Shown: positions 1-64,000 of the stretch, piece after piece
Layout of the letters: each line of letters opens with the position of its first letter
How positions within the stretch are numbered: the first letter of the stretch is position 1
NCBI GenBank assembly: GCA_017468395.1
Contig: JAFUIR010000012.1
Span: 1-64,000 of the forward strand
DNA length: 64,000 nucleotides
Origin: Lachnospiraceae bacterium
GTDB lineage: Bacteria > Bacillota > Clostridia > Lachnospirales > Lachnospiraceae
Reading direction: 5' to 3'
The notes under the pieces: generated by a model
The model's database searches: none
Told to the model about the DNA's origin: nothing
The model's input: only the letters and a program-made list of their open reading frames with translations
Translations under genes and position numbers: made by a program

Positions 1-531
1 AAAGAAGAGGAGCAGGAAATATATCAGTTTGGCATACGCAATGGTATGATTATTTTGCTGAATGTACTGACTGCATTCCTGATTGGACTTGTGACAGAGA
101 AGTTGTTTGTTGTTGCAGTGTTTACCCTTTCCTTTATGGTTCTTCGAAGCTACACCGGAGGGTATCATTCAGACAGCCACATATTCTGCTATGTCGGTTC
201 TAATCTGGTGCTGTTTATTCCGGTATATACAGAAATGTTGTTTGTACAGACTGACAATTATATTTTGATTATTTTTCTGGCTTTGGCATTTGGTATCATT
301 ATGGTATGCAGCCCGATGCACAGTAAGAACAGGAAACTGGATGAGGCAGAGCAGAAACACTTTGGCAGAAAAGCCAGGGTTATAACAGTTGTACAGCTTA
401 TAGTATTGGGAGTATTATGGTATATGGAGCAGGATGCATATGCTTATGCCATTTACTCCAGCATCTTCATAACAGCAGTTTTAATGCTGATTGGTAAAGT
501 GCAGTTATGGTTACAGGTACATATAGAATAA
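1..531 (+). CDS. agrB: AgrB-like peptide-processing membrane protease, 5' end outside window
   Basis: The reading frame is open from base 1, so only the last 176 residues are present. AgrB is a membrane cysteine endopeptidase that trims and cyclises the AgrD propeptide into a quorum-sensing peptide. Visible here are several hydrophobic segments and the family core RSYTGGYH followed by a cysteine: catalytic His at visible residue 56 and Cys at 63. The spacing of seven matches the His77/Cys84 pair of Staphylococcus aureus AgrB. No AgrD-like ORF (about 45 residues, conserved Cys, acidic tail) follows; a terminator begins six bases after the stop. The propeptide may lie upstream of the window or this may be an orphan. 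Family assignment is firm; its partner is unknown. Confidence 0.85.
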   Translation, partial: KEEEQEIYQFGIRNGMIILLNVLTAFLIGLVTEKLFVVAVFTLSFMVLRSYTGGYHSDSHIFCYVGSNLVLFIPVYTEMLFVQTDNYILIIFLALAFGIIMVCSPMHSKNRKLDEAEQKHFGRKARVITVVQLIVLGVLWYMEQDAYAYAIYSSIFITAVLMLIGKVQLWLQVHIE

Positions 532-536
532 TTTAG

Positions 537-570
537 TCCCTTTCGGAAGAGTGATCCGAAGGGGATTTTT
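537..570 (+). terminator. Intrinsic terminator after agrB (copy 1 of a duplicated hairpin)
   Basis: Ten-base-pair stem, TCCCTTTCGG at 537-546 with CCGAAGGGGA at 556-565 (one G-U pair), a nine-base loop and a T run. The same stem with a different loop recurs at 2038-2073. Confidence 0.8.
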
Positions 571-637
571 ATATGGCAAATAAAAGCGTTGTATGGTAAA
601 TTATATAATAGCACTAATATTTTTGGAGGATAAAGTT

Positions 638-853
638 ATGTTTCATAAAAAGGTACAGAAGGAAACATATGATAGGACAAAACAAAAGCCTGTGATTAGA
701 AAGAGCATCTGTACCGGTGAGAAGGTTGCAGGTTTTAAGGATATACAGACAGGCAAGTTTACGGAAGTGATGCTGATTCGGGATAACAAAGATATGGATT
801 TGTTTCTGGAGAAGTATGATATATCTGTGGCGGAAATAAAAACGGAGTGGTAA
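638..853 (+). CDS. Small hypothetical protein of the accessory region
   Basis: A 71-residue soluble protein. I chose the ATG at 638 over the one at 593 because TTTGGAGGA sits just before it; the upstream extension is hydrophobic and has no ribosome binding site. The protein is basic at the N-terminus and has a central stretch with CTGEKVAGFKD and TGKFTEVMLI. I see no catalytic motif. It looks like a conserved small ORF of Lachnospiraceae mobile elements (impression from memory, not a search). It is the first gene of a cassette bounded by duplicated terminators at 537 and 2038 and is probably co-transcribed with the next two genes. Confidence 0.6.
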   Translation: MFHKKVQKETYDRTKQKPVIRKSICTGEKVAGFKDIQTGKFTEVMLIRDNKDMDLFLEKYDISVAEIKTEW

Positions 854-891
854 AGATATTTAATAATAAGGCGGTGTAAGGGGAGAAAATT

Positions 892-1125
892 ATGCTTAAA
901 AAACTATGCAAAAAGATTATCTTCGAAATTCGTATGCTCAGAATAGACGCAGAATGGTATGGAAGGTTGCATTGTTGGGAGATGTATCCGCCATCATTTT
1001 ATTATCGATATACACCAAAGGAGCAGGAGGAAATACGAAGTAAGGAAATTGCGGAAATAAGAGCTATGCTGAGGGAGTATGAGGATAAACATAATCTGAT
1101 GCAGATGGGAGGGCACAGCGTATGA
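892..1125 (+). CDS. Small hypothetical protein, charged helical
   Basis: A 77-residue protein with a basic N-terminus, a central WEMYPPSFYYRYT segment and a charged, probably helical C-terminal half rich in Glu, Arg and Lys. AGGGGAGAAAATT precedes the start. The stop overlaps the next start by four bases (ATGA type), so the two are likely translationally coupled. No function recognised; it has the look of the small conserved ORFs carried on integrative elements. Confidence 0.6.
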   Translation: MLKKLCKKIIFEIRMLRIDAEWYGRLHCWEMYPPSFYYRYTPKEQEEIRSKEIAEIRAMLREYEDKHNLMQMGGHSV

Positions 1126-1979
1126 GAGGATTTATCAAAAAATGGATTGTATGGACAATGGTTCTTGTTTTTGTGGCAGGTCTTAGTATGCCCATGCCAG
1201 TCTATGCGGCAGATGCGGAGTGGCGTATGATGCATGGCGAGCAGGATGCACTGGTAATAGGTACAATTGCGGAAATAACAGAAGAAGGTTACAGGGTAGA
1301 GGTGGCACAGCCTATGTGGTGTCAGCAGGATACTGCAAAGGGAAGAATGATACCATTAGAGGAAGTGCCTTCCGAGATGATAATTCCAGAGATTCGGTAT
1401 GCATATTCCTATCATATGAGAAAGGCACCGGAAGCAGGAGATTGTATTTTCATTTCTGTGGATAAAAAGAATGGAGATATTTGGGAACAAAATTGGCTTG
1501 CTATGGAAGTAAGCAGCACCGAGCCTGATAGCATGCAGTTCGCACAACCGGAACATATGACAAGTAGCAAGTATGCATGGCAGATTTTTGTTCTTTCCGG
1601 TGGAGAAACCACATCCTTTGCCTTTGATGGTAATGATATCTTGTATGTGGATGGAGAAGTTGTATTTGACAGAATGGAATATCTGAAAGAACTGGAAGCA
1701 CAGGAAGAGAGAGAAACAGAAGTATCTGAAAGTATAGTGATAACAACCGGCGAAGGGGCTGAAGTACAAAGAGAGGGCGAGAAACCGGAAACAGAAGATA
1801 AGAATTTGATAAATGAAGAATCGTCTGCCATAGCTGTTATCGGAGGAGCAGATGGTCCGACTGCTATTTTTGTTGCCGCGAAAATAGGAAAAGGCACAAT
1901 TGTGGCAGGCGTTGTCCTTGTAGCATTTATTATTTGTGCTGTGATTGTGGGCGTTAAGAAGTTTAGCAAGAAGAAATAG
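1122..1979 (+). CDS. Signal-peptide membrane-anchored protein with an OadB-like GGADGPTAIF motif
   Basis: 285 residues. Residues 1-29 form a signal peptide ending at VYA-AD. Residues 30-200 are an extracytoplasmic domain of no recognised family, followed by an acidic linker (about 195-235). Residues 240-252 read IGGADGPTAIFVA, and a single membrane helix (about 259-278) is followed by a Lys-rich tail. The GGADGPTAIF motif is characteristic of the beta subunit of sodium-translocating oxaloacetate/glutaconyl-CoA decarboxylases, where it also precedes a membrane segment, but nothing else of OadB is present. Translation is coupled to the preceding small ORF by a four-base overlap. Function unknown; possibly a membrane-tethered sensor or adhesin of the mobile element. 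Confidence 0.65.
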   Translation: MRGFIKKWIVWTMVLVFVAGLSMPMPVYAADAEWRMMHGEQDALVIGTIAEITEEGYRVEVAQPMWCQQDTAKGRMIPLEEVPSEMIIPEIRYAYSYHMRKAPEAGDCIFISVDKKNGDIWEQNWLAMEVSSTEPDSMQFAQPEHMTSSKYAWQIFVLSGGETTSFAFDGNDILYVDGEVVFDRMEYLKELEAQEERETEVSESIVITTGEGAEVQREGEKPETEDKNLINEESSAIAVIGGADGPTAIFVAAKIGKGTIVAGVVLVAFIICAVIVGVKKFSKKK

Positions 1980-2037
1980 AGAGTTTAAGCTAATGCGTTT
2001 TATAGAAGAAATGTCAGAGTGATATATTGTAGTTAAG

Positions 2038-2073
2038 TCCCTTTCGGAGAAGTAAACCGAAGGGGATTTTTTT
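2038..2073 (+). terminator. Intrinsic terminator (copy 2 of the duplicated hairpin)
   Basis: Stem TCCCTTTCGG at 2038-2047 with CCGAAGGGGA at 2057-2066 and a T7 tract. The stem is identical to the terminator at 537-570; the nine-base loop differs. Confidence 0.8.
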
Positions 2074-2309
2074 ATGTAGAATTGAAAGGGAAGGGAAACA
2101 TAGAAATTATGAGAATAATGAAGAAATTTGCAACTTGTTACAGATAACTGTTCACTTGTTACACATTTATTGAAAGACACTATCTCTACAGGTATAGTAC
2201 CGCAAAAAGGGCTAAGGAGTAGAGAATATATTGGTGTTTGCAAGGGGAAATACGCCTTACGAGATTGTGAAAGGCGCATATGAAGGGGTATTAAATATTT
2301 TTATAAAGT

Positions 2310-2360
2310 GGGTGCAGTTTTGCATGCTTTATTCGGCATGTGAATTGCACCCTATTTTTA
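2310..2360 (+). terminator. Terminator-like hairpin upstream of the sigma-like gene
   Basis: GGGTGCA at 2310-2316 pairs with TGCACCC at 2346-2352, with GCATGC and GCATG forming an inner stem, then TATTTTTA. A hairpin directly before a mobile-element regulator could act as an attenuator. Confidence 0.6.
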
Positions 2361-2441
2361 TGCCTATATGCAAGAACTCTAAAGCCAGAGGTCCACCCCG
2401 TGTCCTTCATTTCAAAAAATTACGAAATGGAGGACACATGG

Positions 2442-2867
2442 ATGTCAGAATGGATACGAATAAGAGTAAAGGATTTTTACAAAGACGCCATCGGGGAAAC
2501 AGAATATACATATGTTACCAGAGAAGTATATGAGGCGCTTACCGAAACATTCCGTAAAGAAGCACATGCACAGCAGATGCGTGATTTAAGGCATATTTCT
2601 AAGGAATGCTATACGGAGGGAGCAACTGAAGAGTTGGCATTTGATTCTACGGAGTCATTGGAGGATATGGTTATCCGCCATATAGAACTGGAAACCTTAC
2701 AGAAAGCGATGCAGTCACTTACCGATGCACAAAAAGAGAGATTGCACCTTTATTTTTTTGAGGGGCTTACAATCAGAGAAATTGCGGAAAGACAAGGAGT
2801 GAACCGCAATGCCGTGTGGAAGTCTATTCAAGGAATTATTGCTCAAATGAAGCGATTTTTTGAATAA
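2442..2867 (+). CDS. Sigma-70 region 4 type regulator of a mobile element
   Basis: About 141 residues from the ATG at 2442, chosen because GGAGG lies eight bases upstream; the frame stays open upstream to 2340 without a better site. The C-terminal 60 residues are a sigma region 4 helix-turn-helix (LTDAQKERLHLYFFEGLTI, then REIAERQGVNRNAVWKSI). The N-terminal half lacks the region 2 core-binding signature. Proteins of this layout are common regulators on Firmicutes integrative and conjugative elements. It stands alone between two hairpins. A true sigma factor or a DNA-binding co-regulator are both possible. Confidence 0.7.
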   Translation: MSEWIRIRVKDFYKDAIGETEYTYVTREVYEALTETFRKEAHAQQMRDLRHISKECYTEGATEELAFDSTESLEDMVIRHIELETLQKAMQSLTDAQKERLHLYFFEGLTIREIAERQGVNRNAVWKSIQGIIAQMKRFFE

Positions 2868-2877
2868 TTCTACTTAG

Positions 2878-2922
2878 CGTAAGTATGGAGCCATAGATAA
2901 CAGCTATGGCTCTATTTACGCG
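2878..2922 (+). terminator. Hairpin after the sigma-like gene
   Basis: GAGCCATAG at 2888-2896 pairs with CTATGGCTC at 2904-2912, and an outer GCGTAA/TTACGC pair extends it. The T run is weak, so termination is likely but not certain. Confidence 0.5.
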
Positions 2923-3082
2923 CATAAATATCAATTGTATTATCAGATATAATATATATAATTGCCGAGAACACTTTACTTTACATTTTCTCTTGTTCTC
3001 TAATTTTCTTTAATTGTTTTTTTTGTTCGCAAATGAAAAAATAGGATTCGTTTAGTTGTATTATTATATAGAGGGATGCAAA

Positions 3083-3565
3083 ATGGACAAAAATGAGATT
3101 TTGAAAAGGGCGATACAAGAATATTCGCAGACAGTGTTAAAACTAGCTTACTCATATGTACAAAATAGTTCTGATGCAGAGGATATTGCACAGGATGTCT
3201 TTTTTGCACTCTTAAAAGAAGAAAAGTTGTTTTTGACAGAGGAACATTTAAAGGCATGGTTAATCCGGGTTACAATCAATAAGAGCAAGAATCATGTGAA
3301 AAGTAGTTGGTTTTCAAAAAGAAATGAGATGCCGGAAAATCTGAGTTATATGCCAAAAGAATATAATGAGGTTTTGGAGGCTGTCTTTCAGTTAAAGGAG
3401 AAATATAGACTGCCAATACATCTGTTTTATTATGAGGGTTATTCTATTCAGGAGATTGCAGAAATAATGAAAATCCCATCGGCTACAGTAGGAACAAGAT
3501 TAAAACGTGGAAGAGAGAAATTAAGAATTTTGTTAGGAAGTGAGGATGGATTTATAAATGAATAG
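3083..3565 (+). CDS. ECF-type RNA polymerase sigma factor
   Basis: 160 residues from the ATG at 3083 (GAGGG seven bases upstream). Region 2 is visible at residues 8-75 (YSYVQNSSDAEDIAQDVF, the core-binding helix; then AWLIRVTINKSKN). Region 4 is at about 108-150 (LPIHLFYYEGYSIQEIAEI with a following helix-turn-helix). ECF factors direct polymerase to a small regulon and are normally held by a membrane protein encoded next door. Here the downstream gene overlaps by eight bases and encodes a one-pass membrane protein, which fits. The two secreted proteins after it are the probable regulon. Confidence 0.88.
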   Translation: MDKNEILKRAIQEYSQTVLKLAYSYVQNSSDAEDIAQDVFFALLKEEKLFLTEEHLKAWLIRVTINKSKNHVKSSWFSKRNEMPENLSYMPKEYNEVLEAVFQLKEKYRLPIHLFYYEGYSIQEIAEIMKIPSATVGTRLKRGREKLRILLGSEDGFINE

Positions 3566-4421
3566 ATATAAGGTAGCGATGGAGCAGTTATACTTTTCGG
3601 AAGATGTAGCAGATAAAATATATTTATCTGTTATGAGCAGGGCAGCTTCTACAGAAAGAAGAATTAAATATTGGCCAGCAATATATGCACTCATAGGAAG
3701 TGTTGCGGTAGTTATAATTTGTTTGACCAGCATAGACAGTCCATCTTTGGAGAGTGAATTTATTAGCGAAGAAGCAATAATGGAAATTGAGAATATAGAG
3801 ACGGTTCGAGATATTCAGATGATTGAAGGTGGGGGAAACTATTATATTGATAACGTAGTCATTGAACCGGGAGAAATGGTTATTCTTAATACTGGTGCAG
3901 ATTTACAAAACGGAGAGAAATCGGTTTTGTGTGGAAACTTGAGCGGAGAGAATCTGTGTTACAGTGTGGGATATATACATGAAGGCAATTATAATGAAAT
4001 TAACGACAATATAGAGTTGGCTGAAGTGTCAGAAACAATCATAAGTAATGAAACGGGTAAGTATTATTGGTGTGTTATGAATGTATCAAATACCGCTGTG
4101 AAATTTGATGGTAATGTACAAATAGAGACAAGAAATTTGCTGTATAAAAGTTTTGGAGAAGACGTAGTTGTTGTAGATGGCGCGTGTACGTTTATTATCA
4201 ATTATCATGGGAGTGAAATACTAGAGGAAATATATGTATATGATCATCAGACACAGGAAGAAAACAAAGCGGGTTATGGAACAGATACGATTTATAAAGT
4301 GAGTGTTCCAGGGGCTTATACTGTATATGCAATTACAAAGGAAGGGGGGATAATTAACTTAAAGGCTTATTTAACAATAGAGTATGAAGCCGAAAATACA
4401 TCTGGGATAATTTCACTTTAA
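3558..4421 (+). CDS. Putative membrane anti-sigma/sensor protein
   Basis: 287 residues, overlapping the ECF sigma gene by eight bases. Residues 1-33 are cytoplasmic, one membrane helix spans about 36-57 (WPAIYALIGSVAVVIICL), and about 230 residues lie outside, rich in beta strands and without a recognised domain. Topology and coupling are those of anti-sigma factors, but the short cytoplasmic part has no zinc-binding HxxxCxxC signature. The anti-sigma role is therefore inferred from context only. Confidence 0.6.
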   Translation: MNRYKVAMEQLYFSEDVADKIYLSVMSRAASTERRIKYWPAIYALIGSVAVVIICLTSIDSPSLESEFISEEAIMEIENIETVRDIQMIEGGGNYYIDNVVIEPGEMVILNTGADLQNGEKSVLCGNLSGENLCYSVGYIHEGNYNEINDNIELAEVSETIISNETGKYYWCVMNVSNTAVKFDGNVQIETRNLLYKSFGEDVVVVDGACTFIINYHGSEILEEIYVYDHQTQEENKAGYGTDTIYKVSVPGAYTVYAITKEGGIINLKAYLTIEYEAENTSGIISL

Positions 4422-4458
4422 AAATACAAACAGGGGAAAATAAGGAGGAATCAAAAGG

Positions 4459-5097
4459 ATGAAACGTATGATTAAGAAAATAGTAGTAATGTCTTTGGCA
4501 TTTTCCATTCTCATGAATCATGGGGTTATGGCACATGCAAGTGAAGGTATCGATGATTTTTATATGTATGAAGAAAAATTGGAAGAACTAAATAATGAGT
4601 TAGGAACAACATATCAACTGACACCGGCTGCAGGCGAAAGTTATGAGGACATGGTAAAGTACTTTAGTGCGATGTCCATGGAAGAGTTTGAGGAATATAT
4701 TAAGGACTGCTATGAATCAGAAGTTGAATTTGATTCTGTAATGGACAAACCTTTAGAAAATGTTGCTTCCAATAGTGGTATGGAGCGTTCGACATTAGGT
4801 ACGCAGAAATATTATTATTCTGCAAATGCAAATTATCTGTATTTGAAAGCATACACTACAACAGTAAGTGGTGTGACTGTTTATACAGGAGACGTAAATT
4901 CGGCAGGGTATTCACTTTCCGTATATCCGGGTTATGCAGCAAATACATATTCGACATCGTTTGCTGATGATATGCGCACTGTTCAGGTTACTTATAATTG
5001 CACCAAATATTTGTCTAAATATGTAACAGATGCGGTGGCGTATACGCTAAAGATAACATATGGAGCAGGTGCGGGCGATATATATCCAACAATTTAA
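4459..5097 (+). CDS. Secreted protein of unknown function
   Basis: 212 residues, preceded by AAGGAGGAATC. A signal peptide is clear (basic MKRMIKK, hydrophobic core, cleavage near AHAS at about residue 28). Residues 30-100 are acidic and probably helical; residues 110-212 are rich in Tyr, Thr and Ser and look like a beta domain. No catalytic motif or cell-wall anchor is visible, so the protein is probably released. It follows the ECF sigma and membrane protein by 37 bases without a terminator and is likely part of their operon. Confidence 0.6.
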   Translation: MKRMIKKIVVMSLAFSILMNHGVMAHASEGIDDFYMYEEKLEELNNELGTTYQLTPAAGESYEDMVKYFSAMSMEEFEEYIKDCYESEVEFDSVMDKPLENVASNSGMERSTLGTQKYYYSANANYLYLKAYTTTVSGVTVYTGDVNSAGYSLSVYPGYAANTYSTSFADDMRTVQVTYNCTKYLSKYVTDAVAYTLKITYGAGAGDIYPTI

Positions 5098-5145
5098 AGA
5101 GCAGCGAAAATAGCATGAATAAAATGGGAAGGAGAGGGCTTGAAA

Positions 5146-6264
5146 ATGTTTAAGAAATCAAAAATATTTATTTTAGCAACATTAGCATTCTTGTGCATAA
5201 GCATTTCACTACCGGTTTCAGCGATGGAAATGGGTTCATATAATACTGTATATGCAACAGATATTAATGTTGTGGATTTGGATATTCCGGATTATAATGA
5301 AAGTAAGACAGAAGATACGAATGATATTAACAATACTCCTACAACATATTCTATTGACGAAGCTAAGGAAGTGTTGAATGTGTTGCCACAACTAAGAAGT
5401 AGGAGTGCATATTTATTTGAGGATAATCCCAATGCAAGCGCTTCCGGTACATTGACAGAATCTAATGACATGGATTTATATTTCTTTTCGGTAACTGATA
5501 CTAGCAAGTTTTTGTTGGCGCAATTAACATCAGGCAATGCAGATTATGTGGCTCAGTTGTATGTTGTAGATAGTGAAACAGGAGATGCAACAGCTACAAA
5601 TATTTACGGATTTGCAGGAGACTTAATCCAGCTTAATGGGCTGCCGGTAGGAGAATATGCCTTTGTTATTTTTTCTAATTCTGCTACTTATGGTCAAGAT
5701 TATGTTTTGGATATTAATGCTACTAATCCGGCTGCGAATATTACGAGTGTATATTATTTGGCAAGCGACTTAAGTATTTTTATGTATGAAACCGAAACCG
5801 GCGATGTATATGGTAATGGCAGCTTAATATATAACACTTCAACAAATACAGGAAGTAATCTTACATGGCAACGTGTAGATGAATTTAGCTGGGGAAGTGG
5901 ATATGAGCAGAGAACGCATAGTGTTTTTAATGTTAAGATAAAGGCGATGTCTTCGCCGGTGTCGTATTCTTCTGCTAAAGCGTCATCTGATTGTGCTGTA
6001 TTGCTTTATTGTGATGAGGGAACAGCATTTTCATATTTACATACTTATTATCAGTCAGGTGTTGATCCTGTTTACGAAAGCACGACTGTAGACACTACTG
6101 ACAGAACAACCCCAAGAGAATTAGATGAGTTAGATTTTGTGGAAGGTAATGAACACATTTTAGTGTATGATATGAATACAGGAAGTGTTATTGATTTTTA
6201 CAGTACATTGAATATATATTATGCGGGTGGTTATGAAGCACAGCCTACAATTGCTTTTTATTGA
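5146..6264 (+). CDS. Secreted protein with a pre-peptidase C-terminal-like beta domain
   Basis: 372 residues from the ATG at 5146; GGAGAGGG is seven bases upstream, so the TTG at 5140 is unlikely. A signal peptide ends near VSAME. Residues about 95-195 run ASASGTLTESNDMDLYFFSV ... LPVGEYAFVIF, the pattern of a PPC-type beta sandwich found on secreted enzymes. The remainder is Ser/Thr/Tyr-rich and unrecognised. No protease motif is present. Fourth gene of the ECF operon; 48 bases separate it from the preceding secreted protein. Confidence 0.55.
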   Translation: MFKKSKIFILATLAFLCISISLPVSAMEMGSYNTVYATDINVVDLDIPDYNESKTEDTNDINNTPTTYSIDEAKEVLNVLPQLRSRSAYLFEDNPNASASGTLTESNDMDLYFFSVTDTSKFLLAQLTSGNADYVAQLYVVDSETGDATATNIYGFAGDLIQLNGLPVGEYAFVIFSNSATYGQDYVLDINATNPAANITSVYYLASDLSIFMYETETGDVYGNGSLIYNTSTNTGSNLTWQRVDEFSWGSGYEQRTHSVFNVKIKAMSSPVSYSSAKASSDCAVLLYCDEGTAFSYLHTYYQSGVDPVYESTTVDTTDRTTPRELDELDFVEGNEHILVYDMNTGSVIDFYSTLNIYYAGGYEAQPTIAFY

Positions 6265-6295
6265 TATCTAAAGAATCCCGGCAAGGAGGCAAAGG

Positions 6296-7330
6296 ATGAG
6301 AGTAAACGGTACAGAGATATTTATAGGTGCATACGCAGAGTATCAGAAAAACAGCACTCAGCAAGAAACTGCGACCATAGCAGTCAGTAAAGAGAAGACA
6401 GATGCAATTACAGCAGGCATCAAGGAGGCCTTTTATTCTTTGAATCTACAAAATCGAGGTGTAAAGGTTTCTGTTTCGGATGAAGATATGGAGTTCCTTT
6501 GCAGCGAAGAAGGATACCAGAAGATGAAGCAGGATGCGGCAGATTTATATGTCAAAAATGCTAATCAGCAAAAGATAATAGCAAAAGATAAAAATCCAAA
6601 TGATTTGTTTTGGAATAATACCGGAAATCAATGGTTAGTATTTAGTGAGAAACTGTACAATAGTGGTTTTTATGCAGAAATGGAAGCAGAGGAAGTAAAG
6701 CAATTTGAAGACACTCTGGCATATGCAACCTTTGGAATGGATTGTTTGAGCAGAAGCCAGTACCTTACCGGGATTGAATTCAGCTCCATCCAAGAGGAAT
6801 ATAAATATTTTATGTCCTCAAGCGAAGCTGTGACGGAGTTGGAATCCTCTGTTGCGGCATTACGATATCTGTCCGATAAGTTATTGCCGGAAGAAAATCA
6901 GGAAGAATTTAATCAGTTAATTGATATGTATTATGAACACAATAAAGAAGTTCTTTCTGAATATAACAATCCAATGGAAAGTTTTAATAAGGTAATAGCT
7001 GGAATTCATTCCCGAAAAAGTTCGTATTCGCACTTGTTGGATGAGGTTGCTGAAAAACCCGTCAGTGAGTACAAGTACACGGTCATGCTTGGTATGATTG
7101 AAAAATCTGAACAGGAGAAAGAACAGTATCAACAAGAATTGCAGTCCCTTTTTGAGAAATTACGGGTGCATGGTAATGATACCTTTGTTTGGGAGGAAAT
7201 AAGGGAATGTTTTCAGAACTATTCTACAAATGATAGCAACGAGCAAGAGTTTAAATCTTATGTATATGATCAGGCACAATATTTGTTCAATCACATGAAG
7301 AATTGCTGGAACAGATTGTTGGAACTGTAA
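6296..7330 (+). CDS. Cytoplasmic hypothetical protein, helical
   Basis: 344 residues after AAGGAGGCAAAGG. It has no signal peptide or membrane segment and is highly charged, with long predicted helices and a coiled-coil-like stretch (about 255-300). I recognise no family. It sits 31 bases after the secreted-protein gene and is followed by a strong terminator, so it closes the operon that begins with the ECF sigma factor. A cytoplasmic partner for a set of secreted proteins is unexpected; a role in export or regulation is only a guess. Confidence 0.5.
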   Translation: MRVNGTEIFIGAYAEYQKNSTQQETATIAVSKEKTDAITAGIKEAFYSLNLQNRGVKVSVSDEDMEFLCSEEGYQKMKQDAADLYVKNANQQKIIAKDKNPNDLFWNNTGNQWLVFSEKLYNSGFYAEMEAEEVKQFEDTLAYATFGMDCLSRSQYLTGIEFSSIQEEYKYFMSSSEAVTELESSVAALRYLSDKLLPEENQEEFNQLIDMYYEHNKEVLSEYNNPMESFNKVIAGIHSRKSSYSHLLDEVAEKPVSEYKYTVMLGMIEKSEQEKEQYQQELQSLFEKLRVHGNDTFVWEEIRECFQNYSTNDSNEQEFKSYVYDQAQYLFNHMKNCWNRLLEL

Positions 7331-7358
7331 TATTTCCCACATTTTATATGTAAAATAC

Positions 7359-7401
7359 GCAACAGGCACTTTTCGCTAAGAGTGCCTGTTGTGTTATTTT
7401 A
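7359..7401 (+). terminator. Strong terminator closing the ECF operon
   Basis: CAACAGGCACT at 7360-7370 pairs perfectly with AGTGCCTGTTG at 7381-7391, followed by TGTTATTTTA. Confidence 0.85.
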
Positions 7402-7498
7402 AGAGCAATCTTAAGTTCATTCGAGGACAAAGGAGATAAAAATAAAAAAATTTAAAAAATTTTATTTTTCTGGGTGTGCAAAACGCATTTTAGTGTGA

Positions 7499-8085
7499 GT
7501 ACTATATGAGAGGAACTTTTTTCGGGCGGATGGTCTCTCCCGAAAATCCTCTCGTGGTACTTTGACAAATGCCGGAGAGGATACCCTTAATCTTTCTTCG
7601 AGAGCAGCACAGGATCACGATGTGTTTTGCCAGCCATATCCAGCAGTCCAGATACATTAGCCATTTAAGGAGCCGTAACCGGGGCGCAATGACACTCCTG
7701 CATCTGTTTACCAGATGTAAAAAAGATCGCATCTAAGGAGCCGAGCGGGAAAACCGGGGTACAGCCTGTCTGTGGTAGGCAGGTGCGAAGAGGGAAATGG
7801 CCTATAATGATACTCCTTGAGATTAGCCAGCACGCAGTGGTGGAGGTGAGATTCCTGTGATGTCTGTCTGCCTTTTATGGCAGGAACCGCAGACAGTCTG
7901 GATTGACTGCCCAAGGGATGAGCAGACAGGAAATTATTTTTTTCTCTGTCTTTGCGGCGTTCCGGCTCCGGGAAGTAGTGTCGAATAGGAGCAAATCACT
8001 TATAAGAAGTGAAGGATTATGGCAGTGAGACTAAATCACAGAATCCATGCGGCAGAGGTACAGAAAGCTTCTGCCGCATTCTTGT
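7499..8085 (+). ncRNA. Candidate large structured non-coding RNA
   Basis: No convincing gene lies between 7331 and 8136, yet base pairing is dense. A first hairpin joins GAGAGGA (7508-7514) plus TTTTCGGG (7519-7526) to CCCGAAAA (7539-7546) plus TCCTCTC (7547-7553). Two AAGGAGCCG...ACCGGGG modules occur at about 7667 and 7735. CTGTCTGC (7864-7871) can pair with GCAGACAG at 7888 or 7922 and encloses CTGCC/GGCAG. TCACTT/AAGTGA (7996-8012) and ATGCGGCAGA/TCTGCCGCAT (8047-8056, 8070-8079) close the region. Orientation is assumed to follow the neighbours. It does not match a group II intron domain V or any riboswitch I know. Boundaries are approximate. Confidence 0.4.
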
Positions 8086-8135
8086 GTGTTTTAGCAGCAC
8101 AGAAATTAGCGAAGCGTGAAGCGGAGGAAGAAATC

Positions 8136-8531
8136 ATGGCAGAGAAAGAAAAGAGCATGGTAGAAAAGATACTGGATACAGAAAAGGCCGGATATGCCTA
8201 TTTTTATCCAAGTGACGGAGGGAACAGACAGGAGTTTTTTATTTCCACAACACCGGAGAATATGGCAAATTTCCTTGGAAGTCACCTTTATGATGCAGAC
8301 AAGATGATAATTACCGATATGGTTGACTGTCTAATTTTGGATACTTATGGTGGCTTTATCAATACCTGCCCGGATCAGAAGCTGTGTGCAGAGATTATTC
8401 CTTATCTTGCACCGATTCAGATGGGAGAGAAGGAAGCCGGGGAAATCTTAATGGTAACCAGAGAGGAATCAGATATGTACTTTGCAGCAGAGGACCAAGC
8501 GGTCACGATGGCAGAGTGTCAGATGATGTAA
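8136..8531 (+). CDS. Hypothetical protein of the mobile region
   Basis: 131 residues from the ATG at 8136, which has GGAGG eight bases upstream. The same frame is open from an ATG at 8019, but that start has only GAAGGA two bases away, and the intervening DNA contains a perfect 10-bp hairpin, so I prefer 8136; the longer form would be 170 residues. The sequence is acidic with no membrane segment; YFYPSDGGNRQEFFIS and TYGGFINTCPD stand out. No family recognised. It lies between the structured region and the recombinases. Confidence 0.55.
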   Translation: MAEKEKSMVEKILDTEKAGYAYFYPSDGGNRQEFFISTTPENMANFLGSHLYDADKMIITDMVDCLILDTYGGFINTCPDQKLCAEIIPYLAPIQMGEKEAGEILMVTREESDMYFAAEDQAVTMAECQMM

Positions 8532-8551
8532 GTGTGTTTCTTTGGGACGTA

Positions 8552-8570
8552 ATTTTAGTATAACTAAAAT
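8552..8570. promoter_or_regulatory. Perfect palindrome before a small membrane ORF
   Basis: ATTTTAGT (8552-8559) and ACTAAAAT (8563-8570) are exact inverted repeats around a three-base centre, two bases before the GGAGG of the next ORF. It could be an operator or a small hairpin covering the ribosome binding site. Confidence 0.4.
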
Positions 8571-8582
8571 CTGGAGGTGTGT

Positions 8583-8681
8583 ATGTGGAAAATACTTTTT
8601 ATTGTAGCAGGTGCCATATTGGGGATGTATCTTGTGATAGGAATCGCCTTTTTGAGGATGAGAGCCTGTGAGTTGGATTGA
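8583..8681 (+). CDS. 32-residue single-pass membrane peptide
   Basis: A short ORF with GGAGG at 8573-8577, five bases before the ATG. It encodes MWKILFIVAGAILGMYLVIG and then a short tail ending RMRACELD: one membrane helix and a small charged end. The good ribosome binding site and hydrophobic profile argue that it is translated. It lies 51 bases after the preceding gene and before the recombinases. Function unknown. Confidence 0.45.
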   Translation: MWKILFIVAGAILGMYLVIGIAFLRMRACELD

Positions 8682-8792
8682 TAGGAAAAAATATGATTTT
8701 TAAGCGGAAAAGTGGCATAATTCGCTAGATATATTTCCAAGTGTATGGTAGTGTATGTAGTTGAAAAAGGCTGGGAGAAAGGAGAGCGAGCA

Positions 8793-9908
8793 ATGAAACG
8801 ATATGCAGTAAAAGTGCTGACCGAAGGCAAACGCAGGTTTTATTACCTACTGGATAATGAAACATATGACGTTGTTTTATATCCGAGCAAATTTTTAAAG
8901 CACAAGATAGATGCAAACCGTTCTCCGAACACCGTAAGACGAATGGCCTTTGCACTGTGTTATTACATGGAATATCTTGGTCAGCAGGAAGTGGAACTTA
9001 TGGAAGTGAGCGAGATGGGATATGAAGACCAGAACAAGCACTTCGTACAGTTTTTATACTGGCTGTTGGAAGGGAATCACGTAGCAAACAATCGAAAAGA
9101 AAGTACCGGAAAAGGAACCTGTAACGCATACCTAAAAGATGTGTTCGGGTTCTTTTTATATATGGCAGACTGCGGATGGGCAAAGCCGCTACAGATTTTG
9201 AGTTACAACCAGATTACAGTAGCCAATGCGGTAGGGGTAAAACGAACCATCCGGGCAAAATCTTTTAAGGGATATTTCAAACCCAAGGAAAGAAATGTAA
9301 GAGCAGCCGAAGAAGTGGAAATTATAGATATTTTACAGGCATGCACAAACAGCCGTGACCAACTGCTACTGCTGATGATAGCAGAAACAGGCTTCCGCAT
9401 CGGAGAAATCCTTGGCGTGGATTATACCAGGGATATCGATTATCAGCGAAAGACGGTGAGTGTGTACTTCAGAGATGATAATGATAATCATGCCAGAGCA
9501 AAAAATGCAGAATACAGAAAAGCCAGAATAAGTGATGACACCTTCGAGTTTCTGCTGGGGTACATGAGTGAATACCGCAAACTACTGCAAAAGCAGACGC
9601 TTTTGTTTATCAACATCACCGGGGAAACAGCAGGAAAGCCGATGATAGTGGAAAGCGTATATGACATGCTGAAACGCATGGAAAAGAAAACGGGATATAA
9701 GCTGACACCTCATATGCTGAGACGGTATTTTGCAGTATCAAGGTGGAATGCAGACTGGACTCTGGAGCTGATCAGTCAGGCATTAGGACACAAGCATCTG
9801 GATACCACAGTAAAATACCTTGGGATACTGGATGATAAACTCATGGAAGCAAGCAGGGAATTTTATGAAAAACATTCTGCCCTGTATGGTATAGACAAAT
9901 TACTGTAA
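8793..9908 (+). CDS. Tyrosine recombinase 1 (TnpA-like)
   Basis: 371 residues from the ATG at 8793 (AAGGAGAG upstream). The N-terminal part is a SAM-like DNA-binding domain (about 1-150). The catalytic domain shows Arg in TGFRIGE, a probable catalytic Lys near RAKNAEYRKAR, HMLRR in box II, LGHKHLDTT, and the Tyr nucleophile in VKYLG near the C-terminus. Size and position resemble TnpA of Tn554-type transposons (about 360 residues), which move without a transposase of the DDE type. It is the first of three recombinases in one operon; the next gene begins 15 bases later. Confidence 0.9.
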   Translation: MKRYAVKVLTEGKRRFYYLLDNETYDVVLYPSKFLKHKIDANRSPNTVRRMAFALCYYMEYLGQQEVELMEVSEMGYEDQNKHFVQFLYWLLEGNHVANNRKESTGKGTCNAYLKDVFGFFLYMADCGWAKPLQILSYNQITVANAVGVKRTIRAKSFKGYFKPKERNVRAAEEVEIIDILQACTNSRDQLLLLMIAETGFRIGEILGVDYTRDIDYQRKTVSVYFRDDNDNHARAKNAEYRKARISDDTFEFLLGYMSEYRKLLQKQTLLFINITGETAGKPMIVESVYDMLKRMEKKTGYKLTPHMLRRYFAVSRWNADWTLELISQALGHKHLDTTVKYLGILDDKLMEASREFYEKHSALYGIDKLL

Positions 9909-9923
9909 AGGAGGCGATACCTC

Positions 9924-11666
9924 ATGTTGGCCAAAGTGCTACAGCTAACCGAACCACAAGTGAATAAGGAAGAACTGATAGCACAGTTAGAAAAAGAACT
10001 GATGGCTTGTGAGGTAAGCAATATTTCTTATAGAAATAAATTAAAGGGGTTCATGATAGAAAATGAAATCTGGCATATCAGTGAACTGGACTATCATTGG
10101 AGAGTGGAATATGAAAAGTATTTACAGAGCGGGGTAAATAAAACATCCTGCGGATTATATATAAAGACCATTGACCAAGTAAAACTGCATTCCATAAAAA
10201 GCAGGCTGCAGATAACCGTCAGTGGAAAAGCGGTAAGACCGGAATATACAGATGCGGTATTATACCTGCCATACCATCCTGACATAGGGATAGCTGAAAA
10301 GTTTTATAAGGAAAACAATAAAGGCATATTGGTATGGGATTTTACAAGGAAAGCACCGCAGAAACTAAAAAAACAGATATACAAGGTACTGCATTACTTT
10401 ATAGAAAATGCAGCAAACAGGGAGCGGATGCATGCGCAGCTTGTAGGACTGCTGAAATTATATGATTTTTGCGCAGCAGAACAGATAGAGGATATCGAGA
10501 AACTGGAGCTGGAACAGATAGAAAGGTTTAAGGATACTCTTACAACGGAGCATCAAAGGCATCATTATGGGGGAATTACCGCATGGTGTGCCAAGGCACT
10601 TTTTATGGAAGCCGAGGAAATACATTGGGATGCCAATGTGTGGTATATGGAGCGGTTCCGAATTCAGCCGGAAAGACTGGACCCGTCAAGTCCGGTGCTA
10701 ACGATATCCTTCGCAGAGGTAACACATAAGGAAAACAGACGTCTGCTACAGATGTACTTAAAGTATGGCATCGGCATCACCAACCTCTCAATCAGTAACC
10801 TAAGAGGAGAGCAGATATATCTGAGAAGGTTTTTGAAGGAACTAAACCAATCGGAAACAGAAAATGTCTGCATGGTAACAGAACAGCAGATGGATGCATA
10901 TTTCCGGGCAGAGCAGCTACGGGAAGTGCAGGCAGAAACCTATAACAAAGAGGTCATGAGTATCCTGCACTTTTTCAATTATCTGAAGATAAAGGGTTAC
11001 ATTGAAAGAATCCCCTTTGATGCAGACTATTATATAAAGAAAACATTTCAGCAGCACCATGACAGGAGTGTGGAGCAGGAAGTCATGGATGAGATTATGG
11101 CGAACCTGCACTGGTTCCCGGAGGACATAAGGTTAATGTTTTTACATCTCTGGGGAATCGGACTTCGAATCAGCGAGGTCTGTACGCTGAAAGGTAACGC
11201 TTATTATATGCAGGGAGAGGACGCATGGATACAGGTGTATCAGATAAAAATGCGAACCTATAAGCGCATACCAATCCCGATGGCTATATACAAGCTGATG
11301 AAAATTTACATCGCAAAATACAACCGAAAGGCTGATGAGTATATTTTTCAGAACAAAAATGGCGGAGCCTATAAAAAAGTAACATTTAAGACGAAGATGA
11401 TAAGAGCATGCAGGGAATGCAATATTCAAAATGGGGATTACATTTTCCGAAGTCATGACTACCGCCATACCATAGCAACAGCGTTTTATGACACAGGAGT
11501 TCCGATACAAAGCATCCGGGATTATCTGGGACATGATTATGAAGAAATGACGCGCCAGTATGTGGATTTTATGCCGAAGAAGATAGAGAAAGCCAATGAA
11601 GAATATTTTAAAAAGGGCAGCTTGGCAAGTTGTCTCAGGAAGGAGGTGAAGGATAATGGAGAATAG
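9924..11666 (+). CDS. Tyrosine recombinase 2 (TnpB-like, long)
   Basis: 580 residues, GGAGG upstream. A long N-terminal region (about 1-390, two core-binding-like segments) precedes the catalytic domain: Arg in GIGLRISEV, Lys in IKMRTYKRI, HDYRH in box II, LGHDYEEMTRQY with the nucleophile Tyr. Length is near that of Tn554 TnpB (about 630). Its stop overlaps the next recombinase start by 11 bases, consistent with coordinated expression of a multi-subunit recombination complex. All catalytic residues appear intact. Confidence 0.88.
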   Translation: MLAKVLQLTEPQVNKEELIAQLEKELMACEVSNISYRNKLKGFMIENEIWHISELDYHWRVEYEKYLQSGVNKTSCGLYIKTIDQVKLHSIKSRLQITVSGKAVRPEYTDAVLYLPYHPDIGIAEKFYKENNKGILVWDFTRKAPQKLKKQIYKVLHYFIENAANRERMHAQLVGLLKLYDFCAAEQIEDIEKLELEQIERFKDTLTTEHQRHHYGGITAWCAKALFMEAEEIHWDANVWYMERFRIQPERLDPSSPVLTISFAEVTHKENRRLLQMYLKYGIGITNLSISNLRGEQIYLRRFLKELNQSETENVCMVTEQQMDAYFRAEQLREVQAETYNKEVMSILHFFNYLKIKGYIERIPFDADYYIKKTFQQHHDRSVEQEVMDEIMANLHWFPEDIRLMFLHLWGIGLRISEVCTLKGNAYYMQGEDAWIQVYQIKMRTYKRIPIPMAIYKLMKIYIAKYNRKADEYIFQNKNGGAYKKVTFKTKMIRACRECNIQNGDYIFRSHDYRHTIATAFYDTGVPIQSIRDYLGHDYEEMTRQYVDFMPKKIEKANEEYFKKGSLASCLRKEVKDNGE

Positions 11667-13173
11667 AATCTACATAAAGGAACTGGCTCACTACAGAGGT
11701 ATTCCGCTGACAGAGAATCAGAAAAAATATGTAGCCAAGGAGCCGTACTACGATTTAAGCGAGTTGCCATCTGGAAACATCAAAGAAGAGGTAAGAGCGT
11801 TTTTACAGGACAGAAGTAAAAAAGTTGATATGGCGACTTTTTACGGAGAGCGTACAAGGTACAAAAAAATATGTAGGTTTTTAAGCCGATACGCAAAAAA
11901 TATCAACAGTCTGGCTGACATAGAAAAAGACGTATGGATGAAAAAACTAAAGGTATGGATGTTCCAGGAAGGGATTGAGATTACGAAAAAAAGTGAAACT
12001 GTATATGGAACGGTTGCTTTAGTGAAGACCAGAGAATTCGGATATCTGAATGCAATGCTGGATTTTGTATGCAGACAGGAAATGCCGGAGAGGGAAAAGG
12101 ACATCTGGCAGCTTGAAAAGTTGGATATACCCTATAAGGACAATTTAATTAAAAGTTCCAAGACAGTCAATTTCACCGGCATATCCCAAAAGGAAATCCG
12201 GGAAGAAGTAAAAAAGGGAATCTACTTAAACTTACAGGGAGAAGCAATTGCGTGTGTACAAAAAGAGATGACTGCCATAAGGCGGTTATCAAAGTACCTG
12301 AAAGAAAGACATCCACAGATACAGTCATGCAGGGAACTGGAAAGAGAAATCATAGAAGAATATCTGACCTACTTAAAAACCGAGGCAACAGAAACAAAGC
12401 ATTTTCATGCAGATATCAACAGGCTTCGGGCAGTCTTGGAAAGCATCGGACATACATGCGGGTATCAGAATTTATGCACTTTATTTTTAACAAGAGATAT
12501 CCCGCCGACACCAAAAGCAGAGTTTAGAGCATATTCCGATGAAGAATTAATACGGTTAAATGCAGCGATTGTGAAAATGGATGAGCAGACTGCAAGGCTG
12601 ATGGTAATCCATCAGATGCTGGGAACAAGAATCTCTGACACCTTAACACTGGAAACGAATTGTCTGTATGAAAAGGGTAGCGATACCATTATACGAATCC
12701 GGCAGATGAAGACCAGTACCTATGAAAAACCGGTTAGTGCAGAACTGGCAGCCCTGATTAAAAAAGCAATTACTTATACGCAGGAACGATTTGGAGAAAC
12801 ACAGTACATTTTTGTAAATGAGAATAATCCGAATAAGCCGATGCAATATGGCATGATACAAAGCCGGGTTGTAAGGATGATTCGGGAGCAGGACATAAGA
12901 GATGATCACGGTAACTTATTCGGCTTCGGCTCCCATTTATACAGGCACTATTATGGCGTAAAACTGACAGAGATGCATTTGGATGACTGGACCATAGCAA
13001 AACTGCTCGGTCACAGTAACCTTAAAAATGTAAAATTTTATAGGAAGATGAGCAATCAGATTCTGGCAGATGACACACGCAAAGCAAGGCAAAAGTTGTC
13101 CGATATCTTACTGAAAAATCTAGATGGATGGGGTGATGAATATGAGCAAATACGACAAGATGGTGGAATGTAA
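11656..13173 (+). CDS. Tyrosine recombinase 3
   Basis: 505 residues, preceded by AAGGAGGTGAAGG. The catalytic domain lies in the last 200 residues: Arg in MLGTRISDT, Lys in IRQMKTSTY, HLYRH in box II, LGHSNLKNVKFY with the nucleophile Tyr. Its gene overlaps those on both sides. Classical Tn554 has two tyrosine recombinases plus TnpC; the third recombinase makes this module look like a cross between Tn554 and the recombinase-in-trio arrangement. Confidence 0.88.
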   Translation: MENRIYIKELAHYRGIPLTENQKKYVAKEPYYDLSELPSGNIKEEVRAFLQDRSKKVDMATFYGERTRYKKICRFLSRYAKNINSLADIEKDVWMKKLKVWMFQEGIEITKKSETVYGTVALVKTREFGYLNAMLDFVCRQEMPEREKDIWQLEKLDIPYKDNLIKSSKTVNFTGISQKEIREEVKKGIYLNLQGEAIACVQKEMTAIRRLSKYLKERHPQIQSCRELEREIIEEYLTYLKTEATETKHFHADINRLRAVLESIGHTCGYQNLCTLFLTRDIPPTPKAEFRAYSDEELIRLNAAIVKMDEQTARLMVIHQMLGTRISDTLTLETNCLYEKGSDTIIRIRQMKTSTYEKPVSAELAALIKKAITYTQERFGETQYIFVNENNPNKPMQYGMIQSRVVRMIREQDIRDDHGNLFGFGSHLYRHYYGVKLTEMHLDDWTIAKLLGHSNLKNVKFYRKMSNQILADDTRKARQKLSDILLKNLDGWGDEYEQIRQDGGM

Positions 13174-13525
13174 CCGCAGAGTCAGTGTAGAAAAGATTAA
13201 CCTTGCCAGAATAACCATACTGGAAATGGTAGAAGAAGGCGAGAGAGTGACGGTACCAAAACTGATGGTACAAACAGGATTATCAAGAGGGTTCTTTTAT
13301 AAGAATCCAACCGTGAGGAAATTGGTAGATGAAGCTGTGGAGAAACAGGAAGGTATGGTTGATCCACGAAAAGGAATCCTTGACATGGTCATGGATAATG
13401 AAATCGCAAAACTGCATGAGCAGATAAGACTACTAAGAGGAGAGAACGAGCAGCTCAAAGAAGAGAATCAGAGATTGAAAAAGGCTCTGGATAAAAAGAA
13501 CATGAACATACTAAAAAACCTATAA
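13142..13525 (+). CDS. TnpC-like (DUF6262-type) transposition accessory protein
   Basis: About 127 residues from the ATG at 13142; ATGs at 13124 and 13136 are in frame, but GGGGTGA is best placed for the third. The N-terminal half has a helix-turn-helix-like segment (VTVPKLMVQTGLSRGFFYKN) and the C-terminal 40 residues form a coiled coil (KLHEQIRLLRGENEQLKEEN). This is the layout of Tn554 TnpC, which influences orientation and efficiency of transposition. It overlaps recombinase 3 and ends the operon; a terminator follows. Confidence 0.75.
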   Translation: MSKYDKMVECNRRVSVEKINLARITILEMVEEGERVTVPKLMVQTGLSRGFFYKNPTVRKLVDEAVEKQEGMVDPRKGILDMVMDNEIAKLHEQIRLLRGENEQLKEENQRLKKALDKKNMNILKNL

Positions 13526-13577
13526 GTAAAGAAAACAACAGAATACATGAACCTCGGAATTGAGGGACATAAGTAAG

Positions 13578-13609
13578 CGCATGGTTAACATTGACTATGC
13601 GTTTTCTTT
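13578..13609 (+). terminator. Terminator after the recombinase operon
   Basis: CGCATGGT (13578-13585) pairs with ACTATGCG (13594-13601, one G-U), followed by TTTTCTTT. It lies within about 90 bases of the inferred element end. Confidence 0.65.
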
Positions 13610-13616
13610 CATATAA

Positions 13617-14252
<636 letters not shown>

Positions 14253-14275
14253 CCAAAGTAAAGCAATTAAAAAAT

Positions 14276-14330
14276 AACCAAAATAGGGTTCCGATGCAGT
14301 GGCAAGTCACCCGTATTTTGGTTATTTTTA
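14276..14330 (+). terminator. Long terminator after the ABC-F remnant
   Basis: AACCAAAATA plus GGGT (14276-14289) pairs with ACCC plus TATTTTGGTT (14309-14323, one bulged G), then ATTTTTAG. It could serve both strands, since the GH74-like gene ends 70 bases to the right on the minus strand. Confidence 0.8.
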
Positions 14331-14399
14331 GTTGTATTGATCATTATAATACGTAATTCTCACATTGCTTTATTCTGGCCGGAATCTTTGCGTCCTGTT

Positions 14400-16769
14400 C
14401 TATTCACTCTGGTCGCCGTAGATGGCGCCGAGGGAACCGGTAGCCAGATAAAAACGGCCAAATTTGCGGCAGTCACCGTCCATGCTGTTGATTTCACCGA
14501 ACATCTGGTTGGAGGTATTTAATTTCTGCCAAGTAGCGCCCTGATCCAGAGAACGGAAGAAACCATAATCTCCGTCCAAAGTGGCGCAGATATAAAAGGC
14601 CTTATCTTCTGTGATGTAATCGCCACCTTCGCGCAGTAGTCCAAGACCGATGCGGTATACTTCATCGCCCAAGGGGGTAATGCGGGAGAATGACAAAATA
14701 TCAGCGGAGACATCATAAACCATTTTCCAAAGTCCGTGGGTATTTAAAGCGAGGTAAAGGACTCCTTCTTTGCCGGATTCTACCCGTATTTCTGTTTTGT
14801 TTGCACAGTCAATCAGACCGAAGTTTACACGGGGGAAACTTTCCGGCAGTTCTTTTTCGTAAAAAGTCGCACCGCTGTCGGTACTGATATAGATGCGGGA
14901 ATTTTCACCAAAACCATACATAATGGAGGAATTTACCCTGTCTGACATAACTTTTAACAGTGTTACGCCTTCCTGGGCATTGGTGTTCCAAGGATTGTAA
15001 TCTTTGGCACAGGTTACAATATCGCCATTCACATCGTATATTTTTACTGCTTCAAAGGTCTGACCGCCATCGTGACTGCAGATCACTGCATCGCTGGGAA
15101 GGTTGATGGCATCTGCCACGGACCAGACAATATGTTTGCAGTCCGGTGAAAGAGCTACCCAACCGGAGTTAACATTGGGATGTTCAATGCCTTCCAGGAG
15201 ATGGTCTAATTTTTGGGAAATGCCAAAGGGCATAGGCAATCGTTCAAAGGAACGGCACTGGTCTTTGGAAAGAATAAGTCCGCCTTTGGTTTTGCCGGTC
15301 CAGTTGCCTCTGGGAGTGACGATAACTGTTTTGGGATGAAGGTCTGAAAAGTCTGCGTTGATGCAGGTAATGTAGCGGTTTCCGTCGGCGTCCGCAAAAG
15401 AATTGTCGCAAGGCGTTTCTACATCACGGAAAGCAAAACCGCCCAAATCCCCTAAGATGTCAAGCACCTGCACTTCGCCGGCAGGAACACCGTAAATATT
15501 TAAATGAACCGTTTCCTCCAAGCCGTCACACCAATCGGAAAAAGAGACGATGTCTGCGGTCAGATTGTGAGTTACAAATACGCCGGTGCCGGAGTTAAAC
15601 CAAAGTTCGTCCGGGTCAAAGGGATTACACTTGATATCGCTGAGCCAGTGAATCAGATTGTGACCGCCATTACACTGTGGGCGCATATAGGGAGCGCGGA
15701 AATTCATCTTTCCGATTTGTAAATCGTAGAGAACTGTTTTCCAGGTTTTTCCGTAATCCAAGGAGAGGAAAATCATATCGCCGTCATCTTTACATATGGT
15801 AGAGCAGGCAAGTAATCCGGGTTTGCTGTCGCAAGAGGTAATCCCGCTAAAACCATAATCGGGAAAAGGCTTTTCCTTTGTGGGAGAAATATCTTCCCAG
15901 TCTGTGGGATAACCGTTTTCGTCTAAAGCGTAGCGGATTAACATGCCGCCGATGGAATCTCCGGAGTCGCAACTGTAACCGTTTTCCACTACATAAGAAC
16001 GTCTGCCGGTTACAGCCAAAGTAATATAAAGATATTTTCCGTCACAGTCCCAGCGCTGGGGAACAAGTCCTGCCAGTCGGGAATCGGGAATATCAAAACT
16101 TTCAGGCATGGAAAGGGGCGAAAAAGAGACTCCTTTGTCCGTGGAAATATAAAGTCCGTGCCCACGGACGTGGTCTTTTGCATGAACTGTTCCGGCGCAA
16201 CCTGCCACAATGTAGTTTCCGTCGGAGGATACCCATACAAGGGTCATATATGTTTCGCCGTTTACGTCAAGTACTTCCCAAGTTTCGCCAAGGTCTGTGG
16301 TGCGCAGAAGACCGCCCATCTGACTGGCAAAATAGAGCGTGTTTGAGTCGCAAGGGTCCACCACCAGACGCAGACCGGTGCCGCGTCCGTTTAAGTTGCC
16401 GTGAACCAAAGTGGGAATGGTGCGGTATGTAAAAGTTTTCCCGGCATCTTTGGAAATGGCCAGAACGCCCAAGGGAGTCTTACCATCCTTGGCTCTATCC
16501 ACGTTGATACCGCAGGCAATATATAATGAGTCCGGATTTTTTTCATCTAAAGCGATAGCGGTAGGGTATGTCTCGGATAAGTCTTCCATGGTCACATGGG
16601 TGGACAAACTGCGCCATTTTTGGGATGCAGATTCAAATTTGTAGGTTCCCCCGATATCGGTGCGCAAATAAAATATGCCGGGATTTTTGTGGGAAAATAA
16701 AAAACCGGTTACATAACCGCCACCCGGAATGGGTAAATTCTTATATTCGTATGTAATACTCTGATGCAT
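14400..16769 (-). CDS. GH74-like beta-propeller glycoside hydrolase, apparently intracellular
   Basis: 789 residues from the ATG at 16769 (TAGGAGGCACT upstream); the frame extends 13 codons further without support. The N-terminus GGGYVTGFLFSHKNPGIFYL with RTDIGGTYKF matches GH74 xyloglucanases, which have two seven-bladed propellers. Repeated SKDAGKTF, STDKGVSF, SLDYGKTW, SHDGGQTF, STDSGATF and SLDQGATW blades (Asp-box type) run through the whole length. No signal peptide is present, unlike most GH74 enzymes, so it would act on imported oligosaccharides or on an intracellular glycan. Xyloglucan-oligosaccharide hydrolysis is the likeliest activity; sialidase-like propellers are the alternative. 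A terminator and a 36-residue ORF lie just upstream. Confidence 0.75.
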   Translation of the reverse strand: MHQSITYEYKNLPIPGGGYVTGFLFSHKNPGIFYLRTDIGGTYKFESASQKWRSLSTHVTMEDLSETYPTAIALDEKNPDSLYIACGINVDRAKDGKTPLGVLAISKDAGKTFTYRTIPTLVHGNLNGRGTGLRLVVDPCDSNTLYFASQMGGLLRTTDLGETWEVLDVNGETYMTLVWVSSDGNYIVAGCAGTVHAKDHVRGHGLYISTDKGVSFSPLSMPESFDIPDSRLAGLVPQRWDCDGKYLYITLAVTGRRSYVVENGYSCDSGDSIGGMLIRYALDENGYPTDWEDISPTKEKPFPDYGFSGITSCDSKPGLLACSTICKDDGDMIFLSLDYGKTWKTVLYDLQIGKMNFRAPYMRPQCNGGHNLIHWLSDIKCNPFDPDELWFNSGTGVFVTHNLTADIVSFSDWCDGLEETVHLNIYGVPAGEVQVLDILGDLGGFAFRDVETPCDNSFADADGNRYITCINADFSDLHPKTVIVTPRGNWTGKTKGGLILSKDQCRSFERLPMPFGISQKLDHLLEGIEHPNVNSGWVALSPDCKHIVWSVADAINLPSDAVICSHDGGQTFEAVKIYDVNGDIVTCAKDYNPWNTNAQEGVTLLKVMSDRVNSSIMYGFGENSRIYISTDSGATFYEKELPESFPRVNFGLIDCANKTEIRVESGKEGVLYLALNTHGLWKMVYDVSADILSFSRITPLGDEVYRIGLGLLREGGDYITEDKAFYICATLDGDYGFFRSLDQGATWQKLNTSNQMFGEINSMDGDCRKFGRFYLATGSLGAIYGDQSE

Positions 16770-16792
16770 AGTGCCTCCTAAAAATTTCTTTA

Positions 16793-16819
16793 TAAAAAAT
16801 GCCGCCACTAAGGCAGCAT
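16793..16819 (-). terminator. Terminator between a small membrane ORF and the GH74-like gene
   Basis: On the minus strand ATGCTGCC, loop TTAGT, GGCGGCAT (one G-U pair), then T6. It lies 15 bases after the small ORF and 23 bases before the GH74 start, so transcription of the GH74 gene from the promoter at 16983-17011 must pass it. Confidence 0.8.
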
Positions 16820-16834
16820 TTAGGGACTTATAAG

Positions 16835-16945
16835 TTAGGACTCAATATCTTCACTGGCTGCTACAGCAGCGGAAACGGATGAAACAACAGCTACAATAAC
16901 TGCTACTATGATGATAAGCAACCCACCTGCTAATATAAGAAACAT
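16835..16945 (-). CDS. 36-residue membrane peptide upstream of the GH74-like gene
   Basis: AAGGAG precedes the ATG by seven bases. The product is MFLILAGGLLIIIVAVIVAV and continues with VSSVSAAVAASEDIES: one long hydrophobic helix with an acidic tail and no positive charge. A good promoter (TTGTGA, 17 bases, TATAAT) sits immediately upstream and a terminator immediately downstream, so this short gene forms its own transcription unit. No known family; a leader peptide in an attenuation system or a small membrane protein are both possible. Confidence 0.5.
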   Translation of the reverse strand: MFLILAGGLLIIIVAVIVAVVSSVSAAVAASEDIES

Positions 16946-16982
16946 AACTGCAATCTCCTTCTCTGTGAATGTTACTGGAAAT

Positions 16983-17011
16983 ATTATACCCTTTTTTTAC
17001 AAAAATCACAA
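16983..17011 (-). promoter_or_regulatory. Sigma-A promoter for the 36-residue ORF
   Basis: Minus strand: TTGTGA at 17011-17006, 17-base spacer, TATAAT at 16988-16983, 38 bases before the start codon. Confidence 0.6.
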
Positions 17012-17106
17012 TATAGATGATGCAAAAAAGAAGACAATAATTAGGATTTGTTCTAAATAGAGCAAAATCTCATAAAATGTAGTAATATTCCACGGAGGAA
17101 TAGACT

Positions 17107-17949
17107 ATGAAAGAAAAAATAAATGAGTTTTTGGATTGCCTGATTGAGGCCCACAGAATTGAACAGAGAAAAATTCCCGGTGAAGGACTACAAAAAGTTG
17201 CCAAGCCGGGAATTTTTTTGTTGGCACTGGCAGTTTTGGTGGGAGGCGGCATCGCACTGTTTGGTAAAACAGTCAGCACCGGGGGCAGTGCGGGAGGACG
17301 AGAACTTCCCGTTTACTGCGTACAGACGCAGGAACCGAAAATTGCCCTCTCTTTTGATGCGGCGTGGGGAAACGAGGACACAGGAAAGATTCTGGAAATT
17401 TTGAAAAAACATGATGTGAAAGTGACTTTTTTTATGACCGGCGGTTGGGTGGAATCCTACCCTGACGATGTGAAAGCAATTTTGGCTGCAGGTCATGACC
17501 TCGGAAACCATAGCGAAAACCACAAACACATGAGCCAGATATCCAATGCGGAGAAAAAGGAAGAACTGATGAAGGTACATAACAAGGTAAAGGAACTGAC
17601 CGGCTACGATATGTTCTTATTCCGTCCGCCCTATGGCGACTACGATAATGCAGTGGTAAAAACTGCCAAAGAATGCGGATATTACACGGTGCAGTGGGAT
17701 GTTGACAGCCTGGACTGGAAAGACTACGGAGCAGATTCTATCGTCAAAACCGTCACTCAGCACAAACACTTGGGCAATGGTTCCATTATTCTTTGTCATA
17801 ACGGTGCAAAATACACTGCGCAGGCGCTTGATACCATGCTTACCACTTTGAAAGAAGCGGGATATGAACTTGTACCAATCTCCGAACTTATTATTAAGGA
17901 AAATTATCACATGGATCACGAGGGCAGGCAGATTTCGGATAATCAGTAG
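17107..17949 (+). CDS. Membrane-anchored polysaccharide deacetylase (NodB domain, PdaB-like)
   Basis: 280 residues after GGAGGAATAGACT. Residues 1-34 are cytoplasmic, a membrane helix spans about 35-53, and the NodB domain (about 77-265) faces outward. NodB motifs are visible: LSFDAAWGNED (motif 1, metal/base Asp), HSENH (motif 2, metal-binding His), RPPYGDYD (motif 3), WDVDSLDW (motif 4) and ILCHN (motif 5). These enzymes remove N-acetyl groups from peptidoglycan or related glycans; the FDAAWG form of motif 1 is closest to the sporulation PdaB group. It is monocistronic and divergent from the GH74 unit. Confidence 0.85.
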   Translation: MKEKINEFLDCLIEAHRIEQRKIPGEGLQKVAKPGIFLLALAVLVGGGIALFGKTVSTGGSAGGRELPVYCVQTQEPKIALSFDAAWGNEDTGKILEILKKHDVKVTFFMTGGWVESYPDDVKAILAAGHDLGNHSENHKHMSQISNAEKKEELMKVHNKVKELTGYDMFLFRPPYGDYDNAVVKTAKECGYYTVQWDVDSLDWKDYGADSIVKTVTQHKHLGNGSIILCHNGAKYTAQALDTMLTTLKEAGYELVPISELIIKENYHMDHEGRQISDNQ

Positions 17950-17984
17950 CCGAAACGATATATTGGTGCGGCGTCAATAAGGCA

Positions 17985-18013
17985 TTGACAAATTGTGCAC
18001 GAAAAAATATAAT
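17985..18013 (+). promoter_or_regulatory. Perfect-consensus sigma-A promoter
   Basis: TTGACA at 17985-17990, exactly 17 bases, TATAAT at 18008-18013. It lies 44 bases upstream of the lipoprotein ATG. Confidence 0.85.
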
Positions 18014-18056
18014 TAGTAGTCGGTACTTTGAAAACATACAAAAGGAGATTACACAA

Positions 18057-19469
18057 ATGAAAAGGAAAATTGTTTATCTGCTGGCACTGTGTGCGGCTTT
18101 TGTGCTCACAGGCTGCGGAGCGACCAAGATTGACTTGAATGAATATCTGGATGTGGATTATGACGGCGTACATGGTTATGCTACTGCAACATATGAAATT
18201 GACTATGAAGAACTGATAACCGATTATGAAGAGATTTTCGGATTCGATGATGATGATTTAATTGAAGACGAAGATGGTCAGGAATTCTATTTAGAGGTTG
18301 TGGAAGCAGTTGCCGGCGGACTGAATAAGACAGAGAATCTGGAAAATGGCGATGAACTGGTTTTTGAATGGGATTTGGATGTAGAAGACCTGGAAGAAGA
18401 CTACAAAGTTAAATTTGTCTACACTGAATATACAGAAGTAGTAGAAGATTTGGACGAACTGAAAGAAGTGGACGCGTTTAAGGGCGTTGAAATTAAGTAT
18501 GACGGTCCCTCCGGTTTTGCATATGCATGGCTTGACACCAGCATGCAGGAGTATTATCAGTTTTACTACAATGTAAATCTTGAAGGAAAGTTCTCCAATG
18601 GCGACAAGATTACCGTAACATTGGCAGATGGATATATGGATTCTTGCATTCAGGCAGGAATTGTTCCGAAAGAGACATCCAAAACTTATACAGTAAGCGG
18701 TTTGCAGGAACTGGAAGAGTTTGATGCGTTCTTGGGCTTGAAAGTGGAATTTACCGGAACAAGTCCCTTTGGTTATGTGAATTGGAACGATGCTGCTGTA
18801 AAATATGATGAATTGTATTTCGAAATGAAATACGATGAGAATACGAGCAGCGGAAATCTTGCTAACGGTGATGTTATTACCATGATGATTCCGGACTACT
18901 GCGTGCAGAAGATTATTGACAGATACGGTGCAGTGCCCGCAGAACTTACCAAAACTTATGAAGTAAGCGGTCTTGATACTCTGGTTATGAATTTTGAAGA
19001 TGTTGCAGATGATAAATGGCTGGAACTGTATAATTCTTGGGCGACCACTGCACGTACAAACATTCCTGCAAACTGGGAGGACCCTACAGATTTAGTGGGC
19101 GTAACTTATATCGGAAGAAGTATCAGCCGTCCTACACTGGATAACTGGAACCAGAGTTTGTACTATATTACACTTTTCTATGAAGTGACAGTTCAGCAGG
19201 AAGGTCAGGAACCTTTTAATTACTACTATTATTATGAACTTGAAGGCCTGAAGAAAACAGCGGACGGCACCATTAGCCAGAATAATTATTCTGAGCCTTA
19301 CGGTTATGTTGGCTGGTGGCCTTACGGTGATGTCTTCAGTGTAAATGATTTGTATTATATTGGTTATCAGACTTTTGATGAAGTTTATGAAAAAATCATT
19401 ATTAATGACAGAAGTAATTTCAACACAGAAGGCGAGTTTATTGCCGGCTATGAATATGTGATTCAGTAA
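18057..19469 (+). CDS. Lipoprotein with internal repeats, function unknown
   Basis: 470 residues from the ATG at 18057 (AAAGGAGATT upstream). The lipobox is LTGC (Cys about residue 19). About three related modules of 90-110 residues can be traced by VEIKYDGPSGFAYAW / VEFTGTSPFGYVNW / YDGVHGYATATY followed by an NGD motif (ENGDELVF, SNGDKITVTL, ANGDVITMMI) and a KTYxVSGL ending. The C-terminal 130 residues are different, Tyr/Trp-rich and unrecognised. The modules probably are small beta domains exposed on the cell surface. Strongly acidic overall. It is monocistronic with a consensus promoter and its own terminator, suggesting high constitutive expression. Confidence 0.7.
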   Translation: MKRKIVYLLALCAAFVLTGCGATKIDLNEYLDVDYDGVHGYATATYEIDYEELITDYEEIFGFDDDDLIEDEDGQEFYLEVVEAVAGGLNKTENLENGDELVFEWDLDVEDLEEDYKVKFVYTEYTEVVEDLDELKEVDAFKGVEIKYDGPSGFAYAWLDTSMQEYYQFYYNVNLEGKFSNGDKITVTLADGYMDSCIQAGIVPKETSKTYTVSGLQELEEFDAFLGLKVEFTGTSPFGYVNWNDAAVKYDELYFEMKYDENTSSGNLANGDVITMMIPDYCVQKIIDRYGAVPAELTKTYEVSGLDTLVMNFEDVADDKWLELYNSWATTARTNIPANWEDPTDLVGVTYIGRSISRPTLDNWNQSLYYITLFYEVTVQQEGQEPFNYYYYYELEGLKKTADGTISQNNYSEPYGYVGWWPYGDVFSVNDLYYIGYQTFDEVYEKIIINDRSNFNTEGEFIAGYEYVIQ

Positions 19470-19496
19470 TATAAAACTTAAATAATCAGAAATAAT

Positions 19497-19549
19497 AAAA
19501 GTTGTCATGGGATTAAGGCGTAAAGCCTGCCCCTTGGCAACTTTTTTTG
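19497..19549 (+). terminator. Terminator after the repeat lipoprotein
   Basis: AAAAGTTG (19497-19504) pairs with CAACTTTT (19538-19545), with inner AGGC/GCCT, followed by TTTTG. Confidence 0.75.
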
Positions 19550-19572
19550 TCCGGATATTTAATGACCATCCG

Positions 19573-20409
19573 TCAGAGATTTTGTCTGTATTCTAAAGGA
19601 GTCGTTTCCATCTGCGCCTTGAACAGACGGATAAAATGATTAACATTTTCGATACCTACCGTGGCGGCGATTTCTCCAACGTGCATGTCAGTGGAAATAA
19701 GCAGCAGGCAGGCATTTTGAATGCGTACGCGGTTGAGATATTTAATGGGGGACAATTCAAAATATTTGGAAAACTCCCTGCAAAGACGATATTTGTTTAC
19801 TTTATGGCGGGCGGCAAGTTCATCCAAAGAAAAATCTGCGCCGTAGTTTTGGTCGAATTCATCTTTTACAGCCAGTAAATATGTAGGAGTGGCGGGCGGA
19901 AGTTCCAAAGAACCGCCTCCCTCGCTTGTCCAGTGGGAGAATAATGCGGTTACATGGCCATTTACAAAAACTTCTTCTGCCAAGGATTGGCTGTGTTTTA
20001 ACTGAATCAGACGGTGAAGAGATTCGGTTGCTTTTGAATTTGCGGGCAGTACGAAAGGTGCGTTTGCCGGAAGAATCGCTTCTTTATAATAAGGAAGTGC
20101 ATTTCCGTATAAATAAAATATCCAGGCTTCTAAGTCCGTATCCGTTACGCGGAACCGTAGTTCTTCGGTACAATGTTGGAAAAGCAGACTTCCGGAAGGA
20201 ATAGGCGTTGCTTTTTGATCCGGACGGTCGGCCTGAGAAAGAATGTTGCCTTTCTTGATATATATCATGCGGTAAATCCGATCGTCCGAGGCAGATTGTG
20301 AAGTGACAAGTTCGAAAACCGGACAGGTTAAATGCACAACATCTGCCAAGCCAATTAGAGAAAAATTACTATATGTAGAAATATCACCTAAAAAATTAAG
20401 TAAATTCAT
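19573..20409 (-). CDS. AraC-family regulator of the mannan locus
   Basis: 278 residues from the ATG at 20409 (a GTG three codons earlier is possible; neither has a strong ribosome binding site). The N-terminal 170 residues are a cupin-like ligand domain; the last 100 hold two helix-turn-helix motifs (FSLDELAARHKVNKYRLCR and VGEIAATVGIENVNHFIRLF, ending in TPLEYR), the AraC/XylS DNA-binding pattern. It is divergent from the epimerase gene, with about 300 bases of AT-rich promoter DNA between, so it most likely activates the mannan operon in response to an imported oligosaccharide. The inducer is not known. Confidence 0.88.
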   Translation of the reverse strand: MNLLNFLGDISTYSNFSLIGLADVVHLTCPVFELVTSQSASDDRIYRMIYIKKGNILSQADRPDQKATPIPSGSLLFQHCTEELRFRVTDTDLEAWIFYLYGNALPYYKEAILPANAPFVLPANSKATESLHRLIQLKHSQSLAEEVFVNGHVTALFSHWTSEGGGSLELPPATPTYLLAVKDEFDQNYGADFSLDELAARHKVNKYRLCREFSKYFELSPIKYLNRVRIQNACLLLISTDMHVGEIAATVGIENVNHFIRLFKAQMETTPLEYRQNL

Positions 20410-20709
20410 GTAAAACACCCAACTTTCTTTTAAGTATACTATATCACAGCACTCAAAAATTAGGTAAAAAACAGGGGTGGCAAATTAACTAAAAAAGACT
20501 GTTTGAAATTGTGCAAATATACGAAATTGACAAAAATAGCAATAAAGGGATAAAATAGACAATAAAAGATGATGTAAAGATTATCTGTGGTAGTATAATT
20601 TAAGTACTTAATTACTTAAATAAATTAATTAATTAACTTAAAAAACAACTTAAAAATCCAAATGAAGACTGCTTATAAGTATGAAGCAGGGAGTAGGAGG
20701 CTGTAGGTT
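20410..20709. promoter_or_regulatory. Divergent control region of the mannan operon
   Basis: AT-rich, no ORF. On the plus strand TTGACA (20527-20532), 18 bases, TAAAAT (20551-20556) is a likely promoter; a TATAAT also lies at 20594-20599. Four ACTTAA copies (20606, 20614, 20636, 20648) and TTAATTAATTAA between them are candidate regulator contacts. GGAGTAGGAGG precedes the epimerase ATG. Confidence 0.5.
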
Positions 20710-21885
20710 ATGATAAGAAATGAAATGAAAAGCCACTTAACGGACAAAATTATCCCTTTTTGGAAGAATCTCAGGGATGATGAGTTCGGTGGTTATTACG
20801 GCTATGTGGACTATGACCTTAAGGTAGATAAACAAGCGGTAAAGGGTTGCATCTTAAACAGCCGTATCACATGGTTTTTTGCCAATGCCTACATGCTTTT
20901 AAAAGACGAATCTTTACTGGAAGAAGCCAGACATGGATACGAGTATTTGAAAAAGCATTGTCTGGACAAAGAGTGTGGCGGTGTATTTTGGTCCACTAAG
21001 TTTGACGGAACACCGGAAGATACTATTAAGCATACTTATAATCAAGCTTTTTCCATTTATGCTCTTTCTTCCTATTACGATGCTTCCAAAGATGAGGAAG
21101 CCCTCGCTATTGCGCTGGAACTCTATGAACTCATTGAGACAAAGTGCCGTGACGAAATCGGATATCTGGAAGCTTTTGAGAGAGATTTTACTCCTGCTGA
21201 AAATGACAAACTCTCCGAAAACGGTGTCATTGCAGATAAAACCATGAACACATTGCTTCATGTATTTGAAGCATATACAGAACTTTACCGTGTTACCAAG
21301 AAACCGGAAGTGAAAGCGAAACTGGAATGGATTTTGGATACCATTGCCGATAAAATCTATAATCCGGTACTTCACAGACAGGAAGTATTTTTTGATAAAT
21401 ACATGAACAGTATTATAGATCTTCATTCTTATGGTCATGACATTGAGACTGCGTGGTTGATTGACAGAGGCGTGGAGGTAATCGGAGAAGAAAAATACCG
21501 TCAAAAGATGGCGCCCATTACGACGGATTTGGAAGCACAGATTTACAAAATTGCTTATGACGGACATTCTCTTCACAACGAATGCGAAAAGGGTGTTGTA
21601 AATACACACCGTATCTGGTGGGTACAGGCTGAAACGGTGGTTGGCTTTGCCAATGCCTATCAGAAAGCACCTGAGCACAGGGAGTATTTGGAAGCGGTGC
21701 AAAACACATGGGAATTTATTAAGGAACATGTGACGGACCCCAGAGAAGGTTCCGAGTGGTACTGGGAAGTAGACCAGGAAGGCAAACCTTACGAAGGCAG
21801 ACCCATTGTAGAGCCTTGGAAGTGTCCTTACCATAACGGAAGAATGTGCATTGAAATTATTAAGAGAGAAATTGAAGGTATCTAA
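20710..21885 (+). CDS. Mannobiose/cellobiose 2-epimerase
   Basis: 391 residues, the usual length. The N-acylglucosamine 2-epimerase (alpha6/alpha6 barrel) fold is recognisable: FWKNLRDDEFGGYYGYVD near the start, LNSRITWFFA, KHTYNQAF, a conserved DLHSYGHDIETAWL with the catalytic His region, and WWVQAETVVGFANA. It converts beta-1,4-mannobiose to mannosyl-glucose by inverting C2 of the reducing sugar. The next gene encodes the phosphorylase that splits this product, the known pairing in Ruminococcus and Roseburia. First gene of the operon. Confidence 0.9.
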   Translation: MIRNEMKSHLTDKIIPFWKNLRDDEFGGYYGYVDYDLKVDKQAVKGCILNSRITWFFANAYMLLKDESLLEEARHGYEYLKKHCLDKECGGVFWSTKFDGTPEDTIKHTYNQAFSIYALSSYYDASKDEEALAIALELYELIETKCRDEIGYLEAFERDFTPAENDKLSENGVIADKTMNTLLHVFEAYTELYRVTKKPEVKAKLEWILDTIADKIYNPVLHRQEVFFDKYMNSIIDLHSYGHDIETAWLIDRGVEVIGEEKYRQKMAPITTDLEAQIYKIAYDGHSLHNECEKGVVNTHRIWWVQAETVVGFANAYQKAPEHREYLEAVQNTWEFIKEHVTDPREGSEWYWEVDQEGKPYEGRPIVEPWKCPYHNGRMCIEIIKREIEGI

Positions 21886-21928
21886 TAACAAATAAACTCA
21901 AGGGAAGTTGAAAAACGAGGAGAATATT

Positions 21929-23101
21929 ATGGTACATAAAAAATATTATGAAGCGTTAGAAAAACAGGAGCAGTTTTTAAGCAAAAAAAATAAAGTGGAC
22001 GAGAAATTCTATAACGGTATTTACGACCGCTATGAAAATCCGGTTTTGACAAGAGAGCATATTCCTCTTACATGGCAGTACGACATTGATGAGGAGACCA
22101 ACCCTTATTTCCAGGAAAGACTTGGAGTTAACGCAGTGTTTAATTCCGGTGCCATTGAACTGAACGGCAAATATTATCTGGTGGCAAGAATTGAAGGAAA
22201 TGACCGTAAATCTTTCTTTGGCGTGGCTGAAAGTGATAACGGTGTAGATGGTTTCCGTTTCTGGGATTATCCTATTTTGCTTCCCGATACTTGCCCGGAA
22301 GAAACAAACGTATATGATATGCGTCTGACAAAACATGAAGACGGTTACATCTATGGAGTGTTCTGCTCCGAGAGCAAAGATACAAAAACAAAGGATTTGT
22401 CCGCAGCAGTTGCGGCAGCAGGCATCGTGAGAACCAAGGACTTAAAGACTTGGGAGAGACTGCCGAATCTGGTAACCAAGAGATCGCCCCAGCAGAGAAA
22501 CGTAGTGCTTCATCCTGAGTTTGTGGATGGTAAATATGCTTTCTACACAAGACCTATGGATGACTTCATTGATACCGGTTCCGGCGGCGGTGTTGGTTTC
22601 GGTCTTTGCGAGGATATTACCAATGCAGTGGTTGACGAGGAGAAAATGACTTCCCTCAGAAAATATCACACCATTACAGAGTGCAAAAACGGTGCAGGTG
22701 CAGTGCCCATCAAAACCGAAAAAGGATGGATTCACATTGCACACGGTGTAAGAAACACTGCGGCAGGCTTAAGATATGTTATTTACGCATTCGCCACAGA
22801 TTTAAAGGATCCTTCCAAAGTGATTGCAGAGCCTTCCGGCATGCTGATTGGTCCCAGAGGATGGGAACGGGTAGGAGACGTGTCTAACGTAGTATTTACC
22901 AACGGTGCAATTGAAGGAAGTGACGGTAAGATTTATATTTATTATGCTTCCAGTGACACCAGATTGCATGTGGCTGTAACAACAAAAGAACAATTAATGG
23001 ATTATGTGTTTAACACCCCTACAGACCCTCTTCGCAGCGTAGATTGCGTAAAACAGAGATGCGAACTGATTAAGAAAAATTTGGAACTGTTGGGAAAATA
23101 A
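21929..23101 (+). CDS. 4-O-beta-D-mannosyl-D-glucose phosphorylase (GH130_1)
   Basis: 390 residues from the ATG at 21929 (GAGGAGAATATT), the same length as Bacteroides fragilis MGP. Five-bladed propeller enzyme of GH130 subfamily 1. The proposed general acid is Asp130 in VYDMRL; phosphate- and sugar-contact motifs such as NVVLHPEFV and GAGAVPI are present. It phosphorolyses mannosyl-glucose to mannose 1-phosphate and glucose in the cytoplasm; no signal peptide. It lies 43 bases after the epimerase, completing the mannobiose salvage pair. Confidence 0.9.
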
Positions 23102-23104
23102 AAT

Positions 23105-24592
23105 ATGAACAAAAGAAAGAAAGCAATCAGTCTGGGGTTGGCTGCGGTTCTTGCCTTTGGAAGTATGGCCTGCGGCGGGGAAGAAAATGCCCCCAAAGAG
23201 CCTTTCGTGCCCCAAATCGTAGGAGCCTACGAGGCGGAAGATGCGGTTCATGCCGGAAATGTAAAAGTGGTTACAAGCGGCAAGACGGGATATTCCGGAA
23301 CAGGTTATGCGGAAGGGTTTATAGACGACGGGACAGACACTTGTACTTTCAAAGTAGAAGTGGCGCAGGAAGGATTTTATGATTTGAATTTTGTCAGTGC
23401 AAGTTCCGGCGGCAACAAAGACAATTTTGTCAGTGTGGACGGTGAGTCGGCAGGAATCATCAGCGTCAGCACAAAGGAATTTTCAGATTCCGTGCTTCAC
23501 AGGATTTATTTACCGGCCGGAGCCCATGATATCACAGTTTCCAAATCTTGGGGCTGGATTCAACTGGACCGTTTGGATATTATAACTTCTGAACCTATCG
23601 ATCCTGCCATTTACGAGGTGACTTGCGAGTTATCCAACGAAAATGCCTCAGAAAATGCCAAAAAAGTTTATGCATATTTGTGTGAGATATACGGCGAAAA
23701 AATCTTGTCCGGTCAGTACTGTGATGATGGTATATACGGAAAAGAGATTCAGGTCATCAAAAAAGTAACGGGCAAAGTGCCTGCGGTCTTAGGTTTGGAT
23801 TTGATGAATTATTCGCCCACCAATGTAAAAAACGGCACAACGGGAAAGTCAATAGAACATGCGAAATTTTATTGGGAAAATGGCGGTATCGTCACTTTCT
23901 GTTGGCACTGGACCGTACCGGAAAAATATTTGACCGGAACCTGGTACAGCAGTTTTTACAAAGAACACACCAATATTAACTTAAGCAAGATTATGAATGG
24001 CGAAGATGCCGAAGGCTATGATTTGCTGATGAAGGATATCGATGCCATTGCAAAAGAATTAAAAGTGTTACAGGAAGCAGATGTTCCGGTGTTGTTCAGA
24101 CCTCTTCACGAAGCCAGCGGCGGTTGGTTCTGGTGGGGAGCATCGGGAGCAGAGGCTTACAAGAAATTATACATAGCCATGTATGACAAACTGACCAATG
24201 AATACGGACTCAATAATTTGATTTGGGTGTGGAACGGTCAGGATGCAGAGTGGTATCCCGGCGACGAATATGTAGACATTATCGGGGAAGACCTTTATCC
24301 CGGCGAAAAAGTGTATTCGTCCCAAGCAGCAAGTTATTTAAATGCGGCAACCAATTATTCCGGTGAAACTAAGTTGGTTTATATGACAGAGAATGGTTGT
24401 GTGTTTGACCCCGAACTTGCAAAGAGAGACGGTGCCATGTGGGGAATGTGGTGCACATGGGTGGGCGAGTTTGTTGCAAAAGATACAACAATTTATGCGC
24501 TCAGTGAAACCTATACGGAAGAGCATATGCTTATAAAGGCATACTCGGACGAAGATGTACTTACTCTGGATGAACTTCCGGATTGGAAATAA
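23105..24592 (+). CDS. Surface beta-mannanase lipoprotein, CBM35-GH26
   Basis: 495 residues. Lipobox GSMAC (Cys23) anchors it outside. Residues about 40-160 form a CBM35-like mannan-binding module (AYEAEDAVHAGN ... WIQLDRLDII). Residues about 175-490 are a GH26 catalytic barrel: acid/base Glu336 in FRPLHEASGGWFWWG and nucleophile Glu429 in YMTENG. It cuts beta-1,4-mannan chains at the cell surface, supplying oligosaccharides to the adjacent importer. It starts three bases after the phosphorylase stop, with no strong ribosome binding site (GGGAAAATAA), hence probably coupled translation. Confidence 0.92.
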   Translation: MNKRKKAISLGLAAVLAFGSMACGGEENAPKEPFVPQIVGAYEAEDAVHAGNVKVVTSGKTGYSGTGYAEGFIDDGTDTCTFKVEVAQEGFYDLNFVSASSGGNKDNFVSVDGESAGIISVSTKEFSDSVLHRIYLPAGAHDITVSKSWGWIQLDRLDIITSEPIDPAIYEVTCELSNENASENAKKVYAYLCEIYGEKILSGQYCDDGIYGKEIQVIKKVTGKVPAVLGLDLMNYSPTNVKNGTTGKSIEHAKFYWENGGIVTFCWHWTVPEKYLTGTWYSSFYKEHTNINLSKIMNGEDAEGYDLLMKDIDAIAKELKVLQEADVPVLFRPLHEASGGWFWWGASGAEAYKKLYIAMYDKLTNEYGLNNLIWVWNGQDAEWYPGDEYVDIIGEDLYPGEKVYSSQAASYLNAATNYSGETKLVYMTENGCVFDPELAKRDGAMWGMWCTWVGEFVAKDTTIYALSETYTEEHMLIKAYSDEDVLTLDELPDWK

Positions 24593-24611
24593 CTATAAGA
24601 GAGGTAAAAGT

Positions 24612-27611
24612 ATGAAAAACAGGAGGCTTGGCCAGAAAATCATATCAATTATATTGAGCTGCATTATGATTTTTTCGGTATTTCCGGGTGGTGTTGTGGA
24701 TGCTTGGGCGGCAACTGATTTGTCCATGGACGAATTTGACGAAATTGTCAGCACGTACAACATTGACGATTCCATACCGGGTTACAAGGAATACTTAGAG
24801 GCACATACTAGTGCGGCACATCCCACAGGTGAAATTGTAGTACCTGCGGAAGCGTATACCAGATACGAAGAAGATGATGCGCCTGCGGTGCCGGAAGTGA
24901 AAACAAATTTTGAAGGAATGAATGGTAAATCGGTTCTTACCGGTGAAGATTCCTTGATTGAGTTCAACGTAAAAGTACCGGAAAGCGGCCTGTACAACCT
25001 GTCTGTGGTTTATTATCCAGTAGAAGGAAAAAACTCAGATATTGAACGCAGTGTATTTGTTGACGGCGCCCTTCCTTACGGAGAATTATCTCTTGTAAAA
25101 TTCCAGCGAGTTTGGAAAAGTTATGTGGATAATTCCCATGTAAATGAAAACGGTATTACCGTAAAAGAGTGGGAAAAAGATAATCAGGGCAATGACGTAA
25201 AACCTGCCAGCGTTGAAATTCCTGAATGGCAGACACGTTATTTATATGACAGCAACGGATATGTTACAGAGCCTTTGTCTCTCTATTTGGAGAAGGGTGA
25301 GCATACCATCTCTTTCCTTTCTTTGAAAGAGCCTATGCTTATTAAAGAATTGATACTTAACAACAGCGGAAACATTCAGTCTTATGAAGAAGTGTTGGCA
25401 AAGTGGGAGAAAAGCGGAGCAAAAGACACCAGTGGAAAACTGATAACCATTGAAGGTGAGTATGCATCAAAAACATCCTCCCAGATGCTTTATCCTATTC
25501 AGGACCAGTCCTCACCTTCCGTTTCTCCTTCCAGCCCGAAGGAACTTCTCAACAACTCCATCGGCGGAAATTCATGGAGATTAAACGGACAGTGGATTGA
25601 GTGGGAATTTGATGTTGCAGAAAGCGGATATTATAATATTTCCCTGTATGACAAGCAGAATTTCTCCAGAGGTATCGACGTTTCCAGACGAATCACCATT
25701 GACGGTGAAGTTCCTTTTGAGGAAATGTCCGATTATGCTTTTGGATATGAGCAGAGCTGGAGAGAAGATGTACTGTGCGATGAAAGCGGAACACCTTATA
25801 AATTCTATTTGGAGAAAGGAACCCATACCCTTCGTATGGAAGTGGTACTGGGTGAGTTCTCCGAAATCGTAGGTCTGGTTCAAGAAGCAGTACAGCAGCT
25901 TAATGCTATCTATCGTCAGGTTATCAAAGTAACCGGTGTCAAGCCGGATACCTACCGTGACTACCAACTTGCAGCAATGCTTCCCGGTTTAAATGCCCAG
26001 CTGGTGGAAGCAAGAGCGGTTTTAAATGAAGCCATTGAAAAACTGGAAATGGTTGCAGACAATAACACAGATAAAAAAGCGGTTCTCCTTACCATGAGAG
26101 ACCAGTTGGATGATCTGATCGCGGATGAAGAGTATTTTGTGCGTACTCTCAATGCGTATAAGGTAAATGTCCGTGCCTGCGGTAACTGGATTACCCAGGT
26201 AATTGCACAGCCTTTGCAGGTGGACAGAATCAATGTGTACTCTCCCGATGTGGAAGTTACTTATGATTCCACCAGATTTTTTGACGGCGTGGGATATGAA
26301 ATCAGCAGACTTTATTACTCCTTCATCATTGACTATAACAACATCGGTAGCGTCGTAGAGGGAGACGATCAGGCGGCAATCACACTTTGGGTTGGTTCTG
26401 GTCGTGACCAGGCAAATGTTATTAAAGCCCTGATTGACGAGACTTTTACAAATGAAACCGGTATCAGTGTCAATGTACAGCTTGTAGATATGTCTACATT
26501 GTTGAAAGCATCGCTGGTAGGTGAAGGTCCCGATGTGGCGATTCAGGTAGCAAATACAAACGGTATCGCAGGTGCGGTACTCTTTACAGGTAATGATACT
26601 CCCGTAAACTACGGTATCAGAAATGCGGTACTGGATCTGACACAGTTTAAAGATTTGGAAGAAGTGAAGGGAAGATTCCCTGAAGCGGCAATGACACAGT
26701 TTGAGTACGATGGTTCGGTATATGCATTGTCTGAAACCATTACTTATCCTGTAATGTTCTACCGCAAAGATATTTTGGCAGAAATCGGTCTGGAAATCCC
26801 GGAGACTTGGGACGATGTAAAAGTTGCCATGTCCGTATTGGCGAAAAACCAGATGGAATTCGGTATGTTGGCAAATGAGCAGTTGTTTGCATCCCTGCTT
26901 TACCAGAGCGGCGGACAGTATTACAACGAAGATGGTACAGCGTCCGCACTGGATTCCGATATTGCCGTTAGCGTATTTAAAGATTTCTGTGAATACTACA
27001 CAGATTACAAGTTGGATAAAGAAACCAGTGTGGAAGAAAGATTCCGTACCGGTGAATGTCCTTTGATTATTGCAGACTATACTACATACAACAACTTTGC
27101 AGTATCTGCTCCCGATATTGCGGGTCTGTGGTCCTTTACACAGATTCCCGGTACGGTTCAGGAAGACGGCAGTGTGGATCACTCCGTTGCCTGCACAGGT
27201 CTTGCAAGTATGATTATGGCGGACACGGAATGTCCCGATGAAAGTTGGGAGTTTTTGAAATGGTGGACCAGTGCAGAAACACAGACTGCATACGGAAGAG
27301 AAATGGAAAGTCTGATGGGCTCCGCAGCACGAGTTCCCACCGCAAACTATGAAGCATTCCTGAATATGCCTTGGCCTGTAGATGACTTTGAGGCGTTGCA
27401 GGAGTCCATGAACTGGGTAGAAGGTATTCCTCAGGTGCCCGGCGGTTACTACTCATGGAGAAACGTTTACAACGCATTCTATGAAGTGGCTACCAACACA
27501 GATACGGCGCAGCCCAGAGAAGAACTTATGGATAAAGTTATCTACATCAATGCGGAAATTAAGTATAAACGTGAAGAATTGGAATTGGATTCCAAGGAAT
27601 CAAATAAGTAG
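24612..27611 (+). CDS. Very large solute-binding protein with N-terminal carbohydrate-binding modules
   Basis: 999 residues from the ATG at 24612 (GAGAGGTAAAAG). A signal peptide of about 34 residues ends VDAWAA; there is no lipobox. Two beta-sandwich, CBM35-like modules (about 85-260 and 275-430; FNVKVPESGLYNLSVVYYP, WEFDVAESGYYNISLYD) are followed by a helical region (430-560) and a C-terminal family 1 extracellular solute-binding domain (about 600-960; YALSETITYPVMFYRKDILA). Ordinary family 1 binding proteins have 400-450 residues. It presumably captures mannan or mannooligosaccharides for the two permeases that follow. Confidence 0.85.
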   Translation: MKNRRLGQKIISIILSCIMIFSVFPGGVVDAWAATDLSMDEFDEIVSTYNIDDSIPGYKEYLEAHTSAAHPTGEIVVPAEAYTRYEEDDAPAVPEVKTNFEGMNGKSVLTGEDSLIEFNVKVPESGLYNLSVVYYPVEGKNSDIERSVFVDGALPYGELSLVKFQRVWKSYVDNSHVNENGITVKEWEKDNQGNDVKPASVEIPEWQTRYLYDSNGYVTEPLSLYLEKGEHTISFLSLKEPMLIKELILNNSGNIQSYEEVLAKWEKSGAKDTSGKLITIEGEYASKTSSQMLYPIQDQSSPSVSPSSPKELLNNSIGGNSWRLNGQWIEWEFDVAESGYYNISLYDKQNFSRGIDVSRRITIDGEVPFEEMSDYAFGYEQSWREDVLCDESGTPYKFYLEKGTHTLRMEVVLGEFSEIVGLVQEAVQQLNAIYRQVIKVTGVKPDTYRDYQLAAMLPGLNAQLVEARAVLNEAIEKLEMVADNNTDKKAVLLTMRDQLDDLIADEEYFVRTLNAYKVNVRACGNWITQVIAQPLQVDRINVYSPDVEVTYDSTRFFDGVGYEISRLYYSFIIDYNNIGSVVEGDDQAAITLWVGSGRDQANVIKALIDETFTNETGISVNVQLVDMSTLLKASLVGEGPDVAIQVANTNGIAGAVLFTGNDTPVNYGIRNAVLDLTQFKDLEEVKGRFPEAAMTQFEYDGSVYALSETITYPVMFYRKDILAEIGLEIPETWDDVKVAMSVLAKNQMEFGMLANEQLFASLLYQSGGQYYNEDGTASALDSDIAVSVFKDFCEYYTDYKLDKETSVEERFRTGECPLIIADYTTYNNFAVSAPDIAGLWSFTQIPGTVQEDGSVDHSVACTGLASMIMADTECPDESWEFLKWWTSAETQTAYGREMESLMGSAARVPTANYEAFLNMPWPVDDFEALQESMNWVEGIPQVPGGYYSWRNVYNAFYEVATNTDTAQPREELMDKVIYINAEIKYKREELELDSKESNK

Positions 27612-27623
27612 GAGGAGGAAAAC

Positions 27624-28568
27624 ATGGATAACCAGGTTCAAGTATCCGAAGCGGCATTGGCAGTTGCGAAAAAGCAGGCCAGCCTCAGTTATCGGATTAA
27701 AAGAAATAAAGAGTCTTACATCATGCTGGCACCATACTTTATATTGTTTTTCTTCTTCACAGTATTGCCGGTAGTCATGTCCATCTTTTTCAGTTTTACA
27801 TATTACAATATGTTGGAAATGCCTGAATTTATCGGATGGAAAAACTATATTAAATTGTTTTTGGAGGATGATATCTTCCTGAAATCTTTAAAGAACACCA
27901 TGATTTTGGCAGTAATTACCGGACCGGTCAGTTACATGCTCTGTCTGTTGTTCGCATGGATTATCAATGAGTTTAAAGGTTGGCTCAGAGCCTTCCTGAC
28001 ATTGATTTTCTACGCTCCCTCCATCTGTGGTAACGCATATGTGGTGTGGACATTGATTTTGTCCGGTGACCGTTATGGTTATTTAAACGGTTTCCTTATG
28101 GATTGGGGAATTCTGGATGAAGCGATTATCTGGATGAAAACAGAAAAATATGTATTACCTATGTTGATTGTAGTGCAATTGTGGCTCAGCCTTGGTACCG
28201 GCTTCCTTTCCTTTATCGCAGGTTTGCAGACCGTAGATAAGAGTTTGTATGAAGCGGCAGCCCTTGACGGTGTCAAGAACCGTTGGCAGGAACTTTGGTA
28301 TGTAACTCTTCCAGCAATGAAGCCCCAGCTTATGTTCGGTGCGGTAATGCAGATTACACAGTCCTTTGCTATTGCGGATGTATCCATCCAGTTGGCAGGT
28401 AACCCTTCCGTCAACTATTCCGGTGCGACGGTAGTTACCCACCTTTTGGACTACGGTACGGTACGTTTTGAAATGGGTTACGCTTCAGCCATTGCGACAG
28501 TATTGTTCTTACTCATGGTTGGTTCCAACCTGCTTGTACAGAAAGTGTTAAGGAGGGTGGGCGAATAA
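27624..28568 (+). CDS. Carbohydrate ABC transporter permease (MalF type), pair 1
   Basis: 314 residues, GGAGGAGGAAAAC upstream. Six membrane helices; the EAA loop that contacts the ATPase is visible (YEAAALDGVKNRWQELWYVT with LP). It is the first permease of a CUT1 importer and overlaps its partner by one base (TAATG). No ATPase gene is encoded anywhere in the window, so a shared MsmK-type ATPase elsewhere in the genome is likely. Confidence 0.9.
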   Translation: MDNQVQVSEAALAVAKKQASLSYRIKRNKESYIMLAPYFILFFFFTVLPVVMSIFFSFTYYNMLEMPEFIGWKNYIKLFLEDDIFLKSLKNTMILAVITGPVSYMLCLLFAWIINEFKGWLRAFLTLIFYAPSICGNAYVVWTLILSGDRYGYLNGFLMDWGILDEAIIWMKTEKYVLPMLIVVQLWLSLGTGFLSFIAGLQTVDKSLYEAAALDGVKNRWQELWYVTLPAMKPQLMFGAVMQITQSFAIADVSIQLAGNPSVNYSGATVVTHLLDYGTVRFEMGYASAIATVLFLLMVGSNLLVQKVLRRVGE

Positions 28569-29464
28569 TGAAAAAGCAAAATGAAACAATGAAGCCTAAG
28601 AAGCGCCTCTTCAAACGCAGAGCAAAACGTTTGAACCGCTCCATGGCAGGTAACACCCTTTTATTTGTACTGATGGCGATTTGTGGTGTGGCAATGGTTC
28701 TTCCTTTGGTTATGGTTATCAATAACTGCTTGAAACCTTTGGATGAACTGTATCAGTTCCCGCCTAAAATCTTTGTAAGAAACCCTACTCTGGAAAACTT
28801 CACAGATTTGTTCACTTTGATGAATAACTCATGGGTGCCTTTTTCCAGATATATTCTGAACACAATTATTATCACCGGCGGCGGTATGGTTGGCCATGTA
28901 CTTATTGCTTCTATGGCGGCATATCCTTTGGCAAAACACAACTTCCCCGGAAAGAAAATTTTGTTCCAGATGGTTGTACTTTCCATGATGTTCTCCTGGA
29001 CTGTTACACAGACACCTCAGTACATGATTATTTCATGGTTACATATTAACAACACATATTGGGCACTTATTTTGCCGGCTTGTTCCTTTGGTATGGGTCT
29101 GTATCTGATGAAACAGTTTATGGAGCAGTTGCCCGATTCCCTGATGGAATCCGCAAGACTGGACGGTGCAAGCGAGTTTCACATTTTCTGGAAAATTGTA
29201 ATGCCCAACGTAAAACCTGCATGGCTTACACTGGCTATCTTCCAGTTCCAGCAGATGTGGGGTAACACAGGAAGCACCTTCCTGCGTGATGAGCAGTTAA
29301 AGCCTTTGCAGTATTCCCTGCAACAGATTGCAGCCGGTGGTGCTGCCAGAGCCGGTGCGGCTGCTGCGGTAACCTTTATTATCGCTGCAGTGCCTATTAC
29401 ATTCTTCCTGATTTGTCAGAAGAACGTATTAGAGACAATGACTTCATCAGGTATGAAAGATTAA
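28568..29464 (+). CDS. Carbohydrate ABC transporter permease (MalG type), pair 1
   Basis: 298 residues with a strongly basic N-terminus and six membrane helices. The EAA loop reads MESARLDGASEFHIFWKIVM. Together with the preceding gene it forms the membrane channel for the 999-residue binding protein. The stop is 15 bases before the NHL protein gene (AAGGAGGAGGG), so the operon continues. Confidence 0.9.
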   Translation: MKKQNETMKPKKRLFKRRAKRLNRSMAGNTLLFVLMAICGVAMVLPLVMVINNCLKPLDELYQFPPKIFVRNPTLENFTDLFTLMNNSWVPFSRYILNTIIITGGGMVGHVLIASMAAYPLAKHNFPGKKILFQMVVLSMMFSWTVTQTPQYMIISWLHINNTYWALILPACSFGMGLYLMKQFMEQLPDSLMESARLDGASEFHIFWKIVMPNVKPAWLTLAIFQFQQMWGNTGSTFLRDEQLKPLQYSLQQIAAGGAARAGAAAAVTFIIAAVPITFFLICQKNVLETMTSSGMKD

Positions 29465-29479
29465 GGAGGAGGGAGAAAA

Positions 29480-30982
29480 ATGAAAAAATTCTTTCAATGG
29501 AAAAAAGTAGTTTCCCTCAGCCTGGCATCTTTGATGCTTGCCTTGGGCGCAGGAGAAACGGTTCAGGCATCTTCCCTGCCTTATGATACTTACAATTACG
29601 ATTATCGTGAATATATTCACTACACCCCCGCAGCATATGCGCCCAGTGGTTCCATAAAAGGTGAGAGCCTGACATATAATGGCGAGAGTCTGGGAAAATT
29701 TACGACTCCCCAGGATTTGTGTGAGGATGCAGAAGGAAACGTATATGTGGCAGATACGGGTAATAACAGAATCGTAGTTCTCAGTCCGGATATGAAAAAA
29801 GTAAAAAATGTTATTACGACTTTTGATAACAACGGACAGGAAGATTCCTTTAACCAGCCTTACGGTGTCTGCGTTTCCGAAAGAGGAAGACTTTATGTGG
29901 CAGATTCCCAAAACAGACGTGTGGTTATTTTGGAGAAGGATGGCACTTTCGTAGGAACTGTGCAGGATCCGGTATCCGAAAGTTTGGAAGACGGTTATGT
30001 ATTTACACCTTTAAAAGTGACTGTGGACTATGCGGACAGAGTATATGTTATCGCACAGAACATGTTTGAAGGTATTATGGTATTTGAAAACAGTGGAAAA
30101 TTCTCCAGTTTCATCGGTACCATTAACGTAGAAATCAGTGTTTGGGAAAAATTCTGGAAGAGAATTGCTACCAAGGAGGAGCGTTCTAAACAGCAACTCT
30201 ACATTCCTACGGAATTTACCGGTATTGATATTGACCCCGACGGTTTCGTATATGCAACCAATATTGATGCTACCGGCGTTCAGGGTGTGAGACGTTTAAA
30301 TCCCAAAGGTGAGGACGTTATCAAGAAAGGTGAAAACGAGAATGTAGGCGGAGACCTTCAGATAGACGGTTCTACCGACTATGCAGGTCCCTCCCAGTTT
30401 ACAGACGTTGTTTACCGCGAAAACGGTATTTACACCTGTCTTGACAGAAGACGCGGTCGTTTGTTCACTTACGACTACGAAGGAAATCTTCTTTATGTTT
30501 TCGGCGGTCTCGGCACCCAGAAGGGAACATTCCATATGCCTGTGGCAGTAGAAGATTTGGGAGATAAAATCGTAGTTTTGGATGCAACCAGAGCAGAAAT
30601 CATGACTTTTAGCGTGACAGAGTACGGCAGACTGATTAACGAAGCGGTTGCGCTCAGATATGACGGTGATGAAAGCGAAGCAGTGTCTCTTTGGCAGAGA
30701 GTATTGGAATTGGATGAAAATAATGAATTGGCAAACACCGGTATCGGTAAAGCTTATTTGACAGCCGGCGAATACAAACTGGCACTGAAATATCTGGAAC
30801 TGGGAATGAACAGGGATTATTATTCCATTGCATTCCGCAGATACAGAAACGAACTTTTAATTGACAATGCAAGTTATTTCCTGACCGGAATTCTGGTTTT
30901 GGTTGTTGCATATCAGGTTTTCAAGAGAGTAAAAGGAAAGAAAAAAGGTAAAAAAGAGGAAGGGGGATTGCTGAATGGCTAA
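29480..30982 (+). CDS. NHL-repeat and TPR membrane protein associated with the importer
   Basis: 500 residues. A signal peptide (cleavage near VQASS, about residue 30) is followed by NHL propeller repeats (LCEDAEGNVYVADTGNNRIV, YGVCVSERGRLYVADSQNRR, and weaker copies to about 370), a TPR pair (about 385-450), one membrane helix (about 468-485) and a Lys-rich cytoplasmic tail. The beta-propeller would sit outside. Such proteins recur next to unusual CUT1 importers in Firmicutes (recollection); the role is unknown, perhaps scaffold for large glycans. It overlaps the next gene by eight bases. Confidence 0.75.
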   Translation: MKKFFQWKKVVSLSLASLMLALGAGETVQASSLPYDTYNYDYREYIHYTPAAYAPSGSIKGESLTYNGESLGKFTTPQDLCEDAEGNVYVADTGNNRIVVLSPDMKKVKNVITTFDNNGQEDSFNQPYGVCVSERGRLYVADSQNRRVVILEKDGTFVGTVQDPVSESLEDGYVFTPLKVTVDYADRVYVIAQNMFEGIMVFENSGKFSSFIGTINVEISVWEKFWKRIATKEERSKQQLYIPTEFTGIDIDPDGFVYATNIDATGVQGVRRLNPKGEDVIKKGENENVGGDLQIDGSTDYAGPSQFTDVVYRENGIYTCLDRRRGRLFTYDYEGNLLYVFGGLGTQKGTFHMPVAVEDLGDKIVVLDATRAEIMTFSVTEYGRLINEAVALRYDGDESEAVSLWQRVLELDENNELANTGIGKAYLTAGEYKLALKYLELGMNRDYYSIAFRRYRNELLIDNASYFLTGILVLVVAYQVFKRVKGKKKGKKEEGGLLNG

Positions 30983-31607
30983 GTATTTTTCAAAAGAAAA
31001 ATGGAAGTATCTGTTTTACACAATCTCTCATCCTATGGATGGATATTATTGGATCAGACATGCGGAAAGAGGCAGTGTTCCTATTGCGATTCTGATGGTA
31101 GTTCTTTTCTCTATCGGATTTACCGTAAACAGACTTTTGTCAAGTTTTGTGGTAAATGACATTGACCCCAGAGGGGTTGACAGTCTTTACGAATTAATCG
31201 GTGTTTTGGTGTTTTATTTACTCCTTTGTGTCAGCAACTGGTCTGTGACCTGTCTGATGAACGGCGAAGGACGAATGAAAGATATCGCTATTGCAATCGG
31301 ATACGGTATGACGCCTATTGGTGTAATGTTCTATGTGGCAACACTGGTAAGCCAGTTTATCGCCGATGAGGAACAGGCATTTTACGGCATCCTGTTGGGC
31401 GTCGGCATTGCATACGGTGTCATTATGATTTTGATTGGTATTATGCAGGTGCACAATTACACACTGGGCAAAACATTGATTACACTGTTTTTAACTTTTA
31501 TAGCAATGCTGATTATTATCTTTATTGTCCTGCTGATTTCCAACATGCTGGGCATGGTTATGACATTCTTTAGAAGTGTTTACACAGAAATTATTTTTAG
31601 AACCTAA
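30975..31607 (+). CDS. Yip1-like polytopic membrane protein
   Basis: 210 residues with about five membrane helices. The amphipathic start (KWKYLFYTISHPMDGYYWIR) and helix pattern match YIP1-family membrane proteins, which have no defined enzymatic role in bacteria. Translation is coupled to the NHL gene. Its place between importer components suggests it belongs to the same membrane complex. Confidence 0.7.
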   Translation: MAKYFSKEKWKYLFYTISHPMDGYYWIRHAERGSVPIAILMVVLFSIGFTVNRLLSSFVVNDIDPRGVDSLYELIGVLVFYLLLCVSNWSVTCLMNGEGRMKDIAIAIGYGMTPIGVMFYVATLVSQFIADEEQAFYGILLGVGIAYGVIMILIGIMQVHNYTLGKTLITLFLTFIAMLIIIFIVLLISNMLGMVMTFFRSVYTEIIFRT

Positions 31608-31620
31608 GGAGGCATGAGGC

Positions 31621-33987
31621 ATGAAGAAGGCCAAACATAAGAAAATAAAACGTCCTATGAGCCTGACCAAAAAGATTGCCCTCGGCATCCTTGGTGTGGC
31701 ACTGGTTATAGGCGCTATTTATCTGGTTTATTATTTGCTGCGCTTTACGTTTTACGATAAATACGAAGACTATCTCACAACTTATGAGTATGAGACAGGA
31801 ACCGAATTTAAACCTGTAAGCGAAGGGAAATCAGATGTAGAAGGCATGGTGCTTGTCAGTGAAAATGAGTACTTAAAGCTTTATACAGATACAGAGACCG
31901 CAATCGTCGCTGTGTATGACAAACGTAACGGTAAGACGGTTTATTCCAATCCCTTGAATGCGGATGAAGATACCGTTGCGAACAAGGTAAACTTGAATTT
32001 CTTGAAATCACAATTTATTTTATACTACTACAATAAAGATGTAACATCAGGTACTTTCAACTCTTATGCAGACAGTTTATACAAAAAACAGGTGAAGGCA
32101 GAAAGTATTGAAAACGGTGTCCGCTACATCTATCAGGTAGGTGATATCAAAGGAAAAACAGCGGACGGAAGCGACCAGATTCACTTTACCATCCCTCTGG
32201 AATACAGATTGGATGGAGACGGACTGAAAGTTTCCATTCCTGCAAAAGGCATTGAGGAATACGGTAACGGTAGCGTATACAGAATCCAGCTTCTACGCTA
32301 CTTCGGTGCAGCCCATGATTCTGAAAACGGATACATGGTAGTGCCCAACGGTTCCGGCTCCCTGATTAACTTTAATAACGGAAAGACCGGCGCGGCTAAC
32401 TATTCCCAGTATATATATTCACTGGATCCGTTGGCAGCAAACTATACCACTTTGGAAAACACAAATGAAATAACATTGCCTCTCTTTGGTATTTGCCGTG
32501 AGGACAGCAGTGTTCTGGCAACTGTCGAAGAAGGTAAGAGTATCGCATCTATTACCGCAGGTGTTTCGGGAGCATTTAACAATTACAACTATGTATATCC
32601 TTCCTTTACACTGCGCGTTGCCGATAACTTACAGATGTTTGGTGATTCCAGCGGCGATGTATATGTACTTGAGCCGGAACTTTATGATGTAAATATGACA
32701 GTCCGTTATACATTCCTGACAGAGGAATACAAAGGATATTCAGGACTGGCTAATTATTACAGACAGAGGTTGATTGCAGAAGGAAATTTGGCAGACCGCA
32801 CAAGCGCAGGTGACATTCCTTTCTACTATGATGTTATCGGTGGTGTGAAAGAAACTTCCCACTTCCTGGGTGTACAGTATCTGAGAACATTTGCCATGAC
32901 CACCTTCGAGGAGGCACAGCAGATGTCTGAAGAATTTGCACAGGCAGGTATTACCAATCAGGTAATGAACTTCCAGGGGTGGATGAATGGTGGTTATTAC
33001 CATGATGCGGCAGATGTAATCCGTGTAACCGGTAAACTGGGCGGCAAGGGTGGATTGGAAGATTTGAATACCACTGTTGCGGAAAACGGCGGCAGACTGT
33101 ATGCAGATGTGGCTTTCCAGAACGTTACTTTTGCAGATGACGGATTTAACTACAACGCAGAAAGTTCCAGATATTACGGAGCAGGATATGTGGCAAGTTT
33201 TGGTTTGGTAAATCCTACCACTCTCCGCGCCACATCAGGACTTGGATATTATGAAAACAAATATGATTTGCTTTCGCCGAAGTTCCTGCCCCGTTATGTA
33301 AGCAAGTTCTCTGATAAGTTTGAAGGCTTTGAGGTGGATGGCGTATCCCTTAGGGATTTGGGCAACTACCTGCACTCCGATAAAAAGCGTACCAATATTA
33401 TTGACAGAGAGCAGGCTTTGGATGTTGTAATCGGACAGTGGGAAACACTGGCTGCATCTAATAAAAATCTGATGGCAGATAAGGCAAATGAATATGCTTT
33501 TGGATATGTCACAGACATTATTAATACGCCTATTTCTCACAATACATACGACATTGTGGATGAATCCATTCCTCTTTATCAGATGATTATCCACGGAAAT
33601 GTAAACTATTCTACGGAACTGTTGAACTTCTATGATTTGGAAGATACAACAGAACTGGTGCTGAATATGATTGAATACGGCGCGGCTCCTCACTATGTAT
33701 TTACATGGGAAGAGTCCAGCAAAATGAAAAATACGGGGTTGAACCGCTACTACGCAACTACCTATGATGTGTGGAAGCAGGAAGCCATGGATATTTACGG
33801 ACAGGTAAATGAAGCACTGAAATATGTAACCGATGCGCAGATTATTGAGCATGAGATTATTAGCGAGGATGTGCGCAAAGTAACTTATGATAACGGTGTG
33901 ATTATCTATGTAAACTATGGCGATGAAGCACAAAAAGCAGACGGCGAGACAGTTCCCGCAGGTAGTTACAGATTGGAGGGGATTTAA
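31621..33987 (+). CDS. DUF5696-type membrane-anchored protein
   Basis: 788 residues after AAGGAGGCATGAGGC. The N-terminus is very basic (MKKAKHKKIKRPM), with one membrane helix at about 20-40 and a 740-residue extracellular part. The middle contains a barrel-like region (FYYDVIGGVKETSHFLGVQY, MNFQGWMNGGYYHDAADV) reminiscent of glycoside hydrolase clans, which is how DUF5696 proteins look; no pair of catalytic acids can be assigned with confidence. It abuts the next permease (one-base spacing). Possible roles are a surface glycosidase or a glycan-guiding subunit of the importer. Confidence 0.7.
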   Translation: MKKAKHKKIKRPMSLTKKIALGILGVALVIGAIYLVYYLLRFTFYDKYEDYLTTYEYETGTEFKPVSEGKSDVEGMVLVSENEYLKLYTDTETAIVAVYDKRNGKTVYSNPLNADEDTVANKVNLNFLKSQFILYYYNKDVTSGTFNSYADSLYKKQVKAESIENGVRYIYQVGDIKGKTADGSDQIHFTIPLEYRLDGDGLKVSIPAKGIEEYGNGSVYRIQLLRYFGAAHDSENGYMVVPNGSGSLINFNNGKTGAANYSQYIYSLDPLAANYTTLENTNEITLPLFGICREDSSVLATVEEGKSIASITAGVSGAFNNYNYVYPSFTLRVADNLQMFGDSSGDVYVLEPELYDVNMTVRYTFLTEEYKGYSGLANYYRQRLIAEGNLADRTSAGDIPFYYDVIGGVKETSHFLGVQYLRTFAMTTFEEAQQMSEEFAQAGITNQVMNFQGWMNGGYYHDAADVIRVTGKLGGKGGLEDLNTTVAENGGRLYADVAFQNVTFADDGFNYNAESSRYYGAGYVASFGLVNPTTLRATSGLGYYENKYDLLSPKFLPRYVSKFSDKFEGFEVDGVSLRDLGNYLHSDKKRTNIIDREQALDVVIGQWETLAASNKNLMADKANEYAFGYVTDIINTPISHNTYDIVDESIPLYQMIIHGNVNYSTELLNFYDLEDTTELVLNMIEYGAAPHYVFTWEESSKMKNTGLNRYYATTYDVWKQEAMDIYGQVNEALKYVTDAQIIEHEIISEDVRKVTYDNGVIIYVNYGDEAQKADGETVPAGSYRLEGI

Positions 33988-34908
33988 ATGAAAAAAAGAA
34001 AAAAATTAACTCTTCTCCAGAAACGTATGTTGACAGGATATTTGTTTATCCTTCCATGGTTTATCGGATTTGCGATTTTTTACATCAGATCCTTGATTAT
34101 GACCGGACAGTTTGCATTTTCAAATTTAACGATTATTCCTACCGGTGGATATACACTGGATTTTATCGGATTTGATAATTTTAATTATGCATTCAGGGTA
34201 CATGGTTCCTTTAAACAGACCTTGACAACATCAATCATGAACATGCTGGTAGACGTACCTTTGATTACTTTCTTCAGTTTGTTTATGGCGATGCTTCTGA
34301 ACAAGAAGTTCCCCGGAAGATTTGTTTTCAGGGCAATCTTCTTCCTGCCGGTTATTATGGGCTCCAGTGCCATTACTTCCGCCATGGAAATGTCCGAGGC
34401 TATGATGTCCGGCGGTATTTCCAGTATGTCAACGGAAATGGCAACAGATGCCAGCGCAGGCGCAATGATGAACATGGATTATTTCATTGACATGTTTATG
34501 AACCTGGGTATTCCGGTCAAACTTTTGGACTATGTTACAGCGGCGGTTGCCCGAATCAATGATATTATTGAGGCTTCCGGTGTACAGATTATTATCTTTA
34601 TTGCGGCACTTCAGTCCATCCCCGGTTCCATGTATGAAGTTGCAAAAATTGAAGGTGCTACAGGTTATGAAACTTTCTGGAAAGTAACTTTCCCCATGGT
34701 AATGCCTCATATCATTACCAACGTGGTATATACCATTGTAGATAACTTCGCAGAAAGTGAAGTTGTTGAGCTGGCATACAAGGTTGCATTTACAGAAATG
34801 AATTACGGTCTCAGTTCCGTATTCAGTTTGGTTAGTACCCTAATCACCTGTTTGATTCTGGTGGTAATATGCGGATATATTTCCAAGCATACATTCTACT
34901 ATAACTAA
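33988..34908 (+). CDS. Carbohydrate ABC transporter permease (MalF type), pair 2
   Basis: 306 residues starting immediately after the DUF5696 stop; TTGGAGGGGATTTAA lies upstream. Six helices with a Met/Ser-rich insertion in the large periplasmic loop (about residues 130-165). The EAA loop reads YEVAKIEGATGYETFWKVTF. It forms a second importer channel with the next gene. Confidence 0.88.
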   Translation: MKKRKKLTLLQKRMLTGYLFILPWFIGFAIFYIRSLIMTGQFAFSNLTIIPTGGYTLDFIGFDNFNYAFRVHGSFKQTLTTSIMNMLVDVPLITFFSLFMAMLLNKKFPGRFVFRAIFFLPVIMGSSAITSAMEMSEAMMSGGISSMSTEMATDASAGAMMNMDYFIDMFMNLGIPVKLLDYVTAAVARINDIIEASGVQIIIFIAALQSIPGSMYEVAKIEGATGYETFWKVTFPMVMPHIITNVVYTIVDNFAESEVVELAYKVAFTEMNYGLSSVFSLVSTLITCLILVVICGYISKHTFYYN

Positions 34909-34925
34909 GGGGAGGAGGAAGAAAG

Positions 34926-35897
34926 ATGACAGAATATATTGCTCGTTTTAAGAAAATCATGAACGATCCGGACCAGAGAAAAAGCATCATGACAGATGTG
35001 AAAAATTTTCTGATTAAAGTGTTCGGTATGTTGATTTTGATTGGTGTCAGCTATGTAATCCTCTCACCGATTATAGGTATGATTGTAAACTCCATATCCT
35101 CTGACAAGGATGCTTACAACCCCATGGTGTACATCCTGCCGCAGTATCCGACTTTGGAAAGATATACGCTGGCTATTGAGAGATTAGAGTATTTTACTAC
35201 CATCGGAAAAAATCTGCTTTATGTAATCACTTTAATGTTGTTACAGATTTTTATCTGTTCCATGGTTGGTTACGGATTTGCAAGATTCAATTTCCCCTTA
35301 AAGAAGCTGTTGTTTGGTTGTGTGGTTGTAATGATTGTTATCCCTTCCCACACCATCATGCTTCCCCTTTATATGACCTTTAAGCAGTTCGATTTATTTG
35401 GAATTGCGACTGCTCTGACAGGGTCTCCCGGACTTATGGGAACTACCATTCCCATGTATATACTGACAGTGTTGGGAACAGGTGTCAGGTCGGGACTTTA
35501 CATTTACATTTTCAACCAGTTTTTCCGCGGCCTGCCCAAAGAAATTGAGGAGGCAGCACTGGTGGACGGAGCAGGTGTATGGTATACTTACTTTAGGATT
35601 ATGCTTGTAAACGCAATGCCTTCCGTCATTACTGTCGCAGTGTTCTCTATGGTGTGGCAGTTCAATGATACTTTTTACGCAAAGTTATTTCTGATCAGCG
35701 AAGAAGTAGTGATCAGTAAGAAGATAGAATCTCTGGCAACGGTTCTTGCAACCATCGACAAAATCCTGAACGTAACAATTCAGGAACTGTATGTGGATGC
35801 GGGTGTCATTCTGGTGGTTCTGCCGATTCTGATTGTTTACCTCTGGCTGCAGAAATACTTTATAGAGGGTGTGGAGAGAAGCGGTATCGTAGGTTAA
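34926..35897 (+). CDS. Carbohydrate ABC transporter permease (MalG type), pair 2
   Basis: 323 residues, GGGGAGGAGGAAG upstream. Six membrane helices with an EAA loop IEEAALVDGAGVWYTYFRIM. It pairs with the preceding permease; the likely binding protein is encoded two genes downstream (37870). The N-terminal cytoplasmic extension (about 35 residues) is longer than in the pair 1 partner. Confidence 0.88.
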   Translation: MTEYIARFKKIMNDPDQRKSIMTDVKNFLIKVFGMLILIGVSYVILSPIIGMIVNSISSDKDAYNPMVYILPQYPTLERYTLAIERLEYFTTIGKNLLYVITLMLLQIFICSMVGYGFARFNFPLKKLLFGCVVVMIVIPSHTIMLPLYMTFKQFDLFGIATALTGSPGLMGTTIPMYILTVLGTGVRSGLYIYIFNQFFRGLPKEIEEAALVDGAGVWYTYFRIMLVNAMPSVITVAVFSMVWQFNDTFYAKLFLISEEVVISKKIESLATVLATIDKILNVTIQELYVDAGVILVVLPILIVYLWLQKYFIEGVERSGIVG

Positions 35898-35956
35898 AGC
35901 CTATCTCACCCATAAAAGTGAATCAACTTTCAAAACAAAAAAGGAGGATGAAAAAG

Positions 35957-37837
35957 TTGAAAAGCAAAAAATTATTAGCATGTCTCCTTGCAGGCGCTAT
36001 GGTTCTTTCTATGGCAGCATGCGGAGGCGAAGGACAGGAATCAAATGGTACTGATGTGCAGACACAGCAGCAGACCGAAACAACTCCGGCAACAACACCG
36101 GAACCTGTAGTTGAAGAAGTTAGTATTGACTTTGAAGACGGCAACATGAGTTTTGTATCTTTGTACACCAAAGCTGCAAACGCTGATGCTTCTGAGTTGG
36201 CAGTCGTTGATTACAACGGCGGCAAAGCTCTGCAGGTTAAAAATGTGAACGGTAAAGTTCCTTATGTAGCATTTGATATTGCAAACCTTTTGGGCAGCAA
36301 TATTGCAAACGTTGCAAGTGTTGAAATGACTATCGCTACAGAGTACAGCACAGGTAAATTCAGTGCTTCTGAAGGTAGCATCCTTTCTTGGACAGGTGCA
36401 GACCAGAAAGAGTGTAAAGATGGCTGGTCAGTTTATCTTGCATCCAAGAACCCCAACAAAGCAATCGCAAAAGTTGGCGAAGGCGAAAACTTTGTAGCAG
36501 ATGCAGGTAACCTCATCATGGTTACAATGGATAAAGATAACGGTGTGGAAGAAGGAAACGGCAATGCTACCATGTACATTGACAACATTCGTTTCCTGGA
36601 TGCTTCCGGCAACGTTATGAAAGCAGATACTTCTGTAGCATTTGTTGCTCCCGAAGGATTTGAAGTAACAGGTAGAGACCTCAACCTTTGCTATGTAGAA
36701 AACGAAGTAGCATTGGAAGGATTTACAGCAAAAGCAGACGGCTGGGCGCAGGGCGGTATCGACCTGACAGATGAGCAGAGAGCACTTATCAAACCCGGAA
36801 CTGTTCTTACAGTTCAGTACAAGTCTGATGCACCTGTATGGTTTGTGGCAATCGGCGAAAACCCTCTGGGCGGATGGCTCCGTGCAGTTGATCAGAGCAC
36901 ATTCAAATCCCATGGATTTGTTGCTTCTGACAACAGTACCGTACAGTACACATATGAGCAACTTGCACAGTACTGGGGTGAAGGTTTCGAACAGTATCTG
37001 ACAACACTTCAGTGTGAATCTTCCGCAGCGTGGGAAGTATACAGCGTAACTGTAGGTAAGAAGAGCACATATGAACCTATGAGTTCCAATGCAACAGTAT
37101 TGGAAGGATTTACAGCAAAAGCAGACGGCTGGGCGCAGGGCGGTATCGATCTGACAGACGAGCAGAGAGCACTTATCAAACCCGGTTGTGTACTTGAGGT
37201 TGCTTACAAATCTGACGCACCTGTATGGTTTGTAGCAATCGGTGAAAACCCTCTGGGCGGATGGCTCCGTGCAGTTGACCAGAGCACATTCATCACACAT
37301 GGCGGTGTAAACGCAGAAGACGGTAAAGTACAGTATACTTATGAGCAGCTTGCACAGTACTGGGGCGATGGCTTCGAACAGTATCTGACAACACTTCAGT
37401 GTGAATCTTCCGCAGCGTGGGAAGTATACAGCGTAACTGTAGGTACAACATTTAAACCTATGGCTAACACAGTTGCACTGGAAGGATTTACAGCAAAAGC
37501 AGACGGCTGGGCACAGGGCGGTATCGATCTGACAGACGAGCAGAGAGCACTTATCAAACCCGGTTGCGTACTTACAGTTGATTACAAATCTGATGCTCCC
37601 GTATGGTTTGTAGCAATTGGCGAAAACCCTCTGGGCGGATGGCTTCGTGCAGTTGACCAGAGCACATTCATTACACACGGTGCAGTAAACTCTGATGCAG
37701 GTAAAGTACAGTACACATATGAGCAGCTTGCACAGTACTGGGGCGAAGGTTTCGAACAGTATCTGACAACACTGCAGTGTGAATCTTCTGCAGCATGGGA
37801 AGTATACGGCGTAACAGTTGGACAGACAGCACAATAA
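35957..37837 (+). CDS. Surface lipoprotein with an N-terminal beta domain and three near-identical modules
   Basis: About 626 residues. GGAGG touches the ATG at 35948, leaving no spacing, so the TTG at 35957 (nine bases away) is the likelier start. Lipobox SMAAC. Residues about 55-215 form a carbohydrate-binding-like beta sandwich (IDFEDGNMSFVSLY ...). Then three copies of a 115-residue module follow (bases 36713, 37100, 37478), each with EGFTAKADGWAQGGIDLTDE, VWFVAIGENPLGGWLRAVDQ and CESSAAWEVY. Aromatic-rich and with no catalytic motif, the modules look like an unassigned carbohydrate-binding family. Placed between importer and binding protein genes, it likely holds mannan at the surface. 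Confidence 0.75.
   Translation: MKSKKLLACLLAGAMVLSMAACGGEGQESNGTDVQTQQQTETTPATTPEPVVEEVSIDFEDGNMSFVSLYTKAANADASELAVVDYNGGKALQVKNVNGKVPYVAFDIANLLGSNIANVASVEMTIATEYSTGKFSASEGSILSWTGADQKECKDGWSVYLASKNPNKAIAKVGEGENFVADAGNLIMVTMDKDNGVEEGNGNATMYIDNIRFLDASGNVMKADTSVAFVAPEGFEVTGRDLNLCYVENEVALEGFTAKADGWAQGGIDLTDEQRALIKPGTVLTVQYKSDAPVWFVAIGENPLGGWLRAVDQSTFKSHGFVASDNSTVQYTYEQLAQYWGEGFEQYLTTLQCESSAAWEVYSVTVGKKSTYEPMSSNATVLEGFTAKADGWAQGGIDLTDEQRALIKPGCVLEVAYKSDAPVWFVAIGENPLGGWLRAVDQSTFITHGGVNAEDGKVQYTYEQLAQYWGDGFEQYLTTLQCESSAAWEVYSVTVGTTFKPMANTVALEGFTAKADGWAQGGIDLTDEQRALIKPGCVLTVDYKSDAPVWFVAIGENPLGGWLRAVDQSTFITHGAVNSDAGKVQYTYEQLAQYWGEGFEQYLTTLQCESSAAWEVYGVTVGQTAQ
36713..37822 (+). repeat. Three 345-bp coding repeats
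   Basis: Units at 36713-37057, 37100-37444 and 37478-37822, all exactly 345 bases, separated by 42- and 33-base linkers. Long stretches are identical at nucleotide level, for example around GCAGACGGCTGGGC and the ACAACACT..CAGTGTGAATCTTC block. Confidence 0.9.
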
Positions 37838-37869
37838 AGTATTTGATTTCAAACGGAGGAAAACAAACA

Positions 37870-39354
37870 ATGAAAAATATCAAGAAGTTAGTAGCACTTG
37901 GTCTTGCTGCAGTACTGACACTTGGCGTAGTAGCATGCGGTGGCGGCGAAGGCGATAATCAGCAAGGCGGCAATGGCGGCGGTGCAGCTGCCGGTGGAAA
38001 CACTGCTAAAAATGAAGAAATCATTATCGGTTCCTGGTGGGTACAGTACTATGACAGTACACATACCAGCGTAGAAGATGACCCTTCTTATGTAACATCT
38101 GTTGAAGCAGAAGGCGATACTGAAGACCAGAAAAAGCAGAAAGCAATTAACCGTCAGGTTGCTGACATGAAATTTGCTAACGTTGACAAAATTGAGCAGG
38201 CTTATGATGTAGAATTCTACTGGAGCAACCTGACATACACAGGTGTTTCAGAATCTATCACAACATCTATCATGGCTGGTACACCTGACTGTGATATCTA
38301 CCTTGTAGACGCAGGTATGGCTATTCCCGCACAGATGAACGGTCTTGCACTTGACCTTAAGACAGTTCTTCCTGCAGATAACGATTTGTTCACAACACAG
38401 TCTAACATTGCATACCTTGATCTGGGTGATGGAAAAGCTTGTATTCTTTCCAGACAGGAAGCTCAGAAACAGGTTGAAGCTACATATCCTCTCGGATTCA
38501 ACATGCAGATGCTTGAAGAAAACAAACTGGAAGACCCCAGAGTACTCTATGAGCGTGGCGAATGGACATGGGACAAATTCAACGAGTACTGCCAGAAACT
38601 TACACAGGATACAGACGGTGACGGTCAGATCGACCAGTACGGTTACTGTGGTTATGAATACGAAACATTTGAACAGCTTATGATGAGTAACGGTGCAAGC
38701 ATCGCTCTTGGTACAACTGAAACTCTGACAAGTGCAGCTACAGGTCAGGCTATCCAGCAGATGTACGATATGTACAACACATGGAAAGTATGCTATCCTT
38801 ACGATTTTGAAGATCCTTCCAACAGCATGAGAAACCAGTATACACAGGGTAACATCGCTTTCTTCCCTATCGCAGCTTGGATTGCATCCGGTAACGGTGA
38901 CTATGACTACGATGGCGCTCTTGGTTATACACTTCCTTTCGATACAGCATATGTTCGTTGGCCGGTTGGTCCTTCCGGTAACAAGGATACTAACCCCGGT
39001 AAAAACAACGTAAGTGGTGAGTTCTATATCATTCCTGCAGGTGTTGCAGAACCTGAAAAGGTTTACAACGTTCTGTATGATATGTGGAACTGGTACGATG
39101 GTGATACATCCATCCGTGATAACAGAGACGTTATGCACTGGTGGTTTGGTGTAACTGCAAGCAAACAGGAACTGAGAGATGCAAACTTCGAAGTTATGGC
39201 TGATTGTGGTGCACACACAACACTTGACCTTTGGAACAGTATGGGCGTTGCTTATGATCTCCAGTCCATCATTAAGGGTGAAGCTACAGCAGCTCAGTTC
39301 CAGGAGACATACAAACAGCAGGTTCAGGATGCACTTGATGCATACTTCAACTAA
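37870..39354 (+). CDS. Extracellular solute-binding lipoprotein (family 1)
   Basis: 494 residues from the ATG at 37870 (ACGGAGGAAAACAAACA). Lipobox VVAC (Cys near 23) followed by a Gly-rich linker. The mature part is a two-lobed family 1 binding protein, with GSWWVQYYD at the start and WTWDKFNEYCQKLTQDTDGD in the middle (a common calcium-loop-like stretch). It is of normal length, unlike the 999-residue protein. It probably serves the second permease pair for mannooligosaccharides. It is followed by the LacI regulator after 51 bases with no clear terminator. Confidence 0.88.
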   Translation: MKNIKKLVALGLAAVLTLGVVACGGGEGDNQQGGNGGGAAAGGNTAKNEEIIIGSWWVQYYDSTHTSVEDDPSYVTSVEAEGDTEDQKKQKAINRQVADMKFANVDKIEQAYDVEFYWSNLTYTGVSESITTSIMAGTPDCDIYLVDAGMAIPAQMNGLALDLKTVLPADNDLFTTQSNIAYLDLGDGKACILSRQEAQKQVEATYPLGFNMQMLEENKLEDPRVLYERGEWTWDKFNEYCQKLTQDTDGDGQIDQYGYCGYEYETFEQLMMSNGASIALGTTETLTSAATGQAIQQMYDMYNTWKVCYPYDFEDPSNSMRNQYTQGNIAFFPIAAWIASGNGDYDYDGALGYTLPFDTAYVRWPVGPSGNKDTNPGKNNVSGEFYIIPAGVAEPEKVYNVLYDMWNWYDGDTSIRDNRDVMHWWFGVTASKQELRDANFEVMADCGAHTTLDLWNSMGVAYDLQSIIKGEATAAQFQETYKQQVQDALDAYFN

Positions 39355-39405
39355 GAAGAACTGAACGAACTATTTAGATTTACAATCATGAAGTAGAGGG
39401 TAGAC

Positions 39406-40416
39406 ATGGCTAAAGATGTAACAATGCAGGATATCGCAAGAGAACTTGGTATCAGCACGGTTTCCGTTTCTAAAGCGTTGACGGATAAAGATGGTGTCAG
39501 CAGTGAAATGCGGGCAACCATTAAGCAGAAAGCGCAGGAAATGGGCTATAGATATAGTGTGACCAAGAGCGGTAAAGAAGGCAGAAATTATAATATCGGC
39601 ATTCTTGTAGAAGAGCATTTCATCGGAGACCAGACCTCTGCCTTCTACTTCAAAATGTATCAGAGTATTATAATGAAATTGCCCAAGAACAATTACTCCG
39701 GAATTTTAGAGATTCTTACTACCGACAAAATCCGAAGCGGAGTCCTTCCGAAGATTATTTCAGATAAAAAAGTGGATGGAATTATCGCTTTGGGTAAAAT
39801 CGAAAGCAGATATCTTAGAAAACTCCGTGAGACGGGAATTCCTATTGTGTATCTTGATTATTATGATAAACATATGGAAGTTCCGTCGGTTACTACCGAC
39901 AATGTATATGGCACATATATGCTTATGAATCATGTGGTCAGAATGGGACACAAGAAAATCGCCTTTGTAGGTGATATTGATGCGACTCCCAGTATTTTGG
40001 ACAGATATTTGGGCTATATGAGAGGTCTCATAGTAAATGAACTCTCTGCACCGAAAGATTATCTGATTTGTGACCGTGATGAAGAAGGCAATTACCTGGA
40101 TATGGATTTGCCGGCAGATATGCCTACAGCATTTATCTGCAACTGTGACCATGTGGCATTGTTCCTGATTGAAAAGTTAAAGAAGATGGGATATCGTGTC
40201 CCGGAAGATGTTTCTGTTGTAGGATTTGATAACAGCCCCTTTGCGGAGTTTTCGGATCCGAAACTTACAACCGTGGAGGTTGATGTGGATAGTATGACAG
40301 AGACTGCCTGTGACCTTTTAATCAGCATGATTCGCGGTGAAAAAGATATTCACGGACGTAAGGTCATTAGCGGCAAATTAATTATCAGAGACTCTGTAAA
40401 AAAATTAGCACAATAA
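39406..40416 (+). CDS. LacI-family transcriptional regulator
   Basis: 336 residues. The helix-turn-helix is at residues 6-26 (VTMQDIARELGISTVSVSKAL) with the hinge helix after it; the periplasmic-binding-protein-like core follows (YNIGILVEEHF ... VVGFDNSPFAEFSDPKLTTV). It probably represses the downstream glycosidase genes, or the whole locus, in the absence of a mannan-derived sugar. Together with the AraC protein this gives the locus two local regulators. No operator could be assigned by eye. Confidence 0.9.
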   Translation: MAKDVTMQDIARELGISTVSVSKALTDKDGVSSEMRATIKQKAQEMGYRYSVTKSGKEGRNYNIGILVEEHFIGDQTSAFYFKMYQSIIMKLPKNNYSGILEILTTDKIRSGVLPKIISDKKVDGIIALGKIESRYLRKLRETGIPIVYLDYYDKHMEVPSVTTDNVYGTYMLMNHVVRMGHKKIAFVGDIDATPSILDRYLGYMRGLIVNELSAPKDYLICDRDEEGNYLDMDLPADMPTAFICNCDHVALFLIEKLKKMGYRVPEDVSVVGFDNSPFAEFSDPKLTTVEVDVDSMTETACDLLISMIRGEKDIHGRKVISGKLIIRDSVKKLAQ

Positions 40417-40436
40417 TAATTAAGGCGGATAAAGAT

Positions 40437-41459
40437 ATGAGTGAGATCAAGATGATTGCGCCTGCAGTTCCCAATGTTCCCTGGCAGGAAAAGCCTGAAG
40501 GACTTAAAGGGGCTCCCGTATGGCGCTATTCAGAGAATCCCATTATCGGCAGAAACCCTATTGAAGGTGTAGCAAGAATCTTCAACAGTGCAGTTATGCC
40601 TTATAACGGTGAATTTATCGGTGTATTCAGAGGAGAGCAGACAAATGGTGTTCCTTACATTTATTTGGGACACAGTAAAGACGCTATCCACTGGGAATTT
40701 GAGCCTGAGAAAATCCAGTTTGTGGATGAAGAAGGCAACCCCGCTATGCCCGTATATGCATATGACCCCCGTTTGGTTAAAGTAGAAGACGACTACTATA
40801 TTATCTGGTGTCAGGACTTCTACGGTGCATCTATCGGTTTGGCTAAAACAAGAGATTTCAAGACTTTTGTTAGATTGGAGAGTCCGTTCATTCCTTTCAA
40901 CAGAAATGCAGTTTTGTTCCCCAGAAAGATTAACGGTAAGTACATGATGCTCAGCCGTCCTTCTGATTCCGGTCATACACCTTTCGGTGATATTTTTGTC
41001 AGCGAAAGTCCCGACATGGTATATTGGGGCAAACACAGACATGTAATGGGTAGAGGATACGAATGGTGGGAGTCACTGAAAATCGGTGGCGGTGCAGCAC
41101 CTATCGAAACAAGCGAAGGCTGGCTTATGTTCTATCACGGCGTAAGCGGTACTTGCAACGGTTATGTATACTCTATCGGTGGAGCAATTTTGGATCTGGA
41201 GAATCCTTCCAAAGTGCTTTACAGATGTGAAAACTTCCTGCTTACTCCCGAAGAGTGGTACGAGGAGAGAGGCTTCGTTCCCAACGTATGCTTCCCTTGC
41301 GCAACCATTCACGATCCGGAGAGCGGAAAAATCGCTATTTACTACGGTGCGGCTGACAGTTATGTGGGTCTTGCATTCTGTAAATTTGATGAAATCGTTG
41401 CCTATATTAAAGAGCACAGTCATGTGACTGAGACAGATACTGAAATAGGCAAAAGATAA
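40437..41459 (+). CDS. Beta-1,4-mannooligosaccharide phosphorylase (GH130_2)
   Basis: 340 residues, no signal peptide. GH130 propeller with probable general acid Asp110 in YAYDPRLV, plus GRNPIEGVARIFNSAV, FPRKINGKYMMLSRPS and IGGGAAPI. It resembles subfamily 2 enzymes such as RaMP2, which release mannose 1-phosphate from the non-reducing end of mannooligosaccharides. It complements the GH130_1 enzyme that handles only the final disaccharide. It lies 20 bases after the LacI gene. Confidence 0.88.
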   Translation: MSEIKMIAPAVPNVPWQEKPEGLKGAPVWRYSENPIIGRNPIEGVARIFNSAVMPYNGEFIGVFRGEQTNGVPYIYLGHSKDAIHWEFEPEKIQFVDEEGNPAMPVYAYDPRLVKVEDDYYIIWCQDFYGASIGLAKTRDFKTFVRLESPFIPFNRNAVLFPRKINGKYMMLSRPSDSGHTPFGDIFVSESPDMVYWGKHRHVMGRGYEWWESLKIGGGAAPIETSEGWLMFYHGVSGTCNGYVYSIGGAILDLENPSKVLYRCENFLLTPEEWYEERGFVPNVCFPCATIHDPESGKIAIYYGAADSYVGLAFCKFDEIVAYIKEHSHVTETDTEIGKR

Positions 41460-41500
41460 GAAGTGTCTTTCGGGATAAACAGTATCCTATGGAGGAAAGT

Positions 41501-42718
41501 ATGAAAAGAGCAGGCAGATATTTGGCAATTATCACATTGTTCGCAATGCTTTTATGCGGGTGTGGTACAGATATGCCTGCTCCTTCTGTATCTGTGGATG
41601 AAACGGACACGCAGATACAAAAGGGGCAGACAATGGCAAGTGAAAATGAGGAGGATACAGATATGGAACAGAAACATCCAATGGCGGATATTACAGCCGC
41701 AGATGTGGTCAGCGAAATGAAAATCGGTTGGAGTTTGGGAAATACTTTGGATTCCACAAACACTTCTTTTATAAAAACAATGCAGCCATCGGCTTGGGAA
41801 ACCTGTTGGGGGAATCCCGTTACCACAAAAGAACTTATCAAAACAGTCACGGACAGAGGGTTTAATGTTATCCGTATTCCTGTTTCATGGGGAGACCATC
41901 TGCTTGTGTCCGAGGATTATAAAATTGTGGACAGTTGGATGGACAGAGTGCAGGAAGTGGTGGATTACGCCTATGAAGAGGACGTTTATGTAATCTTAAA
42001 CATCCACCATGAAGAATGGCATATGCCCTACTATGACAATCAGGAGCAGGCCGCTGAAATTTTAGAAAAAGTGTGGACGCAGATTGCCGAGAGATTTAAA
42101 GATTATGACGAACGCCTGATTTTTGAGGGAATGAATGAGCCCCGTAAAAAAGGCACACCGGTGGAATGGAACGGTGGGGACAAGGAAGGCTGGGAGGTTG
42201 TAAATTATTTAAACGGCGTGTTTATTGATACAATCAGAAACAGTGACGGAAATAACCCTTACCGTATTTTGATGATTCCGGGCTATGCGGCGAACTGCTG
42301 GGAGGGCATTAAGCATCTGGAAGTTCCGGCGGATGATAATAAACTTATTGTGTCCGTACATGCCTATGAGCCCTACAACTTTGCGCTTAATATTAAAGGT
42401 ACCAGTGAGTGGAATAAGGACACATGGAACATTGATGCCATTATGAAATCTTTAGATAAACTGTTTATTTCTAAAGGGATTCCGGTAGTTATCGGCGAAT
42501 TTGGTGCAATGCACAAAGATTCCGAAACTAATTTGGAAGAGCGCGGCGCATGGGCAGAATATTATGTGCGCAGTGCAAAAAAATTGGGCATTCCCTGCTG
42601 CTGGTGGGATAACGGAGCCTTTGAAGGTGACGGAGAACTGTTTGGTCTTATTGACAGAAAAACTTATGAATGGAAATATGAGGCAGTGGTAGAAGGCCTC
42701 TTTAAAGGATTGGAATAA
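41501..42718 (+). CDS. GH5 endoglycanase lipoprotein
   Basis: 405 residues from the ATG at 41501 (GGAGG five bases upstream). Lipobox LLCGC (Cys21), then an acidic linker to about residue 60. The GH5 barrel follows (IGWSLGNTLDS, IRIPVSWGDH, NIHHEEW). Acid/base Glu213 in FEGMNEPR and nucleophile Glu333 in VIGEFGAMH are intact. The SLGNTLD start is typical of subfamily 4, which covers endoglucanase, xyloglucanase and glucomannanase activities. With GH26 it probably opens glucomannan at the surface. Confidence 0.88.
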   Translation: MKRAGRYLAIITLFAMLLCGCGTDMPAPSVSVDETDTQIQKGQTMASENEEDTDMEQKHPMADITAADVVSEMKIGWSLGNTLDSTNTSFIKTMQPSAWETCWGNPVTTKELIKTVTDRGFNVIRIPVSWGDHLLVSEDYKIVDSWMDRVQEVVDYAYEEDVYVILNIHHEEWHMPYYDNQEQAAEILEKVWTQIAERFKDYDERLIFEGMNEPRKKGTPVEWNGGDKEGWEVVNYLNGVFIDTIRNSDGNNPYRILMIPGYAANCWEGIKHLEVPADDNKLIVSVHAYEPYNFALNIKGTSEWNKDTWNIDAIMKSLDKLFISKGIPVVIGEFGAMHKDSETNLEERGAWAEYYVRSAKKLGIPCCWWDNGAFEGDGELFGLIDRKTYEWKYEAVVEGLFKGLE

Positions 42719-42740
42719 TAGCGGCGTTAGGAGAGAAATT

Positions 42741-43886
42741 ATGAAATATAACATCAATTATGAAGAAGGAATGGCATATAACGGCGACTGGCGCAAAATG
42801 CGGGCAGCTATGCTGAAAGCAAGAGAAGGAAAACCGGTTACGGTTGGATTTTTGGGTGGCTCCATTACTCAGGGCTCCCTGTCTTCCACACCGGAAACCT
42901 GTTATGCTTATTTGGTTTACGAATGGTGGAAAAAGACATTTCCAAACAGTGAAATCACCTATGTTAATGCAGGTATCGGAGGAACCCCTTCCCATTTCGG
43001 CGTGGCCAGAGTGGAAGAGGACTTGCTTGCATATGAGCCGGATTTTACCACTGTGGAATTTAGCGTAAACGATGAAAATACACCTTTTTACAGAGAGACG
43101 TATGAAGGACTTATCCGCAAAATCTTAAAGACATCTCCGAAAACAGCAGTGCTTATCATACATAATGTATTTTATGAAAGCGGAACCAATGCCCAGGACC
43201 AGCATGAACTGGTAGGCAGACGTTATGGTGTGCCCTGTGTCAGTATGAAGACTTCCGTGTACCGTAAAGTGGCAGACGGTACTTTGCCTGTAAGAGACAT
43301 TACACCGGACGACCTTCATCCCAATGATGAGGGACATAGTCTGCTGGCGGGTCTGGTAACTTACTTCCTGGACAAAGTATATGCGACTTTGGATATACCA
43401 CAGGAGCAGATTATTAATCCTGAGATTATCGAACAATTTCCGGAAGGAGAGTTACCTGCACCCATTACAGCAAACGGTTACGAAAATTCTTACCGTTACC
43501 GCAATCACAGATGTGAGCCCCTGCTTCAGGGATTTGTGGCAGATACAGAGCCCCAGAATCACATTACGGAAATTTTCCGTAAAGGCTGGTATGCAGACAA
43601 GGAAGGGGCTTCTATTACCTTTGAAGTTCCCGGAAGCAGTTTGTCCGTGCAGTACCGTAAGTCTGTGAAACATCCCGCCTGTGTAGCCCGTGCGGTTGTA
43701 GACGGGGATGAAGAAAACGCCATTATTTTGGATGGCAATTTCGATGAGACATGGGGAGATTGCCTGTATTTGCATTCCTTGCTCCACCATGGAGAGGACA
43801 AAGTACATACTATAAAAGTCACAGTGACCAAGGGAGAACCCGGCAAGGATGTTCCCTTCTATCTCGTGGCAGTAATCGGTTCATAA
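42741..43886 (+). CDS. SGNH-type acetyl esterase, CE17-like
   Basis: 381 residues, no signal peptide, so cytoplasmic. The SGNH hydrolase core occupies residues 30-215: nucleophile Ser41 in FLGGSITQG, Gly in NAGIGGT, Asn in FSVND, and the Asp190/His193 pair in PDDLHPNDEGH. The C-terminal 150 residues form a beta domain (EGASITFEVPGSSLSVQYRK) like the module attached to the Roseburia mannan acetylesterase of family CE17. It would remove acetyl groups from imported mannooligosaccharides before phosphorolysis. It lies 22 bases after GH5. Confidence 0.8.
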   Translation: MKYNINYEEGMAYNGDWRKMRAAMLKAREGKPVTVGFLGGSITQGSLSSTPETCYAYLVYEWWKKTFPNSEITYVNAGIGGTPSHFGVARVEEDLLAYEPDFTTVEFSVNDENTPFYRETYEGLIRKILKTSPKTAVLIIHNVFYESGTNAQDQHELVGRRYGVPCVSMKTSVYRKVADGTLPVRDITPDDLHPNDEGHSLLAGLVTYFLDKVYATLDIPQEQIINPEIIEQFPEGELPAPITANGYENSYRYRNHRCEPLLQGFVADTEPQNHITEIFRKGWYADKEGASITFEVPGSSLSVQYRKSVKHPACVARAVVDGDEENAIILDGNFDETWGDCLYLHSLLHHGEDKVHTIKVTVTKGEPGKDVPFYLVAVIGS

Positions 43887-43899
43887 TAGGAGGTTAACT

Positions 43900-46230
43900 A
43901 TGTTTCGTGATGATTTTGTTTGGGGCGTTGCAGCCAGTGCGTATCAGATAGAGGGACGCATGGAAGGCGATGGAGCCGGAAAGATGATATGGGATACTTT
44001 TGCGGAGCAGGGCCGTATTGCGGACGGCTATACGGCAGATGAAAGTTGTGCCCATTTAAAGCATTATAAAGAAGACTATGCCCTGATGAAGAACCTTGGA
44101 ATCAAGGCTTACCGCTTCAGCATCAGTTGGGCGAGACTGATGCCGGAAGGTACAGGCGCAGTCAATGAAAAAGCAGTGGCTCTTTACAGAGATATGATTG
44201 CAGAAATGAAAAAGAACGGAATCACTCCTTATCTGACCATGTATCACTGGGAACTTCCCCAGGCGTTGCAGGATAAAGGCGGCTGGCTTAATCCGCAGAT
44301 TGTAGAGTGGTTTGGAGAATATGCAAAAGTGGTGGCAGAAAATTTCTCTGACATTTGTGAATACATCATTACTTTAAATGAGCCCCAGTGTTTTGTAGGC
44401 TTGGGACATTTGTCCGGCGTGCAGGCTCCGGGACTGAAATTGACTTTGCTGGAAACTTTCCAGGTTGCCCATAATGCGCTGAAGGCCCATGGACAGGCGG
44501 TAATTAACCTGCGCAAATATGCGAAGGCTGATATTAAAGTGGGTTATGCACCTACTTGCGGCGTGGCCTATCCTGCCACCGACAGCCCGGAGGATATTGA
44601 AGCTGCAAGGGAATACTATTTTACCCAGAATAATCCTATGGATAACTGGACATGGAATGTGGCGTGGTTTTCTGACCCGGTATTCCTTGGACATTATCCC
44701 GAAGACGGATTGAAAAAATATGCCCAGTGGCTTCCCGAAATTACCAAGGAAGATATGGAACTGATTTCCCAGCCTTTGGATTTTATGGGGCAGAATATTT
44801 ATAACGGTTATATGATTCGTAAGGGCGCAGACGGCAAGGGTGAATACGTTGCCAGACCGCTGGGAGCAGACAAGGCTGCTACAAACTGGCCGGTAACACC
44901 GGAGTGTTTGTATTGGGGCATTAAGTTCCTTTACGAACGTTATGGTTTGCCCATTTATATTACTGAAAATGGCATGTCCTGCCATGACAGTGTGGCAACA
45001 GATGGCAGAGTACATGACGCTGACCGTATCAATTTTTTGGATAAATATTTAAGCGCATTGCAGAAAGCGGCAGATGAAGGGGCCGATGTAAGAGGCTATT
45101 TCCTGTGGACATTCCTTGACAATTTTGAGTGGGAAAAAGGTTACACAGAAAGATTCGGTATCGTACATGTGGATTTTGCAACACAGCGCAGAAGAGTGAA
45201 AGATTCTGCATATTGGTATAAAAAAGTGATGGAAAGTAACGGTAAAATCTTGTCCATTAATCAGCCAAGCAAACAGATTATGTTTTTGGAACCTTTGTTT
45301 AAGCAGATGATTTGGGGCGGTAACAAACTCCGTACAGAGTGGAATTATGATATTCCCGGCGATGATACCGGCGAATGCTGGGCGGTCAGTGCACATCCAA
45401 ACGGAGACTGTAAAGTGGCAGAAGGTCCTTATGCGGGCAAAACCTTGTCACAGTTGTGGACAGAAGTGCCCACGCTTTTTGACAATGTGGATGAAAAGGG
45501 AAATTTGAAAGAAGAAAAATTCCCGTTGTTAATTAAAATTATTGATGCCAAAGCAGATTTGTCCATTCAGGTGCATCCTGATGATGCTTATGCAAAAGTA
45601 CATGAAAACGGTTCTTTTGGTAAGACGGAGTGCTGGTATATTCTGGATTGCCCGAAGGATGCCACTTTGGTTATCGGACATAAAGCAAAAAGTCCCGAAG
45701 AGATGGAAGAAATGGTCCGCGGCGGCAGATGGAAGGAATTTTTGCAGGAAGTACCTGTAAAGAAAGGGGATTTCATTCAGATTGACCCCGGTACACTGCA
45801 TGCCATCAAAGGTGGAATTATGCTTCTGGAGACACAGCAAAACAGCGATATTACTTATAGAGTGTACGATTATGACCGTCTCAGTGACGGTAAGCCCAGA
45901 CCGCTTCACGTAGAGCAAAGTCTGGCAGTAACCAAGGCTCCCGCAACTCCTGTGGAAGAGTGCATTTTCCATGTGACAGACGGCGCCGTAAACGAAATGC
46001 AGATTTTGATGGAAAATCAGTATTATCAGGTAAGCCGTATGCAGGTAAGCGGTGAGGCAAAATGGATGCAGGAAGAAGGTTTCCGCATTGTTACGGTACT
46101 GGATGGATATGGTCTTGTAAACGCAACAGCAGTGAAAAAGGGACAGCACTTTATTTTGCCCGCAGGTTTCGGCGAAGTGACCGTAGAAGGAGAAATGACT
46201 CTCTTTATGTCCACCAAAGGAAATAAGTAG
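43900..46230 (+). CDS. Fusion: GH1 beta-glycosidase + mannose-6-phosphate isomerase
   Basis: 776 residues in one uninterrupted frame. Residues 1-453 are a complete GH1 enzyme: FVWGVAASAYQIEG, acid/base Glu161 in TLNEP, nucleophile Glu356 in ITENG, and FLWTFLDNFEWEKGY. Residues about 459-776 are a full-length class I mannose-6-phosphate isomerase like Bacillus ManA (about 315 residues): FKQMIWGG, GECWAVSAHP, and zinc ligands Gln557 and His559 (SIQVHP), Glu577 (GKTECW) and His634 (GTLHAI). The linker is only a few residues. The first half would remove beta-linked glucose (or mannose) from imported glucomannan pieces; the second converts mannose 6-phosphate to fructose 6-phosphate. Both sets of catalytic residues are intact. 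No signal peptide. Confidence 0.92.
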   Translation: MFRDDFVWGVAASAYQIEGRMEGDGAGKMIWDTFAEQGRIADGYTADESCAHLKHYKEDYALMKNLGIKAYRFSISWARLMPEGTGAVNEKAVALYRDMIAEMKKNGITPYLTMYHWELPQALQDKGGWLNPQIVEWFGEYAKVVAENFSDICEYIITLNEPQCFVGLGHLSGVQAPGLKLTLLETFQVAHNALKAHGQAVINLRKYAKADIKVGYAPTCGVAYPATDSPEDIEAAREYYFTQNNPMDNWTWNVAWFSDPVFLGHYPEDGLKKYAQWLPEITKEDMELISQPLDFMGQNIYNGYMIRKGADGKGEYVARPLGADKAATNWPVTPECLYWGIKFLYERYGLPIYITENGMSCHDSVATDGRVHDADRINFLDKYLSALQKAADEGADVRGYFLWTFLDNFEWEKGYTERFGIVHVDFATQRRRVKDSAYWYKKVMESNGKILSINQPSKQIMFLEPLFKQMIWGGNKLRTEWNYDIPGDDTGECWAVSAHPNGDCKVAEGPYAGKTLSQLWTEVPTLFDNVDEKGNLKEEKFPLLIKIIDAKADLSIQVHPDDAYAKVHENGSFGKTECWYILDCPKDATLVIGHKAKSPEEMEEMVRGGRWKEFLQEVPVKKGDFIQIDPGTLHAIKGGIMLLETQQNSDITYRVYDYDRLSDGKPRPLHVEQSLAVTKAPATPVEECIFHVTDGAVNEMQILMENQYYQVSRMQVSGEAKWMQEEGFRIVTVLDGYGLVNATAVKKGQHFILPAGFGEVTVEGEMTLFMSTKGNK

Positions 46231-46262
46231 TCAGAATTAAGCAGTCGAAAAGGATGGTATGA

Positions 46263-47282
46263 ATGATTACAATTAGTCTGTGCATGATTGTAAAAAATGA
46301 AGAAAAGGTGCTTGCGAGGTGTCTGGACAGCATCTGCGATTTGATGGATGAAATCATTATCGTGGATACCGGTTCTACAGACAGAACCAAGGAAATTGCG
46401 GCAAAGTATACAGATAAAATCTATGATTTTGTCTGGATTAACGATTTTGCTGCGGCCAGAAATTTTGCTTTTTCCAAAGCCACCAAGGAATACATTTACT
46501 CTGCGGATGCAGATGAAGTGGTAAATTTGGAAAATCATGAGCGTTTCCGGATTTTAAAGGAAAATCTGGTTCCGGAAATTGAGATTGTGCAAATGAAGTA
46601 TGGCAATCAGTTAGCACATAATACGGTTTACAATTTTGATGAAGAGTACAGACCCAAACTGTTTAAGAGACTGCGGGAGTTTGTGTGGGAAGAGCCCATC
46701 CATGAGACGGTGCGCACCCAGCCTGTGGTTTTTGACAGTGACATAGTGATTACCCATTTGCCGGAAAATCTGCACGCCGGCCGTGACCTTGCGGCTTTTG
46801 GCAGAATGTGGGAAAGACGGCAACCTATTTCGGCAAGACTTCATGAAATGTATGCCAAGGAACTTTTTATCGCCGGAACACCGGAGAATTTTGCAGATGC
46901 GGAAGAATTTTTTGAAACCTCGGTTTGCGACGTGAACCGAAGTGGGGATGAAGTATTGCAAGCCTGTCTGGTGGTGGCAAGGGCTGCCAGGTATGCAGGG
47001 GATGAGGGAAAGTTTTTTAAACACATTATGAAGGTTGTGGCAGGCGGGGAATGCTCGGAAGCCTGTTTTGAATTGGGCGAGTATTATTTTGCAAAGAAAG
47101 ATTATGATGAGGCTGTTATCTGGTTTTATAATGCAAAGTTTGAAACTTCCCCTATTTTAAATATCCGTTTAGGCGGTGAGAGGGCACTGGAACGCTTGGC
47201 AGAGTGTTATGATTGTCTTGGGGATGAGGCTCAGGCACTTTTGTACCGCCGTATGATTGAAGATGGCAGGGAGGCAAACTGA
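46263..47282 (+). CDS. Family 2 glycosyltransferase with TPR-like C-terminus
   Basis: 339 residues. GT-A fold with ISLCMIVKNEEKVLARCLDS at the start, IIVDTGSTDRTKEIA, and the metal-binding motif YSADADEV. The C-terminal 130 residues are helical TPR-like repeats (ACFELGEYYFAKKDYDEAVI). Proteins of this form are common in Firmicutes and glycosylate proteins or surface glycans. It is 32 bases after the GH1 fusion with no terminator between, so it may be the last gene of that operon, though no link to mannan use is evident. It could act on the repeat-rich surface protein encoded next (inference). Confidence 0.82.
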   Translation: MITISLCMIVKNEEKVLARCLDSICDLMDEIIIVDTGSTDRTKEIAAKYTDKIYDFVWINDFAAARNFAFSKATKEYIYSADADEVVNLENHERFRILKENLVPEIEIVQMKYGNQLAHNTVYNFDEEYRPKLFKRLREFVWEEPIHETVRTQPVVFDSDIVITHLPENLHAGRDLAAFGRMWERRQPISARLHEMYAKELFIAGTPENFADAEEFFETSVCDVNRSGDEVLQACLVVARAARYAGDEGKFFKHIMKVVAGGECSEACFELGEYYFAKKDYDEAVIWFYNAKFETSPILNIRLGGERALERLAECYDCLGDEAQALLYRRMIEDGREAN

Positions 47283-47361
47283 CAAAATTTTGAGGGGTCA
47301 TTCTTGTGAAAAGATGACAATATACTTTTGGATTAAAAAGTGATATGATAGCCCTACATTA

Positions 47362-47442
47362 CTTCCTGAATTGAATGAAACGTTGACGCATCTGCTTATG
47401 GCAGAGAATTTGTCGTGAGCGGAATTCATTCAATTCAGGAGG
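47362..47442 (+). promoter_or_regulatory. Long hairpin sequestering the ribosome binding site of the surface-protein gene
   Basis: Bases 47362-47378 pair with 47426-47442 over 17 bp (one G-U). The 3' arm ends in CAGGAGG, the ribosome binding site of the ATG at 47450, and is followed by T7. An inner TCTGC/GCAGA hairpin lies in the loop. The structure can act as a translational block or as an intrinsic terminator ending at the start codon. Confidence 0.6.
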
Positions 47443-47449
47443 TTTTTTT

Positions 47450-49621
47450 ATGCGCAAATTTATTAGTAAAAGAAAAATGATTTTTGGTCTTATTTTATGT
47501 GGAATGCTCTGCCTTTCGCAGGGGGTCGTGGTCCGGGCAGCAGGGGAAAACCGGGCAGGGCATGTTCATCAGGGAAATGCCGTAGACGGAGGACCTTGCT
47601 ACGGTATTTGCATTCCCCATGTACATGAAGGAAACAGTAGCGCATGTGGCGGCTGTTATACGGAGCCTGTTTATCACGCCCATGAGGGGAACAGTACCGG
47701 TGGAGGGGGCTGTTACAGTGCGGCCACTTACCATAGCCACAAAGGAAACAGCAGTGACGGCGGAGAATGTTATGAAACAGCTGTTTATCATACACATACG
47801 GGCAGTGAGGTAAGCGGAGGGGGCTGTTACAGTGCAGCGGTTTATCACAGTCATACAGGGGATGGGTCCCAAAAAGATGGCTGCTATGTGACGCCTGTTT
47901 ATCACAGTCACAGCGGTAGCCCGGCAAGCGGAGGGGGCTGTTACAACATAGCGGTTTATCATGCCCACAGCGGAAGCACAGGAAGCAGCGGTGGCTGTTA
48001 TACGACACCTGTTTACCATGCCCACACCGGAGGGGAAAGTAGTGGAAGCGGTTGCTATACAGTACCTGTTTATCATACCCACAGTGGAAACACCGGAAGC
48101 AGCGGCGGTTGTTATACAACACCCGTTTACCATGCCCATGCGGGAAGCCAAAATAGTGGCGGTGGTTGCTACACATCTCCTGTGTATCATGTCCATACCG
48201 GAGCGGCAGGTCAATCCCAGGCTAACGGCTGTTATACCAAGGAGTCCCGGAAAGCCACAACAGAAAAGTGCGGTAAGTTTGTGGATGACGGAGATGGATA
48301 CTGGAGCTGTGACAACTGCGGAACCAGAACACCGGACAGTAATGTTCCGTCCAATAAAGAGCACAGCCCAATAGAATATGAAACAGTGTATGAACTGGGC
48401 TGCGGCAAGACGGAAAGCACTATTGAGGTTTATAACCTTGGCTGCAAAAAGACAACGGCAACCATTGAGTCTTACAGTTTGTCCTGCGGTAAAACCACAC
48501 AGACCATAGAAAAATACAGCCTTGGCTGTAACAAAAACGAAAAAACTGTAGAAAAGTATGCTCTTTCCTGTGGGAAAAACGATAAAACGATTGAAGGCTA
48601 CGAACTGGGCTGCGGAAAAACGGAAAAGACGATAGAAAAATACAGTCTTGGCTGTAACAAGACCACATCTACGGTGGAGGGATATTCACTTGGCTGCGGA
48701 AAAAAAGAAACTTACATCGAAAGATATAAGTTAAGTTGCGGTAAGACTATCGAGACGCTGGAAAAGTATTCCTTAAATTGTGGAAAAACCACCGGTACTG
48801 TGGAGAGGTATGCGGTTTCCTGTGACGGAAAACCAGTTTATGCCTTAAGTTGTACTTTGCAGGAAGGCGAGGTAAAGCCTTCTGAAGAAGAATCAAAGCC
48901 GCCTGTAGAAGAACCGAAACTGCCTGCAGAAGAACCGCAGGAAAGTGCCGGGGGAAATGAAACGGCGAAAAAAGTGTCCGGTAATCTGCCTCCAAAGGTG
49001 GGCATAGAAAAGGAAGAGGAAATCCTTGGAAATACAGGGGAGGTAATTGATGAGCAGCCGGAAATAGTGCAAGAAACAGAGGCGGAAGCAGAGACGGAAA
49101 CGGAGTTGGAAGCAGAGACAGAAACGGAACTGGAAACAGAGACGGAAGCAGTGCAGGAAGCGGAAGGGCTGGAAAATTGGGGCATTACGCAGGAAACGGG
49201 ATATCCTAAACAGGTGCTGGAAGAAAGAGAAAATCAGGAGATACAAATTTTAAAGCAGCAAGAGGAAATAAATTGGGAAGAGGAAAAAGGAAACCCTATA
49301 GGACCAGTTCTGTTGATAACAGGTCCTGTAATTCTCTTTCTTGTCGGTATTTTGTGTGTGTATCAAAAGACGGTAACTTTATACTGGTATGATAAAAAAG
49401 GGCGGTATCAGAGGCTGGGAAGATTTTTGACCAAGAAGACGGCAGACGGATATTCGGTACGCTTTCCGCAGGAGAAACTGGCTCTTGCAACTACCGGAAA
49501 ATTTCGCGTGTCGGTAAGTGGTTTTATGCTCAAAAACCCTAACCACAAGGAATTGGCAATTCTGGTGGGCAATCAGAAACTGACCTTTGCCTTGGAAGAA
49601 TATGTAGACTTTGTTTTGTAG
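47450..49621 (+). CDS. Surface protein with twelve HxH...CY repeats, twelve Cys repeats and a C-terminal membrane anchor
   Basis: 723 residues. Signal peptide to about residue 30 (VVRAAG). Residues 38-265: twelve units of about 17-20 residues, each with HxH, a Gly/Ser-rich loop and GGCY then a xPVYH link. Then a possible zinc ribbon (KCGKF ... WSCDNCG, about 276-292). Residues about 314-470: twelve 14-residue units of the form YSLGCGKTTxTIEK. An acidic linker rich in ETE follows, then a membrane helix (about 620-640) and an 80-residue cytoplasmic domain (WYDKKGRYQRLGRFLTKK). The regular His and Cys suggest metal binding or disulfide ladders. Similar repeats exist in other Lachnospiraceae surface proteins (recollection). 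Function unknown. Confidence 0.75.
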   Translation: MRKFISKRKMIFGLILCGMLCLSQGVVVRAAGENRAGHVHQGNAVDGGPCYGICIPHVHEGNSSACGGCYTEPVYHAHEGNSTGGGGCYSAATYHSHKGNSSDGGECYETAVYHTHTGSEVSGGGCYSAAVYHSHTGDGSQKDGCYVTPVYHSHSGSPASGGGCYNIAVYHAHSGSTGSSGGCYTTPVYHAHTGGESSGSGCYTVPVYHTHSGNTGSSGGCYTTPVYHAHAGSQNSGGGCYTSPVYHVHTGAAGQSQANGCYTKESRKATTEKCGKFVDDGDGYWSCDNCGTRTPDSNVPSNKEHSPIEYETVYELGCGKTESTIEVYNLGCKKTTATIESYSLSCGKTTQTIEKYSLGCNKNEKTVEKYALSCGKNDKTIEGYELGCGKTEKTIEKYSLGCNKTTSTVEGYSLGCGKKETYIERYKLSCGKTIETLEKYSLNCGKTTGTVERYAVSCDGKPVYALSCTLQEGEVKPSEEESKPPVEEPKLPAEEPQESAGGNETAKKVSGNLPPKVGIEKEEEILGNTGEVIDEQPEIVQETEAEAETETELEAETETELETETEAVQEAEGLENWGITQETGYPKQVLEERENQEIQILKQQEEINWEEEKGNPIGPVLLITGPVILFLVGILCVYQKTVTLYWYDKKGRYQRLGRFLTKKTADGYSVRFPQEKLALATTGKFRVSVSGFMLKNPNHKELAILVGNQKLTFALEEYVDFVL
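47561..48246 (+). repeat. Coding array of HxH...CY repeats
   Basis: Twelve units of about 51-60 bases. The nucleotide sequence is less conserved than the protein, so selection on the His/Cys pattern is likely. Confidence 0.85.
48389..48861 (+). repeat. Coding array of 42-base Cys repeats
   Basis: Ten complete units of 14 codons (Y-x-L-x-C-x-K pattern) and two degenerate ones at the end (YAVSC, YALSC). Confidence 0.85.
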
Positions 49622-49672
49622 ACGTGATAAAATGTCATATTGAAAAAACGTTGAAAAAACGGAGGTGGCAAC

Positions 49673-50725
49673 ATGGAATGGAGACAAAATGTTAGAAGAG
49701 TTGAACCCTATATTCCGGGAGAACAGCCAAACAAAGAGGGAATGATTAAGTTAAATACCAATGAGTGCCCTTATCCCCCTGCGCCCGGTGTGGAGAGACT
49801 GGCGAAAGAATTTGAGTGCGGTACTCTCCGATTATATCCCGACCCGGAGTGTAAATCTTTGGTAAATTGTCTGGCTGAATACTATCAGGTAAAACCGGAG
49901 CAGGTTTTTGTGGGTGTAGGTTCTGATGATGTTCTGGCAATGTGCTTTTTGACATTTTTTAATTCAGATAAGCCCATTTTGTTCCCGGATATAACCTATT
50001 CCTTTTATGATGTGTGGGCAAATCTTTATCGCATCCCCTATAAGACCTGTGCCTTGGATGAAAATTTCCGCATTGTGCCGGAGGATTATAAACAGCAAAA
50101 CGGTGGTATTGTTATCCCTAACCCCAATGCGCCTACAGGTGTGCTGGAATCTTTGGATGTGATAGAGGAAATTTTGCAGGCAAATAAGGATTCTGTTGTA
50201 ATTATTGACGAGGCTTATGTTGATTTTGGCGGAGTCAGTTGCCAGCACTTAATCGAAAAATATGACAATCTGCTTGTTGTACAGACCTTTTCAAAATCCA
50301 GAGCCATGGCAGGATGCCGTATCGGCTTTGCCATCGGTAACGAAGAGATGATTAAATATTTGAATGATGTGAAATTTGCCACTAATTCTTATACCATGAA
50401 CCGTCCTTCCTTGGAACTGGGCGTTGCAGCCATCCGTGATGAGAAATATTTTGAGGATACTATTGTAAAAATCATGTGTACAAGGGAAAGAGTGAAGGAG
50501 GAACTGTCGGAACTTGGCTTTACATTCCCTGATTCCAAGACAAACTTTATTTTCGCCTCCCATAAAACAGTTCCTGCGGCAGAAATTTTTAAGGCTCTCA
50601 AGGAAAATAATATTTTTGTGCGTTACTGGAATAAACCCCGCATTGACAACTATTTGCGTATCTCCATCGGTACGGATGAAGAGATGGACAAGTTGCTTGC
50701 ATTTTTGCGGGAATATTTGAAATAA
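49673..50725 (+). CDS. hisC: Histidinol-phosphate aminotransferase
   Basis: 350 residues after ACGGAGGTGGCAAC. Class I/II PLP aminotransferase: KLNTNECPYPPAP near the start (HisC signature), VGVGSDD, NPNAPTG, DEAYVDFGG (PLP-contact Asp) and TFSKSRAMAGCRIGF with the PLP-binding Lys. It converts imidazole-acetol phosphate to histidinol phosphate. No other his gene is near, so a general aromatic-type aminotransferase role cannot be excluded, but the fit to HisC is good. It starts a small operon with the methyltransferase and Hsp33 genes. Confidence 0.88.
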   Translation: MEWRQNVRRVEPYIPGEQPNKEGMIKLNTNECPYPPAPGVERLAKEFECGTLRLYPDPECKSLVNCLAEYYQVKPEQVFVGVGSDDVLAMCFLTFFNSDKPILFPDITYSFYDVWANLYRIPYKTCALDENFRIVPEDYKQQNGGIVIPNPNAPTGVLESLDVIEEILQANKDSVVIIDEAYVDFGGVSCQHLIEKYDNLLVVQTFSKSRAMAGCRIGFAIGNEEMIKYLNDVKFATNSYTMNRPSLELGVAAIRDEKYFEDTIVKIMCTRERVKEELSELGFTFPDSKTNFIFASHKTVPAAEIFKALKENNIFVRYWNKPRIDNYLRISIGTDEEMDKLLAFLREYLK

Positions 50726-50755
50726 TTTACGGGGTTTTGTGAAAGCGGAGAATAA

Positions 50756-51607
50756 ATGGAAAGTTACAGCGATTTTGCCAAGGTTTATGATACCTTCATG
50801 GACGAGACACCCTATGAAGCGTGGAGTGACTTTTTGGATGAGTTGATAAAAAAATACGGAATTTCTGCTACGAAAAATGCGGATGGGGCAGCGGGAGAAA
50901 ACACAGATTGCCAAAAGGTGCAGGAGGAAAATGTCCTCCGCACTGAGCGGAATCTGGTGCTGGATTTGGGCTGCGGAACAGGCACTTTGACGGAAATTAT
51001 GGCCGCAAAGGGCTATGATATGATTGGCGTGGACAATTCTCAGGAAATGCTTTCCATAGCCATGGAAAAGCGGGAGAAAGCAGGTTCGTCTACACTCTAT
51101 TTATTGCAGGACATGCGTGAACTGGAACTTTACAGCACTGTGGGAACGGTTATCAGCGTGTGTGACTGTGTGAATTATCTTTTGGAAGAAGAGGAACTTT
51201 TGCAGACTTTCAAACTGGTAAATAATTATTTGTATCCCGGCGGTATTTTTATTTTTGATTTTAACACGGTCTACAAATACGAGCAGGTAATCGGAGATAC
51301 CACTATTGCGGAAAGCAGAGAGGAATGCAGTTTTATCTGGGATAATTATTATCACCCGGAGGAACAGATTAATGAATATGACCTGACTATCTTTGTGAAA
51401 GACGGTGAAGATGAATATGGTGAAACCTTTCGCAGGTTTCAGGAAAGTCATTACCAGAGAGGGTATACATTAGAGCAAATGACAGGCCTGATTAAAGAGG
51501 CAGGAATGACGGTGGAACTTGTGCTTGATGCGGATAGCCACGGGGCTGTGACGAAAGAAAGCCAGCGGATTTATATACTTGCAAGAGAAAGGGGAAAAAA
51601 TGAGTAA
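50756..51607 (+). CDS. SAM-dependent class I methyltransferase
   Basis: 283 residues, GCGGAGAATAA upstream. Motif I LVLDLGCGTGTLTEIMA (about 65-80) binds S-adenosylmethionine; MIGVDNSQEMLSIA and the VISVCDCVNYL segment follow. The start YSDFAKVYDTFMD is typical of a large uncharacterised Firmicutes methyltransferase group. An acidic insertion of about 25 residues (around 40-62) precedes motif I. Substrate unknown. It overlaps the Hsp33 gene by eight bases. Confidence 0.85.
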   Translation: MESYSDFAKVYDTFMDETPYEAWSDFLDELIKKYGISATKNADGAAGENTDCQKVQEENVLRTERNLVLDLGCGTGTLTEIMAAKGYDMIGVDNSQEMLSIAMEKREKAGSSTLYLLQDMRELELYSTVGTVISVCDCVNYLLEEEELLQTFKLVNNYLYPGGIFIFDFNTVYKYEQVIGDTTIAESREECSFIWDNYYHPEEQINEYDLTIFVKDGEDEYGETFRRFQESHYQRGYTLEQMTGLIKEAGMTVELVLDADSHGAVTKESQRIYILARERGKNE

Positions 51608-52490
51608 ACAAAATGATTATATTGTGAGAGCTACGGCGGCAAATGCACAGATTCGTGCCTTTGCATGTACAACCAGGGGAATTGCCGAAAAAGCCAGAGT
51701 GATTCATGACAGCAGCCCGGTTGTGACTGCGGCCCATGGCAGACTGCTGACGGCAGGCTGTATGATGGGTGTGATGATGAAAGGGGAAAAAGACCTTCTG
51801 ACTTTGCGGGTGCAAGGCGACGGACTGATGCGTGGTATGACGGTGACTGCGGATAGTTCGGGCAGGGTAAAAGGCTATGTGATTGAGCCGGTGGTTATCA
51901 TTCCACCCAACGAAAAAGGAAAATTGGACGTGTCTGTTGCGGTTGGACGGGGCTATTTAAGCGTAATCAAGGATATGGGCATGAAAGAGCCTTATGTGGG
52001 TCAGATAGAATTACAGACAGGAGAAATTGCGGAGGATTTGACTTACTATTTTGCAACTTCCGAGCAGGTACCTTCATCCGTGGGCCTTGGAGTTTTGATG
52101 GAAAGAGACAATACCGTAAGACAGGCCGGAGGCTTTATTATCCAGCTTATGCCTTTTGCGGAGGATGCGGTAATTGACCGTTTGGAGCAAAATTTAAGTA
52201 AAGTAGATTCGGTAACGGCACTTTTGGATGCAGGAAAAACACCGGAGGAAATGTTGGAACTGCTTTTGGAAGGCTTGGATGTGGAAATTGTGGATACCAT
52301 GCCTACAGATTATGTGTGTAACTGTGATAAATCCAGAGTGGAAAAGGCCATTGTCAGCATTGGGAAAAAAGATATTAAAGAGATGATTGATGAGGGCAAA
52401 GAAATAGAAGTTAACTGCCAGTTTTGCGGCAAGAATTATGTGTTCTCGGTGGAAGAACTTGAGAAAATGTATAAAAAAGCACTCCGTTAG
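51600..52490 (+). CDS. hslO: Redox-regulated chaperone Hsp33
   Basis: 296 residues from the ATG at 51600, with GAGAAAGGGGAAAAA upstream. The N-terminal domain (VTAAHGRLLTAGCMMG, LRVQGDGLMRGMTV) and the C-terminal zinc switch are clear: CNC near residue 240 and CQFC near 272, the four Cys that hold zinc in the reduced state. Upon oxidation the zinc is lost and the protein binds unfolding proteins. Full length and intact. Confidence 0.95.
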   Translation: MSKQNDYIVRATAANAQIRAFACTTRGIAEKARVIHDSSPVVTAAHGRLLTAGCMMGVMMKGEKDLLTLRVQGDGLMRGMTVTADSSGRVKGYVIEPVVIIPPNEKGKLDVSVAVGRGYLSVIKDMGMKEPYVGQIELQTGEIAEDLTYYFATSEQVPSSVGLGVLMERDNTVRQAGGFIIQLMPFAEDAVIDRLEQNLSKVDSVTALLDAGKTPEEMLELLLEGLDVEIVDTMPTDYVCNCDKSRVEKAIVSIGKKDIKEMIDEGKEIEVNCQFCGKNYVFSVEELEKMYKKALR

Positions 52491-52492
52491 TT

Positions 52493-52530
52493 TATCCCAC
52501 TTTCCGGTAGAAAAACCGGAAAGCGGGATA
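52493..52530 (+). terminator. Hairpin after hslO
   Basis: TATCCCxCTTTCCGG pairs with CCGGAAAGxGGGATA across an eight-base loop with one mismatch. The T run (CTTTTTG) is 10 bases further on, so termination efficiency is uncertain; it also faces the end of the minus-strand gene. Confidence 0.6.
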
Positions 52531-52551
52531 GGTAACAGGCTTTTTGTCTAT

Positions 52552-53067
52552 TTACTCTTCAGAAACTTGGTCGGATGGCAACGCTTTGGACAGGGATGCT
52601 TCAATGGCCTGTAACAGTACCAGTGAAGTGTATTTGCTATCATCGGTGTAGGTAATGCCTTCCAAAGACTGGTTTGCATATATTTGCGAGGTCAGAGAGT
52701 CGAAGGTAGGCTGCAAAAGCGGATACATGGTAGTAACAGCTTCGTCCAGGTTGACCATGCGGATAGAGTTGATATTGTTGCTGTCCACAATTACTTCCAC
52801 ATCTACAGCGTGGTCGCCCAAAACCAAGGCGGTGCTGTAGACACCGGGTATGTATGAAGTTTGTGACAGGTTACCGGCGGTATTTTGCGAACCGGAAGAA
52901 ACATCGCTATTTATTTCCGGAGAATTCTCGTTGGAACTGTCTGATTTTTTATCCGGAAAAAGCATTACAAATAATATAATGAGGACAAGGATGCCCAGCG
53001 CAATAAAAATTCCGGTGTGAATCAGTTCTTTCAAATGAAGTACTATGATTTTGGTTTTGGAGGTCAT
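52552..53067 (-). CDS. Membrane-anchored protein with an FMN-binding-like domain, function unknown
   Basis: 171 residues. One N-terminal membrane helix (about 15-37), a Ser/Asn-rich linker (40-70), then a domain beginning YIPGVYSTALVLGDHAVDVE with a VDSNNINSIRMV strand and ending YTSLVLLQAIEAS. The GxYxA...V.V.VDxxxI.xI pattern is like FMN-binding domains, but the Thr that carries covalent FMN (SGAT/S) is not seen. Similar proteins appear conserved in Lachnospiraceae (recollection). It is monocistronic and convergent with the hslO operon. Confidence 0.6.
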   Translation of the reverse strand: MTSKTKIIVLHLKELIHTGIFIALGILVLIILFVMLFPDKKSDSSNENSPEINSDVSSGSQNTAGNLSQTSYIPGVYSTALVLGDHAVDVEVIVDSNNINSIRMVNLDEAVTTMYPLLQPTFDSLTSQIYANQSLEGITYTDDSKYTSLVLLQAIEASLSKALPSDQVSEE

Positions 53068-53162
53068 AGGTGGTCTCCGTAGATTTCTTTTATATATCCT
53101 ATGCAGAAAGAATAAATTTTAACACAGAGATATAGTGTTTGCGGATAGTGGGAAGGAGTTTT

Positions 53163-53996
53163 ATGAAATTTACAAAATTACATGGTTGCGGTAATGATTA
53201 TGTATATGTTGACGGAAGCAGGGAAATAATTCCTACGCAGGAGAAACCGCAACTGGTCAGAAAACTTAGTGACAGACATTTCGGTATCGGTGGTGACGGG
53301 GTGATTTTTATAAACCCTTCCGAGGAAGCAGACTTTGAAATGGAAATGTACAATGCGGACGGTACCCGCAGTGAAATGTGCGGAAACGGTATCCGCTGCG
53401 TGGCAAAATTCGTTTATGACAAAGGTTTGACGGATAAAGAGTGTATTACCATAGTCAGCGGCGGAAAAGTAAAAACCCTGAACCTGACCATTGAGAATGG
53501 AAAGGTGTCGCTTGTAAAAGTGAATATGGGTGCGCCGGAACTAATTGCGGCAAAGGTACCTGTTGTTTCCGATAAGGAACATGCCATTGACGAACCCATT
53601 ATGGTGCAGGGAAAAGAATATCGTATGACCTGTGTTTCTATGGGAAATCCTCATGCGGTAGTGTATATGGATGATGTGAAAAATCTGGACATTGAATCCA
53701 TCGGTCCTTATTTTGAAAACCATGAGCGTTTTCCGAGACGTACCAACACAGAGTTTGTGAGAGTGATTGACAGACAGACTGTGGAAATGCGCGTATGGGA
53801 ACGTGGAACGGGGGAAACCCTTGCCTGCGGTACGGGAGCCTGTGCAACGGCGGTTGCCTGCATTTTAAATGGTCTTACCCAGGATCGCGTTACGGTAAAA
53901 CTTTTGGGCGGCGACTTGGAAATTTATTGGGACCGGAAGGAAAATCTGGTGTATATGACAGGTCCTGCAACTTATGTGTTTGACGGCGAAATTTAA
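53163..53996 (+). CDS. dapF: Diaminopimelate epimerase
   Basis: 277 residues from the ATG at 53163 (GGAAGGAGTTTT). It interconverts LL- and meso-diaminopimelate for lysine and peptidoglycan synthesis. Both catalytic Cys are present: SEMCGNGIRC and ACGTGACA; LHGCGNDYVYVD at the N-terminus and GNPHAVVY are further signatures. Standard length and intact. A strong terminator follows, so the gene is transcribed alone. Confidence 0.95.
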   Translation: MKFTKLHGCGNDYVYVDGSREIIPTQEKPQLVRKLSDRHFGIGGDGVIFINPSEEADFEMEMYNADGTRSEMCGNGIRCVAKFVYDKGLTDKECITIVSGGKVKTLNLTIENGKVSLVKVNMGAPELIAAKVPVVSDKEHAIDEPIMVQGKEYRMTCVSMGNPHAVVYMDDVKNLDIESIGPYFENHERFPRRTNTEFVRVIDRQTVEMRVWERGTGETLACGTGACATAVACILNGLTQDRVTVKLLGGDLEIYWDRKENLVYMTGPATYVFDGEI

Positions 53997-54028
53997 TGTA
54001 TAAAACTAGTTTCAAAAAATACCAATTT

Positions 54029-54072
54029 ATGCTATGATATAGGCTTGAGAGAGTTTGTATCATAGCATTTTT
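54029..54072 (+). terminator. Terminator after dapF
   Basis: ATGCTATGATA (54029-54039) pairs perfectly with TATCATAGCAT (54058-54068), followed by TTTTAATT. Confidence 0.8.
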
Positions 54073-54114
54073 AATTGCACAAAATTTATATTTTTTTGTG
54101 AGGAAAATTCCGGT

Positions 54115-55860
54115 ATGAAAAAATTACTTGTTTATTTAAAAGATTATAAAAAAGAGACGGTTTTGGCTCCTCTTTTTAAGATGCTTGAAGCCTCCTTTGA
54201 ACTTTTTATTCCTCTGGTAGTGCAACAGATTGTGGATGTGGGTATTGCCGGGGGAGATAAAGGGTATGTGGTTAAAATGTGTCTTGTGATGGTGGCGCTG
54301 GGACTTATCGGATGGGTCTGTGCAGTGACAGCCCAGTTTTTTTCGGCAAAGGCCGCCGTGGGATTTGCCACAGGACTTCGTCACAGTCTGTTTTCCCATT
54401 TGCAGTCTCTTTCCTATTCCCAGACAGATAAAATCGGAACGTCCACTATGATTACCCGTATGACCAGCGACATCAATCAGGTGCAAAACGGTGTGAATAT
54501 GGTACTGCGCCTGTTTCTGCGCTCGCCCTTTATTGTATTTGGTGCCATGATTATGGCTTTCACGGTGGATGTGAAAGCGGCAGTGATTTTTGTGGTGGTG
54601 ATTCCTCTTTTGTCCATCGTGGTGTTTGGAGTGATGATGCAGACCATTCCTTTGTATAAAAAAGTGCAGAGCGGTTTGGATAAAGTGCTGGGAATTACCC
54701 GGGGCAATCTTACCGGTGTGCGTGTTATCAGAGCCTTCCATAAGGAAGAAGAGGAAGTGAGCCAGTTTAAGGAAAGCAATGAAAGCCTGACCCATATGCA
54801 AATGTTTGTGGGAAAAATTTCTGCGGTTATGAATCCCGTGACTTATGCCATTGTAAACGGCGGTTTGGTGGCGCTTTTGTGGGTAGGGGCATTACAGGTA
54901 GACAGTGGTATTTTGACCCAGGGTGCAGTGATATCCCTGGTAAACTATATGTCCCAGATTTTGGTGGAACTCATTAAACTGGCAAACCTCATTGTGCTTG
55001 TGAATAAGGCAGTTGCCTGCGGTAACCGTATAGAAACTCTTTTGGAACTGGAGCCGGAGGTGAAAGACGGAGCGGCGGCAGTGGAAGAAGACGGACAAAA
55101 TGCCAAATATGCCGTGGAATTTGACCATATTTCCCTGACCTATCCGGGAGCCGGAGATGAAAGTTTGACGGACATTGATTTGAAGGTGGAAAGAGGGCAG
55201 ACCATCGGTATTATCGGTGGTACAGGTTCCGGTAAGTCCTCCCTGATTAATTTGATACCCAGATTTTACGAGGCGACCAAAGGCGTAGTAAAGGTAAATG
55301 GTGTCCCCGTGCAAAATTACGGGCTGGAACAACTCCGCAGCCTTATCGGTGTGGTGCCCCAGAAAGCGGTGCTTTTTAAAGGTACTATCCGGGATAATCT
55401 GCTGATGGGAAAAGAGGATGCCACGGAGGAAGAAATCCGCAGGGCTCTTGAAATTTCCCAGTCTGCGGAAATTGTGAACGGTAAGCCAGAAGGTCTGGAG
55501 ACCCAAATCAGCCAGAACGGTAAAAATTTATCCGGCGGACAAAGACAGAGGCTGACCATAGCCAGAGCCCTTGTGCGAAATCCGGAAATTTTGATTTTGG
55601 ATGACAGTGCTTCTGCATTAGACTATGCAACGGATGCGGCTCTGCGAAAGGCAATCCGGGAAATGGACACTGTGCCTACGGTATTTATAGTGTCCCAAAG
55701 AGCATCTTCTATTTTGCATGCGGACAAAATTGTAGTGCTGGATGATGGCGAAGCAGTGGGAACCGGTACCCACGAAGAACTGCTTCGTGACTGCGAAGTA
55801 TATCAGGAAATCTACTATTCCCAATATCCGGATAAAAGACCGGCAGAAGGGGAGGTGTAG
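54115..55860 (+). CDS. ABC exporter half-transporter with degenerate ATPase site
   Basis: 581 residues from the ATG at 54115 (GAGGAAAATTCCGGT). Six membrane helices (about 1-320) then an ATPase domain: Walker A GGTGSGKSS, signature NLSGGQRQR. After Walker B comes Asp rather than Glu (LILDDSASALD), and the H-loop His is replaced by Gln (FIVSQRASS). This is the pattern of the non-catalytic half of heterodimeric exporters such as TM287/288 or BmrCD. The partner begins three bases after the stop. Substrate (drug, lipid or peptide) cannot be read from sequence. Confidence 0.9.
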   Translation: MKKLLVYLKDYKKETVLAPLFKMLEASFELFIPLVVQQIVDVGIAGGDKGYVVKMCLVMVALGLIGWVCAVTAQFFSAKAAVGFATGLRHSLFSHLQSLSYSQTDKIGTSTMITRMTSDINQVQNGVNMVLRLFLRSPFIVFGAMIMAFTVDVKAAVIFVVVIPLLSIVVFGVMMQTIPLYKKVQSGLDKVLGITRGNLTGVRVIRAFHKEEEEVSQFKESNESLTHMQMFVGKISAVMNPVTYAIVNGGLVALLWVGALQVDSGILTQGAVISLVNYMSQILVELIKLANLIVLVNKAVACGNRIETLLELEPEVKDGAAAVEEDGQNAKYAVEFDHISLTYPGAGDESLTDIDLKVERGQTIGIIGGTGSGKSSLINLIPRFYEATKGVVKVNGVPVQNYGLEQLRSLIGVVPQKAVLFKGTIRDNLLMGKEDATEEEIRRALEISQSAEIVNGKPEGLETQISQNGKNLSGGQRQRLTIARALVRNPEILILDDSASALDYATDAALRKAIREMDTVPTVFIVSQRASSILHADKIVVLDDGEAVGTGTHEELLRDCEVYQEIYYSQYPDKRPAEGEV

Positions 55861-55863
55861 GAC

Positions 55864-57627
55864 ATGAAAGAAAAGAAAATGCAAAAAGGTCAGTGGGAAA
55901 CCATGAAAAAGGTGCTAAAGTATATCAGCAAACATTGGTTTTTCCTGCTTTGTTCTATCGTATGTGCTGCTGTGACGGTGGTGCTGACACTGTATATTCC
56001 TATTTTGACGGGTGATGCCATAGATTGCATTCTGGAGCCCGGTAAAGTGAATTTTGCTGTACTTTTTGCTATTTTGAAAAAAATGGCAGTGATGATTGCG
56101 GGAACGGTGGTGGCACAGTGGGTTATGACTGTGTGTAACAACCGTATTGCCTACCATGTGGTAAGGGACATCCGTAAAGATGCCTTCGACCGTATTCAGA
56201 TTTTACCTTTGAAATATTTGGACAGTCACCCTTACGGTGAAATTGTGAGCCGTATTATTGCTGATGTAGACCAGTTTTCTGATGGTCTGATTATGGGATT
56301 TACCCAACTTTTTACAGGGATTATTACTATTTTCGGTACTTTGATTTTTATGTTCAGGGAAAATGTGAGTATCACTTTAGTGGTGGTCTGCATTACCCCT
56401 ATCAGTCTGTTTGTGGCTGCTTTTATTGCCCGCAGAACTTATAAAATGTTTAAACTCCAGTCCGAGACCCGTGGGGAGCAGACAGGACTGATTGATGAGA
56501 TGATTGGAAACCAGAAAGTGGTGCAGGCTTTCGGATATGAGGACCGGACGCTGGAAAGATTTGATGAAGTTAACGAAAAACTGGCGAAGTATTCTTTGAA
56601 TGCTACCTTTTTCTCGTCTCTTACCAATCCCTGTACCAGATTTGTAAACAGTCTGGTTTATACCGGCGTATGTGTCACCGGCGCGCTGTCGGTAATCGGC
56701 GGGGGAATTTCGGTTGGAACATTAACCTGTTTTTTGAGTTATGCTAACCAGTACACCAAGCCTTTTAACGAAATTTCCGGCGTGTTTACCGAGTTTCAAA
56801 ATGCCCTTGCCTGCGCAGCACGAATTTTTGCGCTGATTGAGGAAGAGGCGCAAGTTCCGGAGCCGGAGGATGCGGTGGTGCTGGAAACAGCCCGGGGAAA
56901 TGTAGGACTTGAGCATGTGCATTTTTCTTATACACCGGACAGAAAACTCATCGAAGATTTCAATTTGCAGGTAAAACCGGGACAGAGGGTGGCTATTGTA
57001 GGACCTACGGGCTGCGGCAAAACCACGGTTATTAATCTGTTGATGCGTTTTTATGATGTAAACAGCGGCAGTATTTCGGTTGACGGACATGATATCCGTA
57101 ACCTGACAAGGGAAAGTCTCAGGGAAAATTACGGTATGGTGCTTCAGGAAACTTGGCTGAAAGCAGGCACCGTCAGAGAAAATATTGTAATGGGTAAGCC
57201 TGATGCTACCGATGAAGAGGTAATTGCAGCGGCAAAAGCTGCCCATTCCCACAGTTTTATCAAACGTTTGCCCCAAGGCTACGATACGGTGCTGACGGAG
57301 GATGGAGAAGGGTTATCCCAAGGACAAAAACAGCTTTTGTGCATTACCAGAGTTATGCTTTGTCTGCCGCCTATGCTGATTTTGGATGAGGCGACGTCTT
57401 CTATTGATACGAGAACGGAAATCCGTATCCAGAAGGCGTTCTCCAAAATGATGCAGGGCAGAACCAGTTTTATTATTGCCCACCGATTGTCTACCATTGT
57501 GGATGCGGATGTGATACTGGTTATGAAGGACGGTAACATTATCGAGCAGGGATGCCATAAAGAATTGCTGGCTCAAGGCGGTTTTTACGCCAATCTTTAT
57601 AACAGCCAGTTTGCAGGAGAAAATTAA
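55864..57627 (+). CDS. ABC exporter half-transporter with canonical ATPase site
   Basis: 587 residues. Six membrane helices, then a fully canonical ATPase domain: Walker A GPTGCGKTT, Walker B plus catalytic Glu LILDEATSSID, H-loop IIAHRLSTI. The signature loop is the slightly altered GLSQGQKQL. The Glu- and His-containing half complements the degenerate partner. Thirty bases separate its stop from the GH36 gene, so the two may share a transcript, though a functional link is not evident. Confidence 0.9.
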   Translation: MKEKKMQKGQWETMKKVLKYISKHWFFLLCSIVCAAVTVVLTLYIPILTGDAIDCILEPGKVNFAVLFAILKKMAVMIAGTVVAQWVMTVCNNRIAYHVVRDIRKDAFDRIQILPLKYLDSHPYGEIVSRIIADVDQFSDGLIMGFTQLFTGIITIFGTLIFMFRENVSITLVVVCITPISLFVAAFIARRTYKMFKLQSETRGEQTGLIDEMIGNQKVVQAFGYEDRTLERFDEVNEKLAKYSLNATFFSSLTNPCTRFVNSLVYTGVCVTGALSVIGGGISVGTLTCFLSYANQYTKPFNEISGVFTEFQNALACAARIFALIEEEAQVPEPEDAVVLETARGNVGLEHVHFSYTPDRKLIEDFNLQVKPGQRVAIVGPTGCGKTTVINLLMRFYDVNSGSISVDGHDIRNLTRESLRENYGMVLQETWLKAGTVRENIVMGKPDATDEEVIAAAKAAHSHSFIKRLPQGYDTVLTEDGEGLSQGQKQLLCITRVMLCLPPMLILDEATSSIDTRTEIRIQKAFSKMMQGRTSFIIAHRLSTIVDADVILVMKDGNIIEQGCHKELLAQGGFYANLYNSQFAGEN

Positions 57628-57656
57628 AAAGAAAAAATATCCGGGAGGGTTATAAT

Positions 57657-59885
57657 ATGGGAATTATTTTTAATGAAAAAGAAAAATTATTTAAGTTGGA
57701 CACACCAAACACATCCTATGTGATAGGGATTGTGGGCTCTGATGGTTTTCTTGGACATGCATATTACGGAAAGAAACTGTCCGATTTGCAGGGGGTAAAA
57801 GATTTGATGCGCATTTATGAGGCGCCTTTTACACCGGACACAAATGCCAGAGACCGTCTTAGTTTTTTGGACTGTTTTCCTACAGAATATTCCGGTCACG
57901 GGGTAGGTGATTACAGAGAGAGCAGTATCCGCGTAAAAACGGCGGCTGGACACAGCGCGGTGCAACCTTATTATGTTTCCCATGAAATTTATAAAGGAAA
58001 AAGAAAATTAGAGGGTCTTCCCGCGACTTTCGGCGCTGAAGATGCGGTGGAAACACTGGCGATTACCTGTATGGATCCTGCACTGAATTTACAGATGGTT
58101 TTGGAATACAGTGTATTTGCGGACACAGATGCCATTGCACGCAGCGTAAAAGTGACTAATTTGGATGAAAATGCTTTATATCTGGAAAAAGTGATGTCCG
58201 GTTGTCTGGATATGGATAACAGGGATTTTGATTTGATTACACTGCACGGTTCTTGGGCGAGAGAACGCCATATGCAAAGACTTCCCTTGGGATGCGGAAA
58301 ACATAGTGTTGGTTCCCTTCGCGGTGAGAGCGGACATCAGGAGCATCCTTTTATGGCGGTTTTGGAGCATACAGCAACCCAGACAAGGGGTGATGTGTAC
58401 GGTTTCCATTTCGTATATTCCGGTAACTTCCAGGCTATGGCAGAGGTAAACCAGTTTAATCAGGTGAGAGTGCTTATGGGTATCCAGCCCGAAGATTTTT
58501 GCTGGAAACTGGAAAAGGGCGAAAGTTTTCAGGCGCCGGAAATGATTATGACTTACTCCGCAAACGGTATCGGCGGTATGAGCCGCAGTTTCCATGAACT
58601 GTATAGAAATCATTTGATTCGCAGTCCGTATAAAAATAAAAAACGTCCCATTTTGATTAATAACTGGGAAGCAACTTATTTTGATTTTAACGAAGAAAAA
58701 CTTCTGGATATTGCCAAAGAGGCATCCCAAATGGGTATCGAGATGCTTGTCATGGACGATGGCTGGTTTGGCAACCGCTGCGATGATAACAGAGCGCTGG
58801 GAGACTGGGAAGTAAACGAGGATAAATTAAAAGGCGGCTTGAAAAAACTGGTAGATGGGGTAAATGCCCTTGGTATGGAATTTGGCATCTGGTTTGAGCC
58901 GGAGATGATTTCACCGGAATCCAAACTTTATGAGGAACATCCCGACTGGGCCATTGCCATCCCCGGCAGAACTCCGGGACTTGCCCGCAACCAGTTTGTG
59001 TTGGATATCAGCCGTAAGGAAGTGCGTGACTGTATTGTAGAGAAAATTTGCAAGGTGCTTCACAGTGCAAATATTAAATATGTGAAATGGGATATGAACC
59101 GTCCTTTGAGCGATATCGGCAGCGCATGTCTTCCCGCTGACCGTCAGGGAGAATTGTATCACCGTTTTGTACTTGGTATGTATGAAATGCAGGAGAGAAT
59201 GCTCTCTGAGTTTCCGGATCTTCTTTTGGAAAACTGTTCAGGTGGTGGTGCCAGATTTGACCCCGGCATGCTTTATTACAGCCCTCAGATTTGGTGCTCT
59301 GACGATACCGATGCTATTGAGAGACTGGCTATTCAGGAAAGTACATCCATGATTTATCCGCTGTCCTCCATGGGAGCACATGTAAGTGTTTGCCCTAACC
59401 ACACCGTAGGCAGAAATACACCTTTTGAAACAAGAGGTTATGTGGCACTGGCAGGCACATTTGGATATGAGTTGGATGTAACCAAACTCAGTGAGGAAGA
59501 TAAGGCAATGGTGCCCAGACAGGTGGCTATGTACCATCAGTTTAATGACCTTGTAAGAGAGGGCGATTATTACCGTATTGCTTCTTATCAGGAAAATCAT
59601 TTGTATGACTGTTTCCAGGTGGTTTCCAAGGATAAAAAAGAAAGTCTGGTGTTCTTTGTACAGGTACTGGGCGAACCAAACATGCACAGCAGAAATATCC
59701 GTTTGCAGGGACTGGATGAAAATGCAGAATATGCGCTTTGGGATGTGACTGTAGAGCCGGGTAAGGAACTTTTGCAGGAAACTGAGGTAAGTGTAAAAGG
59801 CGATACCCTGATGTACGCAGGTATGCAGGTACAACGCATGTGGGGTGACTTTAAGGCAAAATTGTTTTATTTTAAAAAGAAATAG
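57657..59885 (+). CDS. Alpha-galactosidase (GH36)
   Basis: 742 residues, CGGGAGGGTTATAAT upstream, no signal peptide. N-terminal beta-sandwich domain, central barrel (INNWEATYFDFNEEKLLDIA, MDDGWFG) and C-terminal beta domain. Nucleophile Asp479 in VKWDMNR and acid/base Asp549 in WCSDDTDA are 70 residues apart, as in Geobacillus AgaB. It removes alpha-1,6-galactose from galactomannan oligosaccharides or raffinose-type sugars in the cytoplasm. It lies 11 kb from the mannan operon, but its function fits the same pathway. Confidence 0.93.
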   Translation: MGIIFNEKEKLFKLDTPNTSYVIGIVGSDGFLGHAYYGKKLSDLQGVKDLMRIYEAPFTPDTNARDRLSFLDCFPTEYSGHGVGDYRESSIRVKTAAGHSAVQPYYVSHEIYKGKRKLEGLPATFGAEDAVETLAITCMDPALNLQMVLEYSVFADTDAIARSVKVTNLDENALYLEKVMSGCLDMDNRDFDLITLHGSWARERHMQRLPLGCGKHSVGSLRGESGHQEHPFMAVLEHTATQTRGDVYGFHFVYSGNFQAMAEVNQFNQVRVLMGIQPEDFCWKLEKGESFQAPEMIMTYSANGIGGMSRSFHELYRNHLIRSPYKNKKRPILINNWEATYFDFNEEKLLDIAKEASQMGIEMLVMDDGWFGNRCDDNRALGDWEVNEDKLKGGLKKLVDGVNALGMEFGIWFEPEMISPESKLYEEHPDWAIAIPGRTPGLARNQFVLDISRKEVRDCIVEKICKVLHSANIKYVKWDMNRPLSDIGSACLPADRQGELYHRFVLGMYEMQERMLSEFPDLLLENCSGGGARFDPGMLYYSPQIWCSDDTDAIERLAIQESTSMIYPLSSMGAHVSVCPNHTVGRNTPFETRGYVALAGTFGYELDVTKLSEEDKAMVPRQVAMYHQFNDLVREGDYYRIASYQENHLYDCFQVVSKDKKESLVFFVQVLGEPNMHSRNIRLQGLDENAEYALWDVTVEPGKELLQETEVSVKGDTLMYAGMQVQRMWGDFKAKLFYFKKK

Positions 59886-59944
59886 TTGAAAACGTATATG
59901 ATGCTTGAAACGCAATGGTCTTGGTAAGATGAGGAGGAACTGAG

Positions 59945-60814
59945 ATGGACTATAGTTTATCGAATGATCTGATTACAATTAAGGTCCGGGGCAAGGGCGC
60001 AGAACTGCGCTCCCTGACAGATAATGAGACGGGCCGTGAGTACATGTGGCAGGCTGCCCCGGAGTTTTGGGGCAGAACTTCACCGGTGCTTTTTCCGGTA
60101 GTGGGCAGTTATAAAGACGGAGAAAGCCGTTATAACGGGGAGATTTACAAATTGCCCCAGCACGGTTTTGCCAGAGATATGGAGTTTATGCTGACCAGAC
60201 AGGACGAAAACGAAATCTGGTTTTGCCTGACAGACAAAACAGAAACTTGGGACACTTATCCCTTTGCATTTTCTTTGGAGATTGGTTATCGCTTAGAGGG
60301 GCGCAGTGTACAGGTGCTCTGGAAAGTAACCAACCCCGCAGAGCAGGAAATGTATTTTTCTATTGGCGGGCATCCTGCCTTCAATGTTTTGCCCAGAGAG
60401 GCAGAGAGGACGACTTGCTATGTGCAGTTTGACGGCGTGGAAAAGATTACATCCAGAGGAATCAGCGGTGGTCTGGCACTGCATGAGACGCAGGACTACG
60501 ACCTTCTGCCCGGCGGTCTTTTGGCAGTAACGGAAGAGGTTTTTGCAAATGATGCTTTGGTTATTGAAAATAATCAGACCGGAAAAGTCAGTCTGTTGGA
60601 TGAAAATAAATCCGTGTTTCTTTCGGTTTCCTTTGATGCGCCCCTTTTTGGTGTGTGGACACCGCCCGGAAAAAATGCGCCCTTTATCTGCATTGAACCT
60701 TGGTACGGCAGATGCGACAAGGTTGATTTTGCAGGTAGCATTGAAGAGAGAGAATGGGGAAATCATCTTGCGCCCGGAGAGGTATTTGAAGTTTCGTATT
60801 CTATAACAGTGTAA
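59945..60814 (+). CDS. Aldose 1-epimerase family protein (LacX-like)
   Basis: 289 residues after GAGGAGGAACTGAG. Galactose-mutarotase-type beta sandwich: KVRGKGAELRSLTD, FWGRTSPVLFPVVG, QHGFARD, SIGGHPAFN with a conserved His, and ICIEPWYGRCD. LacX-type proteins interconvert sugar anomers, which fits its position after the alpha-galactosidase that would release galactose. Substrate not defined. Confidence 0.85.
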   Translation: MDYSLSNDLITIKVRGKGAELRSLTDNETGREYMWQAAPEFWGRTSPVLFPVVGSYKDGESRYNGEIYKLPQHGFARDMEFMLTRQDENEIWFCLTDKTETWDTYPFAFSLEIGYRLEGRSVQVLWKVTNPAEQEMYFSIGGHPAFNVLPREAERTTCYVQFDGVEKITSRGISGGLALHETQDYDLLPGGLLAVTEEVFANDALVIENNQTGKVSLLDENKSVFLSVSFDAPLFGVWTPPGKNAPFICIEPWYGRCDKVDFAGSIEEREWGNHLAPGEVFEVSYSITV

Positions 60815-60824
60815 AACAAGTGAG

Positions 60825-60852
60825 AGGCATCGCAGTGGCGGTGCCTTTTTAT
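60825..60852 (+). terminator. Terminator after the GH36/LacX genes
   Basis: AGGCATCGC, four-base loop AGTG, GCGGTGCCT (one G-U pair), followed by TTTTTATTT. Confidence 0.85.
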
Positions 60853-61026
60853 TTATTCTTTATAAAACATTATTTAAGTTTAATAAAATGCACATTTTCT
60901 ATTCATAATTGTGTGTTACGATAGAAGTGTATTATGGGTGTAATGTCGCGGGGGGCAAGGGACCTGAGGCATGGGACTATGAACATATTAATGTTGAAAG
61001 GCAAAGGATAAATTAGGGAAGGTATT

Positions 61027-61620
61027 ATGACAAATGAACAATATTACGAATTGATAAGGCCTTATGAGGATGCTATGCAGGTGATGCTTACCAGACTCAG
61101 TATTTTAAACCATAGTATTTATGCGAGGGATGCCGGTAAACCGGTGCATCATATGCAAAACAGAATCAAAGATAAGCGTAGCATGGAAGGAAAATTGGAG
61201 CGGATTGGGGTGACAGATAGTGTCATTAACGCCAAGGACAATCTTATGGACATTGCAGGGGTGCGTGTCATCTGCTATTTTCAAGAGGAAATTTATACCC
61301 TTGTGGAAGCGCTGAAACGGCAGGCGGATGTGATTGTTATCAAAGAAAAAGATTACATGAAAAACCCAAAACCAAGCGGTTACCGCAGCTATCATATTGT
61401 ATTTGGTGTGCCGGTGCATGCTTTGGATGCCATGGAGTACTATCCGGTGGAAGTGCAGTTCCGTACCCTGTCGATGGATTTTTGGTCCAGTATGGAACAC
61501 AAAATTTGTTATAAAAAAGAGAGAGAAAATAAAGAAGAAATTTCGAAGCAGTTGCAAGCCTTATCAAATTCGCTTACAATGATTGAGGAAGAAATGCGGG
61601 AGTATATCCAAAAATCTTAA
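61027..61620 (+). CDS. Small alarmone synthetase (RelQ type)
   Basis: 197 residues. It contains only the (p)ppGpp synthetase domain: RIKDKRSMEGKLER, DIAGVRVICYF, KPSGYRSYHIVF, VEVQFRTLSMDFWSSMEH. The hydrolase domain and regulatory regions of long Rel proteins are absent. It transfers pyrophosphate from ATP to GDP or GTP. It stands alone, with 212 bases of non-coding DNA upstream including a G-rich stretch (GCGGGGGGC near 60949) of unknown meaning. Confidence 0.92.
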   Translation: MTNEQYYELIRPYEDAMQVMLTRLSILNHSIYARDAGKPVHHMQNRIKDKRSMEGKLERIGVTDSVINAKDNLMDIAGVRVICYFQEEIYTLVEALKRQADVIVIKEKDYMKNPKPSGYRSYHIVFGVPVHALDAMEYYPVEVQFRTLSMDFWSSMEHKICYKKERENKEEISKQLQALSNSLTMIEEEMREYIQKS

Positions 61621-61691
61621 AATATAGCAAAAAGAAACCATAAAATTGAGTTTTTCATGCGTACCATTAATAGACATGCGAGGGAAAAAAA

Positions 61692-62234
61692 GTGACGGAA
61701 GCAAAGTTCGAGCAGTGCATCCGGCAGATGAATGAGGGAAACAAAGAAGGTCTGCGGGAAGTGTACGAAGAATACCTTTCCTACATTTACGGAATCGTAT
61801 TGCAAATGATTGGGAATAAAGAAAATGCAGAAGATATTACCAGCGAATTTTTTATCAGGCTGTGGGAAAAATCTGCATCTTATAAGCCAGGCAGCGGTCA
61901 TCGTGGTTGGATGGCTACTATTGCGCGCAATATGACCATAGATTTTATCAGGAAATATAAAAGGGAAGAACTGACCGAGGAATTTGAAGATGTTGCACAG
62001 GACGATTCCAAAAGCAGTCAGATAGAGGCGCAGGTTGTTCATCAGATGATTATTGAGGATGCCCTGGCAACCTTAAGTGATAAAGAAAGAGAAGTTATAC
62101 ACATGAAAGTCATGGGAGATATGACTTTGAAAGAGATAGCGGCTGTGCTGCAAGTTCCCATGGGAACCGTGGCATGGCGATACCGGGAAGCGGTAAATAA
62201 ATTAAGGAGGTGCGGATTTGAGCAGGGATTTTAA
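61692..62234 (+). CDS. ECF-type RNA polymerase sigma factor
   Basis: 180 residues from a GTG at 61692 (GAGGGAAAAAAA upstream). Region 2 includes NKENAEDITSEFFIRLW and GWMATIARNMTIDFIRKYK; region 4 is about 120-175 (TLSDKEREVIHMKVMGDMTL, then the MGTVAWRYREAV recognition helix). It overlaps the next gene by 17 bases, and AAGGAGG for that gene lies within this one. Probably a sigma/anti-sigma pair; regulon unknown. Confidence 0.88.
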   Translation: MTEAKFEQCIRQMNEGNKEGLREVYEEYLSYIYGIVLQMIGNKENAEDITSEFFIRLWEKSASYKPGSGHRGWMATIARNMTIDFIRKYKREELTEEFEDVAQDDSKSSQIEAQVVHQMIIEDALATLSDKEREVIHMKVMGDMTLKEIAAVLQVPMGTVAWRYREAVNKLRRCGFEQGF

Positions 62235-62916
62235 GCAGGAATATGAAAATTATATAAGTAAGCAAACTCCCGATTTGTGGGCCCGCATTGAAACTGGGCT
62301 TGCGGAAAAAGAAGTATCCGTAACTCCGGCGACGAAAAAGAAGAAAATTCCTACGCGGTTTTGGACTTATGGACTGACTGCGGCGGCAGCAGTGCTCATT
62401 TGCATTGTGGCAATTCCTATGTTAAGCGGCGGGCTGCTTAGAGGAGAAATGGAAAGTGCTATGGATGCAGGAACGGCAGAGATGGCAGCGGATTTTTCTT
62501 TAAATAGGGTAACGTCAGACAGGGATAATACTGCTAATTGCGAGGTGGCAGGCGCTACGCGCCAGGAAGTGGCAGAAGAGGGCGCAGTGCCCCGGGAGAA
62601 CGCAGCGCCCCAGGTGGAAGCAGAAGAAGAGGCGGCAGAAATTGTTGGCACGCCTTCCGCAGACAGTGTTGCTGCTACGGAAAAAATGTCAGCAGATACG
62701 CTCCGGGTGGAAGTGAAGGTTGTGGAACTTTCCGAGATGGATGGCCGCACGGTTTACAAAGTGATGCTTAAGGGAGAGAGCGTATTGCTCGTCTTTTCCG
62801 GGGACTTTTCAGAAGAGGCGGAACTTTTTAAAGGAGAAACCTATTTGGTGCTACTGGAAGAAGCGCAAGAAACAGCCCCTTGGGATTATGTTATTGTAAG
62901 TATGGGAATAGAATAA
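62218..62916 (+). CDS. Putative anti-sigma membrane protein
   Basis: 232 residues from a TTG at 62218, supported by AAGGAGG at 62204-62210. Residues 1-45 cytoplasmic, one membrane helix (about 52-72, TYGLTAAAAVLICIVAIPML), an acidic Ala/Glu-rich linker and a small C-terminal beta domain (VEVKVVELSEMDGRTVYKVM). No zinc anti-sigma motif; the role is inferred from the overlap with the sigma gene and the topology. Confidence 0.65.
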   Translation: MSRDFKQEYENYISKQTPDLWARIETGLAEKEVSVTPATKKKKIPTRFWTYGLTAAAAVLICIVAIPMLSGGLLRGEMESAMDAGTAEMAADFSLNRVTSDRDNTANCEVAGATRQEVAEEGAVPRENAAPQVEAEEEAAEIVGTPSADSVAATEKMSADTLRVEVKVVELSEMDGRTVYKVMLKGESVLLVFSGDFSEEAELFKGETYLVLLEEAQETAPWDYVIVSMGIE

Positions 62917-62981
62917 AATGAGAATCATAAATAAGGAAAATTCGAATAAGTAAAATTCAAATAAGTAAAATGTGAATAGGC

Positions 62982-63018
62982 AAACCGGTCGGGAACGATG
63001 TTTCTGACCGGTTTTTTT
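62982..63018 (+). terminator. Terminator after the sigma/anti-sigma pair
   Basis: AAACCGGTC (62982-62990) pairs perfectly with GACCGGTTT (63006-63014), followed by TTTTT. Confidence 0.85.
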
Positions 63019-63220
63019 ATAAGTACTTCGAGGAAAGTATAGATTGTAGAGGCGCTTTACCAAACTTTTATTATTGCGAGGGGCTATGGTTTTACCGGTT
63101 TTGCCGCATAATCTGCCTACTTGTTTTTTATGCGCAAAAAACGACAAATTATGCGCAAAAGGTGTAAAGAATAGGAAAGATGTAATATAATTAATAAGTT
63201 AAAGTGGTGTGTGATGAATA

Positions 63221-63252
63221 TAATGAAAAAGGCACCTGATGTAGGTGCCTTT
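63221..63252 (-). terminator. Terminator of the SH3-domain gene
   Basis: Minus strand: AAAGGCACCT, loop ACATC, AGGTGCCTTT, then TTCATTA. It can also stop plus-strand transcripts weakly. Confidence 0.8.
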
Positions 63253-63272
63253 AATAGCCTATAAATATGAAA

Positions 63273-63782
63273 TTATGGATTGGATGATTGAGGAACTTCA
63301 TTTAATTGCAGGTATTTTTTGTATGAATATCCTTCAATATCGCCGTGCCGTAACAATACCCAGGATTCGCCGATGCTGATTACTTCACCGCTATCGCCGG
63401 GCATGAGGTAACCGATGACATTGGCATCAAGAGAGGCGCCATCGCGTATAAACAGCTGTTGCTTTTTTTGGATGGCAGTATAAGTGTATTGGGTTGTTGG
63501 CTCTTCTTTTGGAATCTCGGTAGAAACAGGGGGTTCGGGAACTACGGTGGGTTCGGGAACTACGGTGCTTTCAGGAATTTCAACTGTTTCCGGAACGGGA
63601 GGTGCTACTTCTTCCGATTCTTTAGTGGATGCCATGGGAGCGGAAAGAGAGACCTGCGGAGTTTGGGAAGATGCTGCAGGGATAAATGCCTGAACACAGG
63701 GAACCCAAACGAATATGCCGGAAACCAGTCCTGTCAACAGAAATAGGAGAGCCATTATAATAAGTGCGTTTTTTCTGGTCAT
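63273..63782 (-). CDS. Membrane-anchored protein with bacterial SH3 domain
   Basis: 169 residues. One N-terminal membrane helix (about 7-28), a Pro/Val/Glu-rich linker with PEPTVVPEPPV-type repeats (about 60-95) that would span the wall, and a C-terminal bacterial SH3 domain (about 100-160; LFIRDGASLDANVIGYLMPG, WVLLRHGDIEGYSYKKYL). SH3b domains bind peptidoglycan or sense it. It starts 14 bases after the histidine kinase stop, so the two are probably one operon and the protein may be an accessory of that sensor. Confidence 0.82.
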   Translation of the reverse strand: MTRKNALIIMALLFLLTGLVSGIFVWVPCVQAFIPAASSQTPQVSLSAPMASTKESEEVAPPVPETVEIPESTVVPEPTVVPEPPVSTEIPKEEPTTQYTYTAIQKKQQLFIRDGASLDANVIGYLMPGDSGEVISIGESWVLLRHGDIEGYSYKKYLQLNEVPQSSNP

Positions 63783-63796
63783 AGAAAGTTGCCTCC

Positions 63797-64000
63797 TTAT
63801 CGACTGCTGGAAGGTAATTGTATGTAGATGCCCATTCCTTTGCCGGGTTCGCTCTTGGCATAAATAGTACCGCCGTAATATTCTACAATGGCTTTTGCTT
63901 GTGTCAAACCAAGACCATTGCCGCTAACACGGTTGGAGCCTTGATAATTTAATTCGAAAATGTGGGATGTCTCTGCTGTGGGCAACCCTTCTCCGTTATC
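63797..64000 (-). CDS. Sensor histidine kinase, 3' end only
   Basis: The frame is open to the window edge; 67 residues are visible. They comprise the end of the HATPase domain: DNGEG (G1 box, ATP binding) at the edge, GNGLGLTQAKAIVEYYGG (G2 box) and GKGMGIYIQLP near the end. Dimerisation domain, phospho-acceptor His and sensor lie outside the window. AGGAGGCAACTTTCT after its stop is the ribosome binding site of the SH3 gene. Confidence 0.85.
   Translation of the reverse strand, partial: DNGEGLPTAETSHIFELNYQGSNRVSGNGLGLTQAKAIVEYYGGTIYAKSEPGKGMGIYIQLPSSSR

Follow-up and report, generated by a model that had tools for sequence, protein, structure and literature searches.

A GH1 glycosidase joined to a mannose-6-phosphate isomerase in a mannan locus: a conserved, already described fusion whose glycosidase half was probably cut too short in the published work

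What is one to make of a single open reading frame that begins as a glycosidase and ends as the isomerase of mannose metabolism? Is it one gene or two genes run together by mistake, has it been seen before, do both halves work, and what might be gained by joining them? These questions are raised by a gene at 43900..46230 of what we call the window, that is, the whole 64,000-nucleotide stretch of Lachnospiraceae bacterium DNA that was analyzed (assembly GCA_017468395.1, contig JAFUIR010000012.1). In short, the observation is confirmed as real and conserved, it had already been described, and the literature gains one useful correction from it.

The gene lies on the forward strand, as do the features below whose coordinates are written with two dots, unless marked otherwise, and it encodes 776 amino acids from an ATG start in one frame (ORF list, Pfam and NCBIfam); inspection of its first residues by eye reveals no apparent signal peptide. 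Residues 2-448 (43903..45243) form a GH1 domain of the beta-glucosidase type by Pfam and NCBIfam: Glyco_hydro_1 (PF00232) matches exactly this stretch at E 3.5e-138 over profile positions 5-452/453, and the TIGR03356 BGL model is passed at 496.2 bits against a cut-off of 478.5, making this a full-length catalytic domain of family GH1 above the curated threshold. After a junction of only 13 residues between the Pfam boundaries (449-461, 45244..45282) comes a class I mannose-6-phosphate isomerase (ManA) domain, residues 462-771 (45283..46212; Pfam, NCBIfam and structural alignment), within which PMI_typeI_cat occupies residues 462-567 and MPI_cupin_dom residues 703-771. PF01238, the C-terminal ManA model, matches neither the fusion nor anything else in the window's own genome, and TIGR00218 was therefore taken as the ManA probe; the fusion scores 199.8 bits with it (cut-off 116.2), and because the match covers profile positions 3-358/359 the isomerase is complete and belongs to class I. 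The preliminary description had read the frame as these two domains with an intact isomerase, and on both points it was right.

Both parts have solved relatives. Residues 6-317 of the isomerase part can be aligned with PDB 1QWR (E 8.9e-90), which we take to be the ManA of Bacillus subtilis and which, unlike the window's, stands alone; the GH1 part aligns over fusion residues 2-451 with the beta-glucosidase Ks5A7 (PDB 9L0Q, E 2.2e-163), an unfused chain, 460 residues long, whose end falls near the start of the fusion's junction.

Could the join be an artifact of assembly or sequencing, with two neighboring genes merged by, say, a missing stop near base 45262, as the preliminary description had allowed? 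What speaks for such errors at this place is the draft of R. intestinalis, which erred in the opposite direction: it had the protein as two gene models, and the authors corrected ambiguities in the sequence that separated them (PMC6385246, in the passages available). The search across genomes for the two-domain architecture nonetheless reduces this explanation to a practically nil chance, because independent genomes carry the single frame. Full-length single-frame matches were obtained from 22 of the 138 genus genomes and from 17 of 397 sampled genomes of the family, spanning 16 genera (threshold E 1e-130), the window's genome being included in each count; that is, 21 other genomes of the genus and 16 others of the family have it, and one of the 17 family genomes is a single contig. 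The class sample of 391 genomes yielded full-length matches in four, all of the same family (threshold E 1e-150); outside the family this sample held no full-length fusion, and 10 outside genomes matched over GH1 only. The named collection returned 31 loci, 19 of them full-length, including those of Candidatus Acetatifactor stercoripullorum and a Butyrivibrio.

The junction itself argues in the same direction: of 58 distinct fused ORFs, 50 have the WGG of ManA exactly 41 residues from the KDSxxWY of GH1. Two records of a single gene have it at 42, L166, L164 and L169 at 38, 39 and 40 respectively, and three ORFs give no value because their first motif differs; the 58 include L116, a cut duplicate of L021 that the trees leave out. 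A TAG noted in G103 falls beyond the end of its 767-aa ORF. Several apparent fusions or variants were set aside along the way: G371 (a 2-772 match with three stops) proved to be two adjoining genes, GH1 and ManA-ROK, and was not counted; G176, with its halves on two contigs, was left out of the counts; and L057 and L059, which had looked like GDSL-ManA and GH1-cupin, proved to be GH1-ManA genes that break off where their contigs stop.

Has anybody seen this protein before? The preliminary description knew of no described GH1-ManA fusion, and here it was wrong: two published proteins predate it, so that a fusion new to science is rejected. La Rosa and colleagues reported in 2019 (PMC6385246) RiGH1 of R. 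intestinalis L1-82 (ROSINTL182_05469/70), predicted to be bifunctional, which like the window's protein combines an N-terminal GH1 with a C-terminal phosphomannose isomerase in a single chain whose numbering runs to residue 768, and which sits, by the paper's available passages, in mannan loci with GH130s, an epimerase, esterases, an ABC transporter, a LacI regulator and a phosphomutase. A 2022 paper (PMC9784577) describes RhGH1-M6P of Roseburia hominis A2-183, with the same architecture in a manno-oligosaccharide locus; it too was predicted to be bifunctional and, in the part of that paper available, remains a prediction outside the targets chosen for expression and purification. For a different R. 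intestinalis strain, a GH1 is likewise listed in the locus for gluco- and galactomannan (PMC5320581, in part).

The 2019 authors divided RiGH1 into D1 (aa 1-246) and D2 (aa 247-768) and found that D2 interconverts mannose 6-phosphate and fructose 6-phosphate, while D1 was inactive on every substrate tried, a result whose significance they termed unclear (PMC6385246, available passages). One might conclude that the GH1 half is dead as an enzyme and serves as a scaffold, stabilizing or assembling the isomerase, with ManA alone at work, and the inactive D1 is precisely what recommends that conclusion. Yet the cut at 246/247 stands against a GH1 domain that runs to about residue 449 in the window's protein: a piece ending at 246 of some 450 residues lacks the nucleophile and almost half the domain. 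With aa 1-246 ending after the first catalytic glutamate and before the second, the reported inactivity is probably due to truncation, a judgment made from sequence and from the domain limits as stated in the accessible part of PMC6385246. The claim is thus reopened, the apparent loss of glucosidase function being very probably a matter of where the protein was cut. A literature search for a later test of the GH1 half, with subscription papers outside its reach, brought up only PMC6385246, PMC9784577 and PMC7478625.

The residues themselves make the dead scaffold quite improbable. E161, E356, Q557, H559, E577 and H634, the catalytic and metal residues that the preliminary description had named, are present here and invariant in 20 of 20 aligned fusions; we take E161 (NEP motif) to be the acid/base and E356 (TENG motif) the nucleophile of GH1, and Q557, H559, E577 and H634 to be the metal ligands of ManA. 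Both glutamates of the one active site and the Gln, His, Glu and His ligands of the other are therefore all in place. Among 56 fused GH1 sequences the nucleophile is found in every one, at 355-357 in a numbering that begins with the GH1 stretch and hence beyond the published piece, and so is the acid/base (54 by motif at 160-162, 2 read directly); both glutamates are kept as well in 12 GH1 proteins of the same clade that have no ManA catalytic part. On the isomerase side, none of 55 fused ManA sequences departs from the two metal-site motifs around Q557/H559 and E577, and the third His is kept in all 55 (53 by motif, 2 read directly). Values of dN/dS run from 0.019 to 0.122 for the GH1 part and from 0.021 to 0.137 for the ManA part (each defined in 16 of 17 pairs, with dS saturated in some), that is, as low for GH1 as for ManA, which disfavors a dead GH1 domain. 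Two of the 56 fusions (L168:8747-11071 and L170:8270-10624) have Asp in place of the conserved Asn before the acid/base Glu (TIDEP), and in the same two the ManA motif PGTxHA reads PGCVHA.

What does the company of the gene suggest about its work? Directly upstream lies a GDSL/SGNH esterase, by context an acetyl-mannan esterase (42741..43886, Pfam), and before it, again by Pfam, a GH5 enzyme (41489..42718), a GH130 mannoside phosphorylase (40437..41459), a LacI-type regulator (39406..40416) and an ABC solute-binding protein (37795..39354). Just before the last of these, at 35918-37837, is a protein with three CBM65 modules. Farther up are two pairs of ABC permease genes (33988..35897, that is, 33988-34908 and 34926-35897; and 27624..29464, that is, 27624-28568 and 28568-29464), a GH26 enzyme of the mannanase family with a CBM35 (23105..24592), a second GH130, by context of the mannosylglucose phosphorylase type (21908..23101), a GlcNAc_2-epim family epimerase that context suggests is a mannobiose epimerase (20710..21885), and an AraC-type regulator on the reverse strand (19573..20418). 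The GH130s, GH26, GH5, epimerase and esterase bear out the mannan locus proposed beforehand, and since GH1 precedes ManA in a single frame and the mannan locus around them contains GH130 genes, the protein belongs by architecture and setting with the mannan enzymes of the RiGH1 kind.

On the left this island is bounded by a polysaccharide deacetylase (17107..17949) and on the right by a family 2 glycosyltransferase (46263..47282). In the genome G025 a relative of the first directly precedes, and a relative of the second follows, a bare manA (75% identical), with further neighbors as in the window, and so the window has, and G025 lacks, a mannan island of about 27 kb to which GH1 belongs. The G025 copy stands beside the window's in the ManA tree (SH-aLRT 93), a placement that favors the island's having been lost in G025.

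Across 34 fusion loci, a subset picked for long flanks (89 to 11398 bases), a GH130 is found in 22 and a GDSL relative in 30, within 9.5 kb or the stretch available; over that stretch 12 are without a GH130 and 2 without any of the six markers. Only "any GH130" was counted, because GH130a and GH130b cross-match. A GH130 also lies within 2.5 kb of stand-alone ManA in 18 of 43 chosen loci, and so the fusion is not what brings ManA into such a locus.

We think it likely, with a probability of roughly 70%, that the protein is a cytoplasmic enzyme with two activities that ties the isomerase to the beta-mannan locus, and that its GH1 side arose once and has since been partly undone several times. 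The N-terminal GH1 would be an intact retaining exo-beta-glycosidase acting in the cytoplasm, most probably a beta-glucosidase that trims glucose from imported gluco-manno-oligosaccharides. The GH130 phosphorylases would release mannose 1-phosphate, which a mutase would convert to mannose 6-phosphate, the substrate of ManA; mannose phosphorylated by a kinase would be its other source. The C-terminal ManA would then make fructose 6-phosphate from it, as its R. intestinalis homologue does (PMC6385246, in part). Counted against this reading are the inactive N-terminal piece of that same 2019 paper, a ManA tree in which fused and free copies are mixed, a second ManA in 5 of 39 fusion genomes, the 12 of 34 loci without a GH130, and the Asn-to-Asp change in 2 of 56 fusions.

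An alternative makes a beta-mannosidase of the GH1 part: mannose would be its product, and both halves would serve one mannose stream by way of a hexokinase, a loose metabolic bridge. The mannan setting fits this, and a figure legend in PMC13278490, seen in isolation, counts GH1 among the beta-mannosidase families; against it, the GH1 part passes the beta-glucosidase equivalog TIGR03356, and the solved structures nearest to it carry beta-glucosidase names. We regard the mannosidase as unlikely.

Returning to the two-activity enzyme, why should its halves be joined? Direct channeling seems improbable as the purpose and was set aside, because the product of GH1 would not be a substrate of ManA and the two reactions would share no intermediate. 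Shared expression and a shared ratio, or stability, are for that reason the likelier benefits: through the fusion, what is usually the genome's sole class I ManA would become part of the locus, held to the glycosidase in a constant 1:1 ratio. The fusion may coordinate both ends of the pathway, as had been suggested. Were the intact GH1 domain active, this could close a gap in the picture of dietary mannan digestion by gut Firmicutes.

In 34 of 39 fusion genomes, some of them incomplete (61-100%), TIGR00218 finds no class I ManA above the cut-off other than the fused one, and the exceptions with a second are G150, G268, G534, G245 and G226; weak fragments below the cut-off occur in four (G214, G268, G104 and G390), of which G268 also has the second ManA. 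The window's genome, 92.7% complete, was checked for another manA, and no class I ManA was found besides the fused one, which speaks against the idea, also raised beforehand, of an isomerase needed only when the locus is induced. Elsewhere than in the mannan locus this genome has a ManC-like protein of 443 aa, with a cupin like that of type II isomerases, which falls below the TIGR01479 cut-off (196.4 versus 372.95 bits); we take a piece beside its gene to resemble GDP-fucose synthase.

How did the fusion get its start? In a quick GH1 tree (82 rows, midpoint root) all 56 fused rows fall in a clade of 68 (SH-aLRT 92) together with 12 rows that lack the ManA catalytic part: 5 with a cupin-like end, 2 GH1-CE2 and 5 plain GH1 (L040, L041, L068, L069 and L070). 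The tree favors one origin of the fusion, most likely by the joining of neighboring genes, followed by repeated loss of the ManA catalytic part and one swap for an acetyl-esterase. Five genes have lost the catalytic part and kept the cupin-like end (L039:1471-3090, L042:1501-3138, L065:8001-9827, L071:8001-9596 and L172:7510-9258), an end that scores above the Pfam cut-off in L065 and L172, scores below it in L039 and L042, and is seen in L071 by alignment only. Because residues like the first ones of ManA remain before the gap, L065 and L039 are decayed fusions and not precursors; the left-over cupin possibly has a structural role. In two other genes (L062:8001-10421 and L063:8001-10415) the GH1 is 79% identical to the window's, and a CE2 acetyl-esterase takes ManA's place near the same junction. 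A separate class I ManA is found in 11 of the 12 genomes of these unfused rows, the twelfth, G086 (90% complete), yielding none.

The isomerase tells a less tidy story. A quick ManA tree of 98 rows mixes fused and stand-alone copies, with 10 changes of the GH1-ManA label, 7 of them forced by starred branches (L057 is mislabeled there, and the "GDSL-ManA 2 rows" of that tree are one real row), so that repeated separation, replacement of ManA or more than one joining may lie behind the pattern. The three deepest fused rows (L164, L166 and L169) are also those with the shorter junctions of 38-40 residues. Across 55 fused proteins the distances in the GH1 part and those in the ManA part are correlated at r 0.79, a value that none of 999 permutations reached, though common ancestry of the genomes would by itself produce some correlation.

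ManA has other partners. A GDSL esterase-ManA fusion of 682 aa (L014:1504-3552) has a locus with GH130 and GH5 relatives (L127); ManA-ROK fusions, in which ROK is probably a sugar kinase, occur at L115:2556-4454, L131:1918-3816, L185:1300-3219 and L174:6193-8046, the last adjoining a GH1 gene; and a biosynthetic counterpart joins a ManC-like mannose-1-phosphate guanylyltransferase to ManA (L182:2442-4772, L183:1030-3378 and L184:1595-3943). G476 carries both a GH1-cupin remnant (L172) and one of the ManC-ManA fusions (L182). A bolder reading, which we offer tentatively and at less than even odds, takes all of this together: the GH1 half would work and its published inactivity would be an artifact of truncation, class I ManA would move among partners for breakdown (GH1, GDSL esterase, ROK kinase) and for building (ManC), each fusion would commit a reversible isomerase to one direction, and the left-over cupin would be structural for GH1. 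The loss and swapping of the isomerase half amount in any case to a natural series on why a core metabolic enzyme fuses to the enzymes of a pathway.

Some smaller observations belong beside these. At L164:13043-15271 a protein of 742 aa joins a GH130 phosphorylase to a CE2 esterase. To the right of the mannan island, at 47450-49621, the window encodes a 723-aa protein without a Pfam match, with many repeats bearing Cys and His motifs, whose counterparts in two related genomes are 32-38% identical where the neighbors are about 70%. At 8745-13173 three genes of the phage-integrase (tyrosine recombinase) family stand in a row.
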